Assembly (NCBI GenBank): GCA_963995525.1
Contig: OZ023206.1
Span: forward strand, 30,252,021-30,316,020
DNA length: 64,000 nucleotides
Source: Escarpia spicata
Taxonomy: Eukaryota > Annelida > Polychaeta > Sabellida > Siboglinidae
Direction of reading: 5' to 3'
The notes under the pieces are model-generated. The model was given only the letters and a program-made list of their open reading frames with translations. It did not search any database and had not been told where the DNA came from. Positions 1-64,000 of the stretch are shown piece after piece. Position 1 is the first letter of the stretch; each line of letters opens with the position of its first letter. The translations under genes were made by a program, and so were the position numbers.

Positions 1-237
1 ATTACGGAGTCACTCCAGAAGCGTCTGCAGTGACGACAAGAGGAAATGCGCCCCTACGCTATAGCTGGGGTTATAGGCGCCGCTTGTCTTAGCTTTCTTA
101 TACTCGCTTTTACTGTGTAATTCAATGAATAAAGATGTATGTATGTATGTAATCCAGGAATCCGGTGTCTGTTGTTCTTATCACCTTCATAGCTCGTTAC
201 GATCGATGAATACATACACATCCACCTCCCCTCCGTC

Positions 238-245
238 TATATATA
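238..245 (+). promoter_or_regulatory. TATA-like box of the 1250-bp unit
   Basis: An eight-base alternating TA run lies about 65 bp upstream of the first ORF and recurs at 1488-1495 and 2738-2745. It suits a core RNA polymerase II promoter for each unit; no initiator was assigned. Confidence 0.45.
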
Positions 246-304
246 CACGCACACTCATACAAGCTCCTATGACGTCACACTAGGATATATAGACGCGTGA
301 TGTC

Positions 305-700
305 GTGTCACGAGTGAAAACGAGTCTCCGTAGTCGTGGTATAACCGTGTCGGATGAGACGGAAGACGAAGCACTGAAGGTGCCGCAGCCCTGGTACCTA
401 CAAGACGACACGACGGGGGAGGAGGCAGGAAGGCAGGTCTGGTACTCCGAGATGACCCTGGTAGCACGCGATGCTATCGTTCGGTTCGTGAGCAACGAAT
501 TGTGGCGCACTTTCGAAAGTGAGACAAATGTCATCTACCTGGTACGTAGCGATCTGATCCAAGACAATGTGAGATATGCAGTACACCATTACAGGTTTAT
601 GGTGGACACACCGAAGCGGGCACGTGACCTCATAACACGTGTGCAAGCCATCCTCCGTGTACGCGGTATACCTCTGTTGGACGAGGAAACACCCTGCTAA
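305..700 (+). CDS. Unidentified 131-aa ORF 1, copy 1
   Basis: Open frame of 131 codons, family not recognised. It is a mixed-charge soluble protein with an acidic stretch near residues 20-25 and no membrane segment. The frame opens with GTG; the first in-frame ATG is about 50 codons in (near 452). An ATG at 300 belongs to another frame that stops after five codons, so the true start is unresolved and an upstream exon is possible. The stop overlaps the next ORF's ATG as TAATG. The region just downstream (branch-like CTAAT, T/G-rich run, CAG at 721-723) also resembles an intron 3' end, so ORFs 1 and 2 may be two exons of one gene. Its position beside PolB and capsid fragments suggests an early gene of a Polinton-like element; this is inference. 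Confidence 0.5.
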   Translation: MSRVKTSLRSRGITVSDETEDEALKVPQPWYLQDDTTGEEAGRQVWYSEMTLVARDAIVRFVSNELWRTFESETNVIYLVRSDLIQDNVRYAVHHYRFMVDTPKRARDLITRVQAILRVRGIPLLDEETPC

Positions 701-1263
701 TGTTGTTGTTATTGTGTTGTCAGGTCAGCGATGCTCCCTCTAGCGGACTAGATCTTATCCAAAGATCATATGATGAGAAGCCGCTAGAGTGGGCACCTAG
801 AAAAAGACGCTGTCACCACACCCCTATGCCACTGCGACAGGCTCTGCTTACGCACCTACACGCCCAGCGTCACGTGACGGATCTGGAAATGACGTGTGAG
901 TGTGCGACACCACCACCACCACCATCCAACGAGTCATTGGATATGAGTTGTGACAACGATGACGTCACCACATCCGAATACGAGGCACTGCGGACGGATT
1001 GTTCGACGCTCGATATGGCTGCCGATGGCCATATAGTGTGGTCGAAAACGGACACGTCGATGCCGTGGACCTACCCGGTTCTGTTCGGTAGCGTACAGGA
1101 CCTGGAAATAAACATCCAGAGTTTAGCCGCGGTGCTGTTCGTCACCAAAAGATGCAGCCTCGATACGGCCGTACACACGATTTGTAAAGAACTTGCGCGG
1201 AACATCGAGTGCGATGAACACGTCGCATACATTACGGAGTCACTCCAGAAGCGTCTGCAGTGA
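700..1263 (+). CDS. Unidentified 187-aa ORF 2, copy 1
   Basis: Open frame following ORF 1 with a one-base overlap. Product unknown. Visible features are a short basic patch (KRRC around residues 35-38), a run of five prolines near residue 73, an acidic Ser/Thr-rich stretch, and a helical C-terminal region rich in Glu and Leu. The first twelve residues are hydrophobic but may be intronic, because a splice-acceptor-like CAG ends at 723 and the frame stays open from there. The layout (small ORF, short gap with acceptor-like sequence, proline-rich ORF, AATAAA) parallels the 38223-39463 gene pair in the Polinton at 38152-43385, though I see no convincing residue-level match. Confidence 0.5.
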   Translation: MLLLLCCQVSDAPSSGLDLIQRSYDEKPLEWAPRKRRCHHTPMPLRQALLTHLHAQRHVTDLEMTCECATPPPPPSNESLDMSCDNDDVTTSEYEALRTDCSTLDMAADGHIVWSKTDTSMPWTYPVLFGSVQDLEINIQSLAAVLFVTKRCSLDTAVHTICKELARNIECDEHVAYITESLQKRLQ

Positions 1264-1377
1264 CGACAAGAGGAAATGCGCCCCTACGCTATAGCTGGGG
1301 TTATAGGCGCCGCTTGTCTGTCACTGTAGGCGCTTAGCTTAGCTTTCTTATACTCGCTTTTACTGTGTAATTCAATG

Positions 1378-1383
1378 AATAAA
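1378..1383 (+). terminator. Polyadenylation signal AATAAA of the repeated unit
   Basis: AATAAA followed by a short GTAT repeat lies 115 bp past the ORF 2 stop. Equivalent signals are at 128-133, 2628-2633 and 3878-3883. Confidence 0.55.
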
Positions 1384-1554
1384 GATGTATGTATGTATGT
1401 AATCCAGGAATCCGGTGTCTGTTGTTCTTATCACCTTCATAGCTCGTTACGATCGATGAATACATACACATCCACCTCCCCTCCGTCTATATATACACGC
1501 ACACTCATACAAGCTCCTATGACGTCACACTAGGATATATAGACGCGTGATGTC

Positions 1555-1950
1555 GTGTCACGAGTGAAAACGAGTCTCCGTAGTCGTGGTATAACCGTGT
1601 CGGATGAGACGGAAGACGAAGCACTGAAGGTGCCGCAGCCCTGGTACCTACAAGACGACACGACGGGGGAGGAGGCAGGAAGGCAGGTCTGGTACTCCGA
1701 GATGACCCTGGTAGCACGCGATGCTATCGTTCGGTTAGTGAGCAACGAATTGTGGCGCACTTTCGAAAGTGAGACAAATGTCATCTACCTGGTACGTAGC
1801 GATCTGATCCAAGACAATGTGAGATATGCAGTACACCATTACAGGTTTATGGTGGACACACCGAAGCGGGCACGTGACCTCATAACACGTGTGCAAGCCA
1901 TCCTCCGTGTACGCGGTATACCTCTGTTGGACGAGGAAACACCCTGCTAA
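1555..1950 (+). CDS. Unidentified 131-aa ORF 1, copy 2
   Basis: Identical to the first copy except for Leu instead of Phe near residue 61. It has the same GTG opening, the same absence of an early in-frame ATG, and the same TAATG junction with the following ORF. No family recognised. Confidence 0.5.
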   Translation: MSRVKTSLRSRGITVSDETEDEALKVPQPWYLQDDTTGEEAGRQVWYSEMTLVARDAIVRLVSNELWRTFESETNVIYLVRSDLIQDNVRYAVHHYRFMVDTPKRARDLITRVQAILRVRGIPLLDEETPC

Positions 1951-2513
1951 TGTTGTTGTTATTGTGTTGTCAGGTCAGCGATGCTCCCTCTAGCGGACTA
2001 GATCTCATCCAAAGATCATATGATGAGAAGCCGCTAGAGTGGGCACCTAGAAAAAGACGCCGTCACCACACCCCTATGCCACTGCGACAGGCTCTGCTTA
2101 CGCACCTACACGCCCAGCGTCACGTGACGGATCTGGAAATGACGTGTGAGTGTGCGACACCACCACCACCACCATCCAACGAGTCATTGGATATGAGTTG
2201 TGACAACGATGACGTCACCACATCCGAATACGAGGCACTGCGGACGGATTGTTCGACGCTCGATATGGCTGCCGATGGCCATATAGTGTGGTCGAAAACG
2301 GACACGTCGATGCCGTGGACCTACCCGGTTCTGTTCGGTAGCGTACAGGACCTGGAAATAAACATCCAGAGTTTAGCCGCGGTGCTGTTCGTCACCAAAA
2401 GATGCAGCCTCGATACGGCCGTACACACGATTTGTAAAGAACTTGCGCGGAACATCGAGTGCGATGAACACGTCGCATACATTACGGAGTCACTCCAGAA
2501 GCGTCTGCAGTGA
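1950..2513 (+). CDS. Unidentified 187-aa ORF 2, copy 2
   Basis: Second copy of the proline-run ORF. It differs from copy 1 by Arg in place of Cys in the basic patch and by a silent change nearby. The intact frame in all copies fits recent duplication rather than long independent decay. Confidence 0.5.
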   Translation: MLLLLCCQVSDAPSSGLDLIQRSYDEKPLEWAPRKRRRHHTPMPLRQALLTHLHAQRHVTDLEMTCECATPPPPPSNESLDMSCDNDDVTTSEYEALRTDCSTLDMAADGHIVWSKTDTSMPWTYPVLFGSVQDLEINIQSLAAVLFVTKRCSLDTAVHTICKELARNIECDEHVAYITESLQKRLQ

Positions 2514-2804
2514 CGACAAGAGGAAATGCGCCCCTACGCTATAGCTGGGGTTATAGGCGCCGCTTGTCTGTCACTGTAGGCGCTTAGCTTAGCTTTCTTA
2601 TACTCGCTTTTACTGTGTAATTCAATGAATAAAGATGTATGTATGTATGTAATCCAGGAATCCGGTGTCTGTTGTTCTTATCACCTTCATAGCTCGTTAC
2701 GATCGATGAATACATACACATCCACCTCCCCTCCGTCTATATATACACGCACACTCATACAAGCTCCTATGACGTCACACTAGGATATATAGACGCGTGA
2801 TGTC

Positions 2805-3200
2805 GTGTCACGAGTGAAAACGAGTCTCCGTAGTCGTGGTATAACCGTGTCGGATGAGACGGAAGACGAAGCACTGAAGGTGCCGCAGCCCTGGTACCTA
2901 CAAGACGACACGACGGGGGAGGAGGCAGGAAGGCAGGTCTGGTACTCCGAGATGACCCTGGTAGCACGCGATGCTATCGTTCGGTTAGTGAGCAACGAAT
3001 TGTGGCGCACTTTCGAAAGTGAGACAAATGTCATCTACCTGGTACGTAGCGATCTGATCCAAGACAATGTGAGATATGCAGTACACCATTACAGGTTTAT
3101 GGTGGACACACCGAAGCGGGCACGTGACCTCATAACACGTGTGCAAGCCATCCTCCGTGTACGCGGTATACCTCTGTTGGACGAGGAAACACCCTGCTAA
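2805..3200 (+). CDS. Unidentified 131-aa ORF 1, copy 3
   Basis: Third copy, same protein as copy 2, with the TATA-like box at 2738-2745 upstream and the TAATG overlap with the next ORF at its end. Confidence 0.5.
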   Translation: MSRVKTSLRSRGITVSDETEDEALKVPQPWYLQDDTTGEEAGRQVWYSEMTLVARDAIVRLVSNELWRTFESETNVIYLVRSDLIQDNVRYAVHHYRFMVDTPKRARDLITRVQAILRVRGIPLLDEETPC

Positions 3201-3763
3201 TGTTGTTGTTATTGTGTTGTCAGGTCAGCGATGCTCCCTCTAGCGGACTAGATCTCATCCAAAGATCATATGATGAGAAGCCGCTAGAGTGGGCACCTAG
3301 AAAAAGACGCCGTCACCACACCCCTATGCCACTGCGACAGGCTCTGCTTACGCACCTACACGCCCAGCGTCACGTGACGGATCTGGAAATGACGTGTGAG
3401 TGTGCGACACCACCACCACCACCATCCAACGAGTCATTGGATATGAGTTGTGACAACGATGACGTCACCACATCCGAATACGAGGCACTGCGGACGGATT
3501 GTTCGACGCTCGATATGGCTGCCGATGGCCATATAGTGTGGTCGAAAACGGACACGTCGATGCCGTGGACCTACCCGGTTCTGTTCGGTAGCGTACAGGA
3601 CCTGGAAATAAACATCCAGAGTTTAGCCGCGGTGCTGTTCGTCACCAAAAGATGCAGCCTCGATACGGCCGTACACACGATTTGTAAAGAACTTGCGCGG
3701 AACATCGAGTGCGATGAACACGTCGCATACATTACGGAGTCACTCCAGAAGCGTCTGCAGTGA
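3200..3763 (+). CDS. Unidentified 187-aa ORF 2, copy 3
   Basis: Third copy, same as copy 2. Its 3' tail continues through AATAAA at 3878 to about 3944, where the repeat stops and PolB-like sequence begins. The PolB fragment is therefore joined to the array rather than being part of the repeated unit. Confidence 0.5.
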   Translation: MLLLLCCQVSDAPSSGLDLIQRSYDEKPLEWAPRKRRRHHTPMPLRQALLTHLHAQRHVTDLEMTCECATPPPPPSNESLDMSCDNDDVTTSEYEALRTDCSTLDMAADGHIVWSKTDTSMPWTYPVLFGSVQDLEINIQSLAAVLFVTKRCSLDTAVHTICKELARNIECDEHVAYITESLQKRLQ

Positions 3764-3944
3764 CGACAAGAGGAAATGCGCCCCTACGCTATAGCTGGGG
3801 TTATAGGCGCCGCTTGTCTGTCACTGTAGGCGCTTAGCTTAGCTTTCTTATACTCGCTTTTACTGTGTAATTCAATGAATAAAGATGTATGTATGTAATC
3901 CAGGAATCCGGTGTCTGTTGTTCTTATCACCTTCATAGCTCGTT

Positions 3945-5290
3945 CTCAAACAAACGGATTGGAAAGAGACCCCACCAACAACACAAAGTACACCGACAAT
4001 CTGTGTCTCTTCCGGTGTCTGGCTCTGCATCGTGGATGCGACCGACACCACCTGGAACCCGCTGTGAAGGTACTCTACGCTAAGTACGACCGTGACGGAG
4101 TGGCTATGAAAGACTTTGAAGGGGTGACGATGGACGATCTCTATCGCGTCGAGACCACCTTTGAGACCAACGTGTGCGTCTACAAGCTCGTCGAACCGGA
4201 AGAAGAAGAAGGTGGAAAGGCGACTGCCGAACTCGTACGCCGGTCCTTGTGTCACTATCCCGAAACGATGTACGTCAATCGTCACGAGACACACTACTCC
4301 TACATACAAGACATGAACATGTACTGTCATTCGTATCGATGTAGGAAGTGTGGCGACTCGCTATGGCACTACGCATCCAAACTATAGACACGAGCGCGGG
4401 TGTACGGGAGGTGTGCGAAAGATCTATCCCGGCGGTGTCTACCGCCCGTCACCGACAGTCTTCCAGCGCTTGGACGACGAAAACATTCGCGTTCCCGAGT
4501 GGTTGCGCTACTATCCCTATCGCGCCACCTTCGACTTCGAGTCCTGGTTCGATACGTCACAGCTTCCGTCGGACAGCGCCAATGTCCACTGGGTGGCTCG
4601 TCACGTACCGTTGAGCGTGTCCCTGGCGAGTAACGTACCCGGATTCGAACAGGTGCAATGTCTCATCACGGACGGCGACAGCAACAAGTTGGTATCCGAC
4701 ATGATGACCATCCTTCAGGCGATGAGCGAAGCAGCCTATGAAGCCATCGTAGACAGATACGAGGGCACCCTACACGAACTCGTGGAGGCTATCGTGACAT
4801 GGGACGAACAGGAGGCGTCCGCCGTGGAGGCGTCCGCCGCGGAGGGGGACAACGAGTCACAGCGACAACCGACCAATCCCTACAAAACTCTCATGGGTCA
4901 AATGTACGGTTGGCTTCATCAGTTGCCCGTCATCGGCTTCAACTCGGCCAGGTACGATCTGAACGTCGTCAAACAGTTCCTGGTACCCTACTTCCTGTCC
5001 GAAAAGAAAGCAACAGAGGACGGGGAGGAGGAGGAAGAGGGGGAGGATGCAGGGACTGTTCACGTGATCAAACGTGGCAACACGTTTATGTGTCTATCGA
5101 CGGACCTCAAATTTCTCGACATGACTCATTATATCGCCCCGGGATTCTCGTACTACAAGTACCTGAAAGCGTACGGTTGCGCGGTCACGAAAGGTCACTT
5201 CCTGTACGAATACATGGACAGCTTGGAGACTCGACGACACCGCTCTACCTCCCAAAGAGGCCTTCTTCAGTCGACTGAAAAACGAAGGTA
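3945..5290 (+). pseudogene. N-terminal fragment of protein-primed family B DNA polymerase (PolB)
   Basis: Polinton PolB replicates the element's linear DNA from a protein primer. Visible parts are the conserved block ending CLFRCLALH (about 3990-4030), a C2H2-like zinc motif near 4338-4395, then the 3'-5' exonuclease domain: Exo I motif FDFESWF at 4530-4550, Exo II motif GFNSARYDLN at 4935-4964, and a block near 5120-5190 typical of this family. The reading frame breaks near 4350-4387 and again near 5225, where homology continues in another frame to about 5290. The polymerase domain itself is missing. The 5' end is truncated at the junction with the 1250-bp repeat. Acidic Glu-rich insertions occur near 4800-4850 and 5020-5050. 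Confidence 0.85.
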
Positions 5291-5299
5291 TATCCGAAG

Positions 5300-5455
5300 A
5301 CCTTCGACAAGACTCACTACGTACCCGTGCTATACAAAGAGTTTGGCACGATCGAGATAGATACAAGAGACGACACCGGACAACGCGTGCCATTCGAGGT
5401 CGGTAAGGTGACGGTGACACTTCATTTCCAACGGCAACGGACGGCACTGTTCTAG
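5300..5455 (+). pseudogene. C-terminal fragment of a Polinton minor capsid (penton-like) protein
   Basis: A frame open to the TAG at 5453-5455 has no ATG. It encodes a segment with the motif IEIDTRDDTGQRVPFE followed by a short beta-rich end, which I associate with the C-terminus of the minor capsid-type protein usually encoded just upstream of the core and capsid genes in Polintons. It follows the PolB fragment directly, so the polymerase domain and most of this gene have been deleted between about 5285 and 5300. Family assignment is by pattern recall, not alignment. Confidence 0.55.
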
Positions 5456-5459
5456 AGAG

Positions 5460-5879
5460 ATGAATTACACCGACTACTATGCTCGTCAAGCGGGTGGTGC
5501 GATTCCTTATTTCGTGGGTGCCCGATACCAACGAGGACACGGACTGGGAAGTCTATTCGGAGGTCTACTGCGTAGCGTCATGCCGCTCGTCAAGAGAGGT
5601 ACCGTGGCGTTGGGAAGGAGAGCGGTGTCGACCGGCGCACGCATAGCCGACGACGTCCTGTCGGGACAGAACATCAGAACGGCCGCCAAACGTCGTGTCA
5701 CCGCTGCCGGTAGAGACATGATGAGCGACCTCTTGACCCCTGGCGTGCAACCGCGTAAGCGAATAAGACGCGCACCCGCTGCGAAACGAGTCAGTACAGC
5801 CGCGAGACGTCGGAGGAAGCAGCAGAGACCGAAGGCACGTCGTGAACCCGATATATTCGACGATGGCGTTCGTTCATAA
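5460..5879 (+). CDS. Basic core-like (adenovirus pX/pVII-type) protein of a Polinton
   Basis: 139 residues from ATG 5460, five bases after the preceding stop. A glycine-rich hydrophobic segment (GLGSLFGGLLRSVMPLV, about residues 27-43) is followed by a long basic C-terminus with clusters such as RKRIRRAP and RRRRKQQR, suited to binding packaged DNA. This composition and its place directly before the capsid gene match the small core or membrane-active protein of adintoviruses and Polintons. The 3' end overlaps the next gene's ATG (5863) by 17 bases in another frame, a compact virus-like arrangement. The frame is intact, although its neighbours are broken. Confidence 0.7.
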   Translation: MNYTDYYARQAGGAIPYFVGARYQRGHGLGSLFGGLLRSVMPLVKRGTVALGRRAVSTGARIADDVLSGQNIRTAAKRRVTAAGRDMMSDLLTPGVQPRKRIRRAPAAKRVSTAARRRRKQQRPKARREPDIFDDGVRS

Positions 5880-6478
5880 ACTATCGTGTGAGGGACTCAA
5901 GAGCGAACTCGATCTCTTCATCGTGCCTCCGACTCAGACCGGCATCGTCGACAGTCGCACGGTCCACCACCAACGGATGTCCTCGCTCGACTCGGGCGGA
6001 CCGATCGAATTCGTCGTACCCGGTTCGGGAGACGATTACCTGGATCTCGCCGACACGACGCTACACGTTCAGGCGAAGGTGACGCGTGCCGACGGAACCG
6101 ATCTCGACCCCGCCGATCGCGTCGGTCCCGTGAATAACTGGCTCCATTCGCTGTTCAGTCAGGTCGACGTCTACCTGAACGGAACGCTCGTGACTCCCTC
6201 GACGAACACGTATCCGTACCGCGCCTACATAGAGATGCTGCTCAGTTACGGCGACGATGCCAAGGAGACGCAACTGACGAGTCTGATGTGGTACAAGGAC
6301 ACGGCCAATCGTATGGACGTCGCGGGGTTCGTCGCCAGACGCAACATGATCGCCGGGAGTCGCGTGGTCGACATGATGGGTCGTCTCCACGTCGACCTCT
6401 TCCTCTAGGATAAACTCCTCATCAACGGCGTCGAGGTCAAGATACGTCTGGTGTGCAAGATACGTCTGGTGCACAAAC
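5863..6478 (+). pseudogene. N-terminal third of the Polinton major capsid protein (double jelly-roll)
   Basis: Starts at ATG 5863, overlapping the core-like gene. The first about 180 residues carry the hallmarks of the Polinton capsid family: the segment KSELDLF..PPTQT near the N-terminus, SGGPIEFVV, VGPVNNWLHSLFSQVDVYLNG and TNTYPYRAYIEMLLSYG. The capsid protein builds the virion shell; the full family is several hundred residues longer. A TAG at 6406-6408 interrupts the frame, readable homology continues past it for about 20 codons, and then a short duplication and the 65-bp minisatellite replace the rest. Not functional. Confidence 0.85.
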
Positions 6479-7797
6479 ATGCTTCAACCTGTTCCACGTG
6501 GTAACACGTCGTGTTGAGCAGAGGCCTACATCGGTCGACAAACATGCTTCAACTTGTTCCACGTGGTAACACGTCGTGTTGAGCAGAGGCCTACATCGGT
6601 CGACACACATGCTTCAACTTGTTCCACGTGGTAACACGACGTGTTGAGCAGAGGCCTACATCGGTCGACAAACATGCTTCAACTTGTTCCACGTGGTAAC
6701 ACGTCGTGTTGAGCAGAGGCCTACATCGGTCGACAAACATGCTTCAACCTGTTCCACGTGGTAACACGTCGTGTTGAGCACAGGCCTACATCGGTCGACA
6801 AACATGCTTCAACCTGTTCCACGTGGTAACACGTCGTGTTGAGCACAGGCCTACATCGGTCGACAAACATGCTTCAACCTGTTCCACGTGGTAACACGTC
6901 GTGTTGAGCACAGGCCTACATCGGTCGACAAACATGCTTCAACCTGTTCCACGTGGTAACACGTCGTGTTGAGCAGAGGCCTACATCGGTCGACAAACAT
7001 GCTTCAACCTGTTCCACGTGGTAACACGTCGTGTTGAGCAGGCCTACATCGGTCGACAAACATGCTTCAACCTGTTCCACGTGGTAACACGTCGTGTTGA
7101 GCACAGGCCTACATCGGTCGACAAACATGCTTCAACCTGTTCCACGTGGTAACACGTCGTGTTGAGCAGAGGCCTACATCGGTCGACAAACATGCTTCAA
7201 CCTGTTCCACGTGGTAACACGTCGTGTTGAGCAGAGGCCTACATCGGTCGACAAACATGCTTCAACCTGTTCCACGTGGTAACACGTCGTGTTGAGCAGA
7301 GGCCTACATCGGTCGACAAACATGCTTCAACCTGTTCCACGTGGTAACACGTCGTGTTGAGCAGTGGCCTACATCGGTCGACAAACATGCTTCAACCTGT
7401 TCCACGTGGTAACACGTCGTGTTGAGCAGAGGCCTACATCGGTCGACAAACATGCTTCAACCTGTTCCACGTGGTAACTCGTCGTGTTGAGCACAGGCCT
7501 ACATCGGTCGACAAACATGCTTCAACCTGTTCCACGTGGTAACACGTCGTGTTGAGCACAGGCCTACATCGGTCGACAAACATGCTTCAACCTGTTCCAC
7601 GTGGTAACACGTCGTGTTGAGCAGAGGCCTACATCGGTCGACAAACATGCTTCAACCTGTTCCACGTGGTAACACGTCGTGTTGAGCACAGGCCTACATC
7701 GGTCGACAAACATGCTTCAACCTGTTCCACGTGGTAACACGTCGTGTTGAGCAGAGGCCTACATCGGTCGACAAACATGCTTCAACTTGTTCCACAT
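6478..7797. repeat. 65-bp minisatellite, about 20 copies
   Basis: A unit of 65 bp (63 bp in one copy near 7040) repeats about 20 times with few substitutions. Each unit contains the palindromic E-box CCACGTGG, the StuI-like AGGCCT and GTCGAC. It begins exactly where the capsid homology ends. Because 65 is not a multiple of three it cannot encode a simple repeated peptide. ORFs crossing it are artefacts. Confidence 0.95.
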
Positions 7798-10000
7798 GGT
7801 GCAGCAGAAAGATTGAATGTCACTTTCATTACAACGGACAACCAATTGTGTTCGTTCTGATATGTTATGTGCAATGTAGTTTGATGATGACTCTAGTGTC
7901 TGCTTTTTCAAGTCACAAGCCAATTGGTTTAGGATGCTTCGGACAACCTGCATGGCCAGTCTCAGCTTCATACATAGCACTCAAGAATGTCACCAGAGCT
8001 GTCTTGAACGAAGAAGCGGTGGATAAAAAAGGTTAGTGTGTCAAATATCAGAGGTTCCCGCCTTATTGGGTGTGCCTATATATAGATATATATCTTGACA
8101 CACTGACCGACAATTTGTGGCTTATTTCAATATAGTCAACTTCCTGCAAGAAGATCCACTGCTTGATCAGGACAACTTGGCCGACACCACACTACTTGAA
8201 ATGATGCTAAAGGTTCATTGAGGAAACGCTTTAAACGACCTACTTTGCACATTTGAAGATCTAGCAATTGATCCAAAATCACAATTCACCAAAGTCATCA
8301 TGATACTCCAAATTGGGGAAGAAGGGGAAGTTGATGACGGTGCCACGGTGGCGTCAGGAGGGATTGCTTGTCCTAATTCTGGCAATCGTTTTATGAACGT
8401 TGTACACTTGGCAGATTCTGTAAAGTTCCATATTTGAAGCAAGGTTTTGGAGCATCGCAATAGGCAGCAGTGTGGAAAATAATCACATTCAATTGGAAAC
8501 AGGAATGTTATTTCCCTATCGAAATTGCTATGCCTTTGTTTCAGCAGTATTTCTTCAAGGAACTCAGCAGTGATTTGCTGGATGCATTCCTCCAATATGT
8601 ACCGAAGTCGGAGTGCGACATATTGTGACAGACCTTGGTGAATAACGAAGAACAGTTAGATGTGCTGAACGAACATGAAAGCAAAATTCGCCCCATGGCT
8701 GGAAACTTGCATCAAATCATTTTGTAAACCGCACACAAAGAAATAATACAGTCACCCATGTTCACCATTGACTGCTTCAAAGAAACAGTGAAGGGCCTGG
8801 GTGTTGACAAACAGAAGTTGACCAACATGTACAGCGAGCTATAGCCAACTGCATGAAAAGTACTGAAACTGATTGACTCCCCATCAGCCAGCTGAGATGA
8901 GACGAAATGGTGGATCAGTTCATCACAGCTGATGGAAACATCAAGATCATTTGCACCTCTATGTCTTTCAGACAGGCCTTGTACATGCCACTCTCAGTGT
9001 ACTAAGCTGTGTGGATCAGCTACCCAAGGGCCTACCTACTCACAGGTGCTTGGGTTGCTCCAGCATTGCGTGCTCAATGAGACATTCATTGACCAAAGTC
9101 CCGAAACTTCATCCAATGTTTGCACAAGCGAGACGACACCAGACGTGCTTAACAATTTCAACGCTACGCAGCAACATTGCAATAAGCTTTACTAATTTTT
9201 ACTTTGTATGTTTTATTGTGGTACTTTTGACTGTTTAAGTTTCGTGGATCTTGATGAGTACAATACACGCTACGTGTACACTACATTTGATAGTTATACA
9301 TGGTCAGAAAAAAGTTCAAATATGTTGTGTAGATATTTCATAAGATAACACACACACATAAGACAGCTAGTTCACTAATTACAGATATTTCCAGGGCTCC
9401 CCAAGCTCTATATGCAAATCACTATAGCTTGGGAGGAGGGTTTCTTGTGTCAGGGACAGGCCTCAAGTGTAACCTTAATTTACCCTTGATTGTAGCACAG
9501 CTACATAAAGGCAAACAGATGAATGTCATCATCTGAGAGCAGCTTAGGGCACTCGGGTGTGAATACAAGAGTGATTGTTTCAGTGGGAAGAGGTTGGCCT
9601 CCGTGTCAACATAGCGGACAAGGTGATTGACAATAGCGGATTTCTAGGACGGAAGTTCACCGCCCTGAAACCTTGTCCTGAAGCAGCACTTGTTGCACGG
9701 AAGGAAAGGCAGTTGGGTACATTTTGAGTTGAGTGGTAACACTGACCAGTTTTTATTTGGGTGACCAATTGTTTTGTGGTCATGCGTGCGGCTGTCCAGT
9801 GTGAGTGACTCCAGAAGGATGCACTGTTTGTCCAATGGTAAGTTATGATAATTTTCTATAATTAAATTATGTTCAAAGATCTAGTATGTTGAAAGATAAA
9901 ATACTGGTATATGCTCTATTAAGACTGTAATAAAAGGTATACGTGTGGTTTTAGTGTTTGGACACTTTGTAGTGTTCCCCAAGATGTGGTTGCATATATG
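7798..10000. other. No recognisable gene; possible decayed coding fragments
   Basis: A stretch around 8130-8460 reads as a stop-containing protein-like sequence downstream of an AG acceptor-like site, and 8900-9200 likewise. Neither gives a family I can name. AT-rich sequence, a TA-repeat near 8080-8095 and no convincing RNA gene make up the rest. Confidence 0.4.
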
Positions 10001-10319
10001 CTCAGCTAGCACAACTTGGTTGGGCCAACATTGTAAAATGTGCGGCACGGTCACCATCTGCATGTTAACCTAATGGGGCAGTAGGGCCAACGATGGCTAC
10101 ACGTTGCCAGCTAACGTTAACGCCGCGACGTTGCATTGACATCACGCCAACTATCCTGATATGGTAACGCCATCTAGCGAAGAATCTCGCCGATGACAGT
10201 TGGTTGGCTGACAGTTGGTTATTCGTTGCCACTGACACCGACATGCGATTAATCATGTAACCGTGTACGTTTACTGGAAGAAGTCCAACGTTGGCAGGGT
10301 TATACACACATAGCGACAC

Positions 10320-11120
10320 AGAGGAATGTCAGCAATGCATAGCAGGTTGGTGATTTGGCGGTTGTGGTAGAATTACAAATATTCTGGCGGCAAACTTTGA
10401 TGACGATCGACGTACCACGTATATATACTTACCTTATACAAATTGGTCATTCACATAAATTGGACATACCGGAAATCACTTTTAGATCTCACCGCTAGAG
10501 GAATCACAAGGCTATTTGAATAGGGGTACGCGAGAGTTGGCAATGTAAATAGGTCAAAATCGCAAAAATTTAAAAGAAATGACGTTTATTAAAGTATGTG
10601 ATTATATATTCAGAAATATAATACAACATATACAGCATGCATGATGTGTATACGCGTATAACAGCGTCTTTCTATGCTTACGTGATAATTATTCGTTAAT
10701 CGGCTGGTGCGCTTTATCGTATTAAGCCACGTGATAAAACATTACCTTTTATGGAATATCTATGGTACGCCTGTCTTGTCATAAAGGCTGGAGTAATAGT
10801 AACGAGTTGCTAAACATGTGAAATAAATATAATATATTAATATTATTTACGCACTACCAAACCCTGTTGTGTGGCAAGTAGTCAGGAAGAGTAGTGTTTC
10901 AGTATTTATTCAAAATAAATGTTCAAAATATTAAGCTGAAATATAAGATTGTGAACACTGCATATGAAAAGCAAACATTGTCAATGCTGGTGTCATCAAT
11001 TTACCATTAAACGTTCTTTTAAACAAACCTCCTTGTCGTCATTAAATAACTTACATTTGCTCAAACATTCATCAGAAGTTAGCATCAAATATGTTCAGTG
11101 AATTCTACTATATACAATAA
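10320..11120. other. AT-rich interior, nothing identified
   Basis: Part of the CACTA-like element between the left end and the MITE. There are no open frames of interest, no repeats beyond short AT runs, and no RNA gene seen. Confidence 0.4.
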
Positions 11121-11410
11121 GAGGGGGTGCAGGGGGGTCCTGTATCACAATGAAAATATTTGGGTTTTCACATTTCACACTGAAAAAAAACATTTCTTGT
11201 TTCACGAAGAGATCGACATTTTTAGTCACCTGTCGTCAATTTCACGAAGAATGTGATACCTCAATCACGGTTCACAAGGGAAATATATTTTAAATCACGC
11301 TTCACGCTGTTGCACCTGATCACGAATCGCAGGGATAAAAAGAGCTTTCACGTTTCAAGAGGAAATCTTTTGTTAATCACGGATCACGAAAATACCCCCT
11401 GCACCCCCTC
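11121..11410. mobile_element. 290-bp MITE with G-rich terminal inverted repeats
   Basis: The termini GAGGGGGTGCAGGGGG and the inverted complement at 11395-11410 bound a 290-bp non-coding element. CAATAA occurs directly on both sides (11115-11120 and 11411-11416) as a target duplication. The interior is full of TTCACG/ATCACG motifs in both orientations. Confidence 0.75.
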
Positions 11411-11878
11411 CAATAATAACGCCAGGAAAGCTAACCATGAACAACAACGCCATGCAGCGGGCGCCAGCGGTCCCGTGACGTAATTAATCCAGTTTTTGCC
11501 GGTACGGCTTGCCTTAACAGCCATGACCAATTTGTATAATAGCGTCGATTCGTAGAGCGTGCTTATCTGATTTTACAAATGTAAGTATTTCCCTTAAAAC
11601 AAAATTTTTAACAAATTGTTTGCACAGTATTGATTAAACAACGGCTAGTAATTTAGAATATTGAAACTGTTCGTAAAGATTTGATTTGTTTTTTGTGCAA
11701 AACGTCATTTTCTGTTAACTATGACCAATTCATGTAACACCAGTATACACATGCTGACAGTGAAAATCTATTTGATTTGAGGTTTCTTTTTATACTAAAT
11801 TATAGCAATTATCATATAGACGTTGTATTTCATAACAGGTACCACAATAGCAACTTATACGCATTACATTTTAATTGA
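11411..11878. other. AT-rich spacer, nothing identified
   Basis: Sequence between the MITE and the first recognisable Harbinger homology. No gene or repeat identified. Confidence 0.4.
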
Positions 11879-11978
11879 GTTGCAAGACACTTTAGTGTTA
11901 GCTGAACGATAAAGCGGATTACCACGTTTTCAGGGCAAATCTTCCCACGGTTCATTTCATCACGGCGGACACAAACCA

Positions 11979-12308
11979 GATTCAAAATAGAAAAGATAAT
12001 TTTGTTCACGACAAAATAATGGCCGTCATACAGGTGTATGGCAGGAGCAAAGACACACTCCAAGGGCGGTTCAAGTCGACGCTGTCCAACCGCGACAAGA
12101 AGGTGGCATGGGACATGGTTGCATTGGAAGTTAACGCCGTTTCCAAGTCGCACCGCAGTGTCGACGAGTTGAGAAACTTTCCAGCGATGCGAGGGCAGAC
12201 CTGGCAAGACGGAAACACCCAGGGACAGGTGGTGGACCGCGTCGCAAAGACGGATTATACACATATCTTATCGCCGACATCTTCGGAGAGGAATTGGCCC
12301 TTATAGAC
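11979..12308 (+). pseudogene. Myb/SANT-like (NAIF1-type) DNA-binding protein remnant of Harbinger
   Basis: PIF/Harbinger transposons encode a Myb/SANT-like partner that helps the transposase enter the nucleus and bind ends. Here the helix-rich block VYGRSKDTLQGRFKSTLSN is readable from about 12028 with the following NRDKKVAWDM segment, but the frame is lost around 12160-12185, where a deletion relative to the copy at 26102 removes the KKKWQKL segment. The rest continues in other frames to about 12308. Not functional. Confidence 0.75.
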
Positions 12309-12732
12309 GGAATAGAAGACGGCATAGATGTAGGCGACAACGGCCTGTTCGCAGATTTGCAAATGTAATTTCTTTAGTTGTGCTTAATTTCACAATACCC
12401 TTTAAAATAAGCCGCAATTGCTTTGTGAGTTGTGAAACTGCGTTAGTCGGGCACAATTAACAAGGTTGTACACGCATCCACCGTAATTAAATCAATTTAG
12501 ACTGTCCTTGGTATTGTTACTTATGTAATGTTGCACCACTATTAACTAACAGTGACAGCTGCGAATCTCGAATCTGAATATTTCGTTGAACAATCAATCC
12601 TGATAATTACACAACGTTTGATCTGTCTGTGGAGGAAACAAAAGAGAAAAGGGAGACAGAAAAGAGAAAAAAACATTAATAGATGAGCTCGGTTTATAAC
12701 ATCAGTAGTGTGTCACTGTTTTTGATCTTGTG

Positions 12733-12829
12733 TCATCAGTGTATACACGTCTCGTGTCATCAGTGTATACACGTCTCGTGTCATCAGTGTATACACGTCT
12801 CGTGTCATCAGTGTATACACGTCTCGGGA
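12733..12829. repeat. 24-bp tandem repeat, four copies, inside Harbinger copy 1
   Basis: Unit GTGTCATCAGTGTATACACG plus TCTC repeats four times here but only twice at 26886-26933 in the second Harbinger copy: a copy-number difference between paralogues. The unit contains a GTATAC palindrome. Confidence 0.85.
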
Positions 12830-13089
12830 TGTTCCTATGCCCAGGCTTTGGAGTTACTCAACACGACATCAATGTAATGATTATGTTCCAGAGTCATTGG
12901 TGCAGCAGAACAACTCCCTGCAGATTGCCGACGCTGTTCCTGTCACTCCAATCAGGGGTGAGAACGTCGATGGTAAGATGACATACATAACTTTTTATTT
13001 GAGGTACAAAACATATAGGACCTAATGACCCTAACTTGGGCGGAATTTGGACTTAGGTGTGTGTCATGCAACCGGCCACAGGGAAACAT

Positions 13090-14400
13090 ACACGTTGTGT
13101 GTGTGACAATGCTAGTGGTGTACACTGTTTGTTTGATCAACAACATCACGCTACTAGTAGTGCAGATGATGCAATTCTCAATGAACCGGTGTGTAACGTG
13201 TTGCATGAGGCTAGTGGAAGTGGCACTCAGCCTCAGGAAGAGTATGACAATGATGCAACAGTCTTGGACAGTGACACAATTAGTGATAGGATGTATGGCA
13301 GTGATGATGAAGTCAGTGATGCTAAAAGACTTGCAGACAAGTTGTCTGATTGGGCTTCAACATTTTCAATTCCGTTGAAAGCTTTAATATGCCTGTTGGG
13401 AATTTTGATTTATTTCCAAAGTTTGCCGAAAGATGCTCGATCACTTTTGCATACTCCAAGAACTGTTTCCGTGCAAAGTGTGGCGGTGGGGAATACCACC
13501 ATTTTGGCATTTTATCTGGCATATTGTCACAGTTAAAATCCCAACGATGCAACATCACACCACAATGCATTTTGCTGCAGCTAAATTTTGATGGTCTGCC
13601 TCTGTTTAAGCGCACTAATTTGCAGTTTTGGCCAATACTTGGAATGGTAGAAAACATGCCATTTAAGAACCCGTTTGTCATTGGCTTAGTCTGTGGTATA
13701 AAAAAGCCAACTGATGTTTGAGAGTTTGTGAAGGAATTTACATCCGAGATGACCATTTTGGAAAGAGATGGTTTTTCCTTCCAACAGCAGCATTATTCAG
13801 TCAAAATATCGGCTGTAACATGTGATGTCCCAGCGAGATCTTTCATTAAAAAGTCAAAGGACATTCGGGGTATCACGGTTGTGAGAATGCATGCAGCCAG
13901 GTGTGTATCTGAACAAAATGACATTTCCTGAAGTCAATACCACAATCCGCAGATATGCACAGTTTGATGAGATGGCAGATGAAGATCACCTTCTCAGTTC
14001 CCCTACATTACGTGGCCTCTCCATTGGTATGGTCAGTCAATTTCCGTTAGACTATAATATTATGCATCTAGTTTGCTTGGGGGGGGGGGTCACTCGTCGT
14101 TTGATTCTGTTGTGGTCGATGGGAAGAATTGGCTATAAGGTGATGTGCCAGATCAGTGATTCACTGACGAGTCTGGCAGCTTATGTGCCTCGTGAGTTTG
14201 CAAGAAAGCCCAGATCACTGACAGAAGTGAAAAGGTAGAAAGCAACAAAGTTTCGACAATTTCTGTTGTACACAGGACCTGTTGTGTTATGTCACAAACT
14301 GTCTGATGCAATGTACAAAAACTTTTTGTTGCTCTTTACAGGCATTTTCATTTTAGTCAGCCCCACCCTTTGTAGTGGATATAGAGAATTTGCCAACGAT
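13090..14400 (+). pseudogene. Decayed CACTA/EnSpm-like (TNP2-type) transposase
   Basis: Reading across several frames gives a continuous protein-like sequence: LADKLSDWASTFSIP near 13336, GGGEYHHFGILSGILSQ near 13480-13530, LNFDGLPLFKRTNLQFWPIL near 13585-13640, NPFVIGLVCG near 13670, then SPTLRGLSIGMVSQFPLDY near 14000-14055 and VPREFARKPRSLTEVKR to 14238. The DGLPLF..QFWPIL block resembles the transposase of plant TNP2/CACTA elements and related animal transposons. Frame switches, an in-frame TGA at 13719, a G-run frameshift near 14082 and the stop at 14238 show decay. A related fragment lies at 63320-64000. Confidence 0.65.
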
Positions 14401-14583
14401 ATCCTGTAATGGTAATTTTTTGTTATACATACACTGCTGTATTGTATACATCTAATATTACACAGTATTACCGTTCATTTGGCTCTACTAAATTAAATAA
14501 TTATTTTTATTTTACACTTTTAAATGTATTTCAAATAAAATGTATACTTTCTGTCATAACTGCTGTGTTGATGTCATATTTTA

Positions 14584-15582
14584 AGGTTGGTGGTTGGGGC
14601 AGTGTTTCCAAATGGTTGGGGAACCATTGGCAAATGGTTGTGGCATCGTTGGCAAATGGTTGGCATATGTGACCCATCTTAACAAAATGAGTCGGATGTC
14701 GGCAAATCTGATTTTCCGTAAATGCCGTTTATGTGAACAAATCGTGAATCCATCGATTTCCCCTGAAAATTATTCTTTGGTATTCGTTTTATCAATTGCT
14801 ACTCTAGCTACCCACTAATTAACTCAGTTTTGTGTATTTTTAAGCGATTTTTGTAGAGCTGTGCAGTGTTCCGCTCAATTTCCTTAAAATAATGCCGAAA
14901 ATACCAGTAATAGCGCGCGTTCGCAACTGCTAATTTTGGGACGCTCCTAACATATGGGATATCACCACAACGCTTGACGCGTCATCTTCCCATATATGGG
15001 CATACACATGCTAATAACTACATGCTGTGACCTCCAGAGAGCTTGGAAGACGGTAACTAAGGTACACTTCATGAAACATAACGAATAATTTGCATCACCT
15101 TTGACCGCCGTTTTCTGGGTTTGAAGGTTTCTACCCCACATGAGTTTGTTAAACCAGAACTTTAGTTAGAATTACATGATACATCAGGTGAGAGCAGAGA
15201 TTCTGCTCTTTCCAATGCTTCTAATAACTCAATATTAAACATTTCTGACATGCGACTCATTTTGTTAAGATGGGTCATATATGGTTGGGGCAATGTTGGC
15301 AAATGGCTAGGGCAATGTTGGTTAATGGTTGGCATATGGTTGGGGTAATGTTGGTTGATGGTTGGGATAACATTGGTTGATGGTTGAGGCAACGCTTGTT
15401 GATGGTTGGGGTAACGTTGACAATGTCTGCCATTGATGTTGGCCCAACGTAATGTTGCCATGTTGTGGCAACGTCTAACCAACGAGCAAAGTTCCATTGC
15501 ACCAACCAAAATTTACAACATTGCACCAACGTTGCGCCAATGGTTGGCACATGGTTGGGTGACAGTTGCTGTGCTAGCTGGG
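14584..15582. repeat. Subterminal repeats of the CACTA-like element
   Basis: Degenerate units of TTGGCAAATGGTTGGCATAT / GGTTGGGGCAATG repeat at 14584-14666 and 15279-15560, on either side of an inserted foldback element. Arrays of short subterminal repeats are typical of CACTA-type elements and serve as transposase-binding sites. Confidence 0.6.
14667..15278. mobile_element. Foldback/MITE-like insertion with about 31-bp inverted ends
   Basis: TGACCCATCTTAACAAAATG plus AGTCG at 14669-14693 has its inverted complement at 15251-15276. Outside sequences on both sides are the GGCATAT/ATATGG subterminal repeat, so the element appears to have inserted into that repeat with an ATAT-type duplication. 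The interior is AT-rich with no ORF. Confidence 0.6.
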
Positions 15583-15735
15583 ATGATACTTTTGATTACC
15601 GGTACATAACTATTGCGTTTATGGGGTAAGTTGATCGAAAACTTCCATGGTTTTGATTATGATGCATCATAGCTATAAGCGAGTGTCATAAATTGTAATC
15701 TAGATCACTACAGCATCACTTGTAATCTGGATCGT

Positions 15736-16080
15736 TTACTTGATAATTGTTTAAACACACAGGAGCTGTGCACAAAAACGTCTTGAATGCCAAGGCAACA
15801 GACAAAGAGGTGGAGCAGGAGGTGAAGATGGAGAGCGACGTCGGCCGGAAGGAGAGAGAAGAGAGGAAGCGAACCGCAGTAATCGCTGGGCCATGAAGGC
15901 CACACACGGAAACTATATATAGGACTGGTTTCTTTATTCAATACTGCCATTTTTATTATTTCTATTTGGTGGGTCTCCCACCCATGTGTGGTTGGTCCCC
16001 TCATAATAAATTCAGCTTTATATAAAGCTTTTACACAAAAATACACTTGTCTTGTGTTACTATGCAAACTAGCCATGATT
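15736..16080 (+). repeat. Partial 3' copy of the recurrent unidentified gene
   Basis: Homologous to 31815-32200 and 46405-46770: the tract TTTAAACACACAG followed by a GAG-rich, Lys/Arg/Glu-coding segment and then AATAAA-containing 3' sequence (16002). Relative to the others an 18-bp in-frame deletion occurs near 15830. The upstream part of the gene is missing; homology starts abruptly at about 15736. Confidence 0.7.
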
Positions 16081-16194
16081 TATAGTCAGTCCGTTCAGTA
16101 GGTATATCATAAAACGTCACACTTAAAATATTCTTTCCTTGTGTTTATATCAAGTGAAAACAGTTGTATGCACATATACTAAGAATGGCCAATA

Positions 16195-16389
16195 AGAAAT
16201 TGAATGTTAAATGAACGTTAAAGTAACGTTTCTGTAACAGTTACATTAATATTAGTTTAACATTACACTTTGGTTAGAAATGACAGTCCCATTCAACATT
16301 TAAACTAACATTTCTGCAACGGCTACATTAACGTTAGTTTAACATTTCGTTTTGGTTAGAAATCTGGGTGACGGTTGCTGTGCTAGCTG
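16195..16389. repeat. Subterminal TTAACGTTACATT-type repeats and transposon end
   Basis: Repeats of the kind AACATTTCGTTTTGGTTAGAAA run into GGTTGCTGTGCTAGCTGGG at 16369-16387, the same end sequence as the CACTA-like element's right end at 15564-15582. Related repeats follow the gene copies at 32330-32590 and 46925-47035, so all three probably belong to one transposon family. Confidence 0.55.
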
Positions 16390-17063
16390 GGTAAGTATTA
16401 CGTATGTAGACTTTATAAACTAGTTTACTTACAACTATAGTGTCACTTTACTAGTTTGCGTTGATTTATACATTGGAATGTATAGATTAAAAGTAACACA
16501 CTTGTACAGTGCAGGGAATAAGATGACTATACCTGGAGTGAAGGTGTACATCTACATGTATTCTCTAGTACGAGTTGTGTTTGAAAGTGTGCCATACAAT
16601 GTGTACATGTATGGAGTGTTATACCTGAAAGGGTTATGCACAATGTATAACACTGACTTACTTGTGTTTGTGTGTTGTTGTAGGGTTTTTTATTCTTTTG
16701 TAATTTTATGTCTGAATAATAAGTTACATCATCCCGATATGGCGTTGTCATAAATGCCAGAACCCAAAGCTTAATTGTCACAGAAGTCTGTGGGAGAGGT
16801 CTTGTGACACTTACATTTTAGGCCATCTGGTTTTGAGGCCCCATACAGACAGCCTTTCTTCAGAAGGTCACAGCAAGTTCACTGGCACCCTGCCAAGAGT
16901 CATTGGCCCCAACAGCTGGGTAAAAGTGATATAACTTGGGTCAACCTCTGTCTTTAGACCTTATTTCAATCGTATAAATAAGGGAAATTTTGAGATGATC
17001 TGGGCGTTTTATTGGGGGACACTATCGACAGAGGATTGTTCCTGTCGAACCACAGCCTCAGAG

Positions 17064-18427
17064 TGTAACACACCTGCAGTGGCTAATTGAGTTAATTACT
17101 ATTATTATTAGTTATCAGAGAAAGACTAGAACAGAAAATCCAGGTTCGCATTATATAAAAGAATGCTGCACAAAGCTAGCATATGGTCGTCAACACTGTG
17201 GGCGCGTTTCTAAACCAACAAGGTTTGAACAGATTTGTTCGTTTTCGCATCCGTAGGCGTAGTTCTTGGTGTCTACCGAACAGGATGTAGTTGACCGTTA
17301 AGAGGTCATGACCGGAATTTGGTACAGACACTGGCCTGACCTTAGATTCACTTCGTGACCATGTCCTGGTTTTATGATCGAACCGGAAAGACTGAAATTA
17401 TGCAAATAAATGTAGACCCCTCACGTGAGTGAGCACCCTCGTCCCCATAGTATGACGACATAAAAACACCATGCGTAGAGCCATCATTCTACAAATGTCA
17501 TACTATGCATTTCGATCCCTTATGGTTTAAAGACAGTTCCCAGATTTGGCTTGCGGCCAAGCCAGCTTGTTTAAAAGGGAACTATGTTTGGAATTATGGG
17601 GACGGCGGAAATTGAAACACACGCGAGGAGACACGGTGACACTCTCCACAGGAAACTATGAAATTGTTTCCAACAGTTTACACTTCTCAAAATGTTGGCA
17701 AATATAAACCACGATGGTTTATATTTTGCTTTATCTTTCGATCTACAAAAACACGGACACCTTTAAATGTAAAATAGAGTTGAACTGCCGGCGCACATGA
17801 ATGTGTAAACGTTATACGGACATCGTTTCTGAAATTTCTACTGATGAATAAAACATATATATTCGTGACGAACCTGGAACGCTTGTTTACACCCTTAGCT
17901 GTGAGGGGACAATGCAACATCAAAGCACGATGATGCACACGGCTTGGCGAGCGACATACCCGAGGTAAGGCTCCAGTCTTCTTAAGCCATTTGCGTACCG
18001 CCCAACTGAAGGAAGGAAGACGGAGGGGACAACAACCTTACAAGAGCGCCCTTTAAGCAGGGTCTCGCAGTGTCTACACCATTTTGGTGAGTAATTAGGT
18101 TGCTTTATAAGCTGCCGCCGTTGGCCTTATCTTTCCAACACTTATCATATAAATCTATGTTATATTGGGAGTAATTCGGTTGCTTTACCAGCCGCCACCA
18201 ATCGGACTTATTGTCCGGCACACACACACAGCACACACACACACACACACTGTAGGGTAGCGTTCTGGGGTTCATAGCAGTTACACTGTATATCATGTAG
18301 ACTGGTTGTACTTATAGCCTATTTCTTTCTGTAATAAACTGTTCAAACGTATATTTGTATTATCATTAGTATGACTGAGTGAGTGAGCATGTGCCCGATT
18401 GCTTCCATGCCGACCACTCGCTACAAT
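17064..18427 (+). repeat. LTR-like block, gypsy family A copy 1
   Basis: Begins TGTAACA..CTGCAGTGGC and ends CGCTACA before a primer-site-like ATTGGCGGAGTGG. It contains TATATAAAAGAA at about 17152 and AATAAA near 17846 and 18332. The starting sequence is shared with the independent LTR at 49273, which fixes the 5' boundary. A CA microsatellite (18217-18250) and an internal duplicated segment with GGTTGCTTTA lie in the 3' third. The 3' boundary is less certain. Confidence 0.55.
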
Positions 18428-18710
18428 TGGCGGAGTGGAATTTCAATTTAGATATACCTTACCGTATTCCTCTACGATTCGTAGTAACAGTTTCGGATAT
18501 TCTATTTTGGACATCCTATTTAAAAAGAACACACACGGGCTACGTTTACTCACTTCAGATAGAATAAAGCAAGACAGATTACTGAGAAGTTAATTCTCTG
18601 GTGGCAGCAAAATATTGGCTAAATGTGAACACATGGTGATAATTCCTCAGTGATTATGTTTATTTTTGGTACACTGAGCAGACTTTGGGTCAAGACAGCA
18701 AGGTTCTGTT

Positions 18711-18731
18711 ATGATTCCTCCCTATGGAGTG
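18711..18731 (+). pseudogene. Start of gypsy A gag, split by Polinton B
   Basis: The ATG at 18711 and six further codons match the start of the gag-like frame at 30444. The frame is cut by the 6.9-kb element and continues at 25643 to about 25854 with the same residues as the uninterrupted copy (YSSYQTP..GVDSLLSGQET). Truncated after about 75 residues. Confidence 0.7.
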
Positions 18732-18976
18732 AGTAGTATATAGATTACACACAGCCTAGCCCCGCCCCTTTTTAGACCTAAGTACGTGCATAAAAAACGT
18801 CCTTATCAAAATCGGGAACCTAGTTATAAAAAAAAGATCAAAGGGTTTTGTGTAACCCGAGAGAAATCGGGAACCTAGTTATAAAAAACGTGATTGATGG
18901 CCTGTCACTTATGAATGACAAAGCGCCATCTAGCGATTAATAACAGCGTCCCTAGTTACGTGATAACGCCATCTCG
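18732..18976 (+). repeat. Left terminal inverted repeat of Polinton B
   Basis: About 245 bp matching the complement of 25309-25636. It contains two copies of ATCGGGAACCTAGTTATAAA and one copy of the unit CGTCCCTAGTTACGTGATAA with CGCCATCT, which is present three times in the right repeat. Confidence 0.85.
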
Positions 18977-19039
18977 CCAACACCGCCGGAAGTGATACAA
19001 CGTCAAGTCATCGCGACGGGTCGGGGTCAGTTGGCCTTC

Positions 19040-19244
19040 CGCTATGAGCGGCACGCGATGTCCCCCCTCGCCGAACACCTCAGTGAGATGATTCTGGAGA
19101 TGGCGCGCGATCGATGCGGCGCTGTATCTGGTCCAGTTCGTTTCGGACTGGCTGCTAGGCACGGACTGGCGCGACTACATCAACCGCGCTCTGCTGGAGT
19201 CGACCGTCCATACGTACATTCAGCGCAGGAGCGGACTCGAATAG
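19040..19244 (+). pseudogene. C-terminal remnant of a Polinton gene shared with element C
   Basis: One frame reads SEMILEMARDRCGA (about 19083-19124); after a frame slip another reads VQFVSDWLLGTDWRDYINRA and on to a TAG at 19242-19244. Both parts line up with the end of the protein at 38645-39463 (RMILNVHDRC... and VPTWLLETDWLNGIYN...). The 3' flank is also shared: both copies continue GACGCTTAATAAAACGTTGA (19320-19340; 39695-39715). Function unknown; frameshifted. Confidence 0.6.
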
Positions 19245-19361
19245 AACATTATGCTTGCTTTGTTTGCTATAACATTGGTTAAAAATAAAAGCCGTTGTTT
19301 TGAATGTTGTACTACGATGGCGACGCTTAATAAAACGTTGAAAATGTACTTTCCGTTCGAC

Positions 19362-22300
19362 AGTCCCACACAGCTCCCCGAAAGTGCCACACAATTTCCT
19401 GACAGTCCCACACAGCTCCTTGACAGTCACACACAGCTCCCCGGCAGTACGTCTAGCTTGTTACATGTTTGCCTTCCGTACATGGTCTAGCTTGTTACAC
19501 GTCTGCCTTCCATACATGTACTAGCTTTTTTACTTATTTGCTATCCATACATGGTCTAGCTTGTTACATGTTTGCCTTCCATACACGGACTAGCTTGTTA
19601 CATGTTTACCTTCCATACACGGTCTGGCTTGTTACATGTGTGCCTTTCATACATGGTCTAGCCTGTTACATGTCTGCCTTCCGTACATGGACTAGCTTGT
19701 TACATGTTGGCCTTCCGTACATGGGCTAGCTTGTTACATGTTTGCCTTACGTACATGGACTAGCTTGTTACATGTGTGCCTTCCATACACGAACAAGCTT
19801 GTTACATGTTTGCCTTACGTACATGGACTAACTTGTTACATGTTTGCCTTCCATACACGGACTAGCTTGTTACATGTTTGCCTTACATACATGGACTAGC
19901 TTGTTACATGTTTGCCTTCCATACATGGTCTAGCTTGTTACAGGTCTGCCTTTCATACATGGTCTAGCTTGATACATGTTTCCCTTCCGTACATGGACTA
20001 GCTTGTTACATGTTTACCTTCCATACACGGACTAGCTTGTTACATGTTTACCTTCCATACACGGACTAGCTTGTTACATGTTTGCCTTCCATACACGGAC
20101 TAGCTTGTTACATGTTTCCCTTCCATACATGGTCTAACTTGTGACATGTTTGCCTTCCATACATGGTCTAGCTTGTTACATGTTTGCCTTCCATACATGA
20201 TCTAGCTTGTTACATGTCTACCTTCCATATATGGTCTAGCTTGTTACATGTCTGCCTTCCGTACATGGACTAGATTTCCTGACAGTCCCACACAGCTTCC
20301 GACAGTCACACGCAGTTCCCTGACAGTCCCACACAGCTCCATGACAGTTCCACACAGTTTCCGACAGTCCCACACAGCTTCCCGACAGTCCCACACAGCT
20401 CCATGACATTTATTTTATTTAGGTCTTATTATTTAGCAATAGACCGGTAAGTTGCCTTTTACACGAGTCCTATTAATTATCTTTATTAATTAATAAGAAC
20501 CTCATTAGTCATGTTTTGATTTAATTTGGGAACCTCCTCATTAGTCACAGCGATAGAGCGGTAGGTTCTGGCAGTCCCACACAGCTCCATGACAGTCCCA
20601 CACAGTTTCCGACAGTCCCACACAGCTCCATAACAGTATTACACAGCTTCCTGACAGTCCCACACAGTTCCTGGCAGTCCCACACAGCTCCCCGACAGTC
20701 ACACGCAGTTCCCTGACAGTCCCACACAGCTCCCTGACAGTCCCACACAGTTTCCGACAGACCCACACAGCTTCCCGACAGTCTCATACAGCTTCCGACA
20801 GTCCCACACAGCTCCATGACATTTATTTTATTTAGGTCTTATTATTTAGCAATAGACCGGTAAGTTGCCTTTTACACGAGTCCTATTAATTATCTTTATT
20901 AATTAATAAGAACCTCAATAGTCATGTTTTGATTTAATTCGGGAACCTCCTCATTAGTCACAGCGATAGAGCGGTAGGTTCTGGCAGTCCCACACAGCTC
21001 CATGACAGTCCCACACAGTTTCCGACAGTCCCACACAGCTTCCCGACAGTCTCATACAGCTTCCGACAGTCACACGCAGTTCCCTGACAGTCCCACACAG
21101 TTACCCGACAGTCACACAAAACTCCCGACAGTCCCACACAGCTCCATGACAGTCCCACGCAGTTCTTGGCAGTCCCACACAGCTTCCCGACAGTCCCACA
21201 CAGCTCCCTGGCTACATGTCTCCCTTCCATACATGGTCTAACTTGTGACATGTTTGCCTTCCATACATGGTCTAGCTTGTTACATGTTTGCCTTCCATAC
21301 ACGGACTAGGTTGTTACATATTTGCCTTCCATACATGAACTAGCTTGTTACATGTATGCCTTCCATATATGGTCTAGCTTGTTACATGTTTGCCTTTCAT
21401 ACATGGCCTAGCCTGTTACATGTATGCCTTCCGTACATGGACTAGGTTGTTACAGCTCCCTGACAGTCCCACACAGTTCCCTGACAGTCCCACACAGTTA
21501 CCCGACAGTCACACAAAACTCCTGACAGTCCCACACAGCTCCATAACAGTATAACACAGCTTCCTGACAGTCCCACACAGTTCCTGGCAGTCCCACACAG
21601 CTCCATGACAGTCCCACACAGTTCCCCGACAGTCACACACAGCTTCCCGACAGTCCCACACAGCTCCCTGAAAGTATCACACAATTCCCTGACAGTCCCA
21701 CACAGCTCCCTGACAGTCACACACAGCTCCCCGGCAGTACCACACAATTCCCTGACAGTCCCACACAGCTCTCTGACAGTCCCACACAGCTCCTGACAGT
21801 CCCACACAGTTCCCTTACAGTCCCACACAACTCTTGACAGTCAAACACAGCTCCCTGACAGTCCCACACAGTTCCGGTCAGTCCCACACAGCTCCCTGAC
21901 AGTCCCACACAGCTCCCCGACAGTCACACGCAGTTCCCTGACAGTCCCACACAGTTACCCGACAGTCACACAAAACCCCTGACAGTCCCACACAGCTCCA
22001 TAACAGTATTACACAGTTACCCGACAGTCCCACGCAGCTCCATGACAGTCCCACACAGTTCCCTGACAGTCACACGCAGTTCCCTGACAGTCCCACACAG
22101 TTACCCGACAGTCACACAAAACTCCTGACAGTCCCACACAGCTCCATAACAGTATTACACAGTTACCCGACAGTCCCACACAGCTCCATGACAGTCCCAC
22201 ACAGTTCCCGACAGTCCCACACAGCTTCCCGACAGTCCCACACAGCTCCCTACCACACAATTCCCTGACAGTCCCACACAGTTCCGGTCAGTCCCACACA

Positions 22301-23645
22301 GTTCCCCGACAGTCTCACACAGCTCCCTGAAAGTACCACACAATTCCCCGACAGTCCCACACAGTTCCCTTACAGTCACACACAGCTCCCTGTCAGTCCC
22401 ACACAGCTCCCTGACAGTCCCACACAACTCCCTGACAGTCTCACACAGCTCCGCCTGATAGTCCCAAAACTCCCGACAGTCCCACACAGCTCCCTGACAG
22501 TCACACACAGCTCCCCGGCAGTACCACACAGTTCCTGGCAGTCCCACACAGCTCCATGACATTTATTTTATTTAGTTCTTATTATTTAGCAATAGACCGG
22601 TAAGTTGCCTTTTACACGAGTCCTATTAATTATCTTTATTAATTAATAAGAACCTCATTAGTCATGTTTTGATTTAATTTGGGAACCTCCTCATTAGTCA
22701 CAGCGATAGAGCGGTAGGTTCTGGCAGTCCCACACAGCTCCATGACAGTCCCACACACTTCCCGACAGTCCCACACAGCTTCCCGACAGTCCCACACAGC
22801 TCCCTGGCTACATGTCTCCCTTCCATACATGGTCTAACTTGTGACATGTTTGCCTTCCATACATGGTCTAGCTTGTTACATGTTTGCCTTCCATACACGG
22901 ACTAGGTTGTTACATATTTGCCTTCCATACATGAACTAGCTTGTTACATGTATGCCTTCCATATATGGTCTAGTTTGTTACATGTTTGCCTTTCATACAT
23001 GGTCTAGCCTGTTACATGTCTGCCTTCCGTACATGGACTAGGTTGTTACAGCTCCCTGACAGTCCCACACAGTTACCCGACAGACACACAAACTCCTGAC
23101 TGACAGTGCCACACAGCTCCCTGACAGTCTCACACAGCTCCCTGACAGTACCACGCAGTTCCTCGTCAGTCCCATACAGGGGTTCTGTATGTATGTATGT
23201 ATGTATGTATGTATGTAGGAGCCGTCGCACCACGGCGCCGATACTCGTCTAACTCGTATAACTAACTAACTAACTCGTCTAACTCGTAGGGGGGTGGCGG
23301 GGGGTTCTGTATGTATGTATGTATGTATGTAGGTATGTAGGGTAATAAAAACTACTATACACGTAAAAGCGCGCAGTCCCACACAGCTCCCTGACAGTCA
23401 CACACAGCTCCCCGGCAGTACCACACAATTCCCTAACAGTCCCACACAGCTCCCTGACAGTCCCACACAGCTCCTCACCATCACACACAGCTCCTGACAG
23501 TCCCACACAGTTCCCTTACAGTCACACACAGCTCCCTGACAGTACCACATAGTTCGTTCCCTGGCAGTCCCACACAGCTCCCTGACAGTCCCACACAACT
23601 CCCTGACAGTCTCACACAGCTCCGCCTGACAGTCCCACACAGCTG
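19362..23645. repeat. Compound minisatellite of 21-bp and 34-bp units
   Basis: Two unrelated units alternate in blocks. The 21-bp unit GACAGTCCCACACAGCTCCC-T fills 19362-19445, 20275-20405, 20570-20820, 20985-21215, 21455-22558, 22725-22805, 23050-23180 and 23375-23645. The 34-bp unit, with CTTGTTACATG and GCCTTCCATACA, fills 19450-20275, 21213-21450 and 22805-23045. Reverse-strand ORFs repeating ELCGTVR arise because 21 is a multiple of three; they are not genes. GTAT microsatellites sit at 23187-23215 and 23308-23338. Confidence 0.95.
20405..22730. repeat. Three copies of a 165-175-bp AT-rich block within the minisatellite
   Basis: Blocks at 20405-20572, 20817-20990 and 22557-22728 share TTTATTTTATTTAG, AGACCGGTAAGTTGCC, ATTAATTAATAAGAACCTC and CTCCTCATTAGTCA. 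Similar wording (CGGTAAGTTTTATTTTATTT; CTCCTCATTATTCATATGCA) occurs in the intron-like region 23806-24214, suggesting that these blocks are amplified pieces of that intron. Confidence 0.75.
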
Positions 23646-23755
23646 CATAATAAAAACATTGGGACTTAACATTTTCGCGCATGCGCGCTTAACGCATAAA
23701 TGACTTTAGGATATAATGCATGCATGCAACGGTCGTTGCTCATTTTCATTCATTC

Positions 23756-24843
23756 ATGGCTACCGCCAGCACAACGTCTGAGCAACCTTCCACGAAAGAT
23801 CAGCGGTAAGTTTTATTTTATTTTATTTATTTAGTAGAGCGTTAAGTCGTCTTTTAGCCTATCCGTAAGTTTTATATTCTTTATTAATTACTTTTATATT
23901 AATAATATGCTATTCTTTATTAATTACTATTCTTGATTAATTATTGATTTAGGTCTCCTCTTATATTAATAACAGTGATTTAGTTCTCCTCCATTATTCA
24001 TATGCAAAGAACAGCGGTAAGTTTTATTTTATTTATTTTATTTAGTACAGCGGTATTTCGTCTTTTATCCTATCGGTAAGTTTTATATTAATTACTTTTT
24101 ATATTATTTATATGCTATTCTTGTATTAAACTATTCTTTATTATTTACTTTTATATTAATAACAGTGATTTAGTTCTTGGGAAACTCCTCATTATTCATA
24201 TGCATTATTTCACAGAATCCACCTGCCTCGACGTGGAAAGGAAATACACCTGCCTACACACAACACTCTACAACAACCTGTATGTCGTGTGAAAACTTGC
24301 CGTTAATTCCAGCCGGTCGCTCAACAAATGCTACAACGGCAGTTTGACGGGGACAACTCACGCGCCGCTCGGCTACGGCAGGGACGAGGCTCTCAAGCAA
24401 ACATTACGCAGACCTGGCTCACGCACGCGCATACATGGATATGACTGTTCCCCTCTGTCGCGTTACCGGCGTGGTACGACCGCCAACGCCCGTCGATCTC
24501 CAGGGATCGTGGGAAGACAACTGGCCGGGGTTGACTGATGCCGAATGGATCAGCCCTACCATACCCAACCCGGCCACAGTCGACCTGACTTCCGTCGAAC
24601 CCGACGGAATCATGTCTTCCTTTGCCGTACTCGGGGCGGACGGTTCGTGGTATACGCCCACACCTGCCGATGAATTGTACGAAAGACGTGGTTTTAATGC
24701 GCCGTTAATACCAGTAGGTCGATCGACCTCATTGCAGCGTCATTACGATGCAGCCCGTATGCGAACTGCGCGACTACCACGCTTGGGACATTCTGACAGC
24801 AGCCCGCCAAGTTCACGCCACCGTCGTGATTTCCATGAATAAA
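23756..24843 (+). CDS. Putative spliced gene of Polinton B, product unknown
   Basis: ATG 23756 opens a 50-bp exon ending at a good donor (CAGCG|GTAAG at 23805/23806). An acceptor TTATTTCACAG ends at about 24214. Downstream, 24435-24842 is an open frame of 135 codons beginning MDMTVPLC, with PPTPVD, a WEDNWPGL segment and NAPLIPVGRST, a motif whose near-duplicate PLIPAGRST lies in another frame at about 24301. The stop TAA overlaps an AATAAA signal (24838-24843). The joins do not yield one clean frame, and sequence past 24750 is also readable in a different frame, so frameshifts are likely. No family recognised. Confidence 0.35.
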
Positions 24844-25308
24844 CACAAACACCTTACACCGTTCGCATTCACTCGTTATCTATTGCCTATAAGTAGCCTT
24901 TCTTACCGTTGCTTACAGCTTTTAAATTATGCATCCCACTCGTTTCGTTTTGCTAGCATAAAAACATACCGCCATTCCGCATCCATTCGTCTATCCACCG
25001 CGTAAACACTCCGCTGCCTCAAAAACCCGACCGCTGATTATAGCTTTTAAACGCATGCATAAGCGCAGTTTCCACAACGCCAACCAGCTTATTTCAACGT
25101 CGTTACAAAACCGGCTAACAGCGTACTAGCCGTAGATCTATTTTCAGCCGCCCGTATCTAGGCCGACCGGCCGCATATCAACTTTCACCGCTGCAGCGAT
25201 ATCTAGGGTACAGCGGCTAATCTCGCACACACTGGGTTTAGTGCCTTCGTAACCACGGTGGTTTTACCTATAAAATAACCACATTGGTTTCTGCTATATC
25301 CCCGTATC
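24844..25308. other. Spacer of Polinton B, nothing identified
   Basis: Non-coding stretch between the polyadenylation signal and the right terminal repeat. It is GC-richer than the surroundings; no motif recognised. Confidence 0.4.
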
Positions 25309-25636
25309 GTAACTAGGGACGCTGTTATTATATTAATCGCTAGATGGCGTTATCACGTAACTATGGACGATATCACTGTATTAACCACTAGATGGCGTTA
25401 TCACGTAACTAGGGACGCCATCACTGCATTAACCACTAGAGGGCGCTTGTCGTTCAAAAGTGACAGGCCATCAATCACGTTTTTTATAACTAGGTTCCCG
25501 ATTTCTCTCGGGTTACACAAAACCCTTTGATCTTTTTTTTATAACTAGGTTCCCGATTTTGATAAGGACGTTTTTTATGCACGTACTTAGGTCTAAAAAG
25601 GGGCGGGGCGAGGGTGTGTGTAATCTATATACTACT
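25309..25636 (-). repeat. Right terminal inverted repeat of Polinton B
   Basis: Longer than its left partner because the approximately 46-bp unit containing TAGATGGCGTTATCACGTAA is present three times (25312-25450) versus once. It ends ATCTATATACTACT at 25636. Confidence 0.85.
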
Positions 25637-25857
25637 GGAGTGGGTAGTCCACAGTGTTATTCTTCTTACCAAACCCCAAGGGGTGTGGACAGTCTGCTAT
25701 CTGGTCAAGAGACACAAGGTGCAGGAAATGACCAGCCAATGTTTACTGCCTACCATCCTGTGTATGACACAGGCAGGAGGGAGGCTCATTATGGCCAGCT
25801 CTGGGAGCTCCAGCCAGGAGGATGGCCTGTTAACAACCTTTTGGATGCACACTAACT
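25637..25857 (+). mobile_element. Ty3/gypsy family A copy 1, right part
   Basis: Continuation of the gag-like frame after the Polinton, matching 30459-30640 closely, then diverging near 25815. The duplicated GGAGTG lies at 25637-25642. Confidence 0.7.
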
Positions 25858-26101
25858 ATAAGGTTATTTAATTACTTCTGAAGATAACTTCCTGTGGCCG
25901 GTTGCATGACATGCACCCAACTTAGGTGGTCGAATTACACCCAACTCCCTAGGTGTCATCTAGCTGGGCAGATGCTTAGGAAGAAGCGTTGCATGACAAG
26001 CACCCAGACGTCGCCCAACTAAGTGCTAGTGGCACGATTAACCGATAAGCGGATTACCACGTTTTCAGGGCAAATCTTCCCAGAATTCATTTCATTTCAT
26101 C

Positions 26102-26569
26102 ATGGTGGACGCAAAACTACAAATTCGAAATAGGAAAGAGAATTTCGTTCACGACGAAATAATCACCCTCATACAGGCGTATGGCAGGAGTAAAAACACA
26201 CTCCAAGGGCGGTTCAAGTCGACGCTGTCCAACCGCGACAAGAAGGTAGCATGGGACATGGTTACATCAGAAGTGAACACCGTTTCGAAGTCGCACCGTA
26301 GTGTTGACGACTTGAAAAAGAAATGGCAGAAACTTGCCAGTGATGCGAGGGCAGACCTGGCAAGACGGAAACACCCAGGGACAGGTGGTGGACCGCGTCG
26401 CAAAGACGGTATATACACTGATCTGATCGCCGACATCTTCAGAGAGGAATCGGCCCTTATAGACGGGATAGAAGGCGGCATGGATGTGGGCGACAACGGC
26501 TTGTTCGTAGGCGAAGCTGAAGGTTTGCTAATGTCATTTCTTTATTTGTGCTTAATTCCTTTAAAATAA
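26102..26569 (+). CDS. Myb/SANT-like (NAIF1-type) DNA-binding protein of Harbinger
   Basis: 155 codons from ATG 26102. Residues about 15-85 form the trihelical Myb/SANT-like domain: NFVHDEIITLIQAYGRSKNT, KVAWDMVTSEVNTVSKSHRS, and DDLKKKWQKLASDARADLAR with the conserved KKKWQKL third helix. A GTGGGPRRKDG linker follows, then an acidic tail. In this superfamily the protein binds element ends and carries the transposase into the nucleus. The last codons probably read into an intron: GAAG|GTTTGC near 26522 is a possible donor. The domain is intact, unlike the copy at 11979. Confidence 0.8.
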   Translation: MVDAKLQIRNRKENFVHDEIITLIQAYGRSKNTLQGRFKSTLSNRDKKVAWDMVTSEVNTVSKSHRSVDDLKKKWQKLASDARADLARRKHPGTGGGPRRKDGIYTDLIADIFREESALIDGIEGGMDVGDNGLFVGEAEGLLMSFLYLCLIPLK

Positions 26570-27367
26570 GCCGCAATTGCTTTGTGAGTTGTCTTAGAAA
26601 CTACGTTAGTCGGTCACAATTAACAAGGTTGTACACGCATCCATCGTAACTAAATCAATTTGTCCTTGGTACTGCTACTGATGTAATGTTGCACCATAAT
26701 TATCTAACAGTGATAGCTGCGAATCTCGAATCTGAATGTTACGTTGAACGATCAATCCTGATAATTACACAACGTTTGATCTGTCTGTGGAGGACTCAGA
26801 AGAGAAAGGAGACAGACAAAAGAAAAAAACATTAATAGATGAGCTCGATTTATAACATCAGTAGTGTGTCACTGTTGTTGATCTTGTGTCATCAGTGTAT
26901 ACACGTCTCGTGTCATCAGTGTATACACGTTTCGGGATGTTCCTATGCCTATGCTTTGGAGTTACACAACACAACACAACATCAATGTAATGATTATGTT
27001 CCAGAGTCATTGGTGCAGCAGAACAACTCCCTGCAGATTGCCGACGCTGTTCCTATCACGCCAATCAGGGGTGAGAACTTCGATGGTAAGATGACATACA
27101 TAACTTCTTATTTGAGGTACAAAACATATATAAATATTAATGCATTCCATGATTATGAATTTTTGTCATCTGCTGATGACATCAAATCGTGTGTCAGTTA
27201 AAATGATTGTTTAATTGTGAGTGTGGCAGTGAATAAATAGAATGTTGCTTGTTTTACACAAACCACTCAGTAATCATTCTTGTTTTTTCTTGCAAGCAAT
27301 TTCAGATTGTATCATGTACAAATGTATTAAATATGTTATCAAATTTTAACAACTGACCCTATAAAAA

Positions 27368-27799
27368 TCATAACTTCTTTCCAGCCACAGTACCTTTGAC
27401 ATGCAAGGCTGTGGGTACCATAGTACACCAAATCCTGTCTATGTTAATGTAAATGTTAAACAATAATTGGTGTGTTAAAAAGTACACAAAATATGAAAAA
27501 AAATTGCATTCCACCACAATGCCTTGGCATGACATATAACTTGATGATGACAATGACACGAAAAATCGCAACGCAGTTAACACTTGAAGTTCGGGTGACA
27601 AGAATCCCTTTCGGCTATATCCAAATTCTAAGTCGCCACGAATTTCGTCGACGATTCTGAATAGATCAACTCTTCTGAACCGATACCTTTCAAACAGCTG
27701 AACGTCGTTGAACGTATCCAGGGGGTTTGAATGATCTCTAAAAACGCGATTTCTTCTTAATTGTCGGCGCCAGTATACGTCGTGAACGATCGCGGCCAT
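27368..27799 (-). pseudogene. Harbinger transposase (HARBI1-type), N-terminal fragment
   Basis: Minus strand from ATG at 27799. The first about 95 residues carry the recognisable N-terminus of HARBI1-like nucleases: RNRVFRDHSNPLDTFNDVQL, then FRRVDLFRIVDEIRGDLE, and SPELQVLTALRFFVS. The DDE catalytic domain is absent; after about residue 95 the frame runs into unrelated sequence. Convergent orientation with the Myb-like gene is the usual Harbinger layout. Not catalytically competent. Confidence 0.75.
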
Positions 27800-28793
27800 T
27801 AGTAAAACGCGCTATGTGACACCTAGCTGGAGTTAGGGCTGCTCGAGGTTGTCCCAGGAGTTGCACCCTAATTTGTGCGCCAACTCAGCTGGGTGCGCCA
27901 ACTCAGCTGGGTGCGTGTCATGCAACCGCCCCTAATGGCTATGTGCCACCTAGGAGCTAATGACCCTAACTTGGGCGGAATTTGGACTTAGGTGTGTGTC
28001 ATGCAACCGGCCACTGGAGTAGATGTCAACTCACACATTTAGTAGAATTTATAATGTTGTATCTGAGTTACTGTTTCACATACATAACATGATTAGGAAT
28101 CACGGCTATTCAACAACTGATAATTAAGTATTACGTAGGTAGACTTTATAAACTAGTTTACTTACAACTATAGAGTCACTTTACTAGTTTGCGTTGATTT
28201 ATACATTGGAATGTATAGATTAAAAGTAACACACTTGTACAGTGCAGGGAATAAGATGACTATACCTGGAGTGAAGGTGTACATCTACATGTATTCTCTA
28301 GTACGAGTTGTGTTTGAAAGTGTGCCATATAATGTGTACATGTATGGAGTGTTATACCTGAAAGGGTTATGCACAATGTATAACACTGACTTACTTGTGT
28401 TTGTGTGTTGTTGTAGGGTTTTTTATTCTTTTGTAATTTTATGTCTGAATAATAAGTTACATCATCCCGATATGGCGTTGTCATAAATGCCAGAACCCGA
28501 AACTTAATTGTCACAGAAGTCAGTGGGAGAGGGCATCTTGTGACACTTACATTTTAGGCCATCTGGTTTTGAGGCCCCATTCAGACAGCCTTTCTTCAGA
28601 AGGTCACAGCAACTTCACTGGCACCCTGCCAAGAGTCCTTGTAGCTGGGTAAAAGTGATATAACTTGGGTCAACTTCTGTCTTTATACCATATTTCAATT
28701 GTATAAATAAGGGAGATTTGGAGATGATCGGGGCGTTTTATTGGGGGGACATTATCAACAGAGGATTGTTCCTGTCGAACCACAGCCTCAGAG

Positions 28794-30159
28794 AGTAACA
28801 GATCTGCAGTGGCTAATTTAGTTAATTACTATTATTATTAGTTATCAGAGAAAGACTAGAACAGAAAATCCAGATTCGCATTATATAAAAGAATGCTGCA
28901 CAAAGCTAACATATGGTCGCCGTCACAGTGGGCGGTTTCTAAAGCAACAAGGTTTGAACAGATTTGTTTATTTTCGCATCCGTAGGCGTAGTTCTTAGGA
29001 GGTCATGACCGTAATTTGGTACAGACACTGGCCTGACCTTAGATTCACTTTGTGACCATGCCCTGGTTTTAAGATCGAACCGGAAAGACTGAAATTATGC
29101 AAATAAATGTAGACCCCTCACGTGAGTGAGCACCCTCGTCCCCATAGTATGACGACATAAAAACACCATGCGTAGAGCCATCATTCTACAAATTTCATAC
29201 TATGCATTTAAATCCCTTACGGTTTAAAGACAGTTCCCAGATTTGGCTTGAGGCCAAGCCAGTTTGTTTAAAAGGGAACTATTTTTGGAATTATGGGGAC
29301 GGCGGAAATTTAAACACACGCGAAGAGACACGTTGAAGCTCTCCACAGGAAACTATGAAATTGTTTCCCACAGTTTAGACTTCTCAAAATTTTGGCAAAT
29401 ATAAACCACGATGGTATATATTTTGCTTTATCTTTCGATCTACAAAAACCACGGACACCTTTAAATGTAAAATAGAGTTGGACTGCCGGCGCACATGAAT
29501 GTGTAAACGTTATACGGACATCGTTTCTGAAATTTCTACTGATGAATAAAACATATATATTTGTGACGAACCTGGAACGCTTGTTTACACCCATGAGGGG
29601 ATAATGCAACATCACAGCACGATGATGCACAAGGCTTGGCGAGCGACATACCCGATGTAAGGCTCCGGTCTTCTTAAGCCATTTGCGTACCGCCCAACTG
29701 AAGGAAGGAAGGAAGGAAGGAAGGAAGGAAGGAAGGAAGGAAGGAAGGAAGGAAGGAAGGAAGGAAGGAAGACCGACGGGACAACAACCTTACAAGAGCG
29801 CCCTTTAAGCAGGGTCTCGCAGTGTCTACACCATTTTGGTGAGTAATTAGGTTGCTTTATAAGCTGCCGCCGTTGGCCTTATCGTTCCGACACATACCAT
29901 ATAAATCTACGTTATATTGGGAGTAATTCGGTTGCTTTACCAGCCGCCACCAATCGGACTTATTGTCTGGCACACACACACACTGTAGGGTAGCGTTCTG
30001 GGGTTCACAGCAGTTACACTGTATATCATGTAGACTGGTTGTACTTGTAGCCTATTTCTTTCTGTAATAAACTATTCAAACGTATATTTGCATTATCATT
30101 AGTATGACTGAGTGAGTGAGCATGTGCCCGATTGCTTCCCTGCCGACCACTCGCTACAA
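28794..30159 (+). repeat. LTR-like block, gypsy family A copy 2
   Basis: Begins AGTAACAGATCTGCAGTGGC and ends CGCTACA before ATTGGCGGGGTGG. TATATAAAAGAA sits near 28880, with AATAAA near 29544 and 30066. Boundaries are inferred from comparison with 17064 and 49273. Confidence 0.55.
29699..29770. repeat. GGAA microsatellite, about 18 repeats
   Basis: An uninterrupted (GGAA)n run inside the LTR; the same position holds about two repeats at 18012 and about four at 50263. Confidence 0.95.
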
Positions 30160-30443
30160 TTGGCGGGGTGGAATTTCAATTTAGATATACCTTACCATAT
30201 TCCTCTACGATTCGTAGTAACAGTTTCGGATATTCTATTCTGGACATCCTATTTAAAAAGAACACACACGGGCTACATTTACTTGCTTCAGATAGAATAA
30301 AGCACAACAGATTACTGAGAAGTTAATTCTCTGGTGGCAGCAAAATATTGGCTAAATGTGAACACAGGGTGATAATTCCTCAGGGATTATGTTTATTTTT
30401 GGTACACTGAGCAGACTTTGGGTCAAGACAGCAAGGTTCTGTT

Positions 30444-30689
30444 ATGATTCCTCCCTATGGAGTGGGTAGTCCACAGGGTTATTCTTCTTACCAAACCCCA
30501 AAGGGTGTGGACAGTCTGCTATCTGGTCAAGAGACACAAGGTGCAGGAAATGACCAGCCAATGTTTACTGCCTACCATCCTGTGTATGACACAGGCAGGA
30601 GGGAGGCTCATTATGGCCAGCTCTGGGAGCTCCAGCTAGAAACAGGGCAGGTCAAGTGGTGTCACATGTGGAAGCACTGGCTGTCATAA
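30444..30689 (+). pseudogene. Gag-like N-terminus of gypsy A, uninterrupted
   Basis: ATG 30444 opens a gag-like frame beginning MIPPYGVGSPQGYSSYQTP with GVDSLLSGQETQGAGNDQ. It corresponds to the frame split by Polinton B and to the longer gag region at 47840-48325. Truncated after about 75 residues, where Merlin sequence starts. The site GGAGTG occurs once here (30459-30464): the pre-insertion state. Confidence 0.65.
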
Positions 30690-31038
30690 AGGTGGAATAG
30701 CATCGAGACGCAATTATTTGTATGACAAGATGCAATTATTTGCGTCACGTCACATTTCGATCTAAAACACGACACATTTATTTGCGTTGTGACGCAATTC
30801 AAATTATATCTGGTCGATTTACATCGTGATGCAATTCGAACTGAGACGCGACGCAAATAGTTGTGTCGTGTCTTACATCGAATTACGTTGGGTCGTTCAA
30901 TGTTCATCGGACATCGAATCAACCAATAGTGACACATTTCCCCAGATTAGTTAAATCCACCAATTTCTATCAAGACTTAGAAGCCTCTCAAACCAGGTAG
31001 TTCACTGTTTACAACAGCAAACTCCATCATAAGACATT

Positions 31039-31841
31039 ATGAGTGTTTTCTGCCACCAGCTGAGTGATGGCATACACCAACTCACTAGACTTTGGTCCAG
31101 TATGGATGATGGCCGTTACGATGCCTTACTTGCACAACTACAGGTTAGTTTTGTTTTCATTATAAATTATTTCTAAGTAACAATGCAAAGCAGCAGTCGT
31201 TGCGGGGAGGAGATAAATGTTTACACTTAATTTTCACCATTATTATGTATACAAGAATAACATAACGGAACAGGCAATGCGTTTCTGTTGCGTTCTGCGA
31301 CCGATCGACATGGCACTACAGAACGTTGACGTCTTTCAGATGATCACGCAGACGCACGTAGGTACGGCCATGCCGCGTCGTAGCATGATACAGATCCACG
31401 TGGGCGCTACACACACAATGAAACAGCTGTATGCAAAAACGAGTGCCGAAGTGACGATGCCTATAAACGCCGGTGCTGTACATCTCTTCAATGAGGCGTA
31501 TCAACAGGTTGCGCGTTTAATGAACAAATCCGTATTTGGGTGGGGTCGCTACACTCGACACGGATGTGCTCGAAAAGGAGCTTCGGGACATAGCGGACGC
31601 GGTTATTCATTTGGTGGTTGGCATGCTATCGAGCATACTGGGTGTCTTAAACCATGCCATACAACAGGATATGCGTGCGCGCTTCATAGAAGCTATGATG
31701 TCGAACGGTCTGAACATGCATATTGCGGACGTATTTACGACGTACGGTGCCAGCGTAGTAGAGAACATGAAAACGCAACATATGTCACCCACCGACGTAT
31801 CAGCGCATCTCAGGTTCGTTTACTTCATAATTGTTTAAACA
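31039..31841 (+). CDS. Recurrent unidentified gene, most complete copy
   Basis: Exon 1, 31039-31143, encodes 35 residues (MSVFCHQLSDG...ALLAQLQ) and ends at CAG|GTTAG. A plausible acceptor CACTACAG ends at 31321, continuing in phase from 31322 with NVDVFQMITQTH. The frame reads to a slip around TTTGGGTGGGG (31532-31542), after which a +1 frame continues as VATLDTDVLEKELRDIADAV to a TAA near 31838. The same slip exists in the copy at 45745, so it predates duplication. The product looks helical and soluble; I do not recognise it. Downstream sequence (31849-31998) keeps open Lys/Glu/Arg-rich frames in all three copies and may be another exon or 3' UTR. Confidence 0.4.
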
Positions 31842-32590
31842 CACAGGAGATGTGCACAAAAACGTCTTGACTGCCAAGACAACAGACAAAGAGGTGAAGC
31901 AGGAGGTGAAGATGTGGTTAAAGTTTGCTACGGAGAGGGACGTCGGCCGGAAGGAGAGAGAAGAGAGGAAGCGAACCGCAGTAATCGCTGTGCCATGAAG
32001 GCCACACACGGAAACTATATATAGGACTAGTTTCTTTATCCAATACTGCAATTTGTATTATTGCTATTTGGTGGGTATCCCACCGATGTGTGGTTGGTCC
32101 CCTCATAATAAATTCAGCTTTATACAAAAATGTTACACAAAAATACACTTGTCTTTTGTTACTATGCAAACTAGCCATGATTTATAGTCAGTCCGTTCAG
32201 TAGGTATATCATCAAACACAATCTTTCCTTGTGTTTATAAAGTGAAAACAGTTGTATGCACGTATACTAAGAATGGCCATGTGTTACAATATATCAAATG
32301 CGCAGGTGCTATAGGAAAGGGGTTGAATTGCGCTAAATTATGGTTAGAAAGTAGGTTATACATTAATGTCAGTTTAACGTTACATTTTCGTTAGAAATTA
32401 AAAAAGTTAGGTAAACGTTAAGCAAACGACTGAAATAATGTTAAACTAATGTTTCTGCTATTGTTACAAAAACGTTAGTTTACTGTTACATTCTGGTTAG
32501 AAATTAAACGTTAAATGAATGTTTAAGCTAACGTTTCTGTAACATTCACATTAAAGTCAGTTTAATGTTACATTTTCGTTACCTGCATCC
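31842..32590. repeat. 3' region of the recurrent gene plus subterminal repeats
   Basis: Shared with 15736-16387 and 46430-47038. It includes an AATAAA at about 32107 and then degenerate TTAACGTTACATTTTCGTTA-type repeats (32340-32590). Confidence 0.65.
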
Positions 32591-33540
32591 TGAACTGGCG
32601 TGGTATCCCGGCGGCTCAGTCCGTCCACGAACTGGGGCGGTATGGTATGAACAAAAGTGACTGGACACTAATGAGCATTAAGGCTCTTGAAGATGGCGTT
32701 CGGTGTGTCGCATGTTTTAAATCCTCTACAGCGTTCTTTGGTCCCCGAATTTGATGGGACTATGCGGACTTGAACAAGGTATTGAACTGTAGTAGTACAG
32801 TAACTATATGGATGATGCGCAGTGTGTTGCGAGTTCTTATCATCCACGGGATATTTTGTTGACGGATATGACGGTGAGTTGTCTTCTTGTGAATACAGTC
32901 CTCCGCTGTTGCCCACAGGCAACAGCCCCAACAGCCCTAGGCAACAGCGTCAGTTAGTCATTTATTAACAATTGGGCCTCACTCGGCTGGAGCACTGGGG
33001 TAGTGACATTTGACAAAAATGTTCAAGCATGTAAAAGCATGATTACTTTGCCATGTAGTGGCACAATATGTTATTAAAAATATTTCCAAAAGGGGGCATG
33101 ACCCAATTGCCCCCCATAAATACGCCACTGGCACGTCACAATTCAGCGGCTTGTTAAATTAGCATCAATATATTTTTATGTCATTTTAGTTTGGTGCCCA
33201 TTAATATTAGCATAAATGGCAATATTTCTGGATATACAGTATGTGAAATGTAGCAATGACTACAGGAAATATTGTAGGCATACGGCACATAGACAGACTT
33301 CGTTTATTCATTCTTCTTTAACAACTGTATTTATTTACATTTATTTATCACGTTAACCTTATTAACATACTTATTATCACATTCATTCAAAGTAATGTTT
33401 TTTACATGGTATATCTTATTTTTACAGAAAGTACAATGGTTGGACGACCACGAGCCCCACAACAGATAGTCAATCCCAATGTGGTTTTGGCGCCAGCGGC
33501 AATGGCGCTGGAGTAACTTGGGCCATTTCAACTACACATA
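32591..33540. other. Non-coding interior of the Merlin region
   Basis: No supported gene. Short AT-rich stretches, a duplicated GGCAACAGC motif near 32915-32950 and a possible 3' acceptor upstream of the transposase (TTTTTACAG at about 33427) are all I can see. Confidence 0.4.
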
Positions 33541-34138
33541 ATGCTAGAGGCCAACGTCCGAGCACAGATGGAGTGGCTAGCCATGAGGGGGCTGCTGAAG
33601 AACAACTACGACTGCCCTCGGTGCCTTGTCCCCTGCAGGTTGGTGGCACAACAGGACGCGCAAGACGGGTGGGGACAGAAGTGCCGCCAGTGCCAACAGA
33701 GGCACAGCATTCGGGAAGTCTTTTTTTAAAACCAAGGTCGCTCTAGGGAAACTGGTTTGGTTTCTGTTTTCCTGGCCGACGGAGATACCAGTACACCACG
33801 TCGTTTGGCATCTGCCGATGTCACCGAAGATGGCAGTCGACTGGTCCAACTTCATCCGTGACGTGTGCACCGAAGACACCCAGAGGAATCGGCAGCAACT
33901 GGGTGGATATGACAACAATGGCCAGCCCATTGTTGTTGAAATCGACGAGTCGTACTTCTTCCATCGAAAGTACCACCGGGGACGCTTTCAGAACGGTTCG
34001 TGGGTGTTCGCGGTGATCGAAAGGGAGAGCGGTCGGTGCCGCATGCAGGTCGTTGCAGACAGGACAAGGACACTCAGGGCTCAAATTGGCACGGCTTGCC
34101 ACTGGCGACCAAATACTGTCATGGCGAATTGTTTTTAA
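33541..34138 (+). pseudogene. Merlin/IS1595-type DDE transposase, frameshifted and truncated
   Basis: The N-terminal zinc-ribbon segment (CPRC...CRLV and CRQCQQRHSIR, 33600-33720) is followed by a frame change in a T-run at 33720-33727. The next frame contains the DDE core start: VVEIDESYF (33937 region), KYHRGR and GSWVFAVIERESGRCRMQVV, which match the IS1595/ISXO2-type fold of Merlin transposases, with the first catalytic Asp in EIDES. The frame ends at 34138, before the second and third catalytic residues, so the protein is incomplete. Confidence 0.75.
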
Positions 34139-35467
34139 ATAATGGTCGTCAGCTTGTAAAATGCCATAATACTGACCAGCCACGTACCAATCGTCTGCAA
34201 CCACATTATTGTTGGCAGCTATTTTTTTATTGACGCTAAGCCGTTGGGCTGCTGTGTACATGCGATATGCCATATGTTGAATGCCCAAAATAGCAGTAAT
34301 CAGGTCTGGAAGACGAAGGCATTTGTGAAAGGGAAGCAAAGGGAACACATCATTTGAACTAAGAGGTATGTACAACGCTATCTATATATATATATTTATA
34401 TCATTGCTGTTCTAACTAGATCTGAGACTAAATTCGTCCATTGTTTAGTTTAGTGATATCGCATTGTCACGGAATTGCGCGACGCAAGAACTACTTAGTC
34501 TTAGGAAATGTAATTTACATATGGGCACTTGCGTAAAATCCGGACCCACCTCGATTTCGCCGTTATAAATTGAATTTTATAACTTTGATACCTCAGTGCG
34601 TTAGTTCCATTATTCAACCTTATCATCTTTCTTCCTCTCATTCAACACCGCATTGATATCTTTGTTGAACAGTACAATAATCACCCCATTATGACAGGGC
34701 ACAACCGAACTCCTCACCAGTTATTCCGGTGCAGTTAACAATTACACAACCTCCACAGCGACCAAAAATGGAATTTTGTTTTCATTAGACAAGCGACGCA
34801 ATTCAAATTGCGTCGTTCTTAGATCGTAATGCGTCGTGACGCAAATAATTGCGTTGTGGCATACATATAAATGCATCGTGACGCTATTCCGCCTTTATGA
34901 CGGGCCGGTGCTTTCATATTCATGTACAATGTACTTAATGGCCCACTAGGCACAACACCCCCATGGGGACAGGCACTGGGGTAATTCACCCCATAAGGGG
35001 CCATTGCTCCAGCTACATACTTTCAAGAAATCAATGAGGTTGTTCGGTGAGATTGAAGTAAATAATGTGTTGTGCACTTATTAACAATGTGTGTATTGGG
35101 AGGACTAGGTGGAGACAATGCATAATGTTAGAAACATTAATGTTTTCTACTAACTGCACATAATATATAGTTATTTTCTTGTAGAGATGGCTTCTCCAAG
35201 TTCTGCTCCCTTACACCTCCAGGGGACTTGCTTTCTTCCTGACACACCAGCTGGTTGGTGCAGGTCCAGACTTACATGAACATTTAACTTTCATGTTACA
35301 AGGTCCAGGCTTGTTATTTTGTTACTTTCAGTAAAAATAGTCTTCATGAAGTTGGATCGAACAAAGCTCATGATCTGCTACTCAGACACAGTCAGCTTCA
35401 AAACGAATGCTACACAGTGGGGCTGTGAGCATGCAGAGGATGGCTTGACAGAATACAGGAAAGAGAT
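34139..35467. other. Merlin right end and spacer, no supported gene
   Basis: 34139-34790 has no convincing coding sequence on either strand. 34790-34915 is the inverted-repeat end. In 34916-35467 an acceptor-like TTACTTTCAG near 35329 precedes a short open frame of unknown nature (35331-35465). Confidence 0.4.

Positions 35468-35501
<34 letters not shown>
35468..35501 (+). rRNA. 34-bp fragment of the 28S rRNA gene at the R2 junction
   Basis: GCGGGTAAACGGCGGGAGTA through ACTATGACTCTCTT is the highly conserved 28S sequence directly 5' of the R2 target cleavage site. Sequence upstream of 35468 no longer matches 28S, and no 28S follows the element, so this is a carried-over or remnant piece, not an rDNA unit. 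Confidence 0.85.
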
Positions 35502-35580
35502 GGGTCGGGGATCTCAGAATGCCTCCTTGTGGTCCGACCTGGTAACTAACTCCTCCGGGGGTTAGGCTAAACGTTCTGGG
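35502..35580 (+). ncRNA. HDV-like self-cleaving ribozyme at the R2 5' end
   Basis: Starting at the first base after 28S, the sequence folds as the nested double pseudoknot: P1 GGGTCGG (35502-35508) with CCGACCT (35534-35540); P2 CTCAGAAT (35513-35520) with GTTCTGGG (35573-35580); P3 GCC/GGT around the loop TCCTTGT, whose CC can form P1.1 with GG at 35541-35542; P4 hairpin CTAACTCC-tccg-GGGGTTAG (35546-35565); and J4/2 GCTAAAC holding the expected catalytic C. R2 RNAs use such a ribozyme to release their 5' end from the rRNA co-transcript. Confidence 0.8.
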
Positions 35581-35644
35581 CTTCTCTGTTGGGCAGGCTT
35601 TTCCCAGCAGAGTCGTATGCGCGCTATTCATATACATTTTTGGT

Positions 35645-37411
35645 ATGTCAAATTGTCATTTAAGGGAGGTCGCTGCCTCCCCGAGCGCAGCCAATGCGAA
35701 CGGTGTTGAAAGGGCAGATGAGCTATCGGGTCATGGTACGAACTACGACAAAGCCAGAGGGGCATATGTCTGCGAGTTATGTAAAGCTCCATTTTATAAC
35801 CCCAGAGGGTTATCACAACATTTGCGGCGTATGCACGCCGAGCACTACCATAGGGCGAATGTCCCTATATTTTCTAAGGCCCGTTGGTCTAGAGAGGAGC
35901 TGGTGCTCCTAGCCCGCGAGGAAAACCGGCTGGTGGAGGCCGGTTGTAGAACAATCAACATCACGTTGATCCGCATGTATCGCGATTCCAGGTCCGCGGA
36001 CGCTGTCAGATGTGTAAGGAAAAACCCGGTGTATAAGAATTTGCGAGATGAGCTACGTCTCGCGCCACTCAGTGACGATGAGATGGCTGCGACCAATAAG
36101 GTCTCGATCGAGGGGACTGAGAGTACATCCTCTCAGCCCGAGCGTGTTATACATACTGACAAGAGTGCGGATGCTGCGGCCCCACCCGTCGGGACGCCTC
36201 GCGGGCGGGAACCAGACTCGGAGAGTGGAGACGAAGGGAGGGTCCTTGACGGCCCCCCATCTCCTATTGAGGTAGGCACGCCTACAGGGACTACCCACTA
36301 TGACAGGGCGGCACGGGTGGTCTATTCCACACCGGAGCCAAGAAATAGGAAAGGTCCTAAAAATCTATGGACCGAGGACATGTTAAGGTGCATGGCTGCA
36401 GAGGACAGCCGGCTGGCTGCTATTGATTGTCGGTGTATAAATCAGGAGCTTCTCAAGCTCTTCCCTGAGCGAACGCTCAACGCTATCAAAGCGATAAGAA
36501 GGTTGGAGAAATACAAAATCATAAGAGATGGTGTAGCAGCCGCAGCCGTGCCTACTCGTGGCCATGCGTCTACACAGGTAGTAGCCTGTGCCGTGGAGGT
36601 AGGGGGGTCTACCCCCTCCTCCACGCAGTCTGTATTCAATCAGGAAGGGGTCAGGGGGTTTACCTCTGCCCCACCTGATGAGGTGAAAGTCTCCGAGGGT
36701 AGGGGGTCTACCCCTCCCTCTTCATCCATGCTGGATGAACTGTCCTTTTCGACTGAAGTAGTCCATGAAGTGGAAGTCATTGTGAACAGAACTTTTAGTT
36801 CTGACCTTACGACGAGTCCGCCCGGTAACCCGCGGCTGGCACATCAAGCAGTCGCGGGAGGCGGTGAAGAGCTAGGAAGCCCTAGTGCTAACTCGCCCCT
36901 TATACAGGCTGATTCTCCTATACCGGCGAACGCCAACGATTTCGCCAATTGGAATTATTTGAGGAGCTGGCCTCTAATCAATTATATCTTTGTGGGATGG
37001 ACTCCACGGAGGTCGGAGACTGTAGTGGGTCATTTGACCAACGAGCAGAAGGCTCGTATCGATGACGAGTATGTGGCATGGTTGCGGGGCGAACAGCTGG
37101 CCGCACCACGTAGGAAGGGACCGCGGCGGAGGGAGAGGCGCCGCGAAGCCCGTCGGAACGACGCGGCTGGCCCGGCAGCAGTCGGGGTGCAAAGGGCCCG
37201 ACGAAGAGCACAGTACGTGAGAGTACAAAAGCTGTACAGGAAGAACAGGACCGCCTGCGCTGACCAAGTGTTATCAGGCGAGTGGGAAAGAGATACGACC
37301 CCGGGCACCACTCTAGACGACCAGGTGTTTTTCTGGAGTCGAGTGTTCGGGGAAGAGTCATGTGAGGATCACCGTGATCCCATGACCATAGGACCAGTCT
37401 TCTGGGACTAA
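35645..37411 (+). CDS. R2 protein, N-terminal part (zinc finger and Myb DNA-binding domains)
   Basis: 588 codons from ATG 35645. A CCHH zinc finger (Cys43, Cys46, His59, His64) is followed by a Myb domain around residues 78-130 (RWSREELVLLAREENRLVEA...) and a second Myb-like repeat around residues 238-295 (LWTEDMLRCMAAEDSRLAAI...). These bind the rDNA target in R2. A long Ser/Pro/Thr-rich linker follows, then a segment with NEQKARIDDEYVAWL and a very basic RRKGPRRRERRREARR tract. The frame ends at 37409-37411 and RT homology resumes within about 60 bp in another frame, so the original single ORF is broken. Two Myb units make this an N-terminally elaborate R2. Confidence 0.8.
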   Translation: MSNCHLREVAASPSAANANGVERADELSGHGTNYDKARGAYVCELCKAPFYNPRGLSQHLRRMHAEHYHRANVPIFSKARWSREELVLLAREENRLVEAGCRTINITLIRMYRDSRSADAVRCVRKNPVYKNLRDELRLAPLSDDEMAATNKVSIEGTESTSSQPERVIHTDKSADAAAPPVGTPRGREPDSESGDEGRVLDGPPSPIEVGTPTGTTHYDRAARVVYSTPEPRNRKGPKNLWTEDMLRCMAAEDSRLAAIDCRCINQELLKLFPERTLNAIKAIRRLEKYKIIRDGVAAAAVPTRGHASTQVVACAVEVGGSTPSSTQSVFNQEGVRGFTSAPPDEVKVSEGRGSTPPSSSMLDELSFSTEVVHEVEVIVNRTFSSDLTTSPPGNPRLAHQAVAGGGEELGSPSANSPLIQADSPIPANANDFANWNYLRSWPLINYIFVGWTPRRSETVVGHLTNEQKARIDDEYVAWLRGEQLAAPRRKGPRRRERRREARRNDAAGPAAVGVQRARRRAQYVRVQKLYRKNRTACADQVLSGEWERDTTPGTTLDDQVFFWSRVFGEESCEDHRDPMTIGPVFWD

Positions 37412-37439
37412 TTAGCCCAGTTACCATACAGGAATTATG

Positions 37440-38151
37440 TTCAACCCTCCGTAATACCAGGAGCGGTGCAGTCGGGCTAGACAAAATTTCCCTGTCCGAA
37501 GTGAGGGCGATCGACCCTCGTGCTCTCCTCGCTCACTTCAACCTTTGGCTGTTCGTTGGGTACCAGCCCGCCGACTTTCGACGCGGTCGAACGGTGCTGA
37601 TACCCAAGGTCGCGGAACCTTCCGGGCCCGGTGACTACCGGCCCATCTCAATTTCATCTTACATATGTCGCACTTTTCATCGACTCCTAGCGACAAGGTT
37701 GTCCGACCTCCTGGAGTTCTCATCTCAACAGAGAGCTTTCATATAGGGGGACGGTCTGGCGGACAACGTATTCCTCCTGAGATGCCTGCTCAGGGACCGA
37801 TGCGAGGACCTGAAACCGCACTCTGTGGCGTTTCTAGACGTATCTAAGGCTTTCGACTCCGTGTCACACGCCTCGCTGATGCTGGCGGCGAGGAGGATGG
37901 GTGTCCCGGGGCCATTCGTCGAATACTTACGTAATCTGTACTCAGACGCATCCACGACCCTCCAGGTCGGTGATCAGTTCAGCGACCCCTTACAACAACA
38001 TAGGGGCGTGCGGCAGGGTGATCCACTCTCGCCACTGCTATTCAATTGCATTATCGACTGGGCCGTGTCGACGCTCGATACGGAGCTCGGCGTGAGGATC
38101 GGCGAAAGTGGCCCAAGGCTTAACCACCTTGCATTCGCCGGCGACATCGTG
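37440..38151 (+). pseudogene. R2 reverse transcriptase, first part
   Basis: RT of the R2 clade: the segment ending LWLFVGYQPADFRRGRTVLIP (near 37540-37610), YRPISISS, an in-frame TAG at 37744-37746, then GDGLADNVFLLR, the core AFLDVSKAFDSVSH (37830-37870) with the first catalytic Asp, and RRGVRQGDPLSPLLFN-type motif (37995-38045). The catalytic YxDD-equivalent reads FAGD (about 38131-38145), so one conserved Asp is replaced. Polinton C interrupts directly after that motif and the duplicated ATCGTG marks the junction. Confidence 0.85.
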
Positions 38152-38224
38152 AGTAGTTAGGGAGGCTGCGCTGGCCCCAGACATGGTGCAAGATCAAAGG
38201 AGATCAAAGGCACCGCGGGTCACA
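38152..38224 (+). repeat. Left terminal inverted repeat of Polinton C
   Basis: 73 bp matching the complement of 43310-43385. The duplicated GATCAAAGGA motif lies inside. Coding sequence for the RPA-like protein starts directly at its inner edge. Confidence 0.9.
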
Positions 38225-38621
38225 TTACGAGGGCTGTACCCAATGCCGTCGTAAGGTGCTTCGAACATCGAACGGCGCTAAGGTGTGCTTATCCCACGGG
38301 GCGCAGCACGAGCCGAGACAGTATTTCTCGGTTCGGATGATGGTGAGGGAAGACCCGGAGGGACCTGACGAAATATGGATCACACTATTCGACAACGAGA
38401 TGAACGACCTCGTCGCCTACAAGGCCGACTATCTCGCCTCGATGAGCCCCGACACACTACGCGACACCGTCCTACAGATCGTCGGCACGACCATCGAGGA
38501 GCTCGTCGTACGAAAGACAACGTGGGGGCCCCTGTCGACGTACACCGTTCGGAGTGTGGCGCCTAAGAAAAGCGCCGATGACGACGACGACGACGACGCT
38601 GATGAGTATATTACCCGCTAA
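38223..38621 (+). pseudogene. RPA-like single-stranded DNA-binding protein, C-terminal OB-fold fragment
   Basis: The frame is open from the inner edge of the inverted repeat. It starts HYEGCTQCRRKV (CxxC), then CLSHG (CxxH), followed by PRQYFSVRMMVRED, IWITLFDNEMNDLV and SPDTLRDTVLQ. This is the zinc-ribbon plus OB-fold pattern of the RPA70 C-terminal domain, which binds single-stranded DNA during replication. An acidic DDDDDDD tail ends at TAA 38619-38621. The N-terminal OB domains are missing, apparently lost at the element end. The stop is followed at 38644 by an acceptor-like GTGTGCTGTAG, so it may originally have been spliced to the next frame. Confidence 0.65.
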
Positions 38622-38644
38622 CGATTCGTTTTTGTGTGCTGTAG

Positions 38645-39463
38645 GACGTCGACGAGGCGCGGGCGCAGGCACTCGACTATATAATCACTGAGGCTTTGAG
38701 TGCCATACCCGCGGACACGCCGACGACGACGACACCCCTCGCCGCCGCCGCTCCATGGACGCCCTTGTCGGTCGAGACTACCTATCAGCCGCCGCTACTA
38801 GCCGCTTGCGCCTCGCCGCCGGCGTATTCGAGCTCGACAGTATCGCCGCCGCCGCCACCGCCTACGTATGCGAGCCTATACCCGGTTGACATACCGGTGG
38901 AGGCGGCATCGACCGTGATAATTTCATCGGAGTCCTCGAACGCGCAACACGGATCCGGCCCGGCGTCACCGTTTTTCGAGATGCCGTCGCGCAGTCCGCG
39001 CCGGGGGCTCTTCACGACACCTCGGGATGAGGAGTTGATGTGCAGTCTGATGAAAAATTTCGCCGAGGTGATCAGGGAAAGCATACTCGAGCGTGCCCGC
39101 CGTTACTGCGGTGAGTGCGAGTCCAACGAAGGGTGCCCGTTTGTACATATACAGGGCTACCGAGCCGGGCGACCTAGCCGCCACTATCGGCAAATGTTCA
39201 TGGATGTGGGCGCTATGTGCACTCGCTTCTTCCGAATCGTATTGACCGAATACACGGGTCGGTCGTTAATACCGTGCTTGATGCGTATGATCCTGAACGT
39301 GCATGACCGATGCGACCCCCAAGCGGATCGACAAGCCGAAGCTCGCCTCGTAAACCAGGTACCCACTTGGCTACTCGAGACCGACTGGCTCAACGGCATC
39401 TACAACTTCGTGAGCCTGGAGACGGCGGTAACGGCCTACTTGCTGCGAAGAGCCGGCTTCTGA
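38645..39463 (+). CDS. Unknown Polinton protein with proline-rich N-terminus
   Basis: Open frame of about 273 codons after an acceptor-like TAG at 38642-38644; no ATG near its start (first Met about 38982), so the N-terminus is probably supplied by splicing. The first half is Ala/Pro/Thr-rich with a run of six prolines near 38846. The second half (from SPRRGLFTTPRDEELMCSLM, about 38994) is globular, with Cys residues at YCGECESNEGCPF and the end VPTWLLETDWLNGIYNF. That end matches the remnant at 19040-19244 in Polinton B, so it is a family shared by both elements. Function unknown. Confidence 0.55.
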   Translation, partial: DVDEARAQALDYIITEALSAIPADTPTTTTPLAAAAPWTPLSVETTYQPPLLAACASPPAYSSSTVSPPPPPPTYASLYPVDIPVEAASTVIISSESSNAQHGSGPASPFFEMPSRSPRRGLFTTPRDEELMCSLMKNFAEVIRESILERARRYCGECESNEGCPFVHIQGYRAGRPSRHYRQMFMDVGAMCTRFFRIVLTEYTGRSLIPCLMRMILNVHDRCDPQADRQAEARLVNQVPTWLLETDWLNGIYNFVSLETAVTAYLLRRAGF

Positions 39464-39806
39464 ACAGTGCTTAATAAAAAACGAACTTTAATGGAGAGAA
39501 TTGCTTAATACATCTACGAACATTAGATCAAGAACTTTATTTTATATAACCGAAAAAGAAGAACTTTAATAGAATAAAGCACGCTTGTGCTGAATATCGC
39601 TTAATAAAGCACGCTTGTGGAGAACATTTTAATAGAAAATATGCCTGCTTATTCGAATATGTGGTGCTTAATAAAGCACGTTGCTTGTTGTACGACGCTT
39701 AATAAAACGTTGAAAACGTATAAACACTCTTGTTTACTATTACGAAAATCACCCCTCCCGTCCGCAACCCATTCCTATACTTACTCGCCTGTGATAAAGG
39801 CTGCAC

Positions 39807-39849
<43 letters not shown>

Positions 39850-40066
39850 CGTAGTGGAAGGCGGCACTTTATTTTTAGCTCCACCGTTCCGCCTCACCGT
39901 AACTAGGTCAAAGATCACCATAGTGTCAACCCCGGTAACCAGTAGTAGTCCTAGCGGCGGCGAGTGACGGTAACAGTCATCACCACCACCCCACCCACCC
40001 ATATATAGAGGAGTGTAGAGCTTCGTTTCAACTAATAACGTGTTTGTTGTCGCTCGCTGCTGCAAC
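39464..40066 (+). promoter_or_regulatory. Intergenic region with clustered AATAAA signals, CA repeat and TATA box
   Basis: The motif CTTAATAAA recurs at least five times between 39469 and 39706, a redundant polyadenylation region for the upstream gene. A (CA)n run covers 39808-39848. TATATAGAG at about 40003 lies 65 bp before the next ATG and could be its core promoter. Confidence 0.55.
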
Positions 40067-40821
40067 ATGCCTACTGTTTGCCCCGTATGCAATCGAGTCG
40101 TCGTTAGTTTGGTGGGACATACGTGTAGTAGTAGTAAGCCGCAGGAGTACCGATGCCCGAATTGCGATCAGACGTATAACGTGCGTAGGGGTCTAGTAAG
40201 ACATTTAAAGAAATGCGTTAACGGAATTCGGGATGACGATATCCCTTGCCCGAAATGCGGTAAATATTTTCTTCATCGGCGTACTCTGGTGAACCATATG
40301 ATATTTTCGAAAACCTGCGGCACGGAAAAAAAGGTAGTACCACCACCACCGCCACCGTCACCGCCACCGCCACCGCCACAACCCGATGATGATGATGACG
40401 CGGCGGATGAGGAGGGGTGGTCGGCCGGTCTACGGCGTACAGTGCAAGAGCACTGGTCGAGTATACGGACGTCGACATTCCGGGGCCCCCTCCAGTCGAG
40501 ATACAATCACCAGCTAACTCATTGCGTGGACACGTCCGTCCTCGAACCGCGACTAAGACAAATGTTTGAGGAACAAACTCGAGCGTTCAAGATCAATTTA
40601 AGTTTTGGGTTTGTGTTAAGACACAAAGAGACGGGCCGTTTCCGTTATTATCACACATCCTGTAACTGTTGCGGCCGCTTCCTCGAAGCCCCGATGCTCG
40701 TTACCGACGCCGCCTCGTTCGACCGCTTCCTCGAGACCGTCCGACAACCCGACGTTCTGCAGTACGCAATAATGCAACGACCCGACTCGGGGTGGGTCGT
40801 CGAATTGGTAACAAATGTTAC
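40067..40821 (+). pseudogene. Zinc-finger N-terminal region of Polinton PolB, truncated
   Basis: From ATG 40067. C2H2-type fingers at residues 5-19, 30-50 (CPNCDQTYNVRRGLVRHLKKC) and 61-84, then poly-proline and acidic linkers (40340-40410). Next comes a block containing FKINLSFGFVLRHKETGRFR, DRFLETVRQPDVLQYA and WVVELVTNVT (40588-40821). That block is the one preceding the CLFRCLALH region in Polinton PolB proteins. Homology ends at about 40821 and sequence passes straight into the 3' end of a minus-strand gene, so the rest of PolB was deleted. Element A at 3945 holds the part that would follow. Confidence 0.75.
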
Positions 40822-40844
40822 GATGATACCGACCCCTACCGGGG

Positions 40845-41494
40845 GTCTTCTCCTCCTCCTCCTCCTTCGGTCGTTTCGACTGCTGCTGCTGTATGTACGC
40901 TCGATGCCGGGCGTTACCGACGAGCTCCATGGGCCCGTTCAGTCGTCTCATACCATCCCCGAACGCTTCCCAGCCGACCGGCGGCACCCCCTTCTTCCTC
41001 GCTCGCATAAGATCGTTCACGAGGTCGACCATGTTACTCCCCGCGATAGGCCGACCGGCGTACACGAACTCGCCGCGATCGTTCCATCGACACAACGGGT
41101 CGGTCTTCATTTTCTCGATCAGGAGGAGGGCTTTTCCTCTCAGCGTTTTCGGCACGCTTTCCACGATCTCGCGCTCTATACCCTGCAGCGGCGCCTGGCC
41201 GCCCGTCGGCTGAGGAGGCGGCGGTACTTGGCCGCCCTCTGTCGGCACCACGGACACGCGTACCGGCTGTGCCGCTCGAATCGTCTCGATCGAGTTGTAG
41301 CGACTCAACAGTCGATTGTACGACGCCACCTTCTCTCGGTCGGATAACTCCGATCGGTCTAGCACGTCCTTCATGTCGCTGTCCAGGCTGCTCATCGCAC
41401 GCGAACGGATCGTGCTCGGCGGCTGGTCGATCAACGGCAAGAGGCTCTCCACCAACCGCGGGTCTACCAACGCCATCTTCTTGGCGTACTGCAT
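40845..41494 (-). CDS. Conserved Polinton protein of unknown function
   Basis: Minus strand from ATG 41494. Recognised by a pattern I associate with a conserved Polinton/adintovirus gene: the N-terminal MALVDPRLVESL, a glutamine/proline-rich middle, then VPKTLRGKALLLIEKMKTDP, GSNMVDLVNDLMRARK and GWEAFGDGMRRLNGPMELVG near the end. It is probably a virion or assembly-associated protein; the role is not established here. The true 3' end is unclear because the frame runs on to 40616 antisense to the PolB fragment; the deletion junction is near 40822-40850. It overlaps the upstream core-like gene by one base. Confidence 0.65.
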
Positions 41495-41841
41495 CAGCCG
41501 ATCACCTGTCTGAGCAGCGGCAGCAGGACGGTGCTCGCCAACGGCGCTAGCAGCGCCGCCAGAAAGGCACCCGAGCCCGTTTGCAAGATTTGCCGCTTCT
41601 TCTTAAGACCCACCTTTTTGTTCACTAAACTTCGCAGATGTTTCTTGTATTTTGTCAGTGTTTTTTTCTGCGCCACCGTCAATTGCACATTCCCTTTCAA
41701 TAGGTTGTACGCGCAGTCACACAGGCTACAAATGAAGTCAGAGTCCGCGTTTCTGATGATAGCCTTGCTCACCTTAAGATGTTTATGTTTATTCAAGAGC
41801 TCCAGCATGAGGACGTGCTTCTTGATACGCTTCAGCGTCAT
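41494..41841 (-). CDS. Small basic core/membrane-active protein (pX-like) of a Polinton
   Basis: 115 residues on the minus strand from ATG 41841. A Lys-rich, Cys-containing region (FICSLCDCAYNLLKGNVQLT) and KKHLRSLVNKKVGLKKKRQIL precede a hydrophobic glycine/leucine-rich C-terminus (GAFLAALLAPLASTVLLPLL). Basic plus hydrophobic tail is the arrangement of the pX-like or membrane-active proteins of adintoviruses. Intact frame, tight spacing with both neighbours. Confidence 0.65.
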   Translation of the reverse strand: MTLKRIKKHVLMLELLNKHKHLKVSKAIIRNADSDFICSLCDCAYNLLKGNVQLTVAQKKTLTKYKKHLRSLVNKKVGLKKKRQILQTGSGAFLAALLAPLASTVLLPLLRQVIG

Positions 41842-41877
41842 CCTGACGAATGAGACCCTCCGTGACGCTCACCTCTT

Positions 41878-42506
41878 TTATGATCTCGTCACGTAGACGT
41901 ACTGAAGCCTATCATCGGGAAAGACACAAGTGCGCAAGCGCATATTTTCAGCTGTTTCCTGTTTTAGATCTACTAGCAGATACCCGTAAGGTGCTGACGT
42001 GGCATCTTTGAAGGCTTCCATCATAAATTTAACTCGACCCGGATACATCTGCTTCGCCAGGTGACCTACTTGGCCGGCGTCGCGTGGGCTCTTGAATAAC
42101 ACCATATATTGCGCATTCAAGCTGATTGTGCGGTTTTCTTTCCCTTTCGGAAACATATTCTGCACAAGCTGTACGACGGACGCGTTGCAATGATGGCTTT
42201 TTTTAGTGAACAAGGTCGTGACCTGGCTATTGGTTTCCTCCATAACATAAGGTCATCGAGTACTAGAAGGGTCCTCTTTTTTCCGTCTAGAAGCTTCGGA
42301 TCCGGTAAACCGTCTACGAATTCTATATCGGCTGACATAGAGGTGTAGGCGCTTTGCCATTGGCCGTAACACCATAGAAACTTCTCCGGGGGCGGTTCGA
42401 TCATAGAAGAAGCAAACTGCAGCAGGCGAGTAACGAAAGTAGTCTTACCACACCCCGTAGGGCCGGCTACTATACACGTAAAAGGGTGCTTCCACGTCCC
42501 GCTCAT
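41878..42506 (-). pseudogene. Genome-packaging ATPase (FtsK/HerA-type), frameshifted
   Basis: Minus strand from ATG 42506. Walker A GPTGCGKT sits near residue 15 and Walker B RTLLVLDDLM near residue 78, followed by a sensor-type region (TLFTKKSHHCNASVVQLVQN) and QYMVLFKSPRDAGQVGHLAK, typical of the A32/adenovirus IVa2-like packaging ATPases of Polintons. The two halves are in different frames: the first runs on in the wrong frame from about 42243, while the second is open from 42243 to 41878. A small indel just after Walker B explains this. Without correction the protein lacks its C-terminal half. Confidence 0.85.
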
Positions 42507-42543
42507 ATCGACGACTGGCGTGTACGAAACGAACGATGACTTA

Positions 42544-43002
42544 TTATTCGTTTATTCTATACGCATCGCGCACCTCCATCAATAATTTACCAAGCATATT
42601 TGGACCTACTTTACCGTCTTTACCGATACCCCAGAAGCCTTCGGGCGACGGCACGCACTCCACCAATTCGACTTTCCCGGTAGCCAATAGGAGGCCGTTC
42701 AACCTTTTTGAACCTCTGAATTTATTCATCAGCAGCGATTTCATGCACCCAACCCTAACTCCGTTCCATTCGGCGCTCGTTCTCTTCTTCACGATTCTGT
42801 AACTTCGACGTTTCGCCATATAGGACGTCCGCGCCTCTTTGATGTACACCGCGCTTTTCTCGTCTTCATTAAACATTGCTTTTCTAAACTGGTAAGCGTG
42901 CTCGACGGATTTGAAACTTAGACCGTACGCCTTGACTCGACAAGAATAGAAATTCGATAGGTACGATGCCGAACCGCCGAAATGTATAGGAGACTCCATC
43001 AT
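42544..43002 (-). CDS. NADAR-family (YbiA-like) N-glycosidase
   Basis: 152 residues from ATG 43002, the usual single-domain length. Motifs in order: YLSNFYSC near the N-terminus, FKSVEHAYQFRKAMF with the conserved Glu and Tyr-Gln, WNGVRVGCMKSLLMNKF in the middle, and EGFWGIGKDGKVGPNMLGKL at the C-terminal end with the WG.G and N.LG residues. NADAR proteins cleave N-glycosidic bonds of ADP-ribose adducts, including ADP-ribosylated guanosine. The frame is intact and divergent from the inverted repeat, with a TATATATATATAG run at about 43078-43090 upstream. It is first in the minus-strand gene set; as cargo it could oppose host ADP-ribosylation (inference). Confidence 0.85.
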   Translation of the reverse strand: MMESPIHFGGSASYLSNFYSCRVKAYGLSFKSVEHAYQFRKAMFNEDEKSAVYIKEARTSYMAKRRSYRIVKKRTSAEWNGVRVGCMKSLLMNKFRGSKRLNGLLLATGKVELVECVPSPEGFWGIGKDGKVGPNMLGKLLMEVRDAYRINE

Positions 43003-43309
43003 ACTGTCGAATAATGACTACCAGACCTCGTAAATATCCTATATATAGACTGAGGTGTATAAACGCCAGGGAGGTTATATATATATATAGAACGCCAGGG
43101 GGCTCTACCACTTATCACATAACCGCTAGGGGGGTGCATAGCCGCTAGGGGGCAGCAGTGAAATGGCACTGTCTCGCCACCTACTTAACGCAACTCATCA
43201 ATCATAACGTTTTTTATAAGTAAGCTGTCAAACCCACTTAAGATATTTCATTTTTTATAAGTAGATTTTTCGTTGGTGCGGGTCAACTTTCTTGACCTGT
43301 GTTGATCTT

Positions 43310-43385
43310 TGTGACCCGCGGTGCCTTTGATCTCCTTTGATCTTGCACCATGTCTGGGGCCAGCGCAGCCTCCCTAACTACTACT
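43310..43385 (-). repeat. Right terminal inverted repeat of Polinton C
   Basis: Inverted complement of 38152-38224 with one extra AGT at the tip. Just inside are two GTTTTTTATAAGTA-like repeats at about 43209 and 43251. Confidence 0.9.
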
Positions 43386-44726
43386 ATCGTGTTGTTGGCT
43401 GAATCAAGAGTTGGCATTCAGAATCTTTGCCAACGGCTCAGCAAAGCGTTCAGCAAATGTGGCCTTAGTCTGAACCTAGAGAAATCGAAGACGCTCAGAA
43501 TTGCGGTGGACGGCAAGGCGAAAAGGTTTGCGACCCACACCCGCTCGTGACCTTAGCAGGGAGGTCTTTGCCCGTCGTGACAATATCCCAATGCTACAAA
43601 TACCTGGGGATTTCAATCAGTGCGAGAGAGGCTGACTCGACTCCGGAAGAGCTTCTCACCCGTGGGTTGAACCACCTCACCCGTGCTCCTTTGAAACCCC
43701 AACAGCGCTTATACATGCCAAGAACTAATCTTATACCCAAACTACATCATCGTCTAGTCCTTTCTCGGAGCAATTGCTCCGTGCTAAAGAGACTAGACAA
43801 GCTGATCCGAAGAGGCTTGAGGTCGTGGCTTAAGCTGCCGCGGGACACAGTGAATGCATACTTTCACACTGAGATCAAAGAAGGAGGGTTGGGGGTTCCC
43901 TCACTTCGACTAACTATACCATTCATGAAAGCAATGCGACTGGCGCGGCTTTCGCAATCCTCGGACCCTGCGATCGTCGCCCTCGCGACAACCTCTTCCA
44001 ATTTCACCAAAGAGAGATTCCGGTGTCGCTCTCCCCTCAATAGAGTTGGAAATGAGGTTGTCTACGATCCTGCCTCGGCTAAAAGAGCCTTAGCCTCTTC
44101 ACTTCACGCGTCAGTTGACGGTCGTGGCCTTAGAGCGTCTTCGGAAGTCCCGTCAGTTAACAGCTGGGTAACTGATGGTACAGCGTTAATGACTGGGGCC
44201 AGTTTTATCCATGCCATCCAAATTCGGGCCGGTACGGTCGCCACCAAATTAAGAGCATCCAGAGGGCGAACCGGTGCCGATACTCGGTGTGACGCTTGCT
44301 GGCGCACCGAGTCGATAGGGCATATCCTACAGGTGTGTCCCAGAACCTGGGGACACCGAATAATGCGCCATGACACGGTCTTGGAGAAGTTTCTCCAGAC
44401 AACGGATGGTCGGTTATGAGAACTCCCACGATTCCTGTGTGTGGCGATAGCCCACAGAAGCCTGACGCGGTGCTCTACTCTCCGACACATTGTTGGGTCA
44501 TCGATGCGTCGGTCGTTGCCGATAACGCCGACCTCGATGATGCCCATATGAGCAAGTGTCGGAAGTACGACACCCCGGCCGTTCGCGATTGGTGCCGGTC
44601 GAACCGGCCTTCTCCAGACTTTCAGAGGCGTATTGTTCGGTGCCCTCATCTTCAACTGGCGCGGCGCCATGTCGGCTCGGTCTGCCAGCATGTGTCGTGT
44701 GTTGAAACTATCACAGTCAGATCTTA
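43386..44726 (+). pseudogene. R2 reverse transcriptase end, zinc knuckle and endonuclease
   Basis: RT homology resumes in phase after the duplicated ATCGTG: LLAESRVGIQNLCQRLSKAF and GLSLNLEKSKTL, a frame break near 43547, then YKYLGISISAREAD and a long thumb-like region. The C-terminal knuckle is CDACWRTESIGHILQVC...H...H (about 44288-44370). A TGA at 44417-44419 separates the restriction-like endonuclease part, readable to 44726: QKPDAVLYSP, then VIDASVVADNADLDDAHMSK, with the KPD catalytic motif retained and the following D element altered. The copy is inactive. Confidence 0.8.
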
Positions 44727-45744
44727 AAATCCTAAGCGTATGTGTCGTTGAATGGGGCTGGAAAATATACAGAGCGTTTCATCGGTCCACTACTTGGCAG
44801 TAGGAAACGGTTATATCAGTAACATGAGGTGCAGTAGGCTACGGGCTCGTCTGTCCAAGTAAACCCGTTCGCATATTATTCTCTAGCGGAATACGCTATA
44901 ATCAGGAAACTCGCCGAGTTTGTATTCTTTTGATGCATTTCGTTTGCGTTCGATTTCGTTTATGTTTGTATTCATTTGTTAAATCTCGGCTTGAGGTAAT
45001 TGTGTTTTTTTTAAGAATTTTCTGAAATTTGTTTACCCAATCACATATGGAAACATGTGCATGCAGTTGCCCAACCGGAGTCGGACCGTTTTCCTTTTTT
45101 AAAGATAGTTACTCGCCGTAGGGGCTACACGCGAATGTCGAGATAAGACCGAGCTTGGTCCCTCAGCCCCCTGTCTCCTCAGCTGGATAGCCCTCCCTCG
45201 GGGGGGGGGGCGAAAGGCACCGCCCTGGGGCATCAGCCTTCTAGTACAAAAGCCTCTGGAGTCCCTAGACTACTGACGTGCCTCTTCGACGCGCCCGTAG
45301 AAATTACCCCACGTCGGGGGAAGCCGAATCGTCAGTGGCCGACCCCCTGCTCGTCACCATCAGGGCAGGGGCATTGGGAGGAGCAACGGCCCCCCACGAA
45401 AGGAAGTGAGCAGCCAGCTCACTTACCTATCCGTTGCCGGATGGGGTACCCGTGAAACCGCACAATGTGAATACCCCCGGAGGGTAAGGGCCGGACTCGT
45501 CAGGTTTGCCAATGGCACTCCACCCGGCCCTGGCAAATGGAGCCATTAGTGAATTCACCCTTCAGCGTCTCTATCCCGCTCCGCAGCCAGCGGAGTGGGA
45601 TCCCGTTCCCCGGTGGAACGAAAACCAAAAACAAAAATGATCACTGGGGGACGGCGGGAGCAGAATAGGCCCCGGGGAGGGGGCGTCCTCTTGAGGACGA
45701 CCTCTCACCTATTCCCGGCAGAGGCAGCCGTTAGTCGAGAGACA
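44727..45744 (+). other. Probable R2 3' untranslated region
   Basis: GC-rich, C/G-run-containing sequence (G10 run at about 45200) with no ORF of note. No 28S downstream sequence is found. Its end is set by the start of the repeat shared with 31126. Confidence 0.4.
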
Positions 45745-46430
45745 GCCTCAAAATGCCTTACTTGCACAACTACGGGTTAGTTTTGTTTTCATTATAAATT
45801 ATTTCTAAGTAACAATGCAAAGCAGCAGTCGTTGCGGGGAGGAGATAAATGTTTACACTTAATTTTCACCATTATTATGTATACAAGAATAACATAACGG
45901 AACAGGCAATGCATTTCTGTTGCGTTCTGCGACTGACCGACATGGTAGGTACGGCCATGCAGCATCGTAGCGTGATACAGATTCATGTGGGTGCTACACA
46001 CACAATGAAACAGCTGTATGCAAAAACGAGTGCCGAAGCGACGATGCCTATAAACGCCGATGCTGTACATCTCTTCAATGAGGCGTATCAACAGGTTGCG
46101 CGTTTAATGAACAAATCTGTATTTGGGTGGGGTCGCTACACTCGACACAGATGTGCTCGAAAAGGACCTTCGGGACATAGCGGACGCGGTTATTCGTTTG
46201 GTGGTTGGCATGCTATCGAGCATACTGGGTGTCTTACACCATGCCATACAACAGGATATGCATGCGCGCTTCATAGAAGCTATGATGTCGAACGGTCTGA
46301 ACATGCATATTGCCGACGTATTTACGACGTACGGTGCCAGCGTAATAGAGAACATGAAAACGCAACATATGTCACCCACCGACGTATCAGCGCATCTCAG
46401 GATCGTTTACTTGATAATTGTTTAAACACA
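45745..46430 (+). pseudogene. Recurrent unidentified gene, third copy (5' truncated)
   Basis: Homology to the gene at 31039 starts inside exon 1 (TGCCTTACTTGCACAACTAC). The following block matches 31144-31840 with a deletion of about 40 bp near 45945 and scattered substitutions. The same frame slip at TTTGGGTGGGG (about 46119-46129) is present. Exon 1's start is replaced by R2-adjacent sequence, so this copy cannot make the full protein. Confidence 0.6.
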
Positions 46431-47038
46431 CAGGAGATGTGCGCAAAAACGTCTTGACTGCCAAGGCAACAGACAAAGAAGTGGAGCAGGAGGTGAAGAT
46501 GTTGTTAAAGTTTGCTACGGAGAGGGATGTCGGCCGGAAGGAGAGAGAAGAGAGGAAGCGAACCGCTGTAATCGCTGTGCCATGAAGGCCACACACGGAA
46601 CTATATATAGGACTAGTTTCTTTATCCAATACTGCAATTTGTATTATTGCTATTTGGTGGGTCTCCCACCGATGTGTGGTTGGTCCCCTCATAATAAATT
46701 CAGCTTTATACAAAGCTTTTACACAAAATACACTTGTCCTGTGTTACTATGCAAACTAGCCATGATTTATAGTCAGTCCGTTCAGTAGATATATCATAAA
46801 ACATCACACTTAAAATACTCTTTCCTTGTGTTTATAAAGTGAAAACAGTTGTATGCACGTATACTAAGAATGGCCATGTGTTACAATATATCAAATGAGC
46901 AGGTGCTTTAGGAAAGGGGTTGAATTGCGCTAAATTATGGTTAGAAAGTAGGTTATACATTAATGTCAGTTTAACGTTACATTTTCGTTAGAAATAAAAA
47001 AGTTAGGAAAACGTTAAGCAAACGACTGAAATAACGTT
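46431..47038. repeat. 3' region of the recurrent gene, third copy, plus subterminal repeats
   Basis: Matches 31849-32420: GAG-rich segment, AATAAA near 46692, then TTAACGTTACATTTTCGTTA-type repeats cut off at about 47038 by gypsy A leader sequence. Confidence 0.65.
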
Positions 47039-47151
47039 ACAAGTTAATTCTCTGGTGAAAGCGAAAAATTGGCGATGTTTATTTTTGGGACACTGAACAG
47101 GGTCCAGGTCAAGACAGCCAGGTTCTGTTATGATTCCTCCCTAGGGAGCAG

Positions 47152-48327
47152 GTGCAGTATTCTACCAGGTCAGAAGTAGACAGGTCTATTCAGGAGAGTA
47201 ATGTTGCAGAGAAGCAGCATGCGTTAGTGATTATGAGGGGTAGAAATGCTGGTCTGGGAGAGAGATTGTCAAAGATGAAATGGCAGGAGGAGCAGTTGAG
47301 ATCGGAGAAGGATCAGTTGACAGCAGAAAATGATCAGTTGACACGGGAAGAAGGTATATTGTTAACGGCAATTAGTAAATAAGTTCAATGGTAGAACTGT
47401 TTCCAGAAACATGTGCAAATCTGAGTGCTAAAAATCGAGTGCAATCACTGTTTGACAACAGCAGTGACACTGTTCAGGTCTTACCTGATCGCAGAAAACA
47501 ATAGTCCAATGCCATGTGATAATGTTGCTACAGTGGGGCAGACCAAGGTAGCATTGGAATCAAGGATGTGTGATACATCAGATAATGCGATGATGTCTGA
47601 TCAAAAGGGCGCTGACATGAAATGTCCTGTTGTCACCCTTGGTTACTGCATCCCCAGAGAGAATCTTCAGTGGTAGTTTGTCAAGAACACCACCAAATGT
47701 TGGTAGGCCAAGTCATGAACCTGTAGACTTTACAGGAGGCGCTTGTGAAACTCCATTTAATATAGGACATGTGGGAAATATGGCTGGGAAGTTGCACCCA
47801 ACAAAATTATCCCACAATCTCATATACCAGCGTTATTTTCATCTTTACCAAACCCCAAGGGGTATGGACAGTCTGCTATCAGGTCAAGAGAAGAAAGGTG
47901 CAGGAAATGACTGGCCAATGTTTAGGGCCTACCATCCTGTTTATGACACAGGCAGGAAGGAGGCTCATTATGGTCAGCATGGGGAGCTTCAGCCAGATGG
48001 CTGGCTGGTTAGTTAATGACCTTTGGGGCCTGCAGACAGGATTATGTAATTGACAACACAGCTGGTCAAGTGGTGTTGCATCTACCCAGTGTTAGGTTCT
48101 CCATGCCAACTACTCGGGTCAAGGCACCAAAACCAAAGAGCCCAGCATTGTATGATGGCAAGAGTAGCTGTCCTGATTACCTGGTTCAATTCAAAATGGT
48201 TTCGGATTTGAACAGGTGGGACGAAGCTACTCGTGCTTTGGAGCTAGCCACCAGCTTACATGGGCAGGCTCAAGGGGTGTTGAGTGACCTTTGTGTCAGT
48301 AACATTGTTACATGGTTTAGATTATAA
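47152..48327 (+). pseudogene. Gypsy A gag remnants
   Basis: A coiled-coil piece (EEQLRSEKDQLTAENDQLTR, about 47286-47345) is followed after stops by the segment homologous to the gag starts at 18711 and 30444 (YQTPRGMDSLLSGQE, about 47836-47890). A capsid-like stretch reads SPALYDGKSSCPDYLVQFKM, then DLNRWDEATRALELATSLHG and QAQGVLSDL (48140-48290), the typical Ty3/gypsy Gag pattern of F-DGK...W..Y...F. The pieces sit in different frames. Structural protein of the element's particle; not functional here. Confidence 0.65.
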
Positions 48328-48330
48328 AAC

Positions 48331-48705
48331 CTGTCTTTGTGGTTTTTCTATTGGCCGTTTAAATTATTATTGGCCTTTTATATTATTACAAAAAAATAAG
48401 TATTTACAACTGAATTAAGGTGTCATGTGCCATTTCACTCTGACTCAGTCAGTTTTTGCCTGTCTAAGACTAAGTGGATTTCTATAGTTTTAAATAGTGG
48501 TTCCCTAATCATGTGGAATGACATGTGTGCCATCATCACAATCTTGCCAATACAGAGTCTAATGGATGGGCAAGCTATATTTAATTTGAGATTGGTGGTA
48601 CACTTACTGTATGCCAAACTGCCACTAACACTCATGTAATGTACTCATTGCATTTTCCATACAAAATTAACAACAATCAGTCTCATCAAAAGATGGCTCA
48701 GTCTC
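48331..48705. other. Spacer without recognisable feature
   Basis: AT-rich sequence between the gag and integrase remnants; protease, RT and RNase H are missing here. Nothing else recognised. Confidence 0.4.
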
Positions 48706-48711
48706 ATCAAA

Positions 48712-48950
48712 AGTAAGATTATGATCCTCAGGGCACCATATGGGAAAGGGAATTCGATGTGGGTGATTTAGTCTATTTTCCACAGTGGAACAAAACAAGA
48801 AGCTTTTACTGGTGTGGAAGGGCCCATTAGAGGTAATATCTAGGCTAGTAGATTGAATATTTGGGAGCATGTCAAACACCATGACAAACTCAACATGTAT
48901 GAGGATTGAGATATTCCACTCTGGGTGAGGCGGACACGACACATACTAAA
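48712..48950 (+). pseudogene. C-terminal remnant of a gypsy integrase
   Basis: In one frame with several stops: EREFDVGDLVYFPQWNKTRS, then after breaks KHHDKLNMYED and LWVRRTR. The GDLV....R...W.GP..V and H.D.L..Y order is the C-terminal GPY/F-type region of Ty3/gypsy integrases. Heavily decayed. Confidence 0.5.
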
Positions 48951-49272
48951 TACACATAGTTAGCTGGAGTGAGGGAATTATTCCACCCCAGCCAAGCAAC
49001 AGTCAATGACCAAGTAACCACCCTAGGTGATCGAATCATCCCAACAATGACCACGTGACGTGGCCACAAGGTTACTCGTCCATCTCGGTTTTAGTAGATC
49101 TCTACTTGCAGATGGAGATGAGCACTTCGGACACGGAGGGGAGCCCTAAGCGTGAAAAGCAGAGGGGAGGCAGGTTGGGTATCGAAGAAAAAAAGAGGAG
49201 ACACCTGCCATGTAGGGGGCAATGCAACGCTAGACAATGTACCACGTAAACAGGGGGTAGTGGCTCAACCAT

Positions 49273-50303
49273 TGTAACAGACCTGCAGTGGCTAATTTAG
49301 TTAATTACTATTACTATTAGTTATCAGAGAAAGACTAGAACAGAAAAACCAGAGTCATGTTATATAAAAGCATTATATAAAAGAATGCTGCACAAGGCAA
49401 GCATATGGTTGCCGTCACTGTGGGCGCGTTTCTAAAGCAACAAGGTTTGAACGATTTGTTTATTTTCGCGTCTGTAGGCGTAGTTCTTGGTGTCTACCAG
49501 AACAGAATGTAGTTGACAGTTAAGAGTCATGACTGGAATTTGGTGCAGACATTGGCCTGACCTTAGATTCACTTCGTGACCATGTCCTGGTTTTAAGATC
49601 GAACCGGAAAGATTAAATTATGCAAATAAATGCAGACCCCCGCAGAACCCCTCACGTGAGTGAGCACCCTCATCCCCATAGTATGACAGCATTAAAAACA
49701 CGCATGCGTAGAGCCATAATTCTACAAATGTCATACTATACGTTTCGATACCTTACGGTTTAAAGACAATTCCTGGATTTGGCTTGAGGCCAAGCCAGTA
49801 TGTTTAAAAGGGAACTATTTTTGGAATTACGAGGAGGGCGGCAATGAACACACACGAAGAGACACGTTGACGCTCTCTACGGGAAACTAGGAAAATGTTC
49901 CCACATTTTAGACTTATCAAAATTTCGTCAAATATAAACCACGGTGGTTTATATATTGCTTTATCGTTCGATCTTCAAAAATCACGGACACTTTAAATAT
50001 AAAATAGAGTTGTACTGTCGGCGCACAACAATGTGCAAACGTTGTATGGACATTGTTGTCTGAAGTTTCTACTGATGAATAAAACATATATATTCGTGAC
50101 GAACCTGGAACGCTTGTTTGTTCAATTCCATTGACAAGCGAATACACCCTTAGCCGTGAGGGGACAATGCATCACTACAGCACGATGTACACGGCTTGGC
50201 GAGCGACATACCCGAGGTAAGGCTCCGGTCTTCTGAAGCCATTGCGTACCGCCCAATTGAAGGAAGGAAGGAAGGAAGACGGAGGGGACAGGACAACTTT
50301 ACA
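49273..50303 (+). repeat. LTR of gypsy family B
   Basis: Starts TGTAACAGACCTGCAGTGGC and ends near TTTACA before the TGGCG primer site. It contains TATATAAAAG (about 49361, with a partial duplication) and AATAAA near 50077. Confidence 0.6.
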
Positions 50304-50387
50304 ACTGGCGAGCGCGCCAGGATCAGTATAAAGAAACAAACGATGACGCAGTCTTACAACTGACGAGTCAACTCGAGATCGACAACG

Positions 50388-50621
50388 ATGTCAAACACTA
50401 CATCGACAACGTCAAAATCTGCTCCGGTGGCAGAGATTCAAGCACCGACGCCCCGTATGATACCTGCCGGCATGGAAGAAGCACCGTGGCCAGAGCACGG
50501 AGCATCGTTTCCCGAGGGAGACTGGCTCGACGAAGACATCGAAGCTTTCGACGAACCAGATCAAGGTCACCGACAAGACATGAACGACTCCGGAACGAGT
50601 GCGGAGAACAAAAAACAGTGA
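50388..50621 (+). CDS. Small leader ORF of gypsy B
   Basis: 77 codons from ATG 50388, 42 bp upstream of the gag ATG. Ser/Thr-rich start, then acidic and proline-containing (EAPWPEHGASFPEGDWLDED). It may be an N-terminal gag segment separated by a frame change, or an upstream ORF. No family recognised. Confidence 0.4.
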   Translation: MSNTTSTTSKSAPVAEIQAPTPRMIPAGMEEAPWPEHGASFPEGDWLDEDIEAFDEPDQGHRQDMNDSGTSAENKKQ

Positions 50622-50663
50622 GTGACAGTCAAACCATATTTGTAACGATCGAACTAAGTAACC

Positions 50664-51632
50664 ATGGATCATAATCAATTTCAAAATCTTACGCAAGGCT
50701 TGGCCGAGTTAGAAACTGAGAGGCGAGCGATACAAGCATCGCGAGAACAGATCCGTGATTTAATCAGACTAACTCAAAATTGTGACGGTTCCACCACGGC
50801 AGCAGTGAGAAATTGGATCCGTGATGTAACATTAGCCTTTAACCAGGTGGGTACAACTCATGTCGTTGAGATAGCTTTAAAAACTGTGTCCGGACCGTTG
50901 AGGTTTGAGTTAGAACGTTACATCGAAGGTGTAATTGCAGCTAATCAGATCGCACGAGCAGCCATTCCTTGGCCTGCTATCAGAGATCACATAGCTGCAC
51001 AATTTCTCAACCTTGATGAGAGCGCAGAACTGCGAGACGAACTGGAAAAACTGTGTCAATCTGCGTATGAACCGACTGCGCAATACGCCAGACGTTTCCG
51101 TGACGTAGCCGACGTGGCTTATCCGATCGGACAGCGTAACGCCGATCAAGAACGCCTCCTGATTAGAAGTTTCGCCCGAGGACTAGTTTCCGACGAACTG
51201 GCAAGGAAGCTCGTCGAACAAACAAATCCGGGAACCATCGAGGAAGCAATTACGGCCGTCACGAGATTTTGTGAGCGAAGTGACGCTTACAAACGACTTG
51301 GACGAGTGGAGGTTCCAATGGAGGTTGGAATTATCAAATCACGAAGAGGTGACATCGAATCGACCAGCCAGATCGACGCCTTGACAGCGACCGTTGCCCG
51401 TCTGTCAACCAAACTCGCGAAACTCGAGATAAACAACCAGGCGACGCGAGCGTCAACAACGCTGAGAGATGACAGGCACCGCCAACGATATACGCGCCCG
51501 GCTGAACGAACATTGCCTCCGCCTGCAAACCCCGCGCGAATGCGACACGTACAGTGTTACCAATGCGGACTCTATGGTCACCTCGTGAGAAACTGTAAAC
51601 AGGAACAGTCCGGCCGATTATATGCAAATTAG
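50664..51632 (+). CDS. Gag polyprotein with CCHC zinc knuckle (gypsy B)
   Basis: 322 codons from ATG 50664. A capsid-like helical region (residues about 45-210) includes WIRDVTLAF, WPAIRDHIAAQFLN, YARRFRDVADVAYP and LIRSFARGLVSDELARKLVE. A coiled segment follows, then a nucleocapsid knuckle CYQCGLYGHLVRNC at residues about 299-312 (C-x2-C-x4-H-x4-C). Gag forms the particle and binds the RNA. The frame is intact and no frameshift into pol is present because pol is deleted. Confidence 0.85.
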   Translation: MDHNQFQNLTQGLAELETERRAIQASREQIRDLIRLTQNCDGSTTAAVRNWIRDVTLAFNQVGTTHVVEIALKTVSGPLRFELERYIEGVIAANQIARAAIPWPAIRDHIAAQFLNLDESAELRDELEKLCQSAYEPTAQYARRFRDVADVAYPIGQRNADQERLLIRSFARGLVSDELARKLVEQTNPGTIEEAITAVTRFCERSDAYKRLGRVEVPMEVGIIKSRRGDIESTSQIDALTATVARLSTKLAKLEINNQATRASTTLRDDRHRQRYTRPAERTLPPPANPARMRHVQCYQCGLYGHLVRNCKQEQSGRLYAN

Positions 51633-51934
51633 TGTGACATAGTCAACCAATGACATCTTTAGTATCAACATGTGCAGAAAAGTGTTATGACTAAGAAAAT
51701 ATATACTTTGATGCAACTAAAGCCAACTATTTTGAACAGCATGGATTTTATAGTTCAATACACTGAACCATTAATTATCCGTGCCTGCATTCTGCACTCA
51801 CACTGCTTGCATGCTGTGACATATTTGTTTACATATTTCTCTCAAATGACAACAATCTTTGTTTTAATTTAGAGTACATATTGTTTATTACTGTGAAACT
51901 CATATTTGCTGTATTTGCATGTGTATTTTTGCAG

Positions 51935-52447
51935 GGATTGCATAATAATCAAGAATTTCAAAACAAATTGAACTTGACACAGGCTGGCAAAGCATACACG
52001 TTTGCTCAAGTCAGCACAAGAGACTACAAAAAACAAACGGTTTCTAATAACAACTATGGAAACAGAAATTGTCAAAACTGGTCCATTTGAGGAAGACCTC
52101 CCAGAAGTGCCTGACAGCCAGAAGGCATGCGGTGAGATCGCGGAGGTATCCATCCAATCGCAATCCTTGTGTCCAAGTTGTGATGCAGAGATCACAGTGG
52201 CACAAGGTAAAATGTGCACACATTTAACAAACTGATGCAGTGCATGGTCAAGGCTAAAGCTTCACGTGTACGGGATGTTAAAACCGGCACTTGCCACTTG
52301 GTTGGCCAAGACGTTGATCTTCACATAAAACTTCCAGGTGCAATGCTGAGGGCATTCACAGAGGATTTAGAGGAGCGTCTACTCATTCAGGACTCTGTAA
52401 CCATCAGTTATAACGAGGACAATCTAGCTACATCCATTACCATTTAA
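51935..52447 (+). pseudogene. OB-fold/zinc-ribbon protein exons (RPA-like), frameshifted
   Basis: An acceptor TTTTTGCAG ends at 51933. The exon reads LTQAGKAYTFAQVSTRDYKK, then a one-base slip at about 52038, then EDLPEVPDSQKACGEIAEVS and LCPSCDAEI with a donor-like CAAG|GTAAAA near 52206. A final segment LMQCMVKAKASRVRD...HIKLPGAMLRAFTEDL ends at TAA 52445-52447, with AATAAA at 52650. The CxxC pair and beta-rich blocks suggest an OB-fold single-strand-binding protein of a type I have seen repeatedly in invertebrate transposon-associated genes. Assignment tentative. Confidence 0.4.
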
Positions 52448-53205
52448 TATGTATGACCATACCCCTATTGACTTTGTCATTTTGGTTTATTTTATACTGT
52501 TTTCTACAAATTATCTGATTATTATATAGTAATCCGATTATGAAATTACCAGATCAGTAATCAATAGAGGTTGACAATCAGTATTATGTCATTCATTGCT
52601 ACTGTTTTAAAGTCAAAATGCATGCTATGTATATGTACCTCGTGAGCAAATAAAGTTTTAACATAGTTCATCTCTTTCTTCTTTCCATTCTAGGCAGAGG
52701 GTGGTAATGGCAAAATGAGAACAGAATCGTGTGCACATTTAGTTAAACAACCTTTAACCTACATGCGAGAAAACTTCTGCATCAGTCACATTTGCACCGG
52801 AAGGTCATCTGTTTAAGATATGAAGATGGCTATGTGTTGCTGCCAATGCTTCATGGGGAAGAGCAACAGTGATCACATCCAACTATATGCATGTCCATAA
52901 ATTAATCCCTTTCATTTGTATGGCTTGAAGTCGTGGTTGCCAACTTTTTATTTACCAGGTAACATATACGTGGCATTCTGTATCACATCAGCAGATTGTC
53001 CATGTACTGTGTCTTCACATCTTTTGTTATTTGTAGCTTAGGCTAATAAATGTGTTAACATTATATTATCAAGTTTCGACCACCTGTACATTGTTGAGTG
53101 AGTTAGTCTGAATTTGTCCAAGTAACAATCGGTTCAAACTGTGATACCCTAATACTTATTGGTTTTTTTTACAAGCAGCAATGTGTGCTACTTATTTTTC
53201 CCTAG
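52448..53205. other. Intronic or spacer sequence
   Basis: AT-rich, with no supported exon. AATAAA occurs at 52650 and near 53045. Confidence 0.4.
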
Positions 53206-53357
53206 GTATGCTTTGCCAACTACCATTGGATCATGCTGCCCATCTGCCACCAGAACCACTGGTTCCTGCTGGTGGCAAACACACAGGACAAGACAATGGC
53301 AGTGCTGGACTCACTGCCACAGGAGACAAGACGAAACAAGTGTGTCGCCCTCTGGCA
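53206..53357 (+). CDS. C48 (Ulp1-like) cysteine protease, exon with catalytic His and Asp
   Basis: A 152-bp exon between the acceptor TTTTTCCCTAG (ending 53205) and the donor GGCA|GTAAGT. The open frame reads NYHWIMLPICHQNHWFLLVA and KTMAVLDSLPQETRRNK. The HW pair after a hydrophobic strand and the LDSL strand with Asp are the His and Asp of the Ulp1/SENP catalytic triad, a family that removes SUMO-type modifiers. The partner exon with Gln and Cys lies at 53791. Found beside Kolobok-like transposase exons, it is probably transposon-encoded. Confidence 0.6.
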
Positions 53358-53790
53358 GTAAGTGTTACCTGCCACCGAACCAGTGCGACCATTCCTACTG
53401 CCTGTGTGGAATACAATTACTTTCTCATAGTTTCTTGCCCTATGTTGGTTAACAACTGCTATAACACCACTTATTGATTATGTGTGTCTTTACACATGTC
53501 CATGTTTTTATTGGTGTAGTAAAACAGTGGAGACAGGGCTTGTTGCCTACTTCAGTGTTTATGGTAACAAGCCTTTCAGTCATGCCTGCTGTTGGTTTAG
53601 TGATATGTTTTATGCAGGAGTACATAGGTTATTTTAACATGCTAAAGTTTCAATACACTTTGCAAATAATTGTCATATCTGGATAGTATGGATATTGTTT
53701 CTGCATTTGTAAGTCCATTATTTTTAAGAGATGCCTGAATTAAGGTGCAAAATGACTGATAAATGTGAACGGATTCTCTCCTTCTTCCAG

Positions 53791-53937
53791 GATGTACACG
53801 CAAGGGAGAAACACAAAGCTGGGTTTGCCATTGGAGCATTGGAAAGCCATGACCGCAAGATGTGGTCAGCAGGAAGACAGCCACAGTTGTGGTGTGTTCA
53901 TAATTGGAGCATCATTTGAGAAACAATTACCTCCCAG
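53791..53937 (+). CDS. C48 (Ulp1-like) cysteine protease, exon with catalytic Gln and Cys
   Basis: The exon follows the acceptor CTTCTTCCAG (ending 53790) and ends before GTAGGT. Its frame contains LPLEHWKAMTARCGQQEDSH directly followed by SCGVFI, the Q..(N/D)CGVF signature of C48 peptidases that positions the oxyanion Gln and nucleophile Cys (here Ser-Cys instead of Asp-Cys). With the exon at 53206 all four active-site residues are represented. Splice phase between the two exons was not proven. Confidence 0.6.
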
Positions 53938-53999
53938 TAGGTTTTACCATTAATTGCAAGTTGCATGGAAGGAAGCCCTGTGGATGGCAAAATTGTAGG

Positions 54000-54776
54000 G
54001 AGGGGCACTGAAGAGGAAAAAGACTTTGTTGCCTGACAGTGTTCTGACAATACAGCCACAGCTACATGCTGTCAGAAGCCAACTGAAACGAGCAGGTTTA
54101 GCTGACACAACTAGTCCCACTCATCAGCCGGAAACGCAACCCAAACGAAGCAGAGCGTCTGCCAAACTAGAAATGGCCTGGGTAAGAGAAATTACTTTAC
54201 ATGACACACCATTAGCATTATGTCAATAATTATTTTAAATGACACTGACATCTATTCCCGGTTTGGTAATATTGACATTGACAAATATCATGCTAAAAAT
54301 ATTTTATGTTCTTCCTAATCAATTGTACACATTGTTCTATGATTAATAATGGCTTTATTCACAGACATCGTTGTTGTGGTTCTATAATTTCTAATAACAA
54401 CAACAAAAAGTTGTAGACCTACTAATCGATGAACGCTCCACATTCCCAACATTAACACCATGTTTATTTCTTTCACCAGTTGATGCAAGACAACAAACTT
54501 CCGGCAGATACAGTCGCAGCTGAGCCACATCAACCACCCTCTGACCACACCCAAGGCATGGCTGAGCCACATCAACCACCCTCTGACCACACCCAAGGCA
54601 TGGCTGAGCCACATCAACCACCCTCTGACCACACCCAAGGCATGGCTGAGCCACATCAACCACCCTCTGACCACACCCAAGGCTTGGCTGAGCCACATCA
54701 ACGACCCTCTGACCACACCCAAGGCGTGGCTTGTCAAACCGATGTCAAACAGACAGTAGATCGAGACATCCATTGA
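54000..54776 (+). pseudogene. Exons of a transposon-type gene with a 14-residue repeat
   Basis: A segment LLPDSVLTIQPQLHAVRSQL to the donor TGG|GTAAGA (54180) is followed after an acceptor TTTCACCAG (54479) by a frame that repeats AEPHQPPSDHTQG with Met or similar five times (54520-54730, 42-bp units) and stops at 54774. It is likely a linker region of the downstream transposase-like protein. No catalytic motif. Confidence 0.4.
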
Positions 54777-54852
54777 GAATTCTATGAACTTTGATCATGT
54801 CTCCTCTTTCTGTATGGCAAGCTCAAATGTTCATACTTTGCTTTTCAAACAG

Positions 54853-55735
54853 GTATAAATGCTGTCATGAAAGTGATGGTGGAGACGGCCACACAGACCA
54901 ACCCTGTCACTATGACCGACATTGTGCCAGTCGTGACGAGCACTCCGAAGAAAGTGAGGATTCCAGCTCCAGGGGTAGACCCAGATGCCATCAGCTCCAT
55001 CAGCCCCATCAAATCCTGTTGAGGCACCAAGGACCCAAACTATAAGACATCAGACTGGTCCTTTGCTGATGCTGAAAAGGAAGATATTGGGGATGAGCTG
55101 GCAACTGAAGATGAAGATATAAGTGAGTGTTGTATTGATGTTGTTTCAGAGAAAAAATATATAGTCTTCCACAACAAACTCATGGAGATGTTCAAGTGCT
55201 GCCCCATTTGTGCTTGTCCCAGCCGCGGACAAGTAGTCAACTGTACGAACAGTGGCTACGGCATGATGGTGAAGATCAGTGATGCAAGCTTGCGAGAACT
55301 GCTCTTACACAAGGACATCGGACAGTCAGCAATCCACAGGCCAGATGCCGCTTGGTAACCTGATGTTGTCAGCAGCAGTGCTCTTCTCAGGCTGCCAAAT
55401 TCTTCGCTTGTTCAGCATTTGTAATATCCAGTGCTTCAGCCGATCGACCTACCAGCGCCACCAGAACAACTACGTCATCCCCACAGTGATCAATGGCTGG
55501 AAGGAGGAGCAAGCGGTCATCATGGGACAATTGAAGGCGGTCTGCAGCATGCGGGGGGACTGCCGAAATGACAGCCCAGGACACTCAGCAAAGTATGGCA
55601 CATACACCCTCATTGAGCAGACAACCAAGAAGGTCACTGACCTACAGCTGGTCCAGGAAATTAACCAAGAAAATCGTGTAAATAAGATATTTGTCTGTCA
55701 TGAATGCCAAGACATTAACGTAATTTAAATATATA
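54853..55735 (+). pseudogene. Kolobok-like transposase, N-terminal and central exons
   Basis: The acceptor AAACAG ends at 54852; the frame INAVMKVMVETATQTNPVTM runs, with a TGA at 55020, to a donor at GATATAA|GTGAGT (about 55121). The next piece, from about 55150, reads KLMEMFKCCPICACPSRGQV (a Cys-rich knuckle). After a frame slip near 55335, GNLMLSAAVLFSGCQILRLF, RQNNYVIPT-like and SMRGDCRNDSPGHSAKYGTY follow to about 55670. The GD.R.DSPG..AKYGTY block is characteristic of a widespread invertebrate transposase that I associate with Kolobok elements. Broken in several places. Confidence 0.5.
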
Positions 55736-56031
55736 TACATTCAACAGCAGATATATGGAATATGCCCATAACGAATCGATGATGTGAACAAAAATGCAGG
55801 TCTGGACCCTTATTATTTTATTTTATGTTGAACACTACGAGAGTAAAATGTTTCTCATTACTAGATTGAACACTTGATTGTAAGCTCCTTATTGATTTCA
55901 AGCCTATTTCTGTTAGTATGACAGAGTTGATGGTAAGCTTCAGATATGATCACTTTCAGATATAATTAATAGATTCATTATATCCAAGATATACAAGCTA
56001 TTATTTATGTGTGGCATTTGTTGTACTTTAG

Positions 56032-57460
56032 AGCAATGAAGCCGGCAACAGCAATGCTTGTGAGCTGCTCGGCTTCCGACGGAGCATGTCGTATGTGACA
56101 GATACAGAGGGTTTGTCGGTGAAGAGCCTTGTGACAGATCGCCACAAGTCAATTGCTGCCTTCATCAGAGATGACTTGAAGATTCACAACCCACGTTAGC
56201 GCAAACCTTGAGCACTACAATGATGTGTGGCACACTGCTAAAGGTATCTACTGGTCTAATTGTGCTATTCCCTAGTTGGTTGGCATTAATTTTACATACT
56301 TAACAAATTTTTGTTTTATTTTGAGATTTTGTTTTGAGACAAAAATGAAGATGTCACAGTTAACCAGTAGGGATTCATCTGATTACATATAGGTATCTGT
56401 AAAATCTTGAACAATGCAACTTGAAATATACAAATTCAATCTTAGGACCAGTAACTAACAAGTTACCCTAGATATTCAACGGATTTATTATCTCTTCATC
56501 AGGCTTGGGGAAGAAGATGAAGAAACTCGGTAACTTGGCAGAGAGTGAAGATATGGCAGAAATCTATTCTGAACCACATGTACTGCTGCCAAAGCTCCTG
56601 CTGTGAACAGCCATGTACCAGGTAGTTGTCTCTTGACAATCATATCCACGATGAGCATGAGTCTCACGGACTCTCAGCTCTACTACCCACACTGTGACCA
56701 TGCTCACCTCATCTATGATTGAGAGAAAGAGTGGCTCATCCGAGGTATTTATATTATTATCTGTCCTCGATTCAAAAATCCCAATAACTTTTTTTAATAA
56801 TTCTACGAATGAAAAACTATGTCTGCATTTTAATGAGGCCACATATCTATTTCTCATCCCGTGGAACTGGCCAGCATTGAGGGGCAATATAGAAAAGCAG
56901 AGATGAAAAACAATATATTATTACTGTTTTATACACTGAAATAGACCACAGCTCACAGGTTAGCATAGATCAACAGTGTTCCTGCAATTTATTGCAATCT
57001 TGTCATTTTAGGTACACCCAGGAGCATCAGGCTATCGGATTTGATAACATCAGATGCAGTAGTGAAAGATGTTCAGAAGCTGTCACCAGATTTCCAGACA
57101 TCTAGCCTGGAGGCATTCCATAGGCTGGTAATCTGCTTCGCCCCCAAGCACACACACTTTGGTTGGCTTGGGCAAATGGCCAGGTATGTTTATGTGTCAT
57201 TATTTGAAGTTATGTTTTGTCAGATCATATTAAGGTTTTCAGATGAGTGTGTTATTCATGTAAGGAAATGTTAACATTAATGTGTATCTGTATTCCCGTA
57301 TGCAGAGGCCATCAGCATTGGAGTACCACCTCACAAGATACGCCAGTGCCATGTCGATGCTTTCAGAAAGGCAGTATTAGCAGAGTTCCTGCAATACAAG
57401 AAACAGTAATGGCACAAGCAGTCACTGAATGTATACTTTAGTTTGTCATCTTAATATTTT
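56032..57460 (+). pseudogene. Kolobok-like transposase, C-terminal exons
   Basis: Exon from acceptor GTACTTTAG (56031): SNEAGNSNACELLGFRRSMS and LVTDRHKSIAAFIRDDLKIH, ending in stops near 56200. A piece at 56503-56600 reads GLGKKMKKLGNLAESED; an exon at 57012-57182 (acceptor TCATTTTAG, donor AG|GTATGT) reads LSPDFQTSSLEAFHRLVICF and KHTHFGWLGQMAR; a last piece after 57306 ends near 57410. TDRH..I and LE.FH....ApK..h: these follow the same family's order (DDE-type catalysis is presumed). Stops make it non-functional. The interval 56201-56502 and 56606-57011 is intronic or decayed. Confidence 0.5.
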
Positions 57461-57542
57461 AATCCCACCTCATCCTACTATTTGATGGCTCTTAGTGTAA
57501 TTTATTATTTAAATGATTTTATTTCATATTATATGTTTAAGG

Positions 57543-57791
57543 TGTAGTGCGGAGCAGCACTGTAATTAGGTCACACCCAAGATAAGTACGCACAACCGCA
57601 TTACACCCTAATAATACACCCCCCACACATACACCCTATAAATACCCGTGCTACACAATAGCCAGGAGTCCGTATTGCCGCCGCCGCCGCCGTAAAGCAC
57701 AGCCCCTCATCAAGGAGACGCTCCCGTCGGCCTTCGGCCTCCGCTGCAGGCTACACCATTGTGCATGCCCAAGTAAGTGCCGCGCACAATA
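57543..57791 (+). repeat. 5' LTR of element C
   Basis: Begins TGTAGTGCGGAGCAGCACTG with an inner palindrome and ends GCGCACAATA. TATAAATACC lies near 57649; a GCC run (57677-57691) is three bases longer than in the 3' LTR. Confidence 0.9.
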
Positions 57792-57792
57792 T

Positions 57793-57810
57793 TGGCGCTG
57801 CGAGCAGGGT
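57793..57810 (+). other. Primer-binding site of element C
   Basis: TGGCGCTGCGAGCAGGGT begins one base after the LTR, where the tRNA primer of minus-strand synthesis anneals. The cognate tRNA was not identified. Confidence 0.6.
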
Positions 57811-58569
57811 ATATTTCTGCTAGCGAATCTGCGTTATAGTTCCATGTTAAACAATTTATATTCTACGCGCAATTAACCAGGAGAAACCTGTCGGTTTTCA
57901 AGCGTTAATTGTTTAAACATTTACGCGCCAATTTTCCTGTGCGTATGATAGGAATCTGCCGGTTCTGTCTACGCATAATATGAAGTAATTATACGTGATA
58001 TATGGTCTGCTAATTATCATATAGCAATATTCAACCGCTTATTTGAAAATTATTTGAAAGTTCTACAATTACAATTTGACGTCGGGACAACCAGTTTACG
58101 GGCGTGGTCTCTGGCAGCATACAACCAGCGTCGCCGTCGGTTGCTACGCGACTGCTAGCTGACTCAAACTGGGTTTAACCCTTTGATCACGCCGTTGTGT
58201 TTACATGAACCACGGATAGCTTTATACTTGAATTCTTTCTTAAGTTTTGTTAAGAGTTTATCGTGTTTATGACATTCTTGTTAATCATAAATCAAACTAT
58301 ATTTTTGGTTTACTTCCTGAACTTACTAATTGGGTATTATCGCCGACGTAATTGTAATGTATCTATCGCTTGATACTGTTTACTGTTCTCCCTTAAACGT
58401 GTTGGTAATTGTGCAATTATATTGATTTTCTAAAATATCTGAGCTACACTGTTCAGCTTGATTTGAATTACTTAATTTTTGAATCAACAGTGCCACTAAC
58501 GTCGTTAAATAGTAGGCATTACTTTGTATACATAGTTTGGCATTTACACTTACATTTACACGCATCTAG
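57811..58569 (+). other. 5' leader of element C
   Basis: About 760 bp, AT-rich and without ORFs of note; a likely location of packaging signals, none of which can be pointed to. Confidence 0.5.
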
Positions 58570-59493
58570 ATGTCAACATGCTCTCTGAATCTCAAAAAGG
58601 ACAAAATAGAAATTTCTGACTTAGTGACAGTCACGGATAGTACTACCACCTTTTGGGAAAACTTACTGGAAACAGGACGGATTAGTCTAGAGGAGCCTCC
58701 AATGGAAGCGACTGTTTCGCTAGAATGTGATTCTGAGGTAGAGATGTTAAAAGATAAACTGGAAAGGATGGAAGCACAATATCATGCGCAACTTGATGAG
58801 AGGGATTGCAAAATCAAAGAATATGAAAGAGAGAGATCAAACAGGGTCAGGTTTGGTATTGACGAATATGAATTCATGAGGGTGAGGGAAGTAAAGAGAA
58901 GAGAACTGGAAGAAAGAATGAAAAGGGAGAAGGAAGAATGGGATCACACAATGAATAGACGCAGGTCACAGGAAATAGGTGGTGAAATGAGATGGGAAAT
59001 GTATGAGAGTACGAACATGGAGTATAAGAGCCATTCCAAATCAATGGGTCATCCTTTTTATGACAAACCTCTCCTTGATGCGCATCCAAAGGATGGCATA
59101 TACAGCTACGGTCCCTCGCGGTTGTTGGGACAAGAAGCACGCAGGAAGGATACCCCACTTCAACCTACTAGCAACACAAATCTTCCAGTCGGTGTGAAAC
59201 GCGAACCAATGGGAGGAATCGACACCACACCAAAAACCGATGGGCATCACACACACGACACAACCGATGGGCATCACATCACACACATGACAAAACCAAT
59301 GGACCCAATTTACCTATTCTCAGGAACATCCACAGACTGGGACACATTTCTACACCTGTTTAAGCGTGCTGCAAAATATTATCACTGGAGTATTTACCAA
59401 AAACTACAGAGGCTAAAGGAATGCTTGCGCGACGAAGCACTTGATTACATCCGGACCCGGACCCGTTCCCGCAAGACTTGCAGCGATTATTGA
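58570..59493 (+). CDS. Gag of LTR element C, N-terminal part up to an in-frame TGA
   Basis: 307 codons from ATG 58570. Residues about 55-145 form a charged coiled coil (VEMLKDKLERMEAQYHAQLD...; VREVKRRELEERMKREKEEW). A linker includes LPVGVKREP and a His-rich stretch (DGHHTHDTTDGHHITHMTK). The capsid begins with YLFSGTSTDWDTFLHLFKRA and YYHWSIYQKLQRLKECLRDE, the F.G...W..F...F......W....Kl..L...L.G.A pattern of Ty3/gypsy Gag. TGA 59491-59493 interrupts; the capsid homology continues in the same frame immediately after, so this stop falls in the middle of the domain. Confidence 0.8.
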   Translation: MSTCSLNLKKDKIEISDLVTVTDSTTTFWENLLETGRISLEEPPMEATVSLECDSEVEMLKDKLERMEAQYHAQLDERDCKIKEYERERSNRVRFGIDEYEFMRVREVKRRELEERMKREKEEWDHTMNRRRSQEIGGEMRWEMYESTNMEYKSHSKSMGHPFYDKPLLDAHPKDGIYSYGPSRLLGQEARRKDTPLQPTSNTNLPVGVKREPMGGIDTTPKTDGHHTHDTTDGHHITHMTKPMDPIYLFSGTSTDWDTFLHLFKRAAKYYHWSIYQKLQRLKECLRDEALDYIRTRTRSRKTCSDY

Positions 59494-61680
59494 AGGCTCA
59501 TGAAACGCCTGAAGAGCAAATTTGAAACAAAAGAAAATCCAAGCCTTGTGCGTCGCAATCTCCAAGATATGAAGCAGGAAGTCGGCGAATGTTTGGAAGA
59601 CTTCGCTGATCGTGTTCACCATGCCGTCAAAAGGAGATATAGAGGGACAGGAAACAAAGACGTAACTAAATATGCCGCAAAGCTGTTCCTCAAGGGTGTT
59701 AGGGAGAACGAAATAGCTTTAGCAGCTTGTGACAAACATCCAAAGTCGATTAGGAAAGCTCTAAAAGATATGAACAAGATGAATCGAAAGCTTCTCAGAC
59801 GCCGTACGGAAAAGGAGGAATCGGATCGTGTGATGAAGATGACAAATTTGACAATGGAAGACTACGAGTGTACGCGTCCATACACATCGTATGAGTATAC
59901 CTACAACGATCAATCTCTAGTCTACACTTATGACGAGAAATCATCCTGCGATGACCATTCCACAAGTGGAATGTATGGGCCCTCCTCTGCGCTAGGAAAT
60001 CGTCCATCTAGCACTAGCATCAGTAGTCAAAATGCTGTACTAGGTAGAAGGCTGTCAATGTCAGCGGGACATGTAGCGTCCGAAGACGAAACGTTACGCT
60101 CCACATATGTTTCACCTCACGCTGTCGGTCGCCATAAAACAACAAGTCCGTTAAATATTGACAAATGTCAGGAACCAGTCGGTTCCGGCACTATTAAACA
60201 AAAGAATTGTGAGCGACATGATCCTGAACTAGTTCACACATACACTCCAGTCGGCGTGAAACGTGAACTAGTCCCACAGAAAGACAGCTACCTAGATTGT
60301 CTCACGTTACGTCAGGAAAACAGATACATGCCCAAAACAGACAGAGAAAAGATCGACCGCGTACGGTCTGTAACTGCAGTCATCGCTCCAGGCGACTTGA
60401 CAGAGACAATGACGTCACTCGCTAGAACACATGGTAACCCTTACTCCAACATAGTCACACACATTGACCCAGGACGAGACAACATGGGACACACTGGAGC
60501 ACCACCTGTGGATGATACAGCTGATATCGCGTCCCACTTCCCGGAACGAATAACGCCAACTGCGGAGGTGTCGCCGGACGACGGGGACAGCAAGACAACC
60601 GATACCAGACCGCACAATGACAACTTGAGTATGTCTCGGGCGAACTCAGTTAGTCGCACGATGGAGGCGTGTGTATCATCAGCCCAATTCTGGTGTCAAC
60701 TGGAGGGTGACGAGACTGCATTGACTCGATTGTCGGAGCAGCTCAATGACGCGCCTCTCGGTGAGACAGGTAACAACTGGGAGCTGAGAAACAAACCAGA
60801 ATTCTCGGAAGAAACTGAAGACAATGACAGCGGCGACAACAACAGTGACAATGCGCAAGTTGCTAACGCGGACGAGTTTCTGCGGGACGACAGGTTGACC
60901 CATTTGCCTGTTGAAATGCACGATTACTATGCATCTCAAACGTTTGTCAGGGAGGAGAGTTGGTGTAGTGGTCAGGATGACAAATCTAGAAGGGAGAGGA
61001 GACGTTGTTGTGACCATATCACTTGTATCACCAGGGTTGACACAGGCACGGGTAATGTGTCCATGGTATATATCGACAACGGCGACTTCTCTGTGCAATT
61101 GCTACACATGGCGTCCGCCACATTGCCAAATGAAGCGTTGGCATGTCGATTCGACGGAAATGCCGCAAAGATGACTGACGTCATTGGCGGGTCAGTGCCT
61201 CAGCAAAAAATGGGTACTACTCGGTTGAGAGGTGCCATCAACACGTGTGAGAGAACGACTGTCGACTGTAGTCTCTATGACAAAGAGTCGGATGTTGTGA
61301 GGTACAAGGGTACACCATTAAAGCCAGATGAGATGCACGAAGTCCATGTGTCCTCACCCGTATCGCCACACAACTTCCGGTGCCTACAAACAAGACTTTC
61401 AATGATGGAACTTCCCCTACTGACGGACAAAATCGCTAACGATGACAATTGCGGAGCGCTGATTAGCATGCCTTGCGAAACACAGTTCCCTTATGACGAG
61501 AAATGGTGCACGGCAGCGATGGTGACCACGACTGTTGCAAGTAGCAGCAGCGTTGCTGTCTGCTTTGTCGGTTACGACAAAATGGAGAATGTACACAGTT
61601 CAAGGGTCAGGATGATCCGTCAGTCTTGTTCCACCGAAGGCTGCCCATGCAGGCATTCGTGGAATATGATGATTGAGTAA
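59494..61680 (+). CDS. Gag C-terminus fused to two Tudor-like domains (element C)
   Basis: The frame continues from the TGA; first ATG is 59500 (726 codons). The capsid C-terminal half is at residues 1-100 (SLVRRNLQDMKQEVGECLED, YAAKLFLKGVRENEIALAAC). A low-complexity middle has a second VGVKREL motif. The C-terminal 340 residues look like extended Tudor domains: first VSSAQFWCQL (about residue 391), then VSMVYIDNGDFSVQLLHM with LPNEALACRF (520-555); second VSPHNFRCLQTRLSMMELPL (about 618), then FPYDEKWCTAAMV and SVAVCFVGYDKMENVHSSRV (660-705). Tudor domains bind methylated arginines, for example on Piwi proteins. Several aromatic-cage positions deviate (WC for WY, DN for DY). No pol motifs follow. 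Confidence 0.7.
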   Translation, partial: RLMKRLKSKFETKENPSLVRRNLQDMKQEVGECLEDFADRVHHAVKRRYRGTGNKDVTKYAAKLFLKGVRENEIALAACDKHPKSIRKALKDMNKMNRKLLRRRTEKEESDRVMKMTNLTMEDYECTRPYTSYEYTYNDQSLVYTYDEKSSCDDHSTSGMYGPSSALGNRPSSTSISSQNAVLGRRLSMSAGHVASEDETLRSTYVSPHAVGRHKTTSPLNIDKCQEPVGSGTIKQKNCERHDPELVHTYTPVGVKRELVPQKDSYLDCLTLRQENRYMPKTDREKIDRVRSVTAVIAPGDLTETMTSLARTHGNPYSNIVTHIDPGRDNMGHTGAPPVDDTADIASHFPERITPTAEVSPDDGDSKTTDTRPHNDNLSMSRANSVSRTMEACVSSAQFWCQLEGDETALTRLSEQLNDAPLGETGNNWELRNKPEFSEETEDNDSGDNNSDNAQVANADEFLRDDRLTHLPVEMHDYYASQTFVREESWCSGQDDKSRRERRRCCDHITCITRVDTGTGNVSMVYIDNGDFSVQLLHMASATLPNEALACRFDGNAAKMTDVIGGSVPQQKMGTTRLRGAINTCERTTVDCSLYDKESDVVRYKGTPLKPDEMHEVHVSSPVSPHNFRCLQTRLSMMELPLLTDKIANDDNCGALISMPCETQFPYDEKWCTAAMVTTTVASSSSVAVCFVGYDKMENVHSSRVRMIRQSCSTEGCPCRHSWNMMIE

Positions 61681-62351
61681 TTCCTGTTCAACTGGCCGTA
61701 GGATATTCTGACACGCATACACACGCGCACAAACACAATCTAGTAGCCTAGGACGCTTGTCGGTGTCCGGGTTCTAGAACATACATATTTTCGTGTATAT
61801 ATACTCACGTAGTATGCGAAGCATGAGGCACTCGTCGGTGCTCGGGACGTACTCGTAGTATATGGGACGTACTCACGTAGTATATGATGCCTGAGGCACT
61901 TTTCGGTGCCCGGGACGTACTCACGTAGTACATGATGCCTGAGACACCTGTCGGTGTCCGGGGTCTAGGGTCTACATATAATTTGTGTATAGATTCTTAT
62001 AATGATTGGGAGCGAAGTTTCATTTTCAATAAGTTCGTTTTGCTTTATTATACAAATGTTAAAATAATGGTGGTTGGGTTTAATTAAATGTATTTATAAT
62101 GAAATACCCTAAATAGTTAAATATTACGTCGGTGTTTGGGTTTAGTTAAAGTGATAATATGGAAACACCCTTTAAAAATATATTTAAGATAATTATCAAG
62201 CTATATTTGTTTAATTGTCACATTGAGTGAATTGTCTTTGTGTAGGGTGTATGCACGGTCTTGGGTAATAATCAAATGTTTTGATTATAATTACTCGATA
62301 ATTACATAATATGACGGATATATTTCCTGCAATACATCCCGTTCCTTTTAT
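61681..62351 (+). other. 3' untranslated region of element C with about 47-bp repeats
   Basis: Between 61745 and 61975 units containing GTACTCACGTAGTATATGAT and GCCTGAGGCACTTTTCGGTG recur about four times; GAGGCAC..TCGGTGCCC can form a small hairpin. The remainder is AT-rich. Confidence 0.7.
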
Positions 62352-62363
62352 GATGGGGAGGAA
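62352..62363 (+). other. Polypurine tract of element C
   Basis: GATGGGGAGGAA directly abuts the 3' LTR, the expected primer site for plus-strand synthesis. Confidence 0.65.
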
Positions 62364-62609
62364 TGTAGTGCGGAGCAGCACTGTAATTAGGTCACACCCA
62401 AGATAAGTACGCACAACCGCATTACACCCTAACAATACACCCCCCACACATACACCCTATAAATACCCGTGCTACACAATAGCCAGGAGTCCGTATTGCC
62501 GCCGCCGCCGTGAAGCACAGCCCCTCATCGAGGAGACGCTCCCGTCGGCCTTCGGCCTCCGCTGCGGGCTACACCATTGTGCATGCCCAAGTAAGTGCCG
62601 CGCACAATA
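62364..62609 (+). repeat. 3' LTR of element C
   Basis: 246 bp, about 98 percent identical to 57543-57791, followed by the AAGG duplication. Confidence 0.9.
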
Positions 62610-62613
62610 AAGG

Positions 62614-63319
62614 TATAATGCCCTTATATTAAATTGTATTTTAACTGTTTAATTCAATGTACGATTCTTAGTTGTATTGTTTTAAAATTATTTAACTTAA
62701 TATTTTAATGATCTAACTACACAGGTTTGGTATTATGATTGTATTGTAAAGCGCCATAGAGCACTGTGTGATTATGGCGCTATATAAATATCGTATTTTA
62801 TTATTACTGTTATTATTATTACTGTGCAGTCATGCTATATATGAATTAACCCTGCGAGTGTCGATGGCCGAACATTCGGCCGACACAGTCCCACGGGCCG
62901 GCTGCGCTGGGCCAAAAAATCGGCCTCGTGTGTACACACGTTTTCGCTAATTTATTCAGCGGAAAAAGTCACAGGACACTATATGCATATATAAGAAGCT
63001 CCGCTATTGATCCATTTGAATCTATTTGATGTTAAATTTAGTGAAATACTGGACTCGGACATTTTATGACATGTACTGGTGTGTAAATGTCCATAATTTG
63101 ATAACTACCCAACATATTTGGATAATTTTTGCATTGTTGTAAAAAAGATTGAATAAGCTACAATTGTTTCAATGGTCTTTCTGAGCCAACAGATAATTAT
63201 GTATTTGACTGCTGAAATTTACATATTTTTTTGGGTTGACTGATATCAGTTGGTAGGGATTGGTCAATCACATGTGGTCGCCTATGACAAATGGGTTGCC
63301 ATGGCGATATGCGACCTCC
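62614..63319. repeat. Spacer with a SINE/RTE-type 3' tail
   Basis: At about 62745-62825, TTGTAAAGCGCCATAGAGCA, then TGTGTGATTATGGCGCTATA with TAAATATCG and a TTATTATTA-type tail, is the 3' end style of many RTE-mobilised SINEs. The rest of the interval is AT-rich with no gene seen. Confidence 0.45.
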
Positions 63320-64000
63320 AATGACTAGTGTACCGGTCTGAGAGTAAGTTCTGGTCTGAGAGTAAGTTCCGGTTCCATTTTGCTTCTGAAAGAATTAATT
63401 TCGACACAGATGAAAATTCAGAGACAGATTCAGTCCAATGTGTTCAGCAAAGATGTAGATCCAATGAGATTGAGGTGATAATGTTAAAGAATCATTTTAC
63501 CATGATCAACAATATCAAACTTCAGAGGAAAACGATGACGACGATATTGTTAGATACATATCTGGCACAGACACTCAGAACACGGAGAGTGAAGATCATG
63601 TGACATCAGATTTTGAGACAGAAAATGTGGACAATTTGACAACCACTTTAAGAGAATGGGCTATCAAAGCAGATATCCCATTGTGCCATGTGAACACACT
63701 ATTGGGATTTTTGCACACTTCCCTGTTTTTCCAAAAGACGCCCAGACACTGGTGTCAACACCTACAGCATACAACCTAAAATAATTGGCAGGTGGAACCT
63801 ACCATCACTTTGGGTTAGCTGCAGGAGTACTAGATAGGCTTGCTTCCAACCCATAGTTGTTGCCCTTTGCAAATCTCAGAATAAAACTGAATATAGATGG
63901 GGTTCCTCTCTTTAAGAATACCAACGAGCAGTTTTGGCCTATTCTTGGGCTTACTGAAAATTATGATGTGCCGTTTGTAATTGGTATTTATGTTGGAAAA
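63320..64000 (+). pseudogene. CACTA/EnSpm-like transposase fragment, second copy
   Basis: Same family as 13090-14400. After an acidic Ser/Asp-rich region (63390-63620), the sequence reads LTTTLREWAIKADIPLCHVN (63640-63700), a frame change, and GTYHHFGLAAGVL-like text near 63795-63825. It continues LRLNIDGVPLFKNTNEQFWP to the window edge with PFVIGIYVGK. Frames change at least twice. The downstream half lies outside the window. Confidence 0.6.

What the first reader, a model, noticed from the sequence alone, without database searches (positions are those of the whole stretch)
57543..62609. LTR retrotransposon that encodes Gag plus Tudor-like domains in place of Pol
Clear LTRs, primer site, purine tract and AAGG duplication bracket one long frame. 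Its first half is Ty3/gypsy-type Gag, and its last about 340 residues read as two extended Tudor domains (strand motifs VSMVYIDNGD and VAVCFVGYDK, each preceded by the FWCQL/FRCLQ-type lead and followed by LP..A..C in the first). Known: Tudor proteins scaffold the piRNA pathway by binding methylated Piwi. Inference: a retrotransposon with its own Tudor module could sit in germ granules, mask or decoy piRNA factors, or use them for particle assembly. I know of no described family with this architecture.
Basis: partly seen in the sequence, partly recalled or inferred. Interest (0 to 1): 0.88.

Follow-up and report, generated by a model that had tools for sequence, protein, structure and literature searches.

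The report
Jumping gene carrying captured Tudor domains
This animal genome holds dozens of copies of an LTR retrotransposon that lacks its own enzymes and instead fuses its particle protein to a piece of a host Tudor gene, the kind of gene animals use to organise their defence against such elements.

Summary
Architecture confirmed and extended. 57543-62609 is an LTR element (AAGG duplication, primer site, purine tract) coding for Gag followed by two extended-Tudor-like domains, without Pol. The window frame is not unbroken: one TGA lies inside Gag. It belongs to a family: the Tudor part matches 46 places in this genome; Gag lies just upstream in at least 40 of 46, and the 12 best-matching loci all have Gag before it and the family LTR after it. 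The Tudor part comes from a host multi-Tudor gene: it is 44-57% identical to particular host exons and reads across a predicted host intron, so a spliced mRNA was probably captured. The likely helper is a 9.7-kb Gag-Pol element with 95-97% identical LTRs, which itself carries a TatD-nuclease ORF, intact in 17 of 18 loci. Selection on recent copies is not shown and function is untested. My searches found no published Gag-Tudor element.

The parts
57539..57542 (+). target-site duplication AAGG, left copy
   Evidence: read directly; matches 62610-62613
57543..57791 (+). 5' LTR (249 bp)
   Evidence: direct repeat of 62364-62609, 4 substitutions and 3 gap columns; 40 LTR matches scored of 268 candidates in the genome
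57793..57809 (+). primer-binding-site-like TGGCGCTGCGAGCAGGG next to the 5' LTR
   Evidence: sequence; complementarity to a tRNA 3' end is inferred from the TGG start, tRNA identity not tested
57792..58569 (+). 5' leader, about 93% identical to the leader of the 9.7-kb TatD-bearing family
58570..59493 (+). Gag part 1 (307 aa, ends at TGA 59491-59493): N-terminal part 79% aa identical to helper Gag, then first part of the capsid region
59494..60660 (+). Gag part 2: rest of the capsid region (56% aa identity to helper Gag over 91 aa) and linker; Pfam reported no CCHC knuckle
60661..61680 (+). Tudor part (339 aa), two eTudor-like units, the second cut short; captured from a host multi-Tudor gene
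61681..62363 (+). 3' untranslated part with short tandem repeats; pieces 84-89% identical to the TatD family's
62350..62363 (+). polypurine-rich tract ATGATGGGGAGGAA
   Evidence: sequence
62364..62609 (+). 3' LTR (246 bp)
62610..62613 (+). target-site duplication AAGG, right copy

Best explanation
A non-autonomous LTR retrotransposon family. An ancestor of Ty3/gypsy type captured, by reverse transcription of a spliced mRNA, a stretch of a host multi-Tudor gene and fused it in frame to the end of Gag; Pol is absent. Its RNA is most likely packaged, copied and integrated in trans by the 9.7-kb Gag-Pol-TatD family, which has 95-97% identical LTRs, a 93% identical leader and a related Gag. The Gag-Tudor protein probably co-assembles with helper Gag and puts Tudor modules on or in the particle. 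Because both methyl-arginine cages are lost, the modules most likely act as cage-independent protein-binding modules, either taking Gag and element RNA into germ granules or competing with the host Tudor scaffold there. Shown: architecture, family, host origin of the Tudor part, shared LTR and leader with a Pol-bearing family. Well supported: capture from a spliced mRNA (the host intron is predicted from its splice signals, no transcript seen). Inferred: trans-mobilisation, co-assembly. Conjecture: the Tudor function.
For: LTR, TSD and ORF anatomy. Tudor part at 46 sites; Gag directly upstream in 40 of 46; 12 of 12 best loci, the window included, with Gag upstream and family LTR downstream. 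Four sites lie in open frames of 1020-1070 aa. Host gene at C4:59.495-59.505 Mb: Pfam TUDOR 517.9 bits, 5 stretches in one open frame, and 107.4 bits in the cognate exon of domain 2; 57% identity over 37 aa, 44% over 124 columns. The predicted host intron between donor AG|GTAAGT (L051:347/348) and acceptor CACCAG|GTACAC (853/854) is absent from the element, which reads straight across. Helper: LTR 95-97%, 24 of 40 LTR matches forming 12 pairs 9.3-9.6 kb apart; leader 93%; Gag N part 79%; protease, RT, RNase H and integrase domains in that order. Retention: against the host exons 0.71 and 0.79 of synonymous sites differ, but only 0.31 and 0.23 of nonsynonymous sites; in codons 1-315 no nonsense among variants shared by two or more of 25 copies versus 11 among singletons.
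Against: No expression or small-RNA data. Among copies of the Tudor part, unweighted counts hint at mild constraint (pooled dN/dS 0.56-0.71; shared and singleton variants 0.63 and 0.71, p 0.017 and 0.004), but the nonsynonymous fraction equals the neutral expectation once transitions are weighted (0.698 and 0.723 observed, 0.717 expected), so current selection is not shown. Window versus L016 gives 5 synonymous and 25 nonsynonymous changes in the second Gag piece. In the four frames of 1020-1070 aa the frame ends before codon 339 of the Tudor part (stop at 301 or 321, or a frame break near 270). A stop at codon 321 is shared by 9 of 26 copies. The cage is lost, so no known ligand follows. The capsid region is far more diverged from helper Gag (dS 0.85-2.7) than the N part (0.25), so co-assembly is uncertain. 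The constraint argument includes the host branch, rests on near-saturated synonymous sites in short exons and fails if the donor was an old paralogue.
Confidence: 0.6

Rival explanations
1. Passive passenger: the host Tudor piece was picked up by template switching and spread because LTRs, leader and Gag packaging signals suffice for mobilisation; the Tudor part does nothing.
For: No selection signal among copies beyond the transition-weighted neutral expectation; methyl-arginine cage lost in all 26 copies aligned; L016 lost most of the Tudor part and still has two LTRs and a CTAG duplication, though the deletion may postdate insertion; the frame ends at codon 321 in 9 of 26 copies and at 340 in others.
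Against: Four sites in open frames of 1020-1070 aa; no nonsense among shared variants in codons 1-315; amino acids kept while synonymous sites are near saturation against the host gene; 46 sites share it.
Confidence: 0.3
2. RNA-level attack, as proposed for Drosophila TART-A and nxf2 (PMC7785250, abstract seen): captured host sequence yields small RNAs that silence the host Tudor gene.
For: The captured gene is of the piRNA-scaffold kind; a published precedent exists for a TE carrying a piece of a piRNA-pathway gene.
Against: The element's Tudor DNA and the fetched host pieces (L049-L051) share no exact stretch longer than 14 bases in sense and 11 in antisense; similarity is about 75-85% in short patches only. 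Only part of the host gene was fetched.
Confidence: 0.03
3. Tudor similarity is chance; the region is degenerate Pol or filler.
For: Single-sequence hits were weak and the structure prediction failed.
Against: Exon-by-exon homology to a host gene with strong TUDOR matches, and reading across a predicted host exon junction.
Confidence: 0.01
4. A domesticated Gag-Tudor host gene rather than a mobile family.
For: Long open frame; Gag genes are often domesticated (recalled).
Against: 46 dispersed sites, family LTR next to 12 of 12 loci examined, target-site duplications AAGG and CTAG at the two copies where both ends were read.
Confidence: 0.03

Closest known systems
TR-GAG and other Gag-only non-autonomous LTR retrotransposons of plants (search listing; details recalled)
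   Same: LTRs, primer site, purine tract, gag but no pol, presumed trans-mobilisation by a related autonomous family
   Different: Gag here is fused to domains captured from a host gene; animal host
Bdelloid rotifer LTR retrotransposons with captured ORF3 (GDSL esterase, DEDDy exonuclease; PMC5408684, abstract and sections 3.3 and 4 read)
   Same: LTR elements that take up non-envelope cellular ORFs; the TatD nuclease ORF3 of the helper family is the same kind of thing
   Different: Those are third ORFs after Pol; the Tudor part is fused to Gag and Pol is absent. No Tudor or TatD in the sections read
Chromodomain-bearing LTR elements (named as accessory domain in PMC6338049, passages read)
   Same: A reader-type domain in an LTR element
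   Different: Chromodomain sits at the integrase end of Pol (recalled); here the domain sits on Gag and there is no Pol
Drosophila TART-A with captured nxf2 (PMC7785250, abstract read)
   Same: A retroelement holding a piece of a piRNA-pathway gene
   Different: TART-A is proposed to act through antisense piRNAs; here the piece is coding, in frame, and too diverged for that
Host eTudor scaffolds such as TDRD1, TDRKH, Vreteno, Veneno
   Same: Homologous domains (for the host cognate); Tudor domains without a full cage and cage-independent binding are reported (PMC10711660 and PMC6411831, passages read)
   Different: Mobile, Gag-fused, DYGN lost in both domains

Membership tests
LTR retrotransposon | paired LTRs, target-site duplication, primer site and purine tract | tested here: met
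   second copy L016 with LTR pair and CTAG duplication. tRNA match of the primer site not tested
Ty3/gypsy (Metaviridae) | Pol in order protease-RT-RNase H-integrase | tested here: not met
   no Pol in the window element; met in the family sharing its LTR and leader. Filed only as a derivative
Ty3/gypsy (Metaviridae) | Gag of retrotransposon type | tested here: met
   N part 79% and capsid region 52-56% aa identity to helper Gag, which has Retrotrans_gag E 5.6e-5 (23.7 bits, cut-off 24.1) and a CCHC knuckle E 3.5e-7; window Gag alone only E 0.29
non-autonomous Gag-only LTR element | gag present, pol absent, related autonomous partner in the genome | tested here: met
non-autonomous Gag-only LTR element | mobilisation in trans by the partner | not testable with these tools
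   inferred from shared LTR, primer site and leader
extended Tudor domain | sequence homology to Tudor domains | tested here: met
   first domain by its lead and C-terminal end against host exons, not by Pfam, its core only weakly
extended Tudor domain | barrel plus OB-fold structure | tested here: inconclusive
   single-sequence AlphaFold2 mean pLDDT 31
sDMA-reading Tudor domain | aromatic cage and asparagine (WY..., DYGN) | tested here: not met
   DYGN in 0 of 26 aligned copies in either domain, and WC for WY in domain 2 in 24 of 26 (the other two: a stop there, L055; misaligned, L057); host exon has NWYRA and VDYGN

The most novel reading that the evidence does not exclude
A two-part selfish system: a Gag-Pol-TatD helper and a Gag-Tudor partner whose captured, cage-less host Tudor module puts particles into, or jams, the host's own anti-transposon germ granules, that is, a transposon-encoded counter-defence made from the defence's scaffold protein.
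Probability: 0.25. Interest if true: 0.93.

Novelty: new variant of a known kind. Interest (0 to 1): 0.8.

Why it matters
Multi-Tudor proteins of this kind are described as animal-only and tied almost exclusively to the piRNA pathway that silences retrotransposons (PMC12147562, passages read). A transposon that has taken such a scaffold, fused it to its particle protein and spread to dozens of places makes a direct test possible of whether animal retroelements fight or exploit germ granules with captured host proteins, as plant elements do with encoded anti-silencing factors (recalled; a title naming such a factor was seen in a reference list). The missing intron gives a clear record of how a retroelement can take up a host gene.

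Tried and rejected
Considered and rejected: chance Tudor similarity (host exons settle it for domain 2 and the lead of domain 1); degenerate Pol or ORF3 (the Tudor part has no significant match in helper Gag or in the TatD ORF, and no DNA match in the helper pieces); a one-off insertion into this copy (46 sites); RNA-level targeting of the host gene.

Led nowhere: the first protein search, with the Tudor region scored inside the 726-aa frame, found nothing at E up to 1; viral contigs had no relative; NCBIfam and PHROGs had nothing relevant; single-sequence structure prediction failed, so no fold search was run. P0096, a 212-aa protein of unnamed source on a 983-kb contig, is 36% identical to the Tudor part (E 1.4e-6); its long matches in this genome are 39-43% identical, shorter ones up to 57%, among them a host exon. 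So a relative probably exists in another genome; whether it is an element or a host gene is open. Pfam found no TUDOR in it.

Dropped rows: L057 (misaligned) left out of the variant count, 25 of 26 copies used, and L016 was not among the 26; two host-gene groups and two marginal rows left out of 50 groups to give 46 sites; L003, L004, L006 and L008 hold partial overlaps of TatD ORFs and were not counted among the 18. Searches of one genome score only the best candidates, so the 46 sites are a lower bound too.
Full report
Observation. AAGG precedes the 5' LTR and follows the 3' LTR; the LTRs (249 and 246 bp) differ by 4 substitutions and 3 gap columns. A primer-site-like sequence follows the 5' LTR and a purine tract precedes the 3' LTR. 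The coding frame runs from 58570 to 61680, but in this copy a TGA at 59491-59493 splits it into 307 and 726 aa, so 'one long frame' is not right for the window copy.

Tudor identity. From single sequences the evidence was only suggestive: Pfam TUDOR 22.6 bits, E 1.2e-4, against a cut-off of 23; second domain alone E 0.0038, first domain alone nothing; the best solved-structure match of the second domain, not significant at E 1, is TDRD1 in the matching register; the structure prediction was useless. The genome search settled it. Besides element copies, the Tudor part matches a locus at C4:59.495-59.505 Mb: 48% over residues 211-326 and 58% over residues 4-36 in that call. That locus is a host multi-Tudor gene: one open frame there holds five TUDOR stretches (517.9 bits), and the three cognate pieces score E 6.5e-31, 3.2e-8 and 7.2e-6. 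The cognate host domain also matches solved TDRKH, TDRD1 and Drosophila Tudor structures. Pairwise, the element's second domain is 44% identical to the host exon over 124 columns. The first domain matches host sequence in its lead (57% over 37 aa) and at its C-terminal end; its core aligns weakly (24%, E 0.031).

Capture from spliced mRNA. In the host, the exon ending ...DKESEGLR is followed by GTAAGT (L051:348 on), and the next exon, reading on as YTCTPLKEGDKFEVHV, is preceded by CACCAG (ending at 853); this predicts an intron of 506 bases. No transcript was seen. The element reads DKESDVVRYKGTPLKPDEMHEVHV without interruption. The simplest explanation is capture of a processed host transcript during reverse transcription. 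The direction host to element follows from the host gene's further Tudor repeats and its introns.

A family. The 115 matches group into 50 sites; without two host-gene groups and two marginal rows, 46 remain. The 12 loci around the best matches, the window included, all have Gag directly upstream and the family LTR downstream. In the listing, which was cut off and of which I used 67 of 160 matches, Gag lies within 2 kb upstream on the same strand in 40 of the 46 sites, within 100 bases in 37. Four sites lie in open frames of 1020-1070 aa, but in these the frame ends before codon 339 of the Tudor part (stop at 301 or 321, or a break near 270); a stop at 321 is shared by 9 of 26 aligned copies and may be the normal end in one subfamily. 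L016, a second copy with a CTAG duplication, is about 97% identical in Gag and 98% in the 3' untranslated part, and has lost Tudor codons 1 to about 258 by a deletion of about 810 bases. Matches range from 99% to under 60% identity, so the fusion is not new.

The probable helper. The window LTR is 95-97% identical to 38 of the other 38 scored LTR matches outside the element; 24 of all 40 form 12 pairs spaced 9.3-9.6 kb apart. The three of these elements fetched as internal pieces have a Gag frame of 674 or 671 codons, an overlapping Pol frame and a 526-codon third ORF. In the one scanned, Gag has a CCHC knuckle, Pol has protease, RT, RNase H and integrase in that order, and the third ORF a TatD nuclease domain, E 8.5e-47. 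That ORF3 is intact in 17 of 18 loci where it was covered in full, with five conserved motifs (metal-ligand role recalled) in all 17. The Gag-Tudor element shares LTR, leader (93%) and the N part of Gag (79% aa); its capsid region is much more diverged, which points to a mosaic origin. It has no Pol. Trans-mobilisation by the TatD family is the natural inference but is not shown.

What the Tudor part may do. eTudor domains with an aromatic cage and an asparagine read dimethyl-arginine on PIWI proteins, and others bind proteins without it (PMC10711660 and PMC6411831, passages read). In the element the second domain has WC and GYDK where the host exon has WY and DYGN, and the first has DNGD where the host has YGN. 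None of 26 aligned copies shows DYGN in either domain (one, L057, is misaligned). So the cage was probably lost before the family spread, and reading methylated PIWI is unlikely. Against the host exons, 0.71 and 0.79 of synonymous sites differ but only 0.31 and 0.23 of nonsynonymous sites; unless the donor was an old paralogue, this suggests that the Tudor part was constrained for a long time after capture. Among copies the picture is weaker. Pooled dN/dS is 0.56 (young), 0.71 (old) and 0.65 (between), and unweighted tests give p 0.017 and 0.004, but with transitions weighted the nonsynonymous fraction equals the neutral expectation. Window against L016 shows 5 synonymous and 25 nonsynonymous changes in the second Gag piece. 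In codons 1-315, variants shared by two or more of 25 copies include no nonsense change, against 11 among singletons. I therefore hold a function for the Tudor part as more likely than not only over the longer term, and its nature (cage-independent scaffold or decoy in germ granules) as conjecture. RNA-level targeting of the host gene is unlikely: the longest exact match to the fetched host DNA is 14 bases in sense and 11 in antisense.

Literature. Searches for Tudor with LTR retrotransposon, gag and gypsy (15 of 15 listed), for six direct phrases (none), for captured host genes (8 of 71 listed) and for anti-silencing with piRNA and Tudor (10 of 11 listed) showed no Gag-Tudor element; searches for TatD with retrotransposon terms (15 of 42 listed, none, 8 of 8) showed no TatD-bearing LTR element. 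I judged by titles and starts of abstracts. The library is open-access only, so this is not proof of absence. Nearest precedents: bdelloid LTR elements with captured enzymatic ORF3s (PMC5408684, abstract and two sections read), Gag-only plant elements (search listing), and TART-A with captured nxf2 (PMC7785250, abstract read).

Verdict. Real, well supported as an architecture and as a family; new variant of a known kind (non-autonomous LTR retrotransposon with captured host domains). The piRNA link rests on the identity of the captured gene, not on any functional test.

Noticed in passing
L010:2453-4030 and other loci of the genome: A 9.7-kb Ty3/gypsy-type family with a third ORF encoding a TatD nuclease; intact in 17 of 18 loci, 98-100% identical. 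Searches showed no paper on a TatD-bearing LTR retrotransposon. A protein 70% identical over 60% of it (P0002) exists in another source.
   Followed up: partly
G000:C4:59494800-59505600 (L049-L051): Host gene with a long open frame holding five Tudor stretches and further Tudor exons downstream; probable donor gene.
   Followed up: partly
P0096: 212-aa protein on a 983-kb contig of unnamed source, 36% identical to the element's Tudor part; its protein runs across the place of the host exon junction, but whether its gene has an intron there is unknown. May be a Tudor retrocopy in a related species.
   Followed up: partly
L016 (C2:48624500-48634400, minus strand): Second Gag-Tudor copy that lost about 810 bases, most of the Tudor part, yet keeps both LTRs and a CTAG duplication.
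   Followed up: yes
loci L037-L048: In several copies the Tudor part is 97-99% identical to the window's while the 3' untranslated part and LTR are only 84-93%: LTR/UTR subfamilies joined to the same coding part, a sign of template switching.
   Followed up: partly
window 42547-43017, minus strand: 157-aa ORF with a NADAR domain (E 8.7e-26); one TatD protein (P0013) also carries PF08719 (NADAR).
   Followed up: no
window 50664-51629: Another retrotransposon Gag ORF with a weak CCHC knuckle match, without direct repeats of 100 bases or more in 44000-57540.
   Followed up: partly
window 81-3763 and 6338-7935: A 1250-bp unit repeated three times, each with the same 211-aa ORF, and a 65-bp tandem array; neighbouring ORFs at 3899-6408 look like DNA-virus or Polinton genes to the eye, but Pfam found nothing in the three pieces scanned.
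   Followed up: no
window 31217-31870 and 45849-46457: Two very similar ORFs of 217 and 202 aa (compared by eye), probably copies of an unrelated repeat.
   Followed up: no
L026 (C1:65729000-65738900): TatD-family pieces with LTRs on both strands close together; a rearranged cluster.
   Followed up: no
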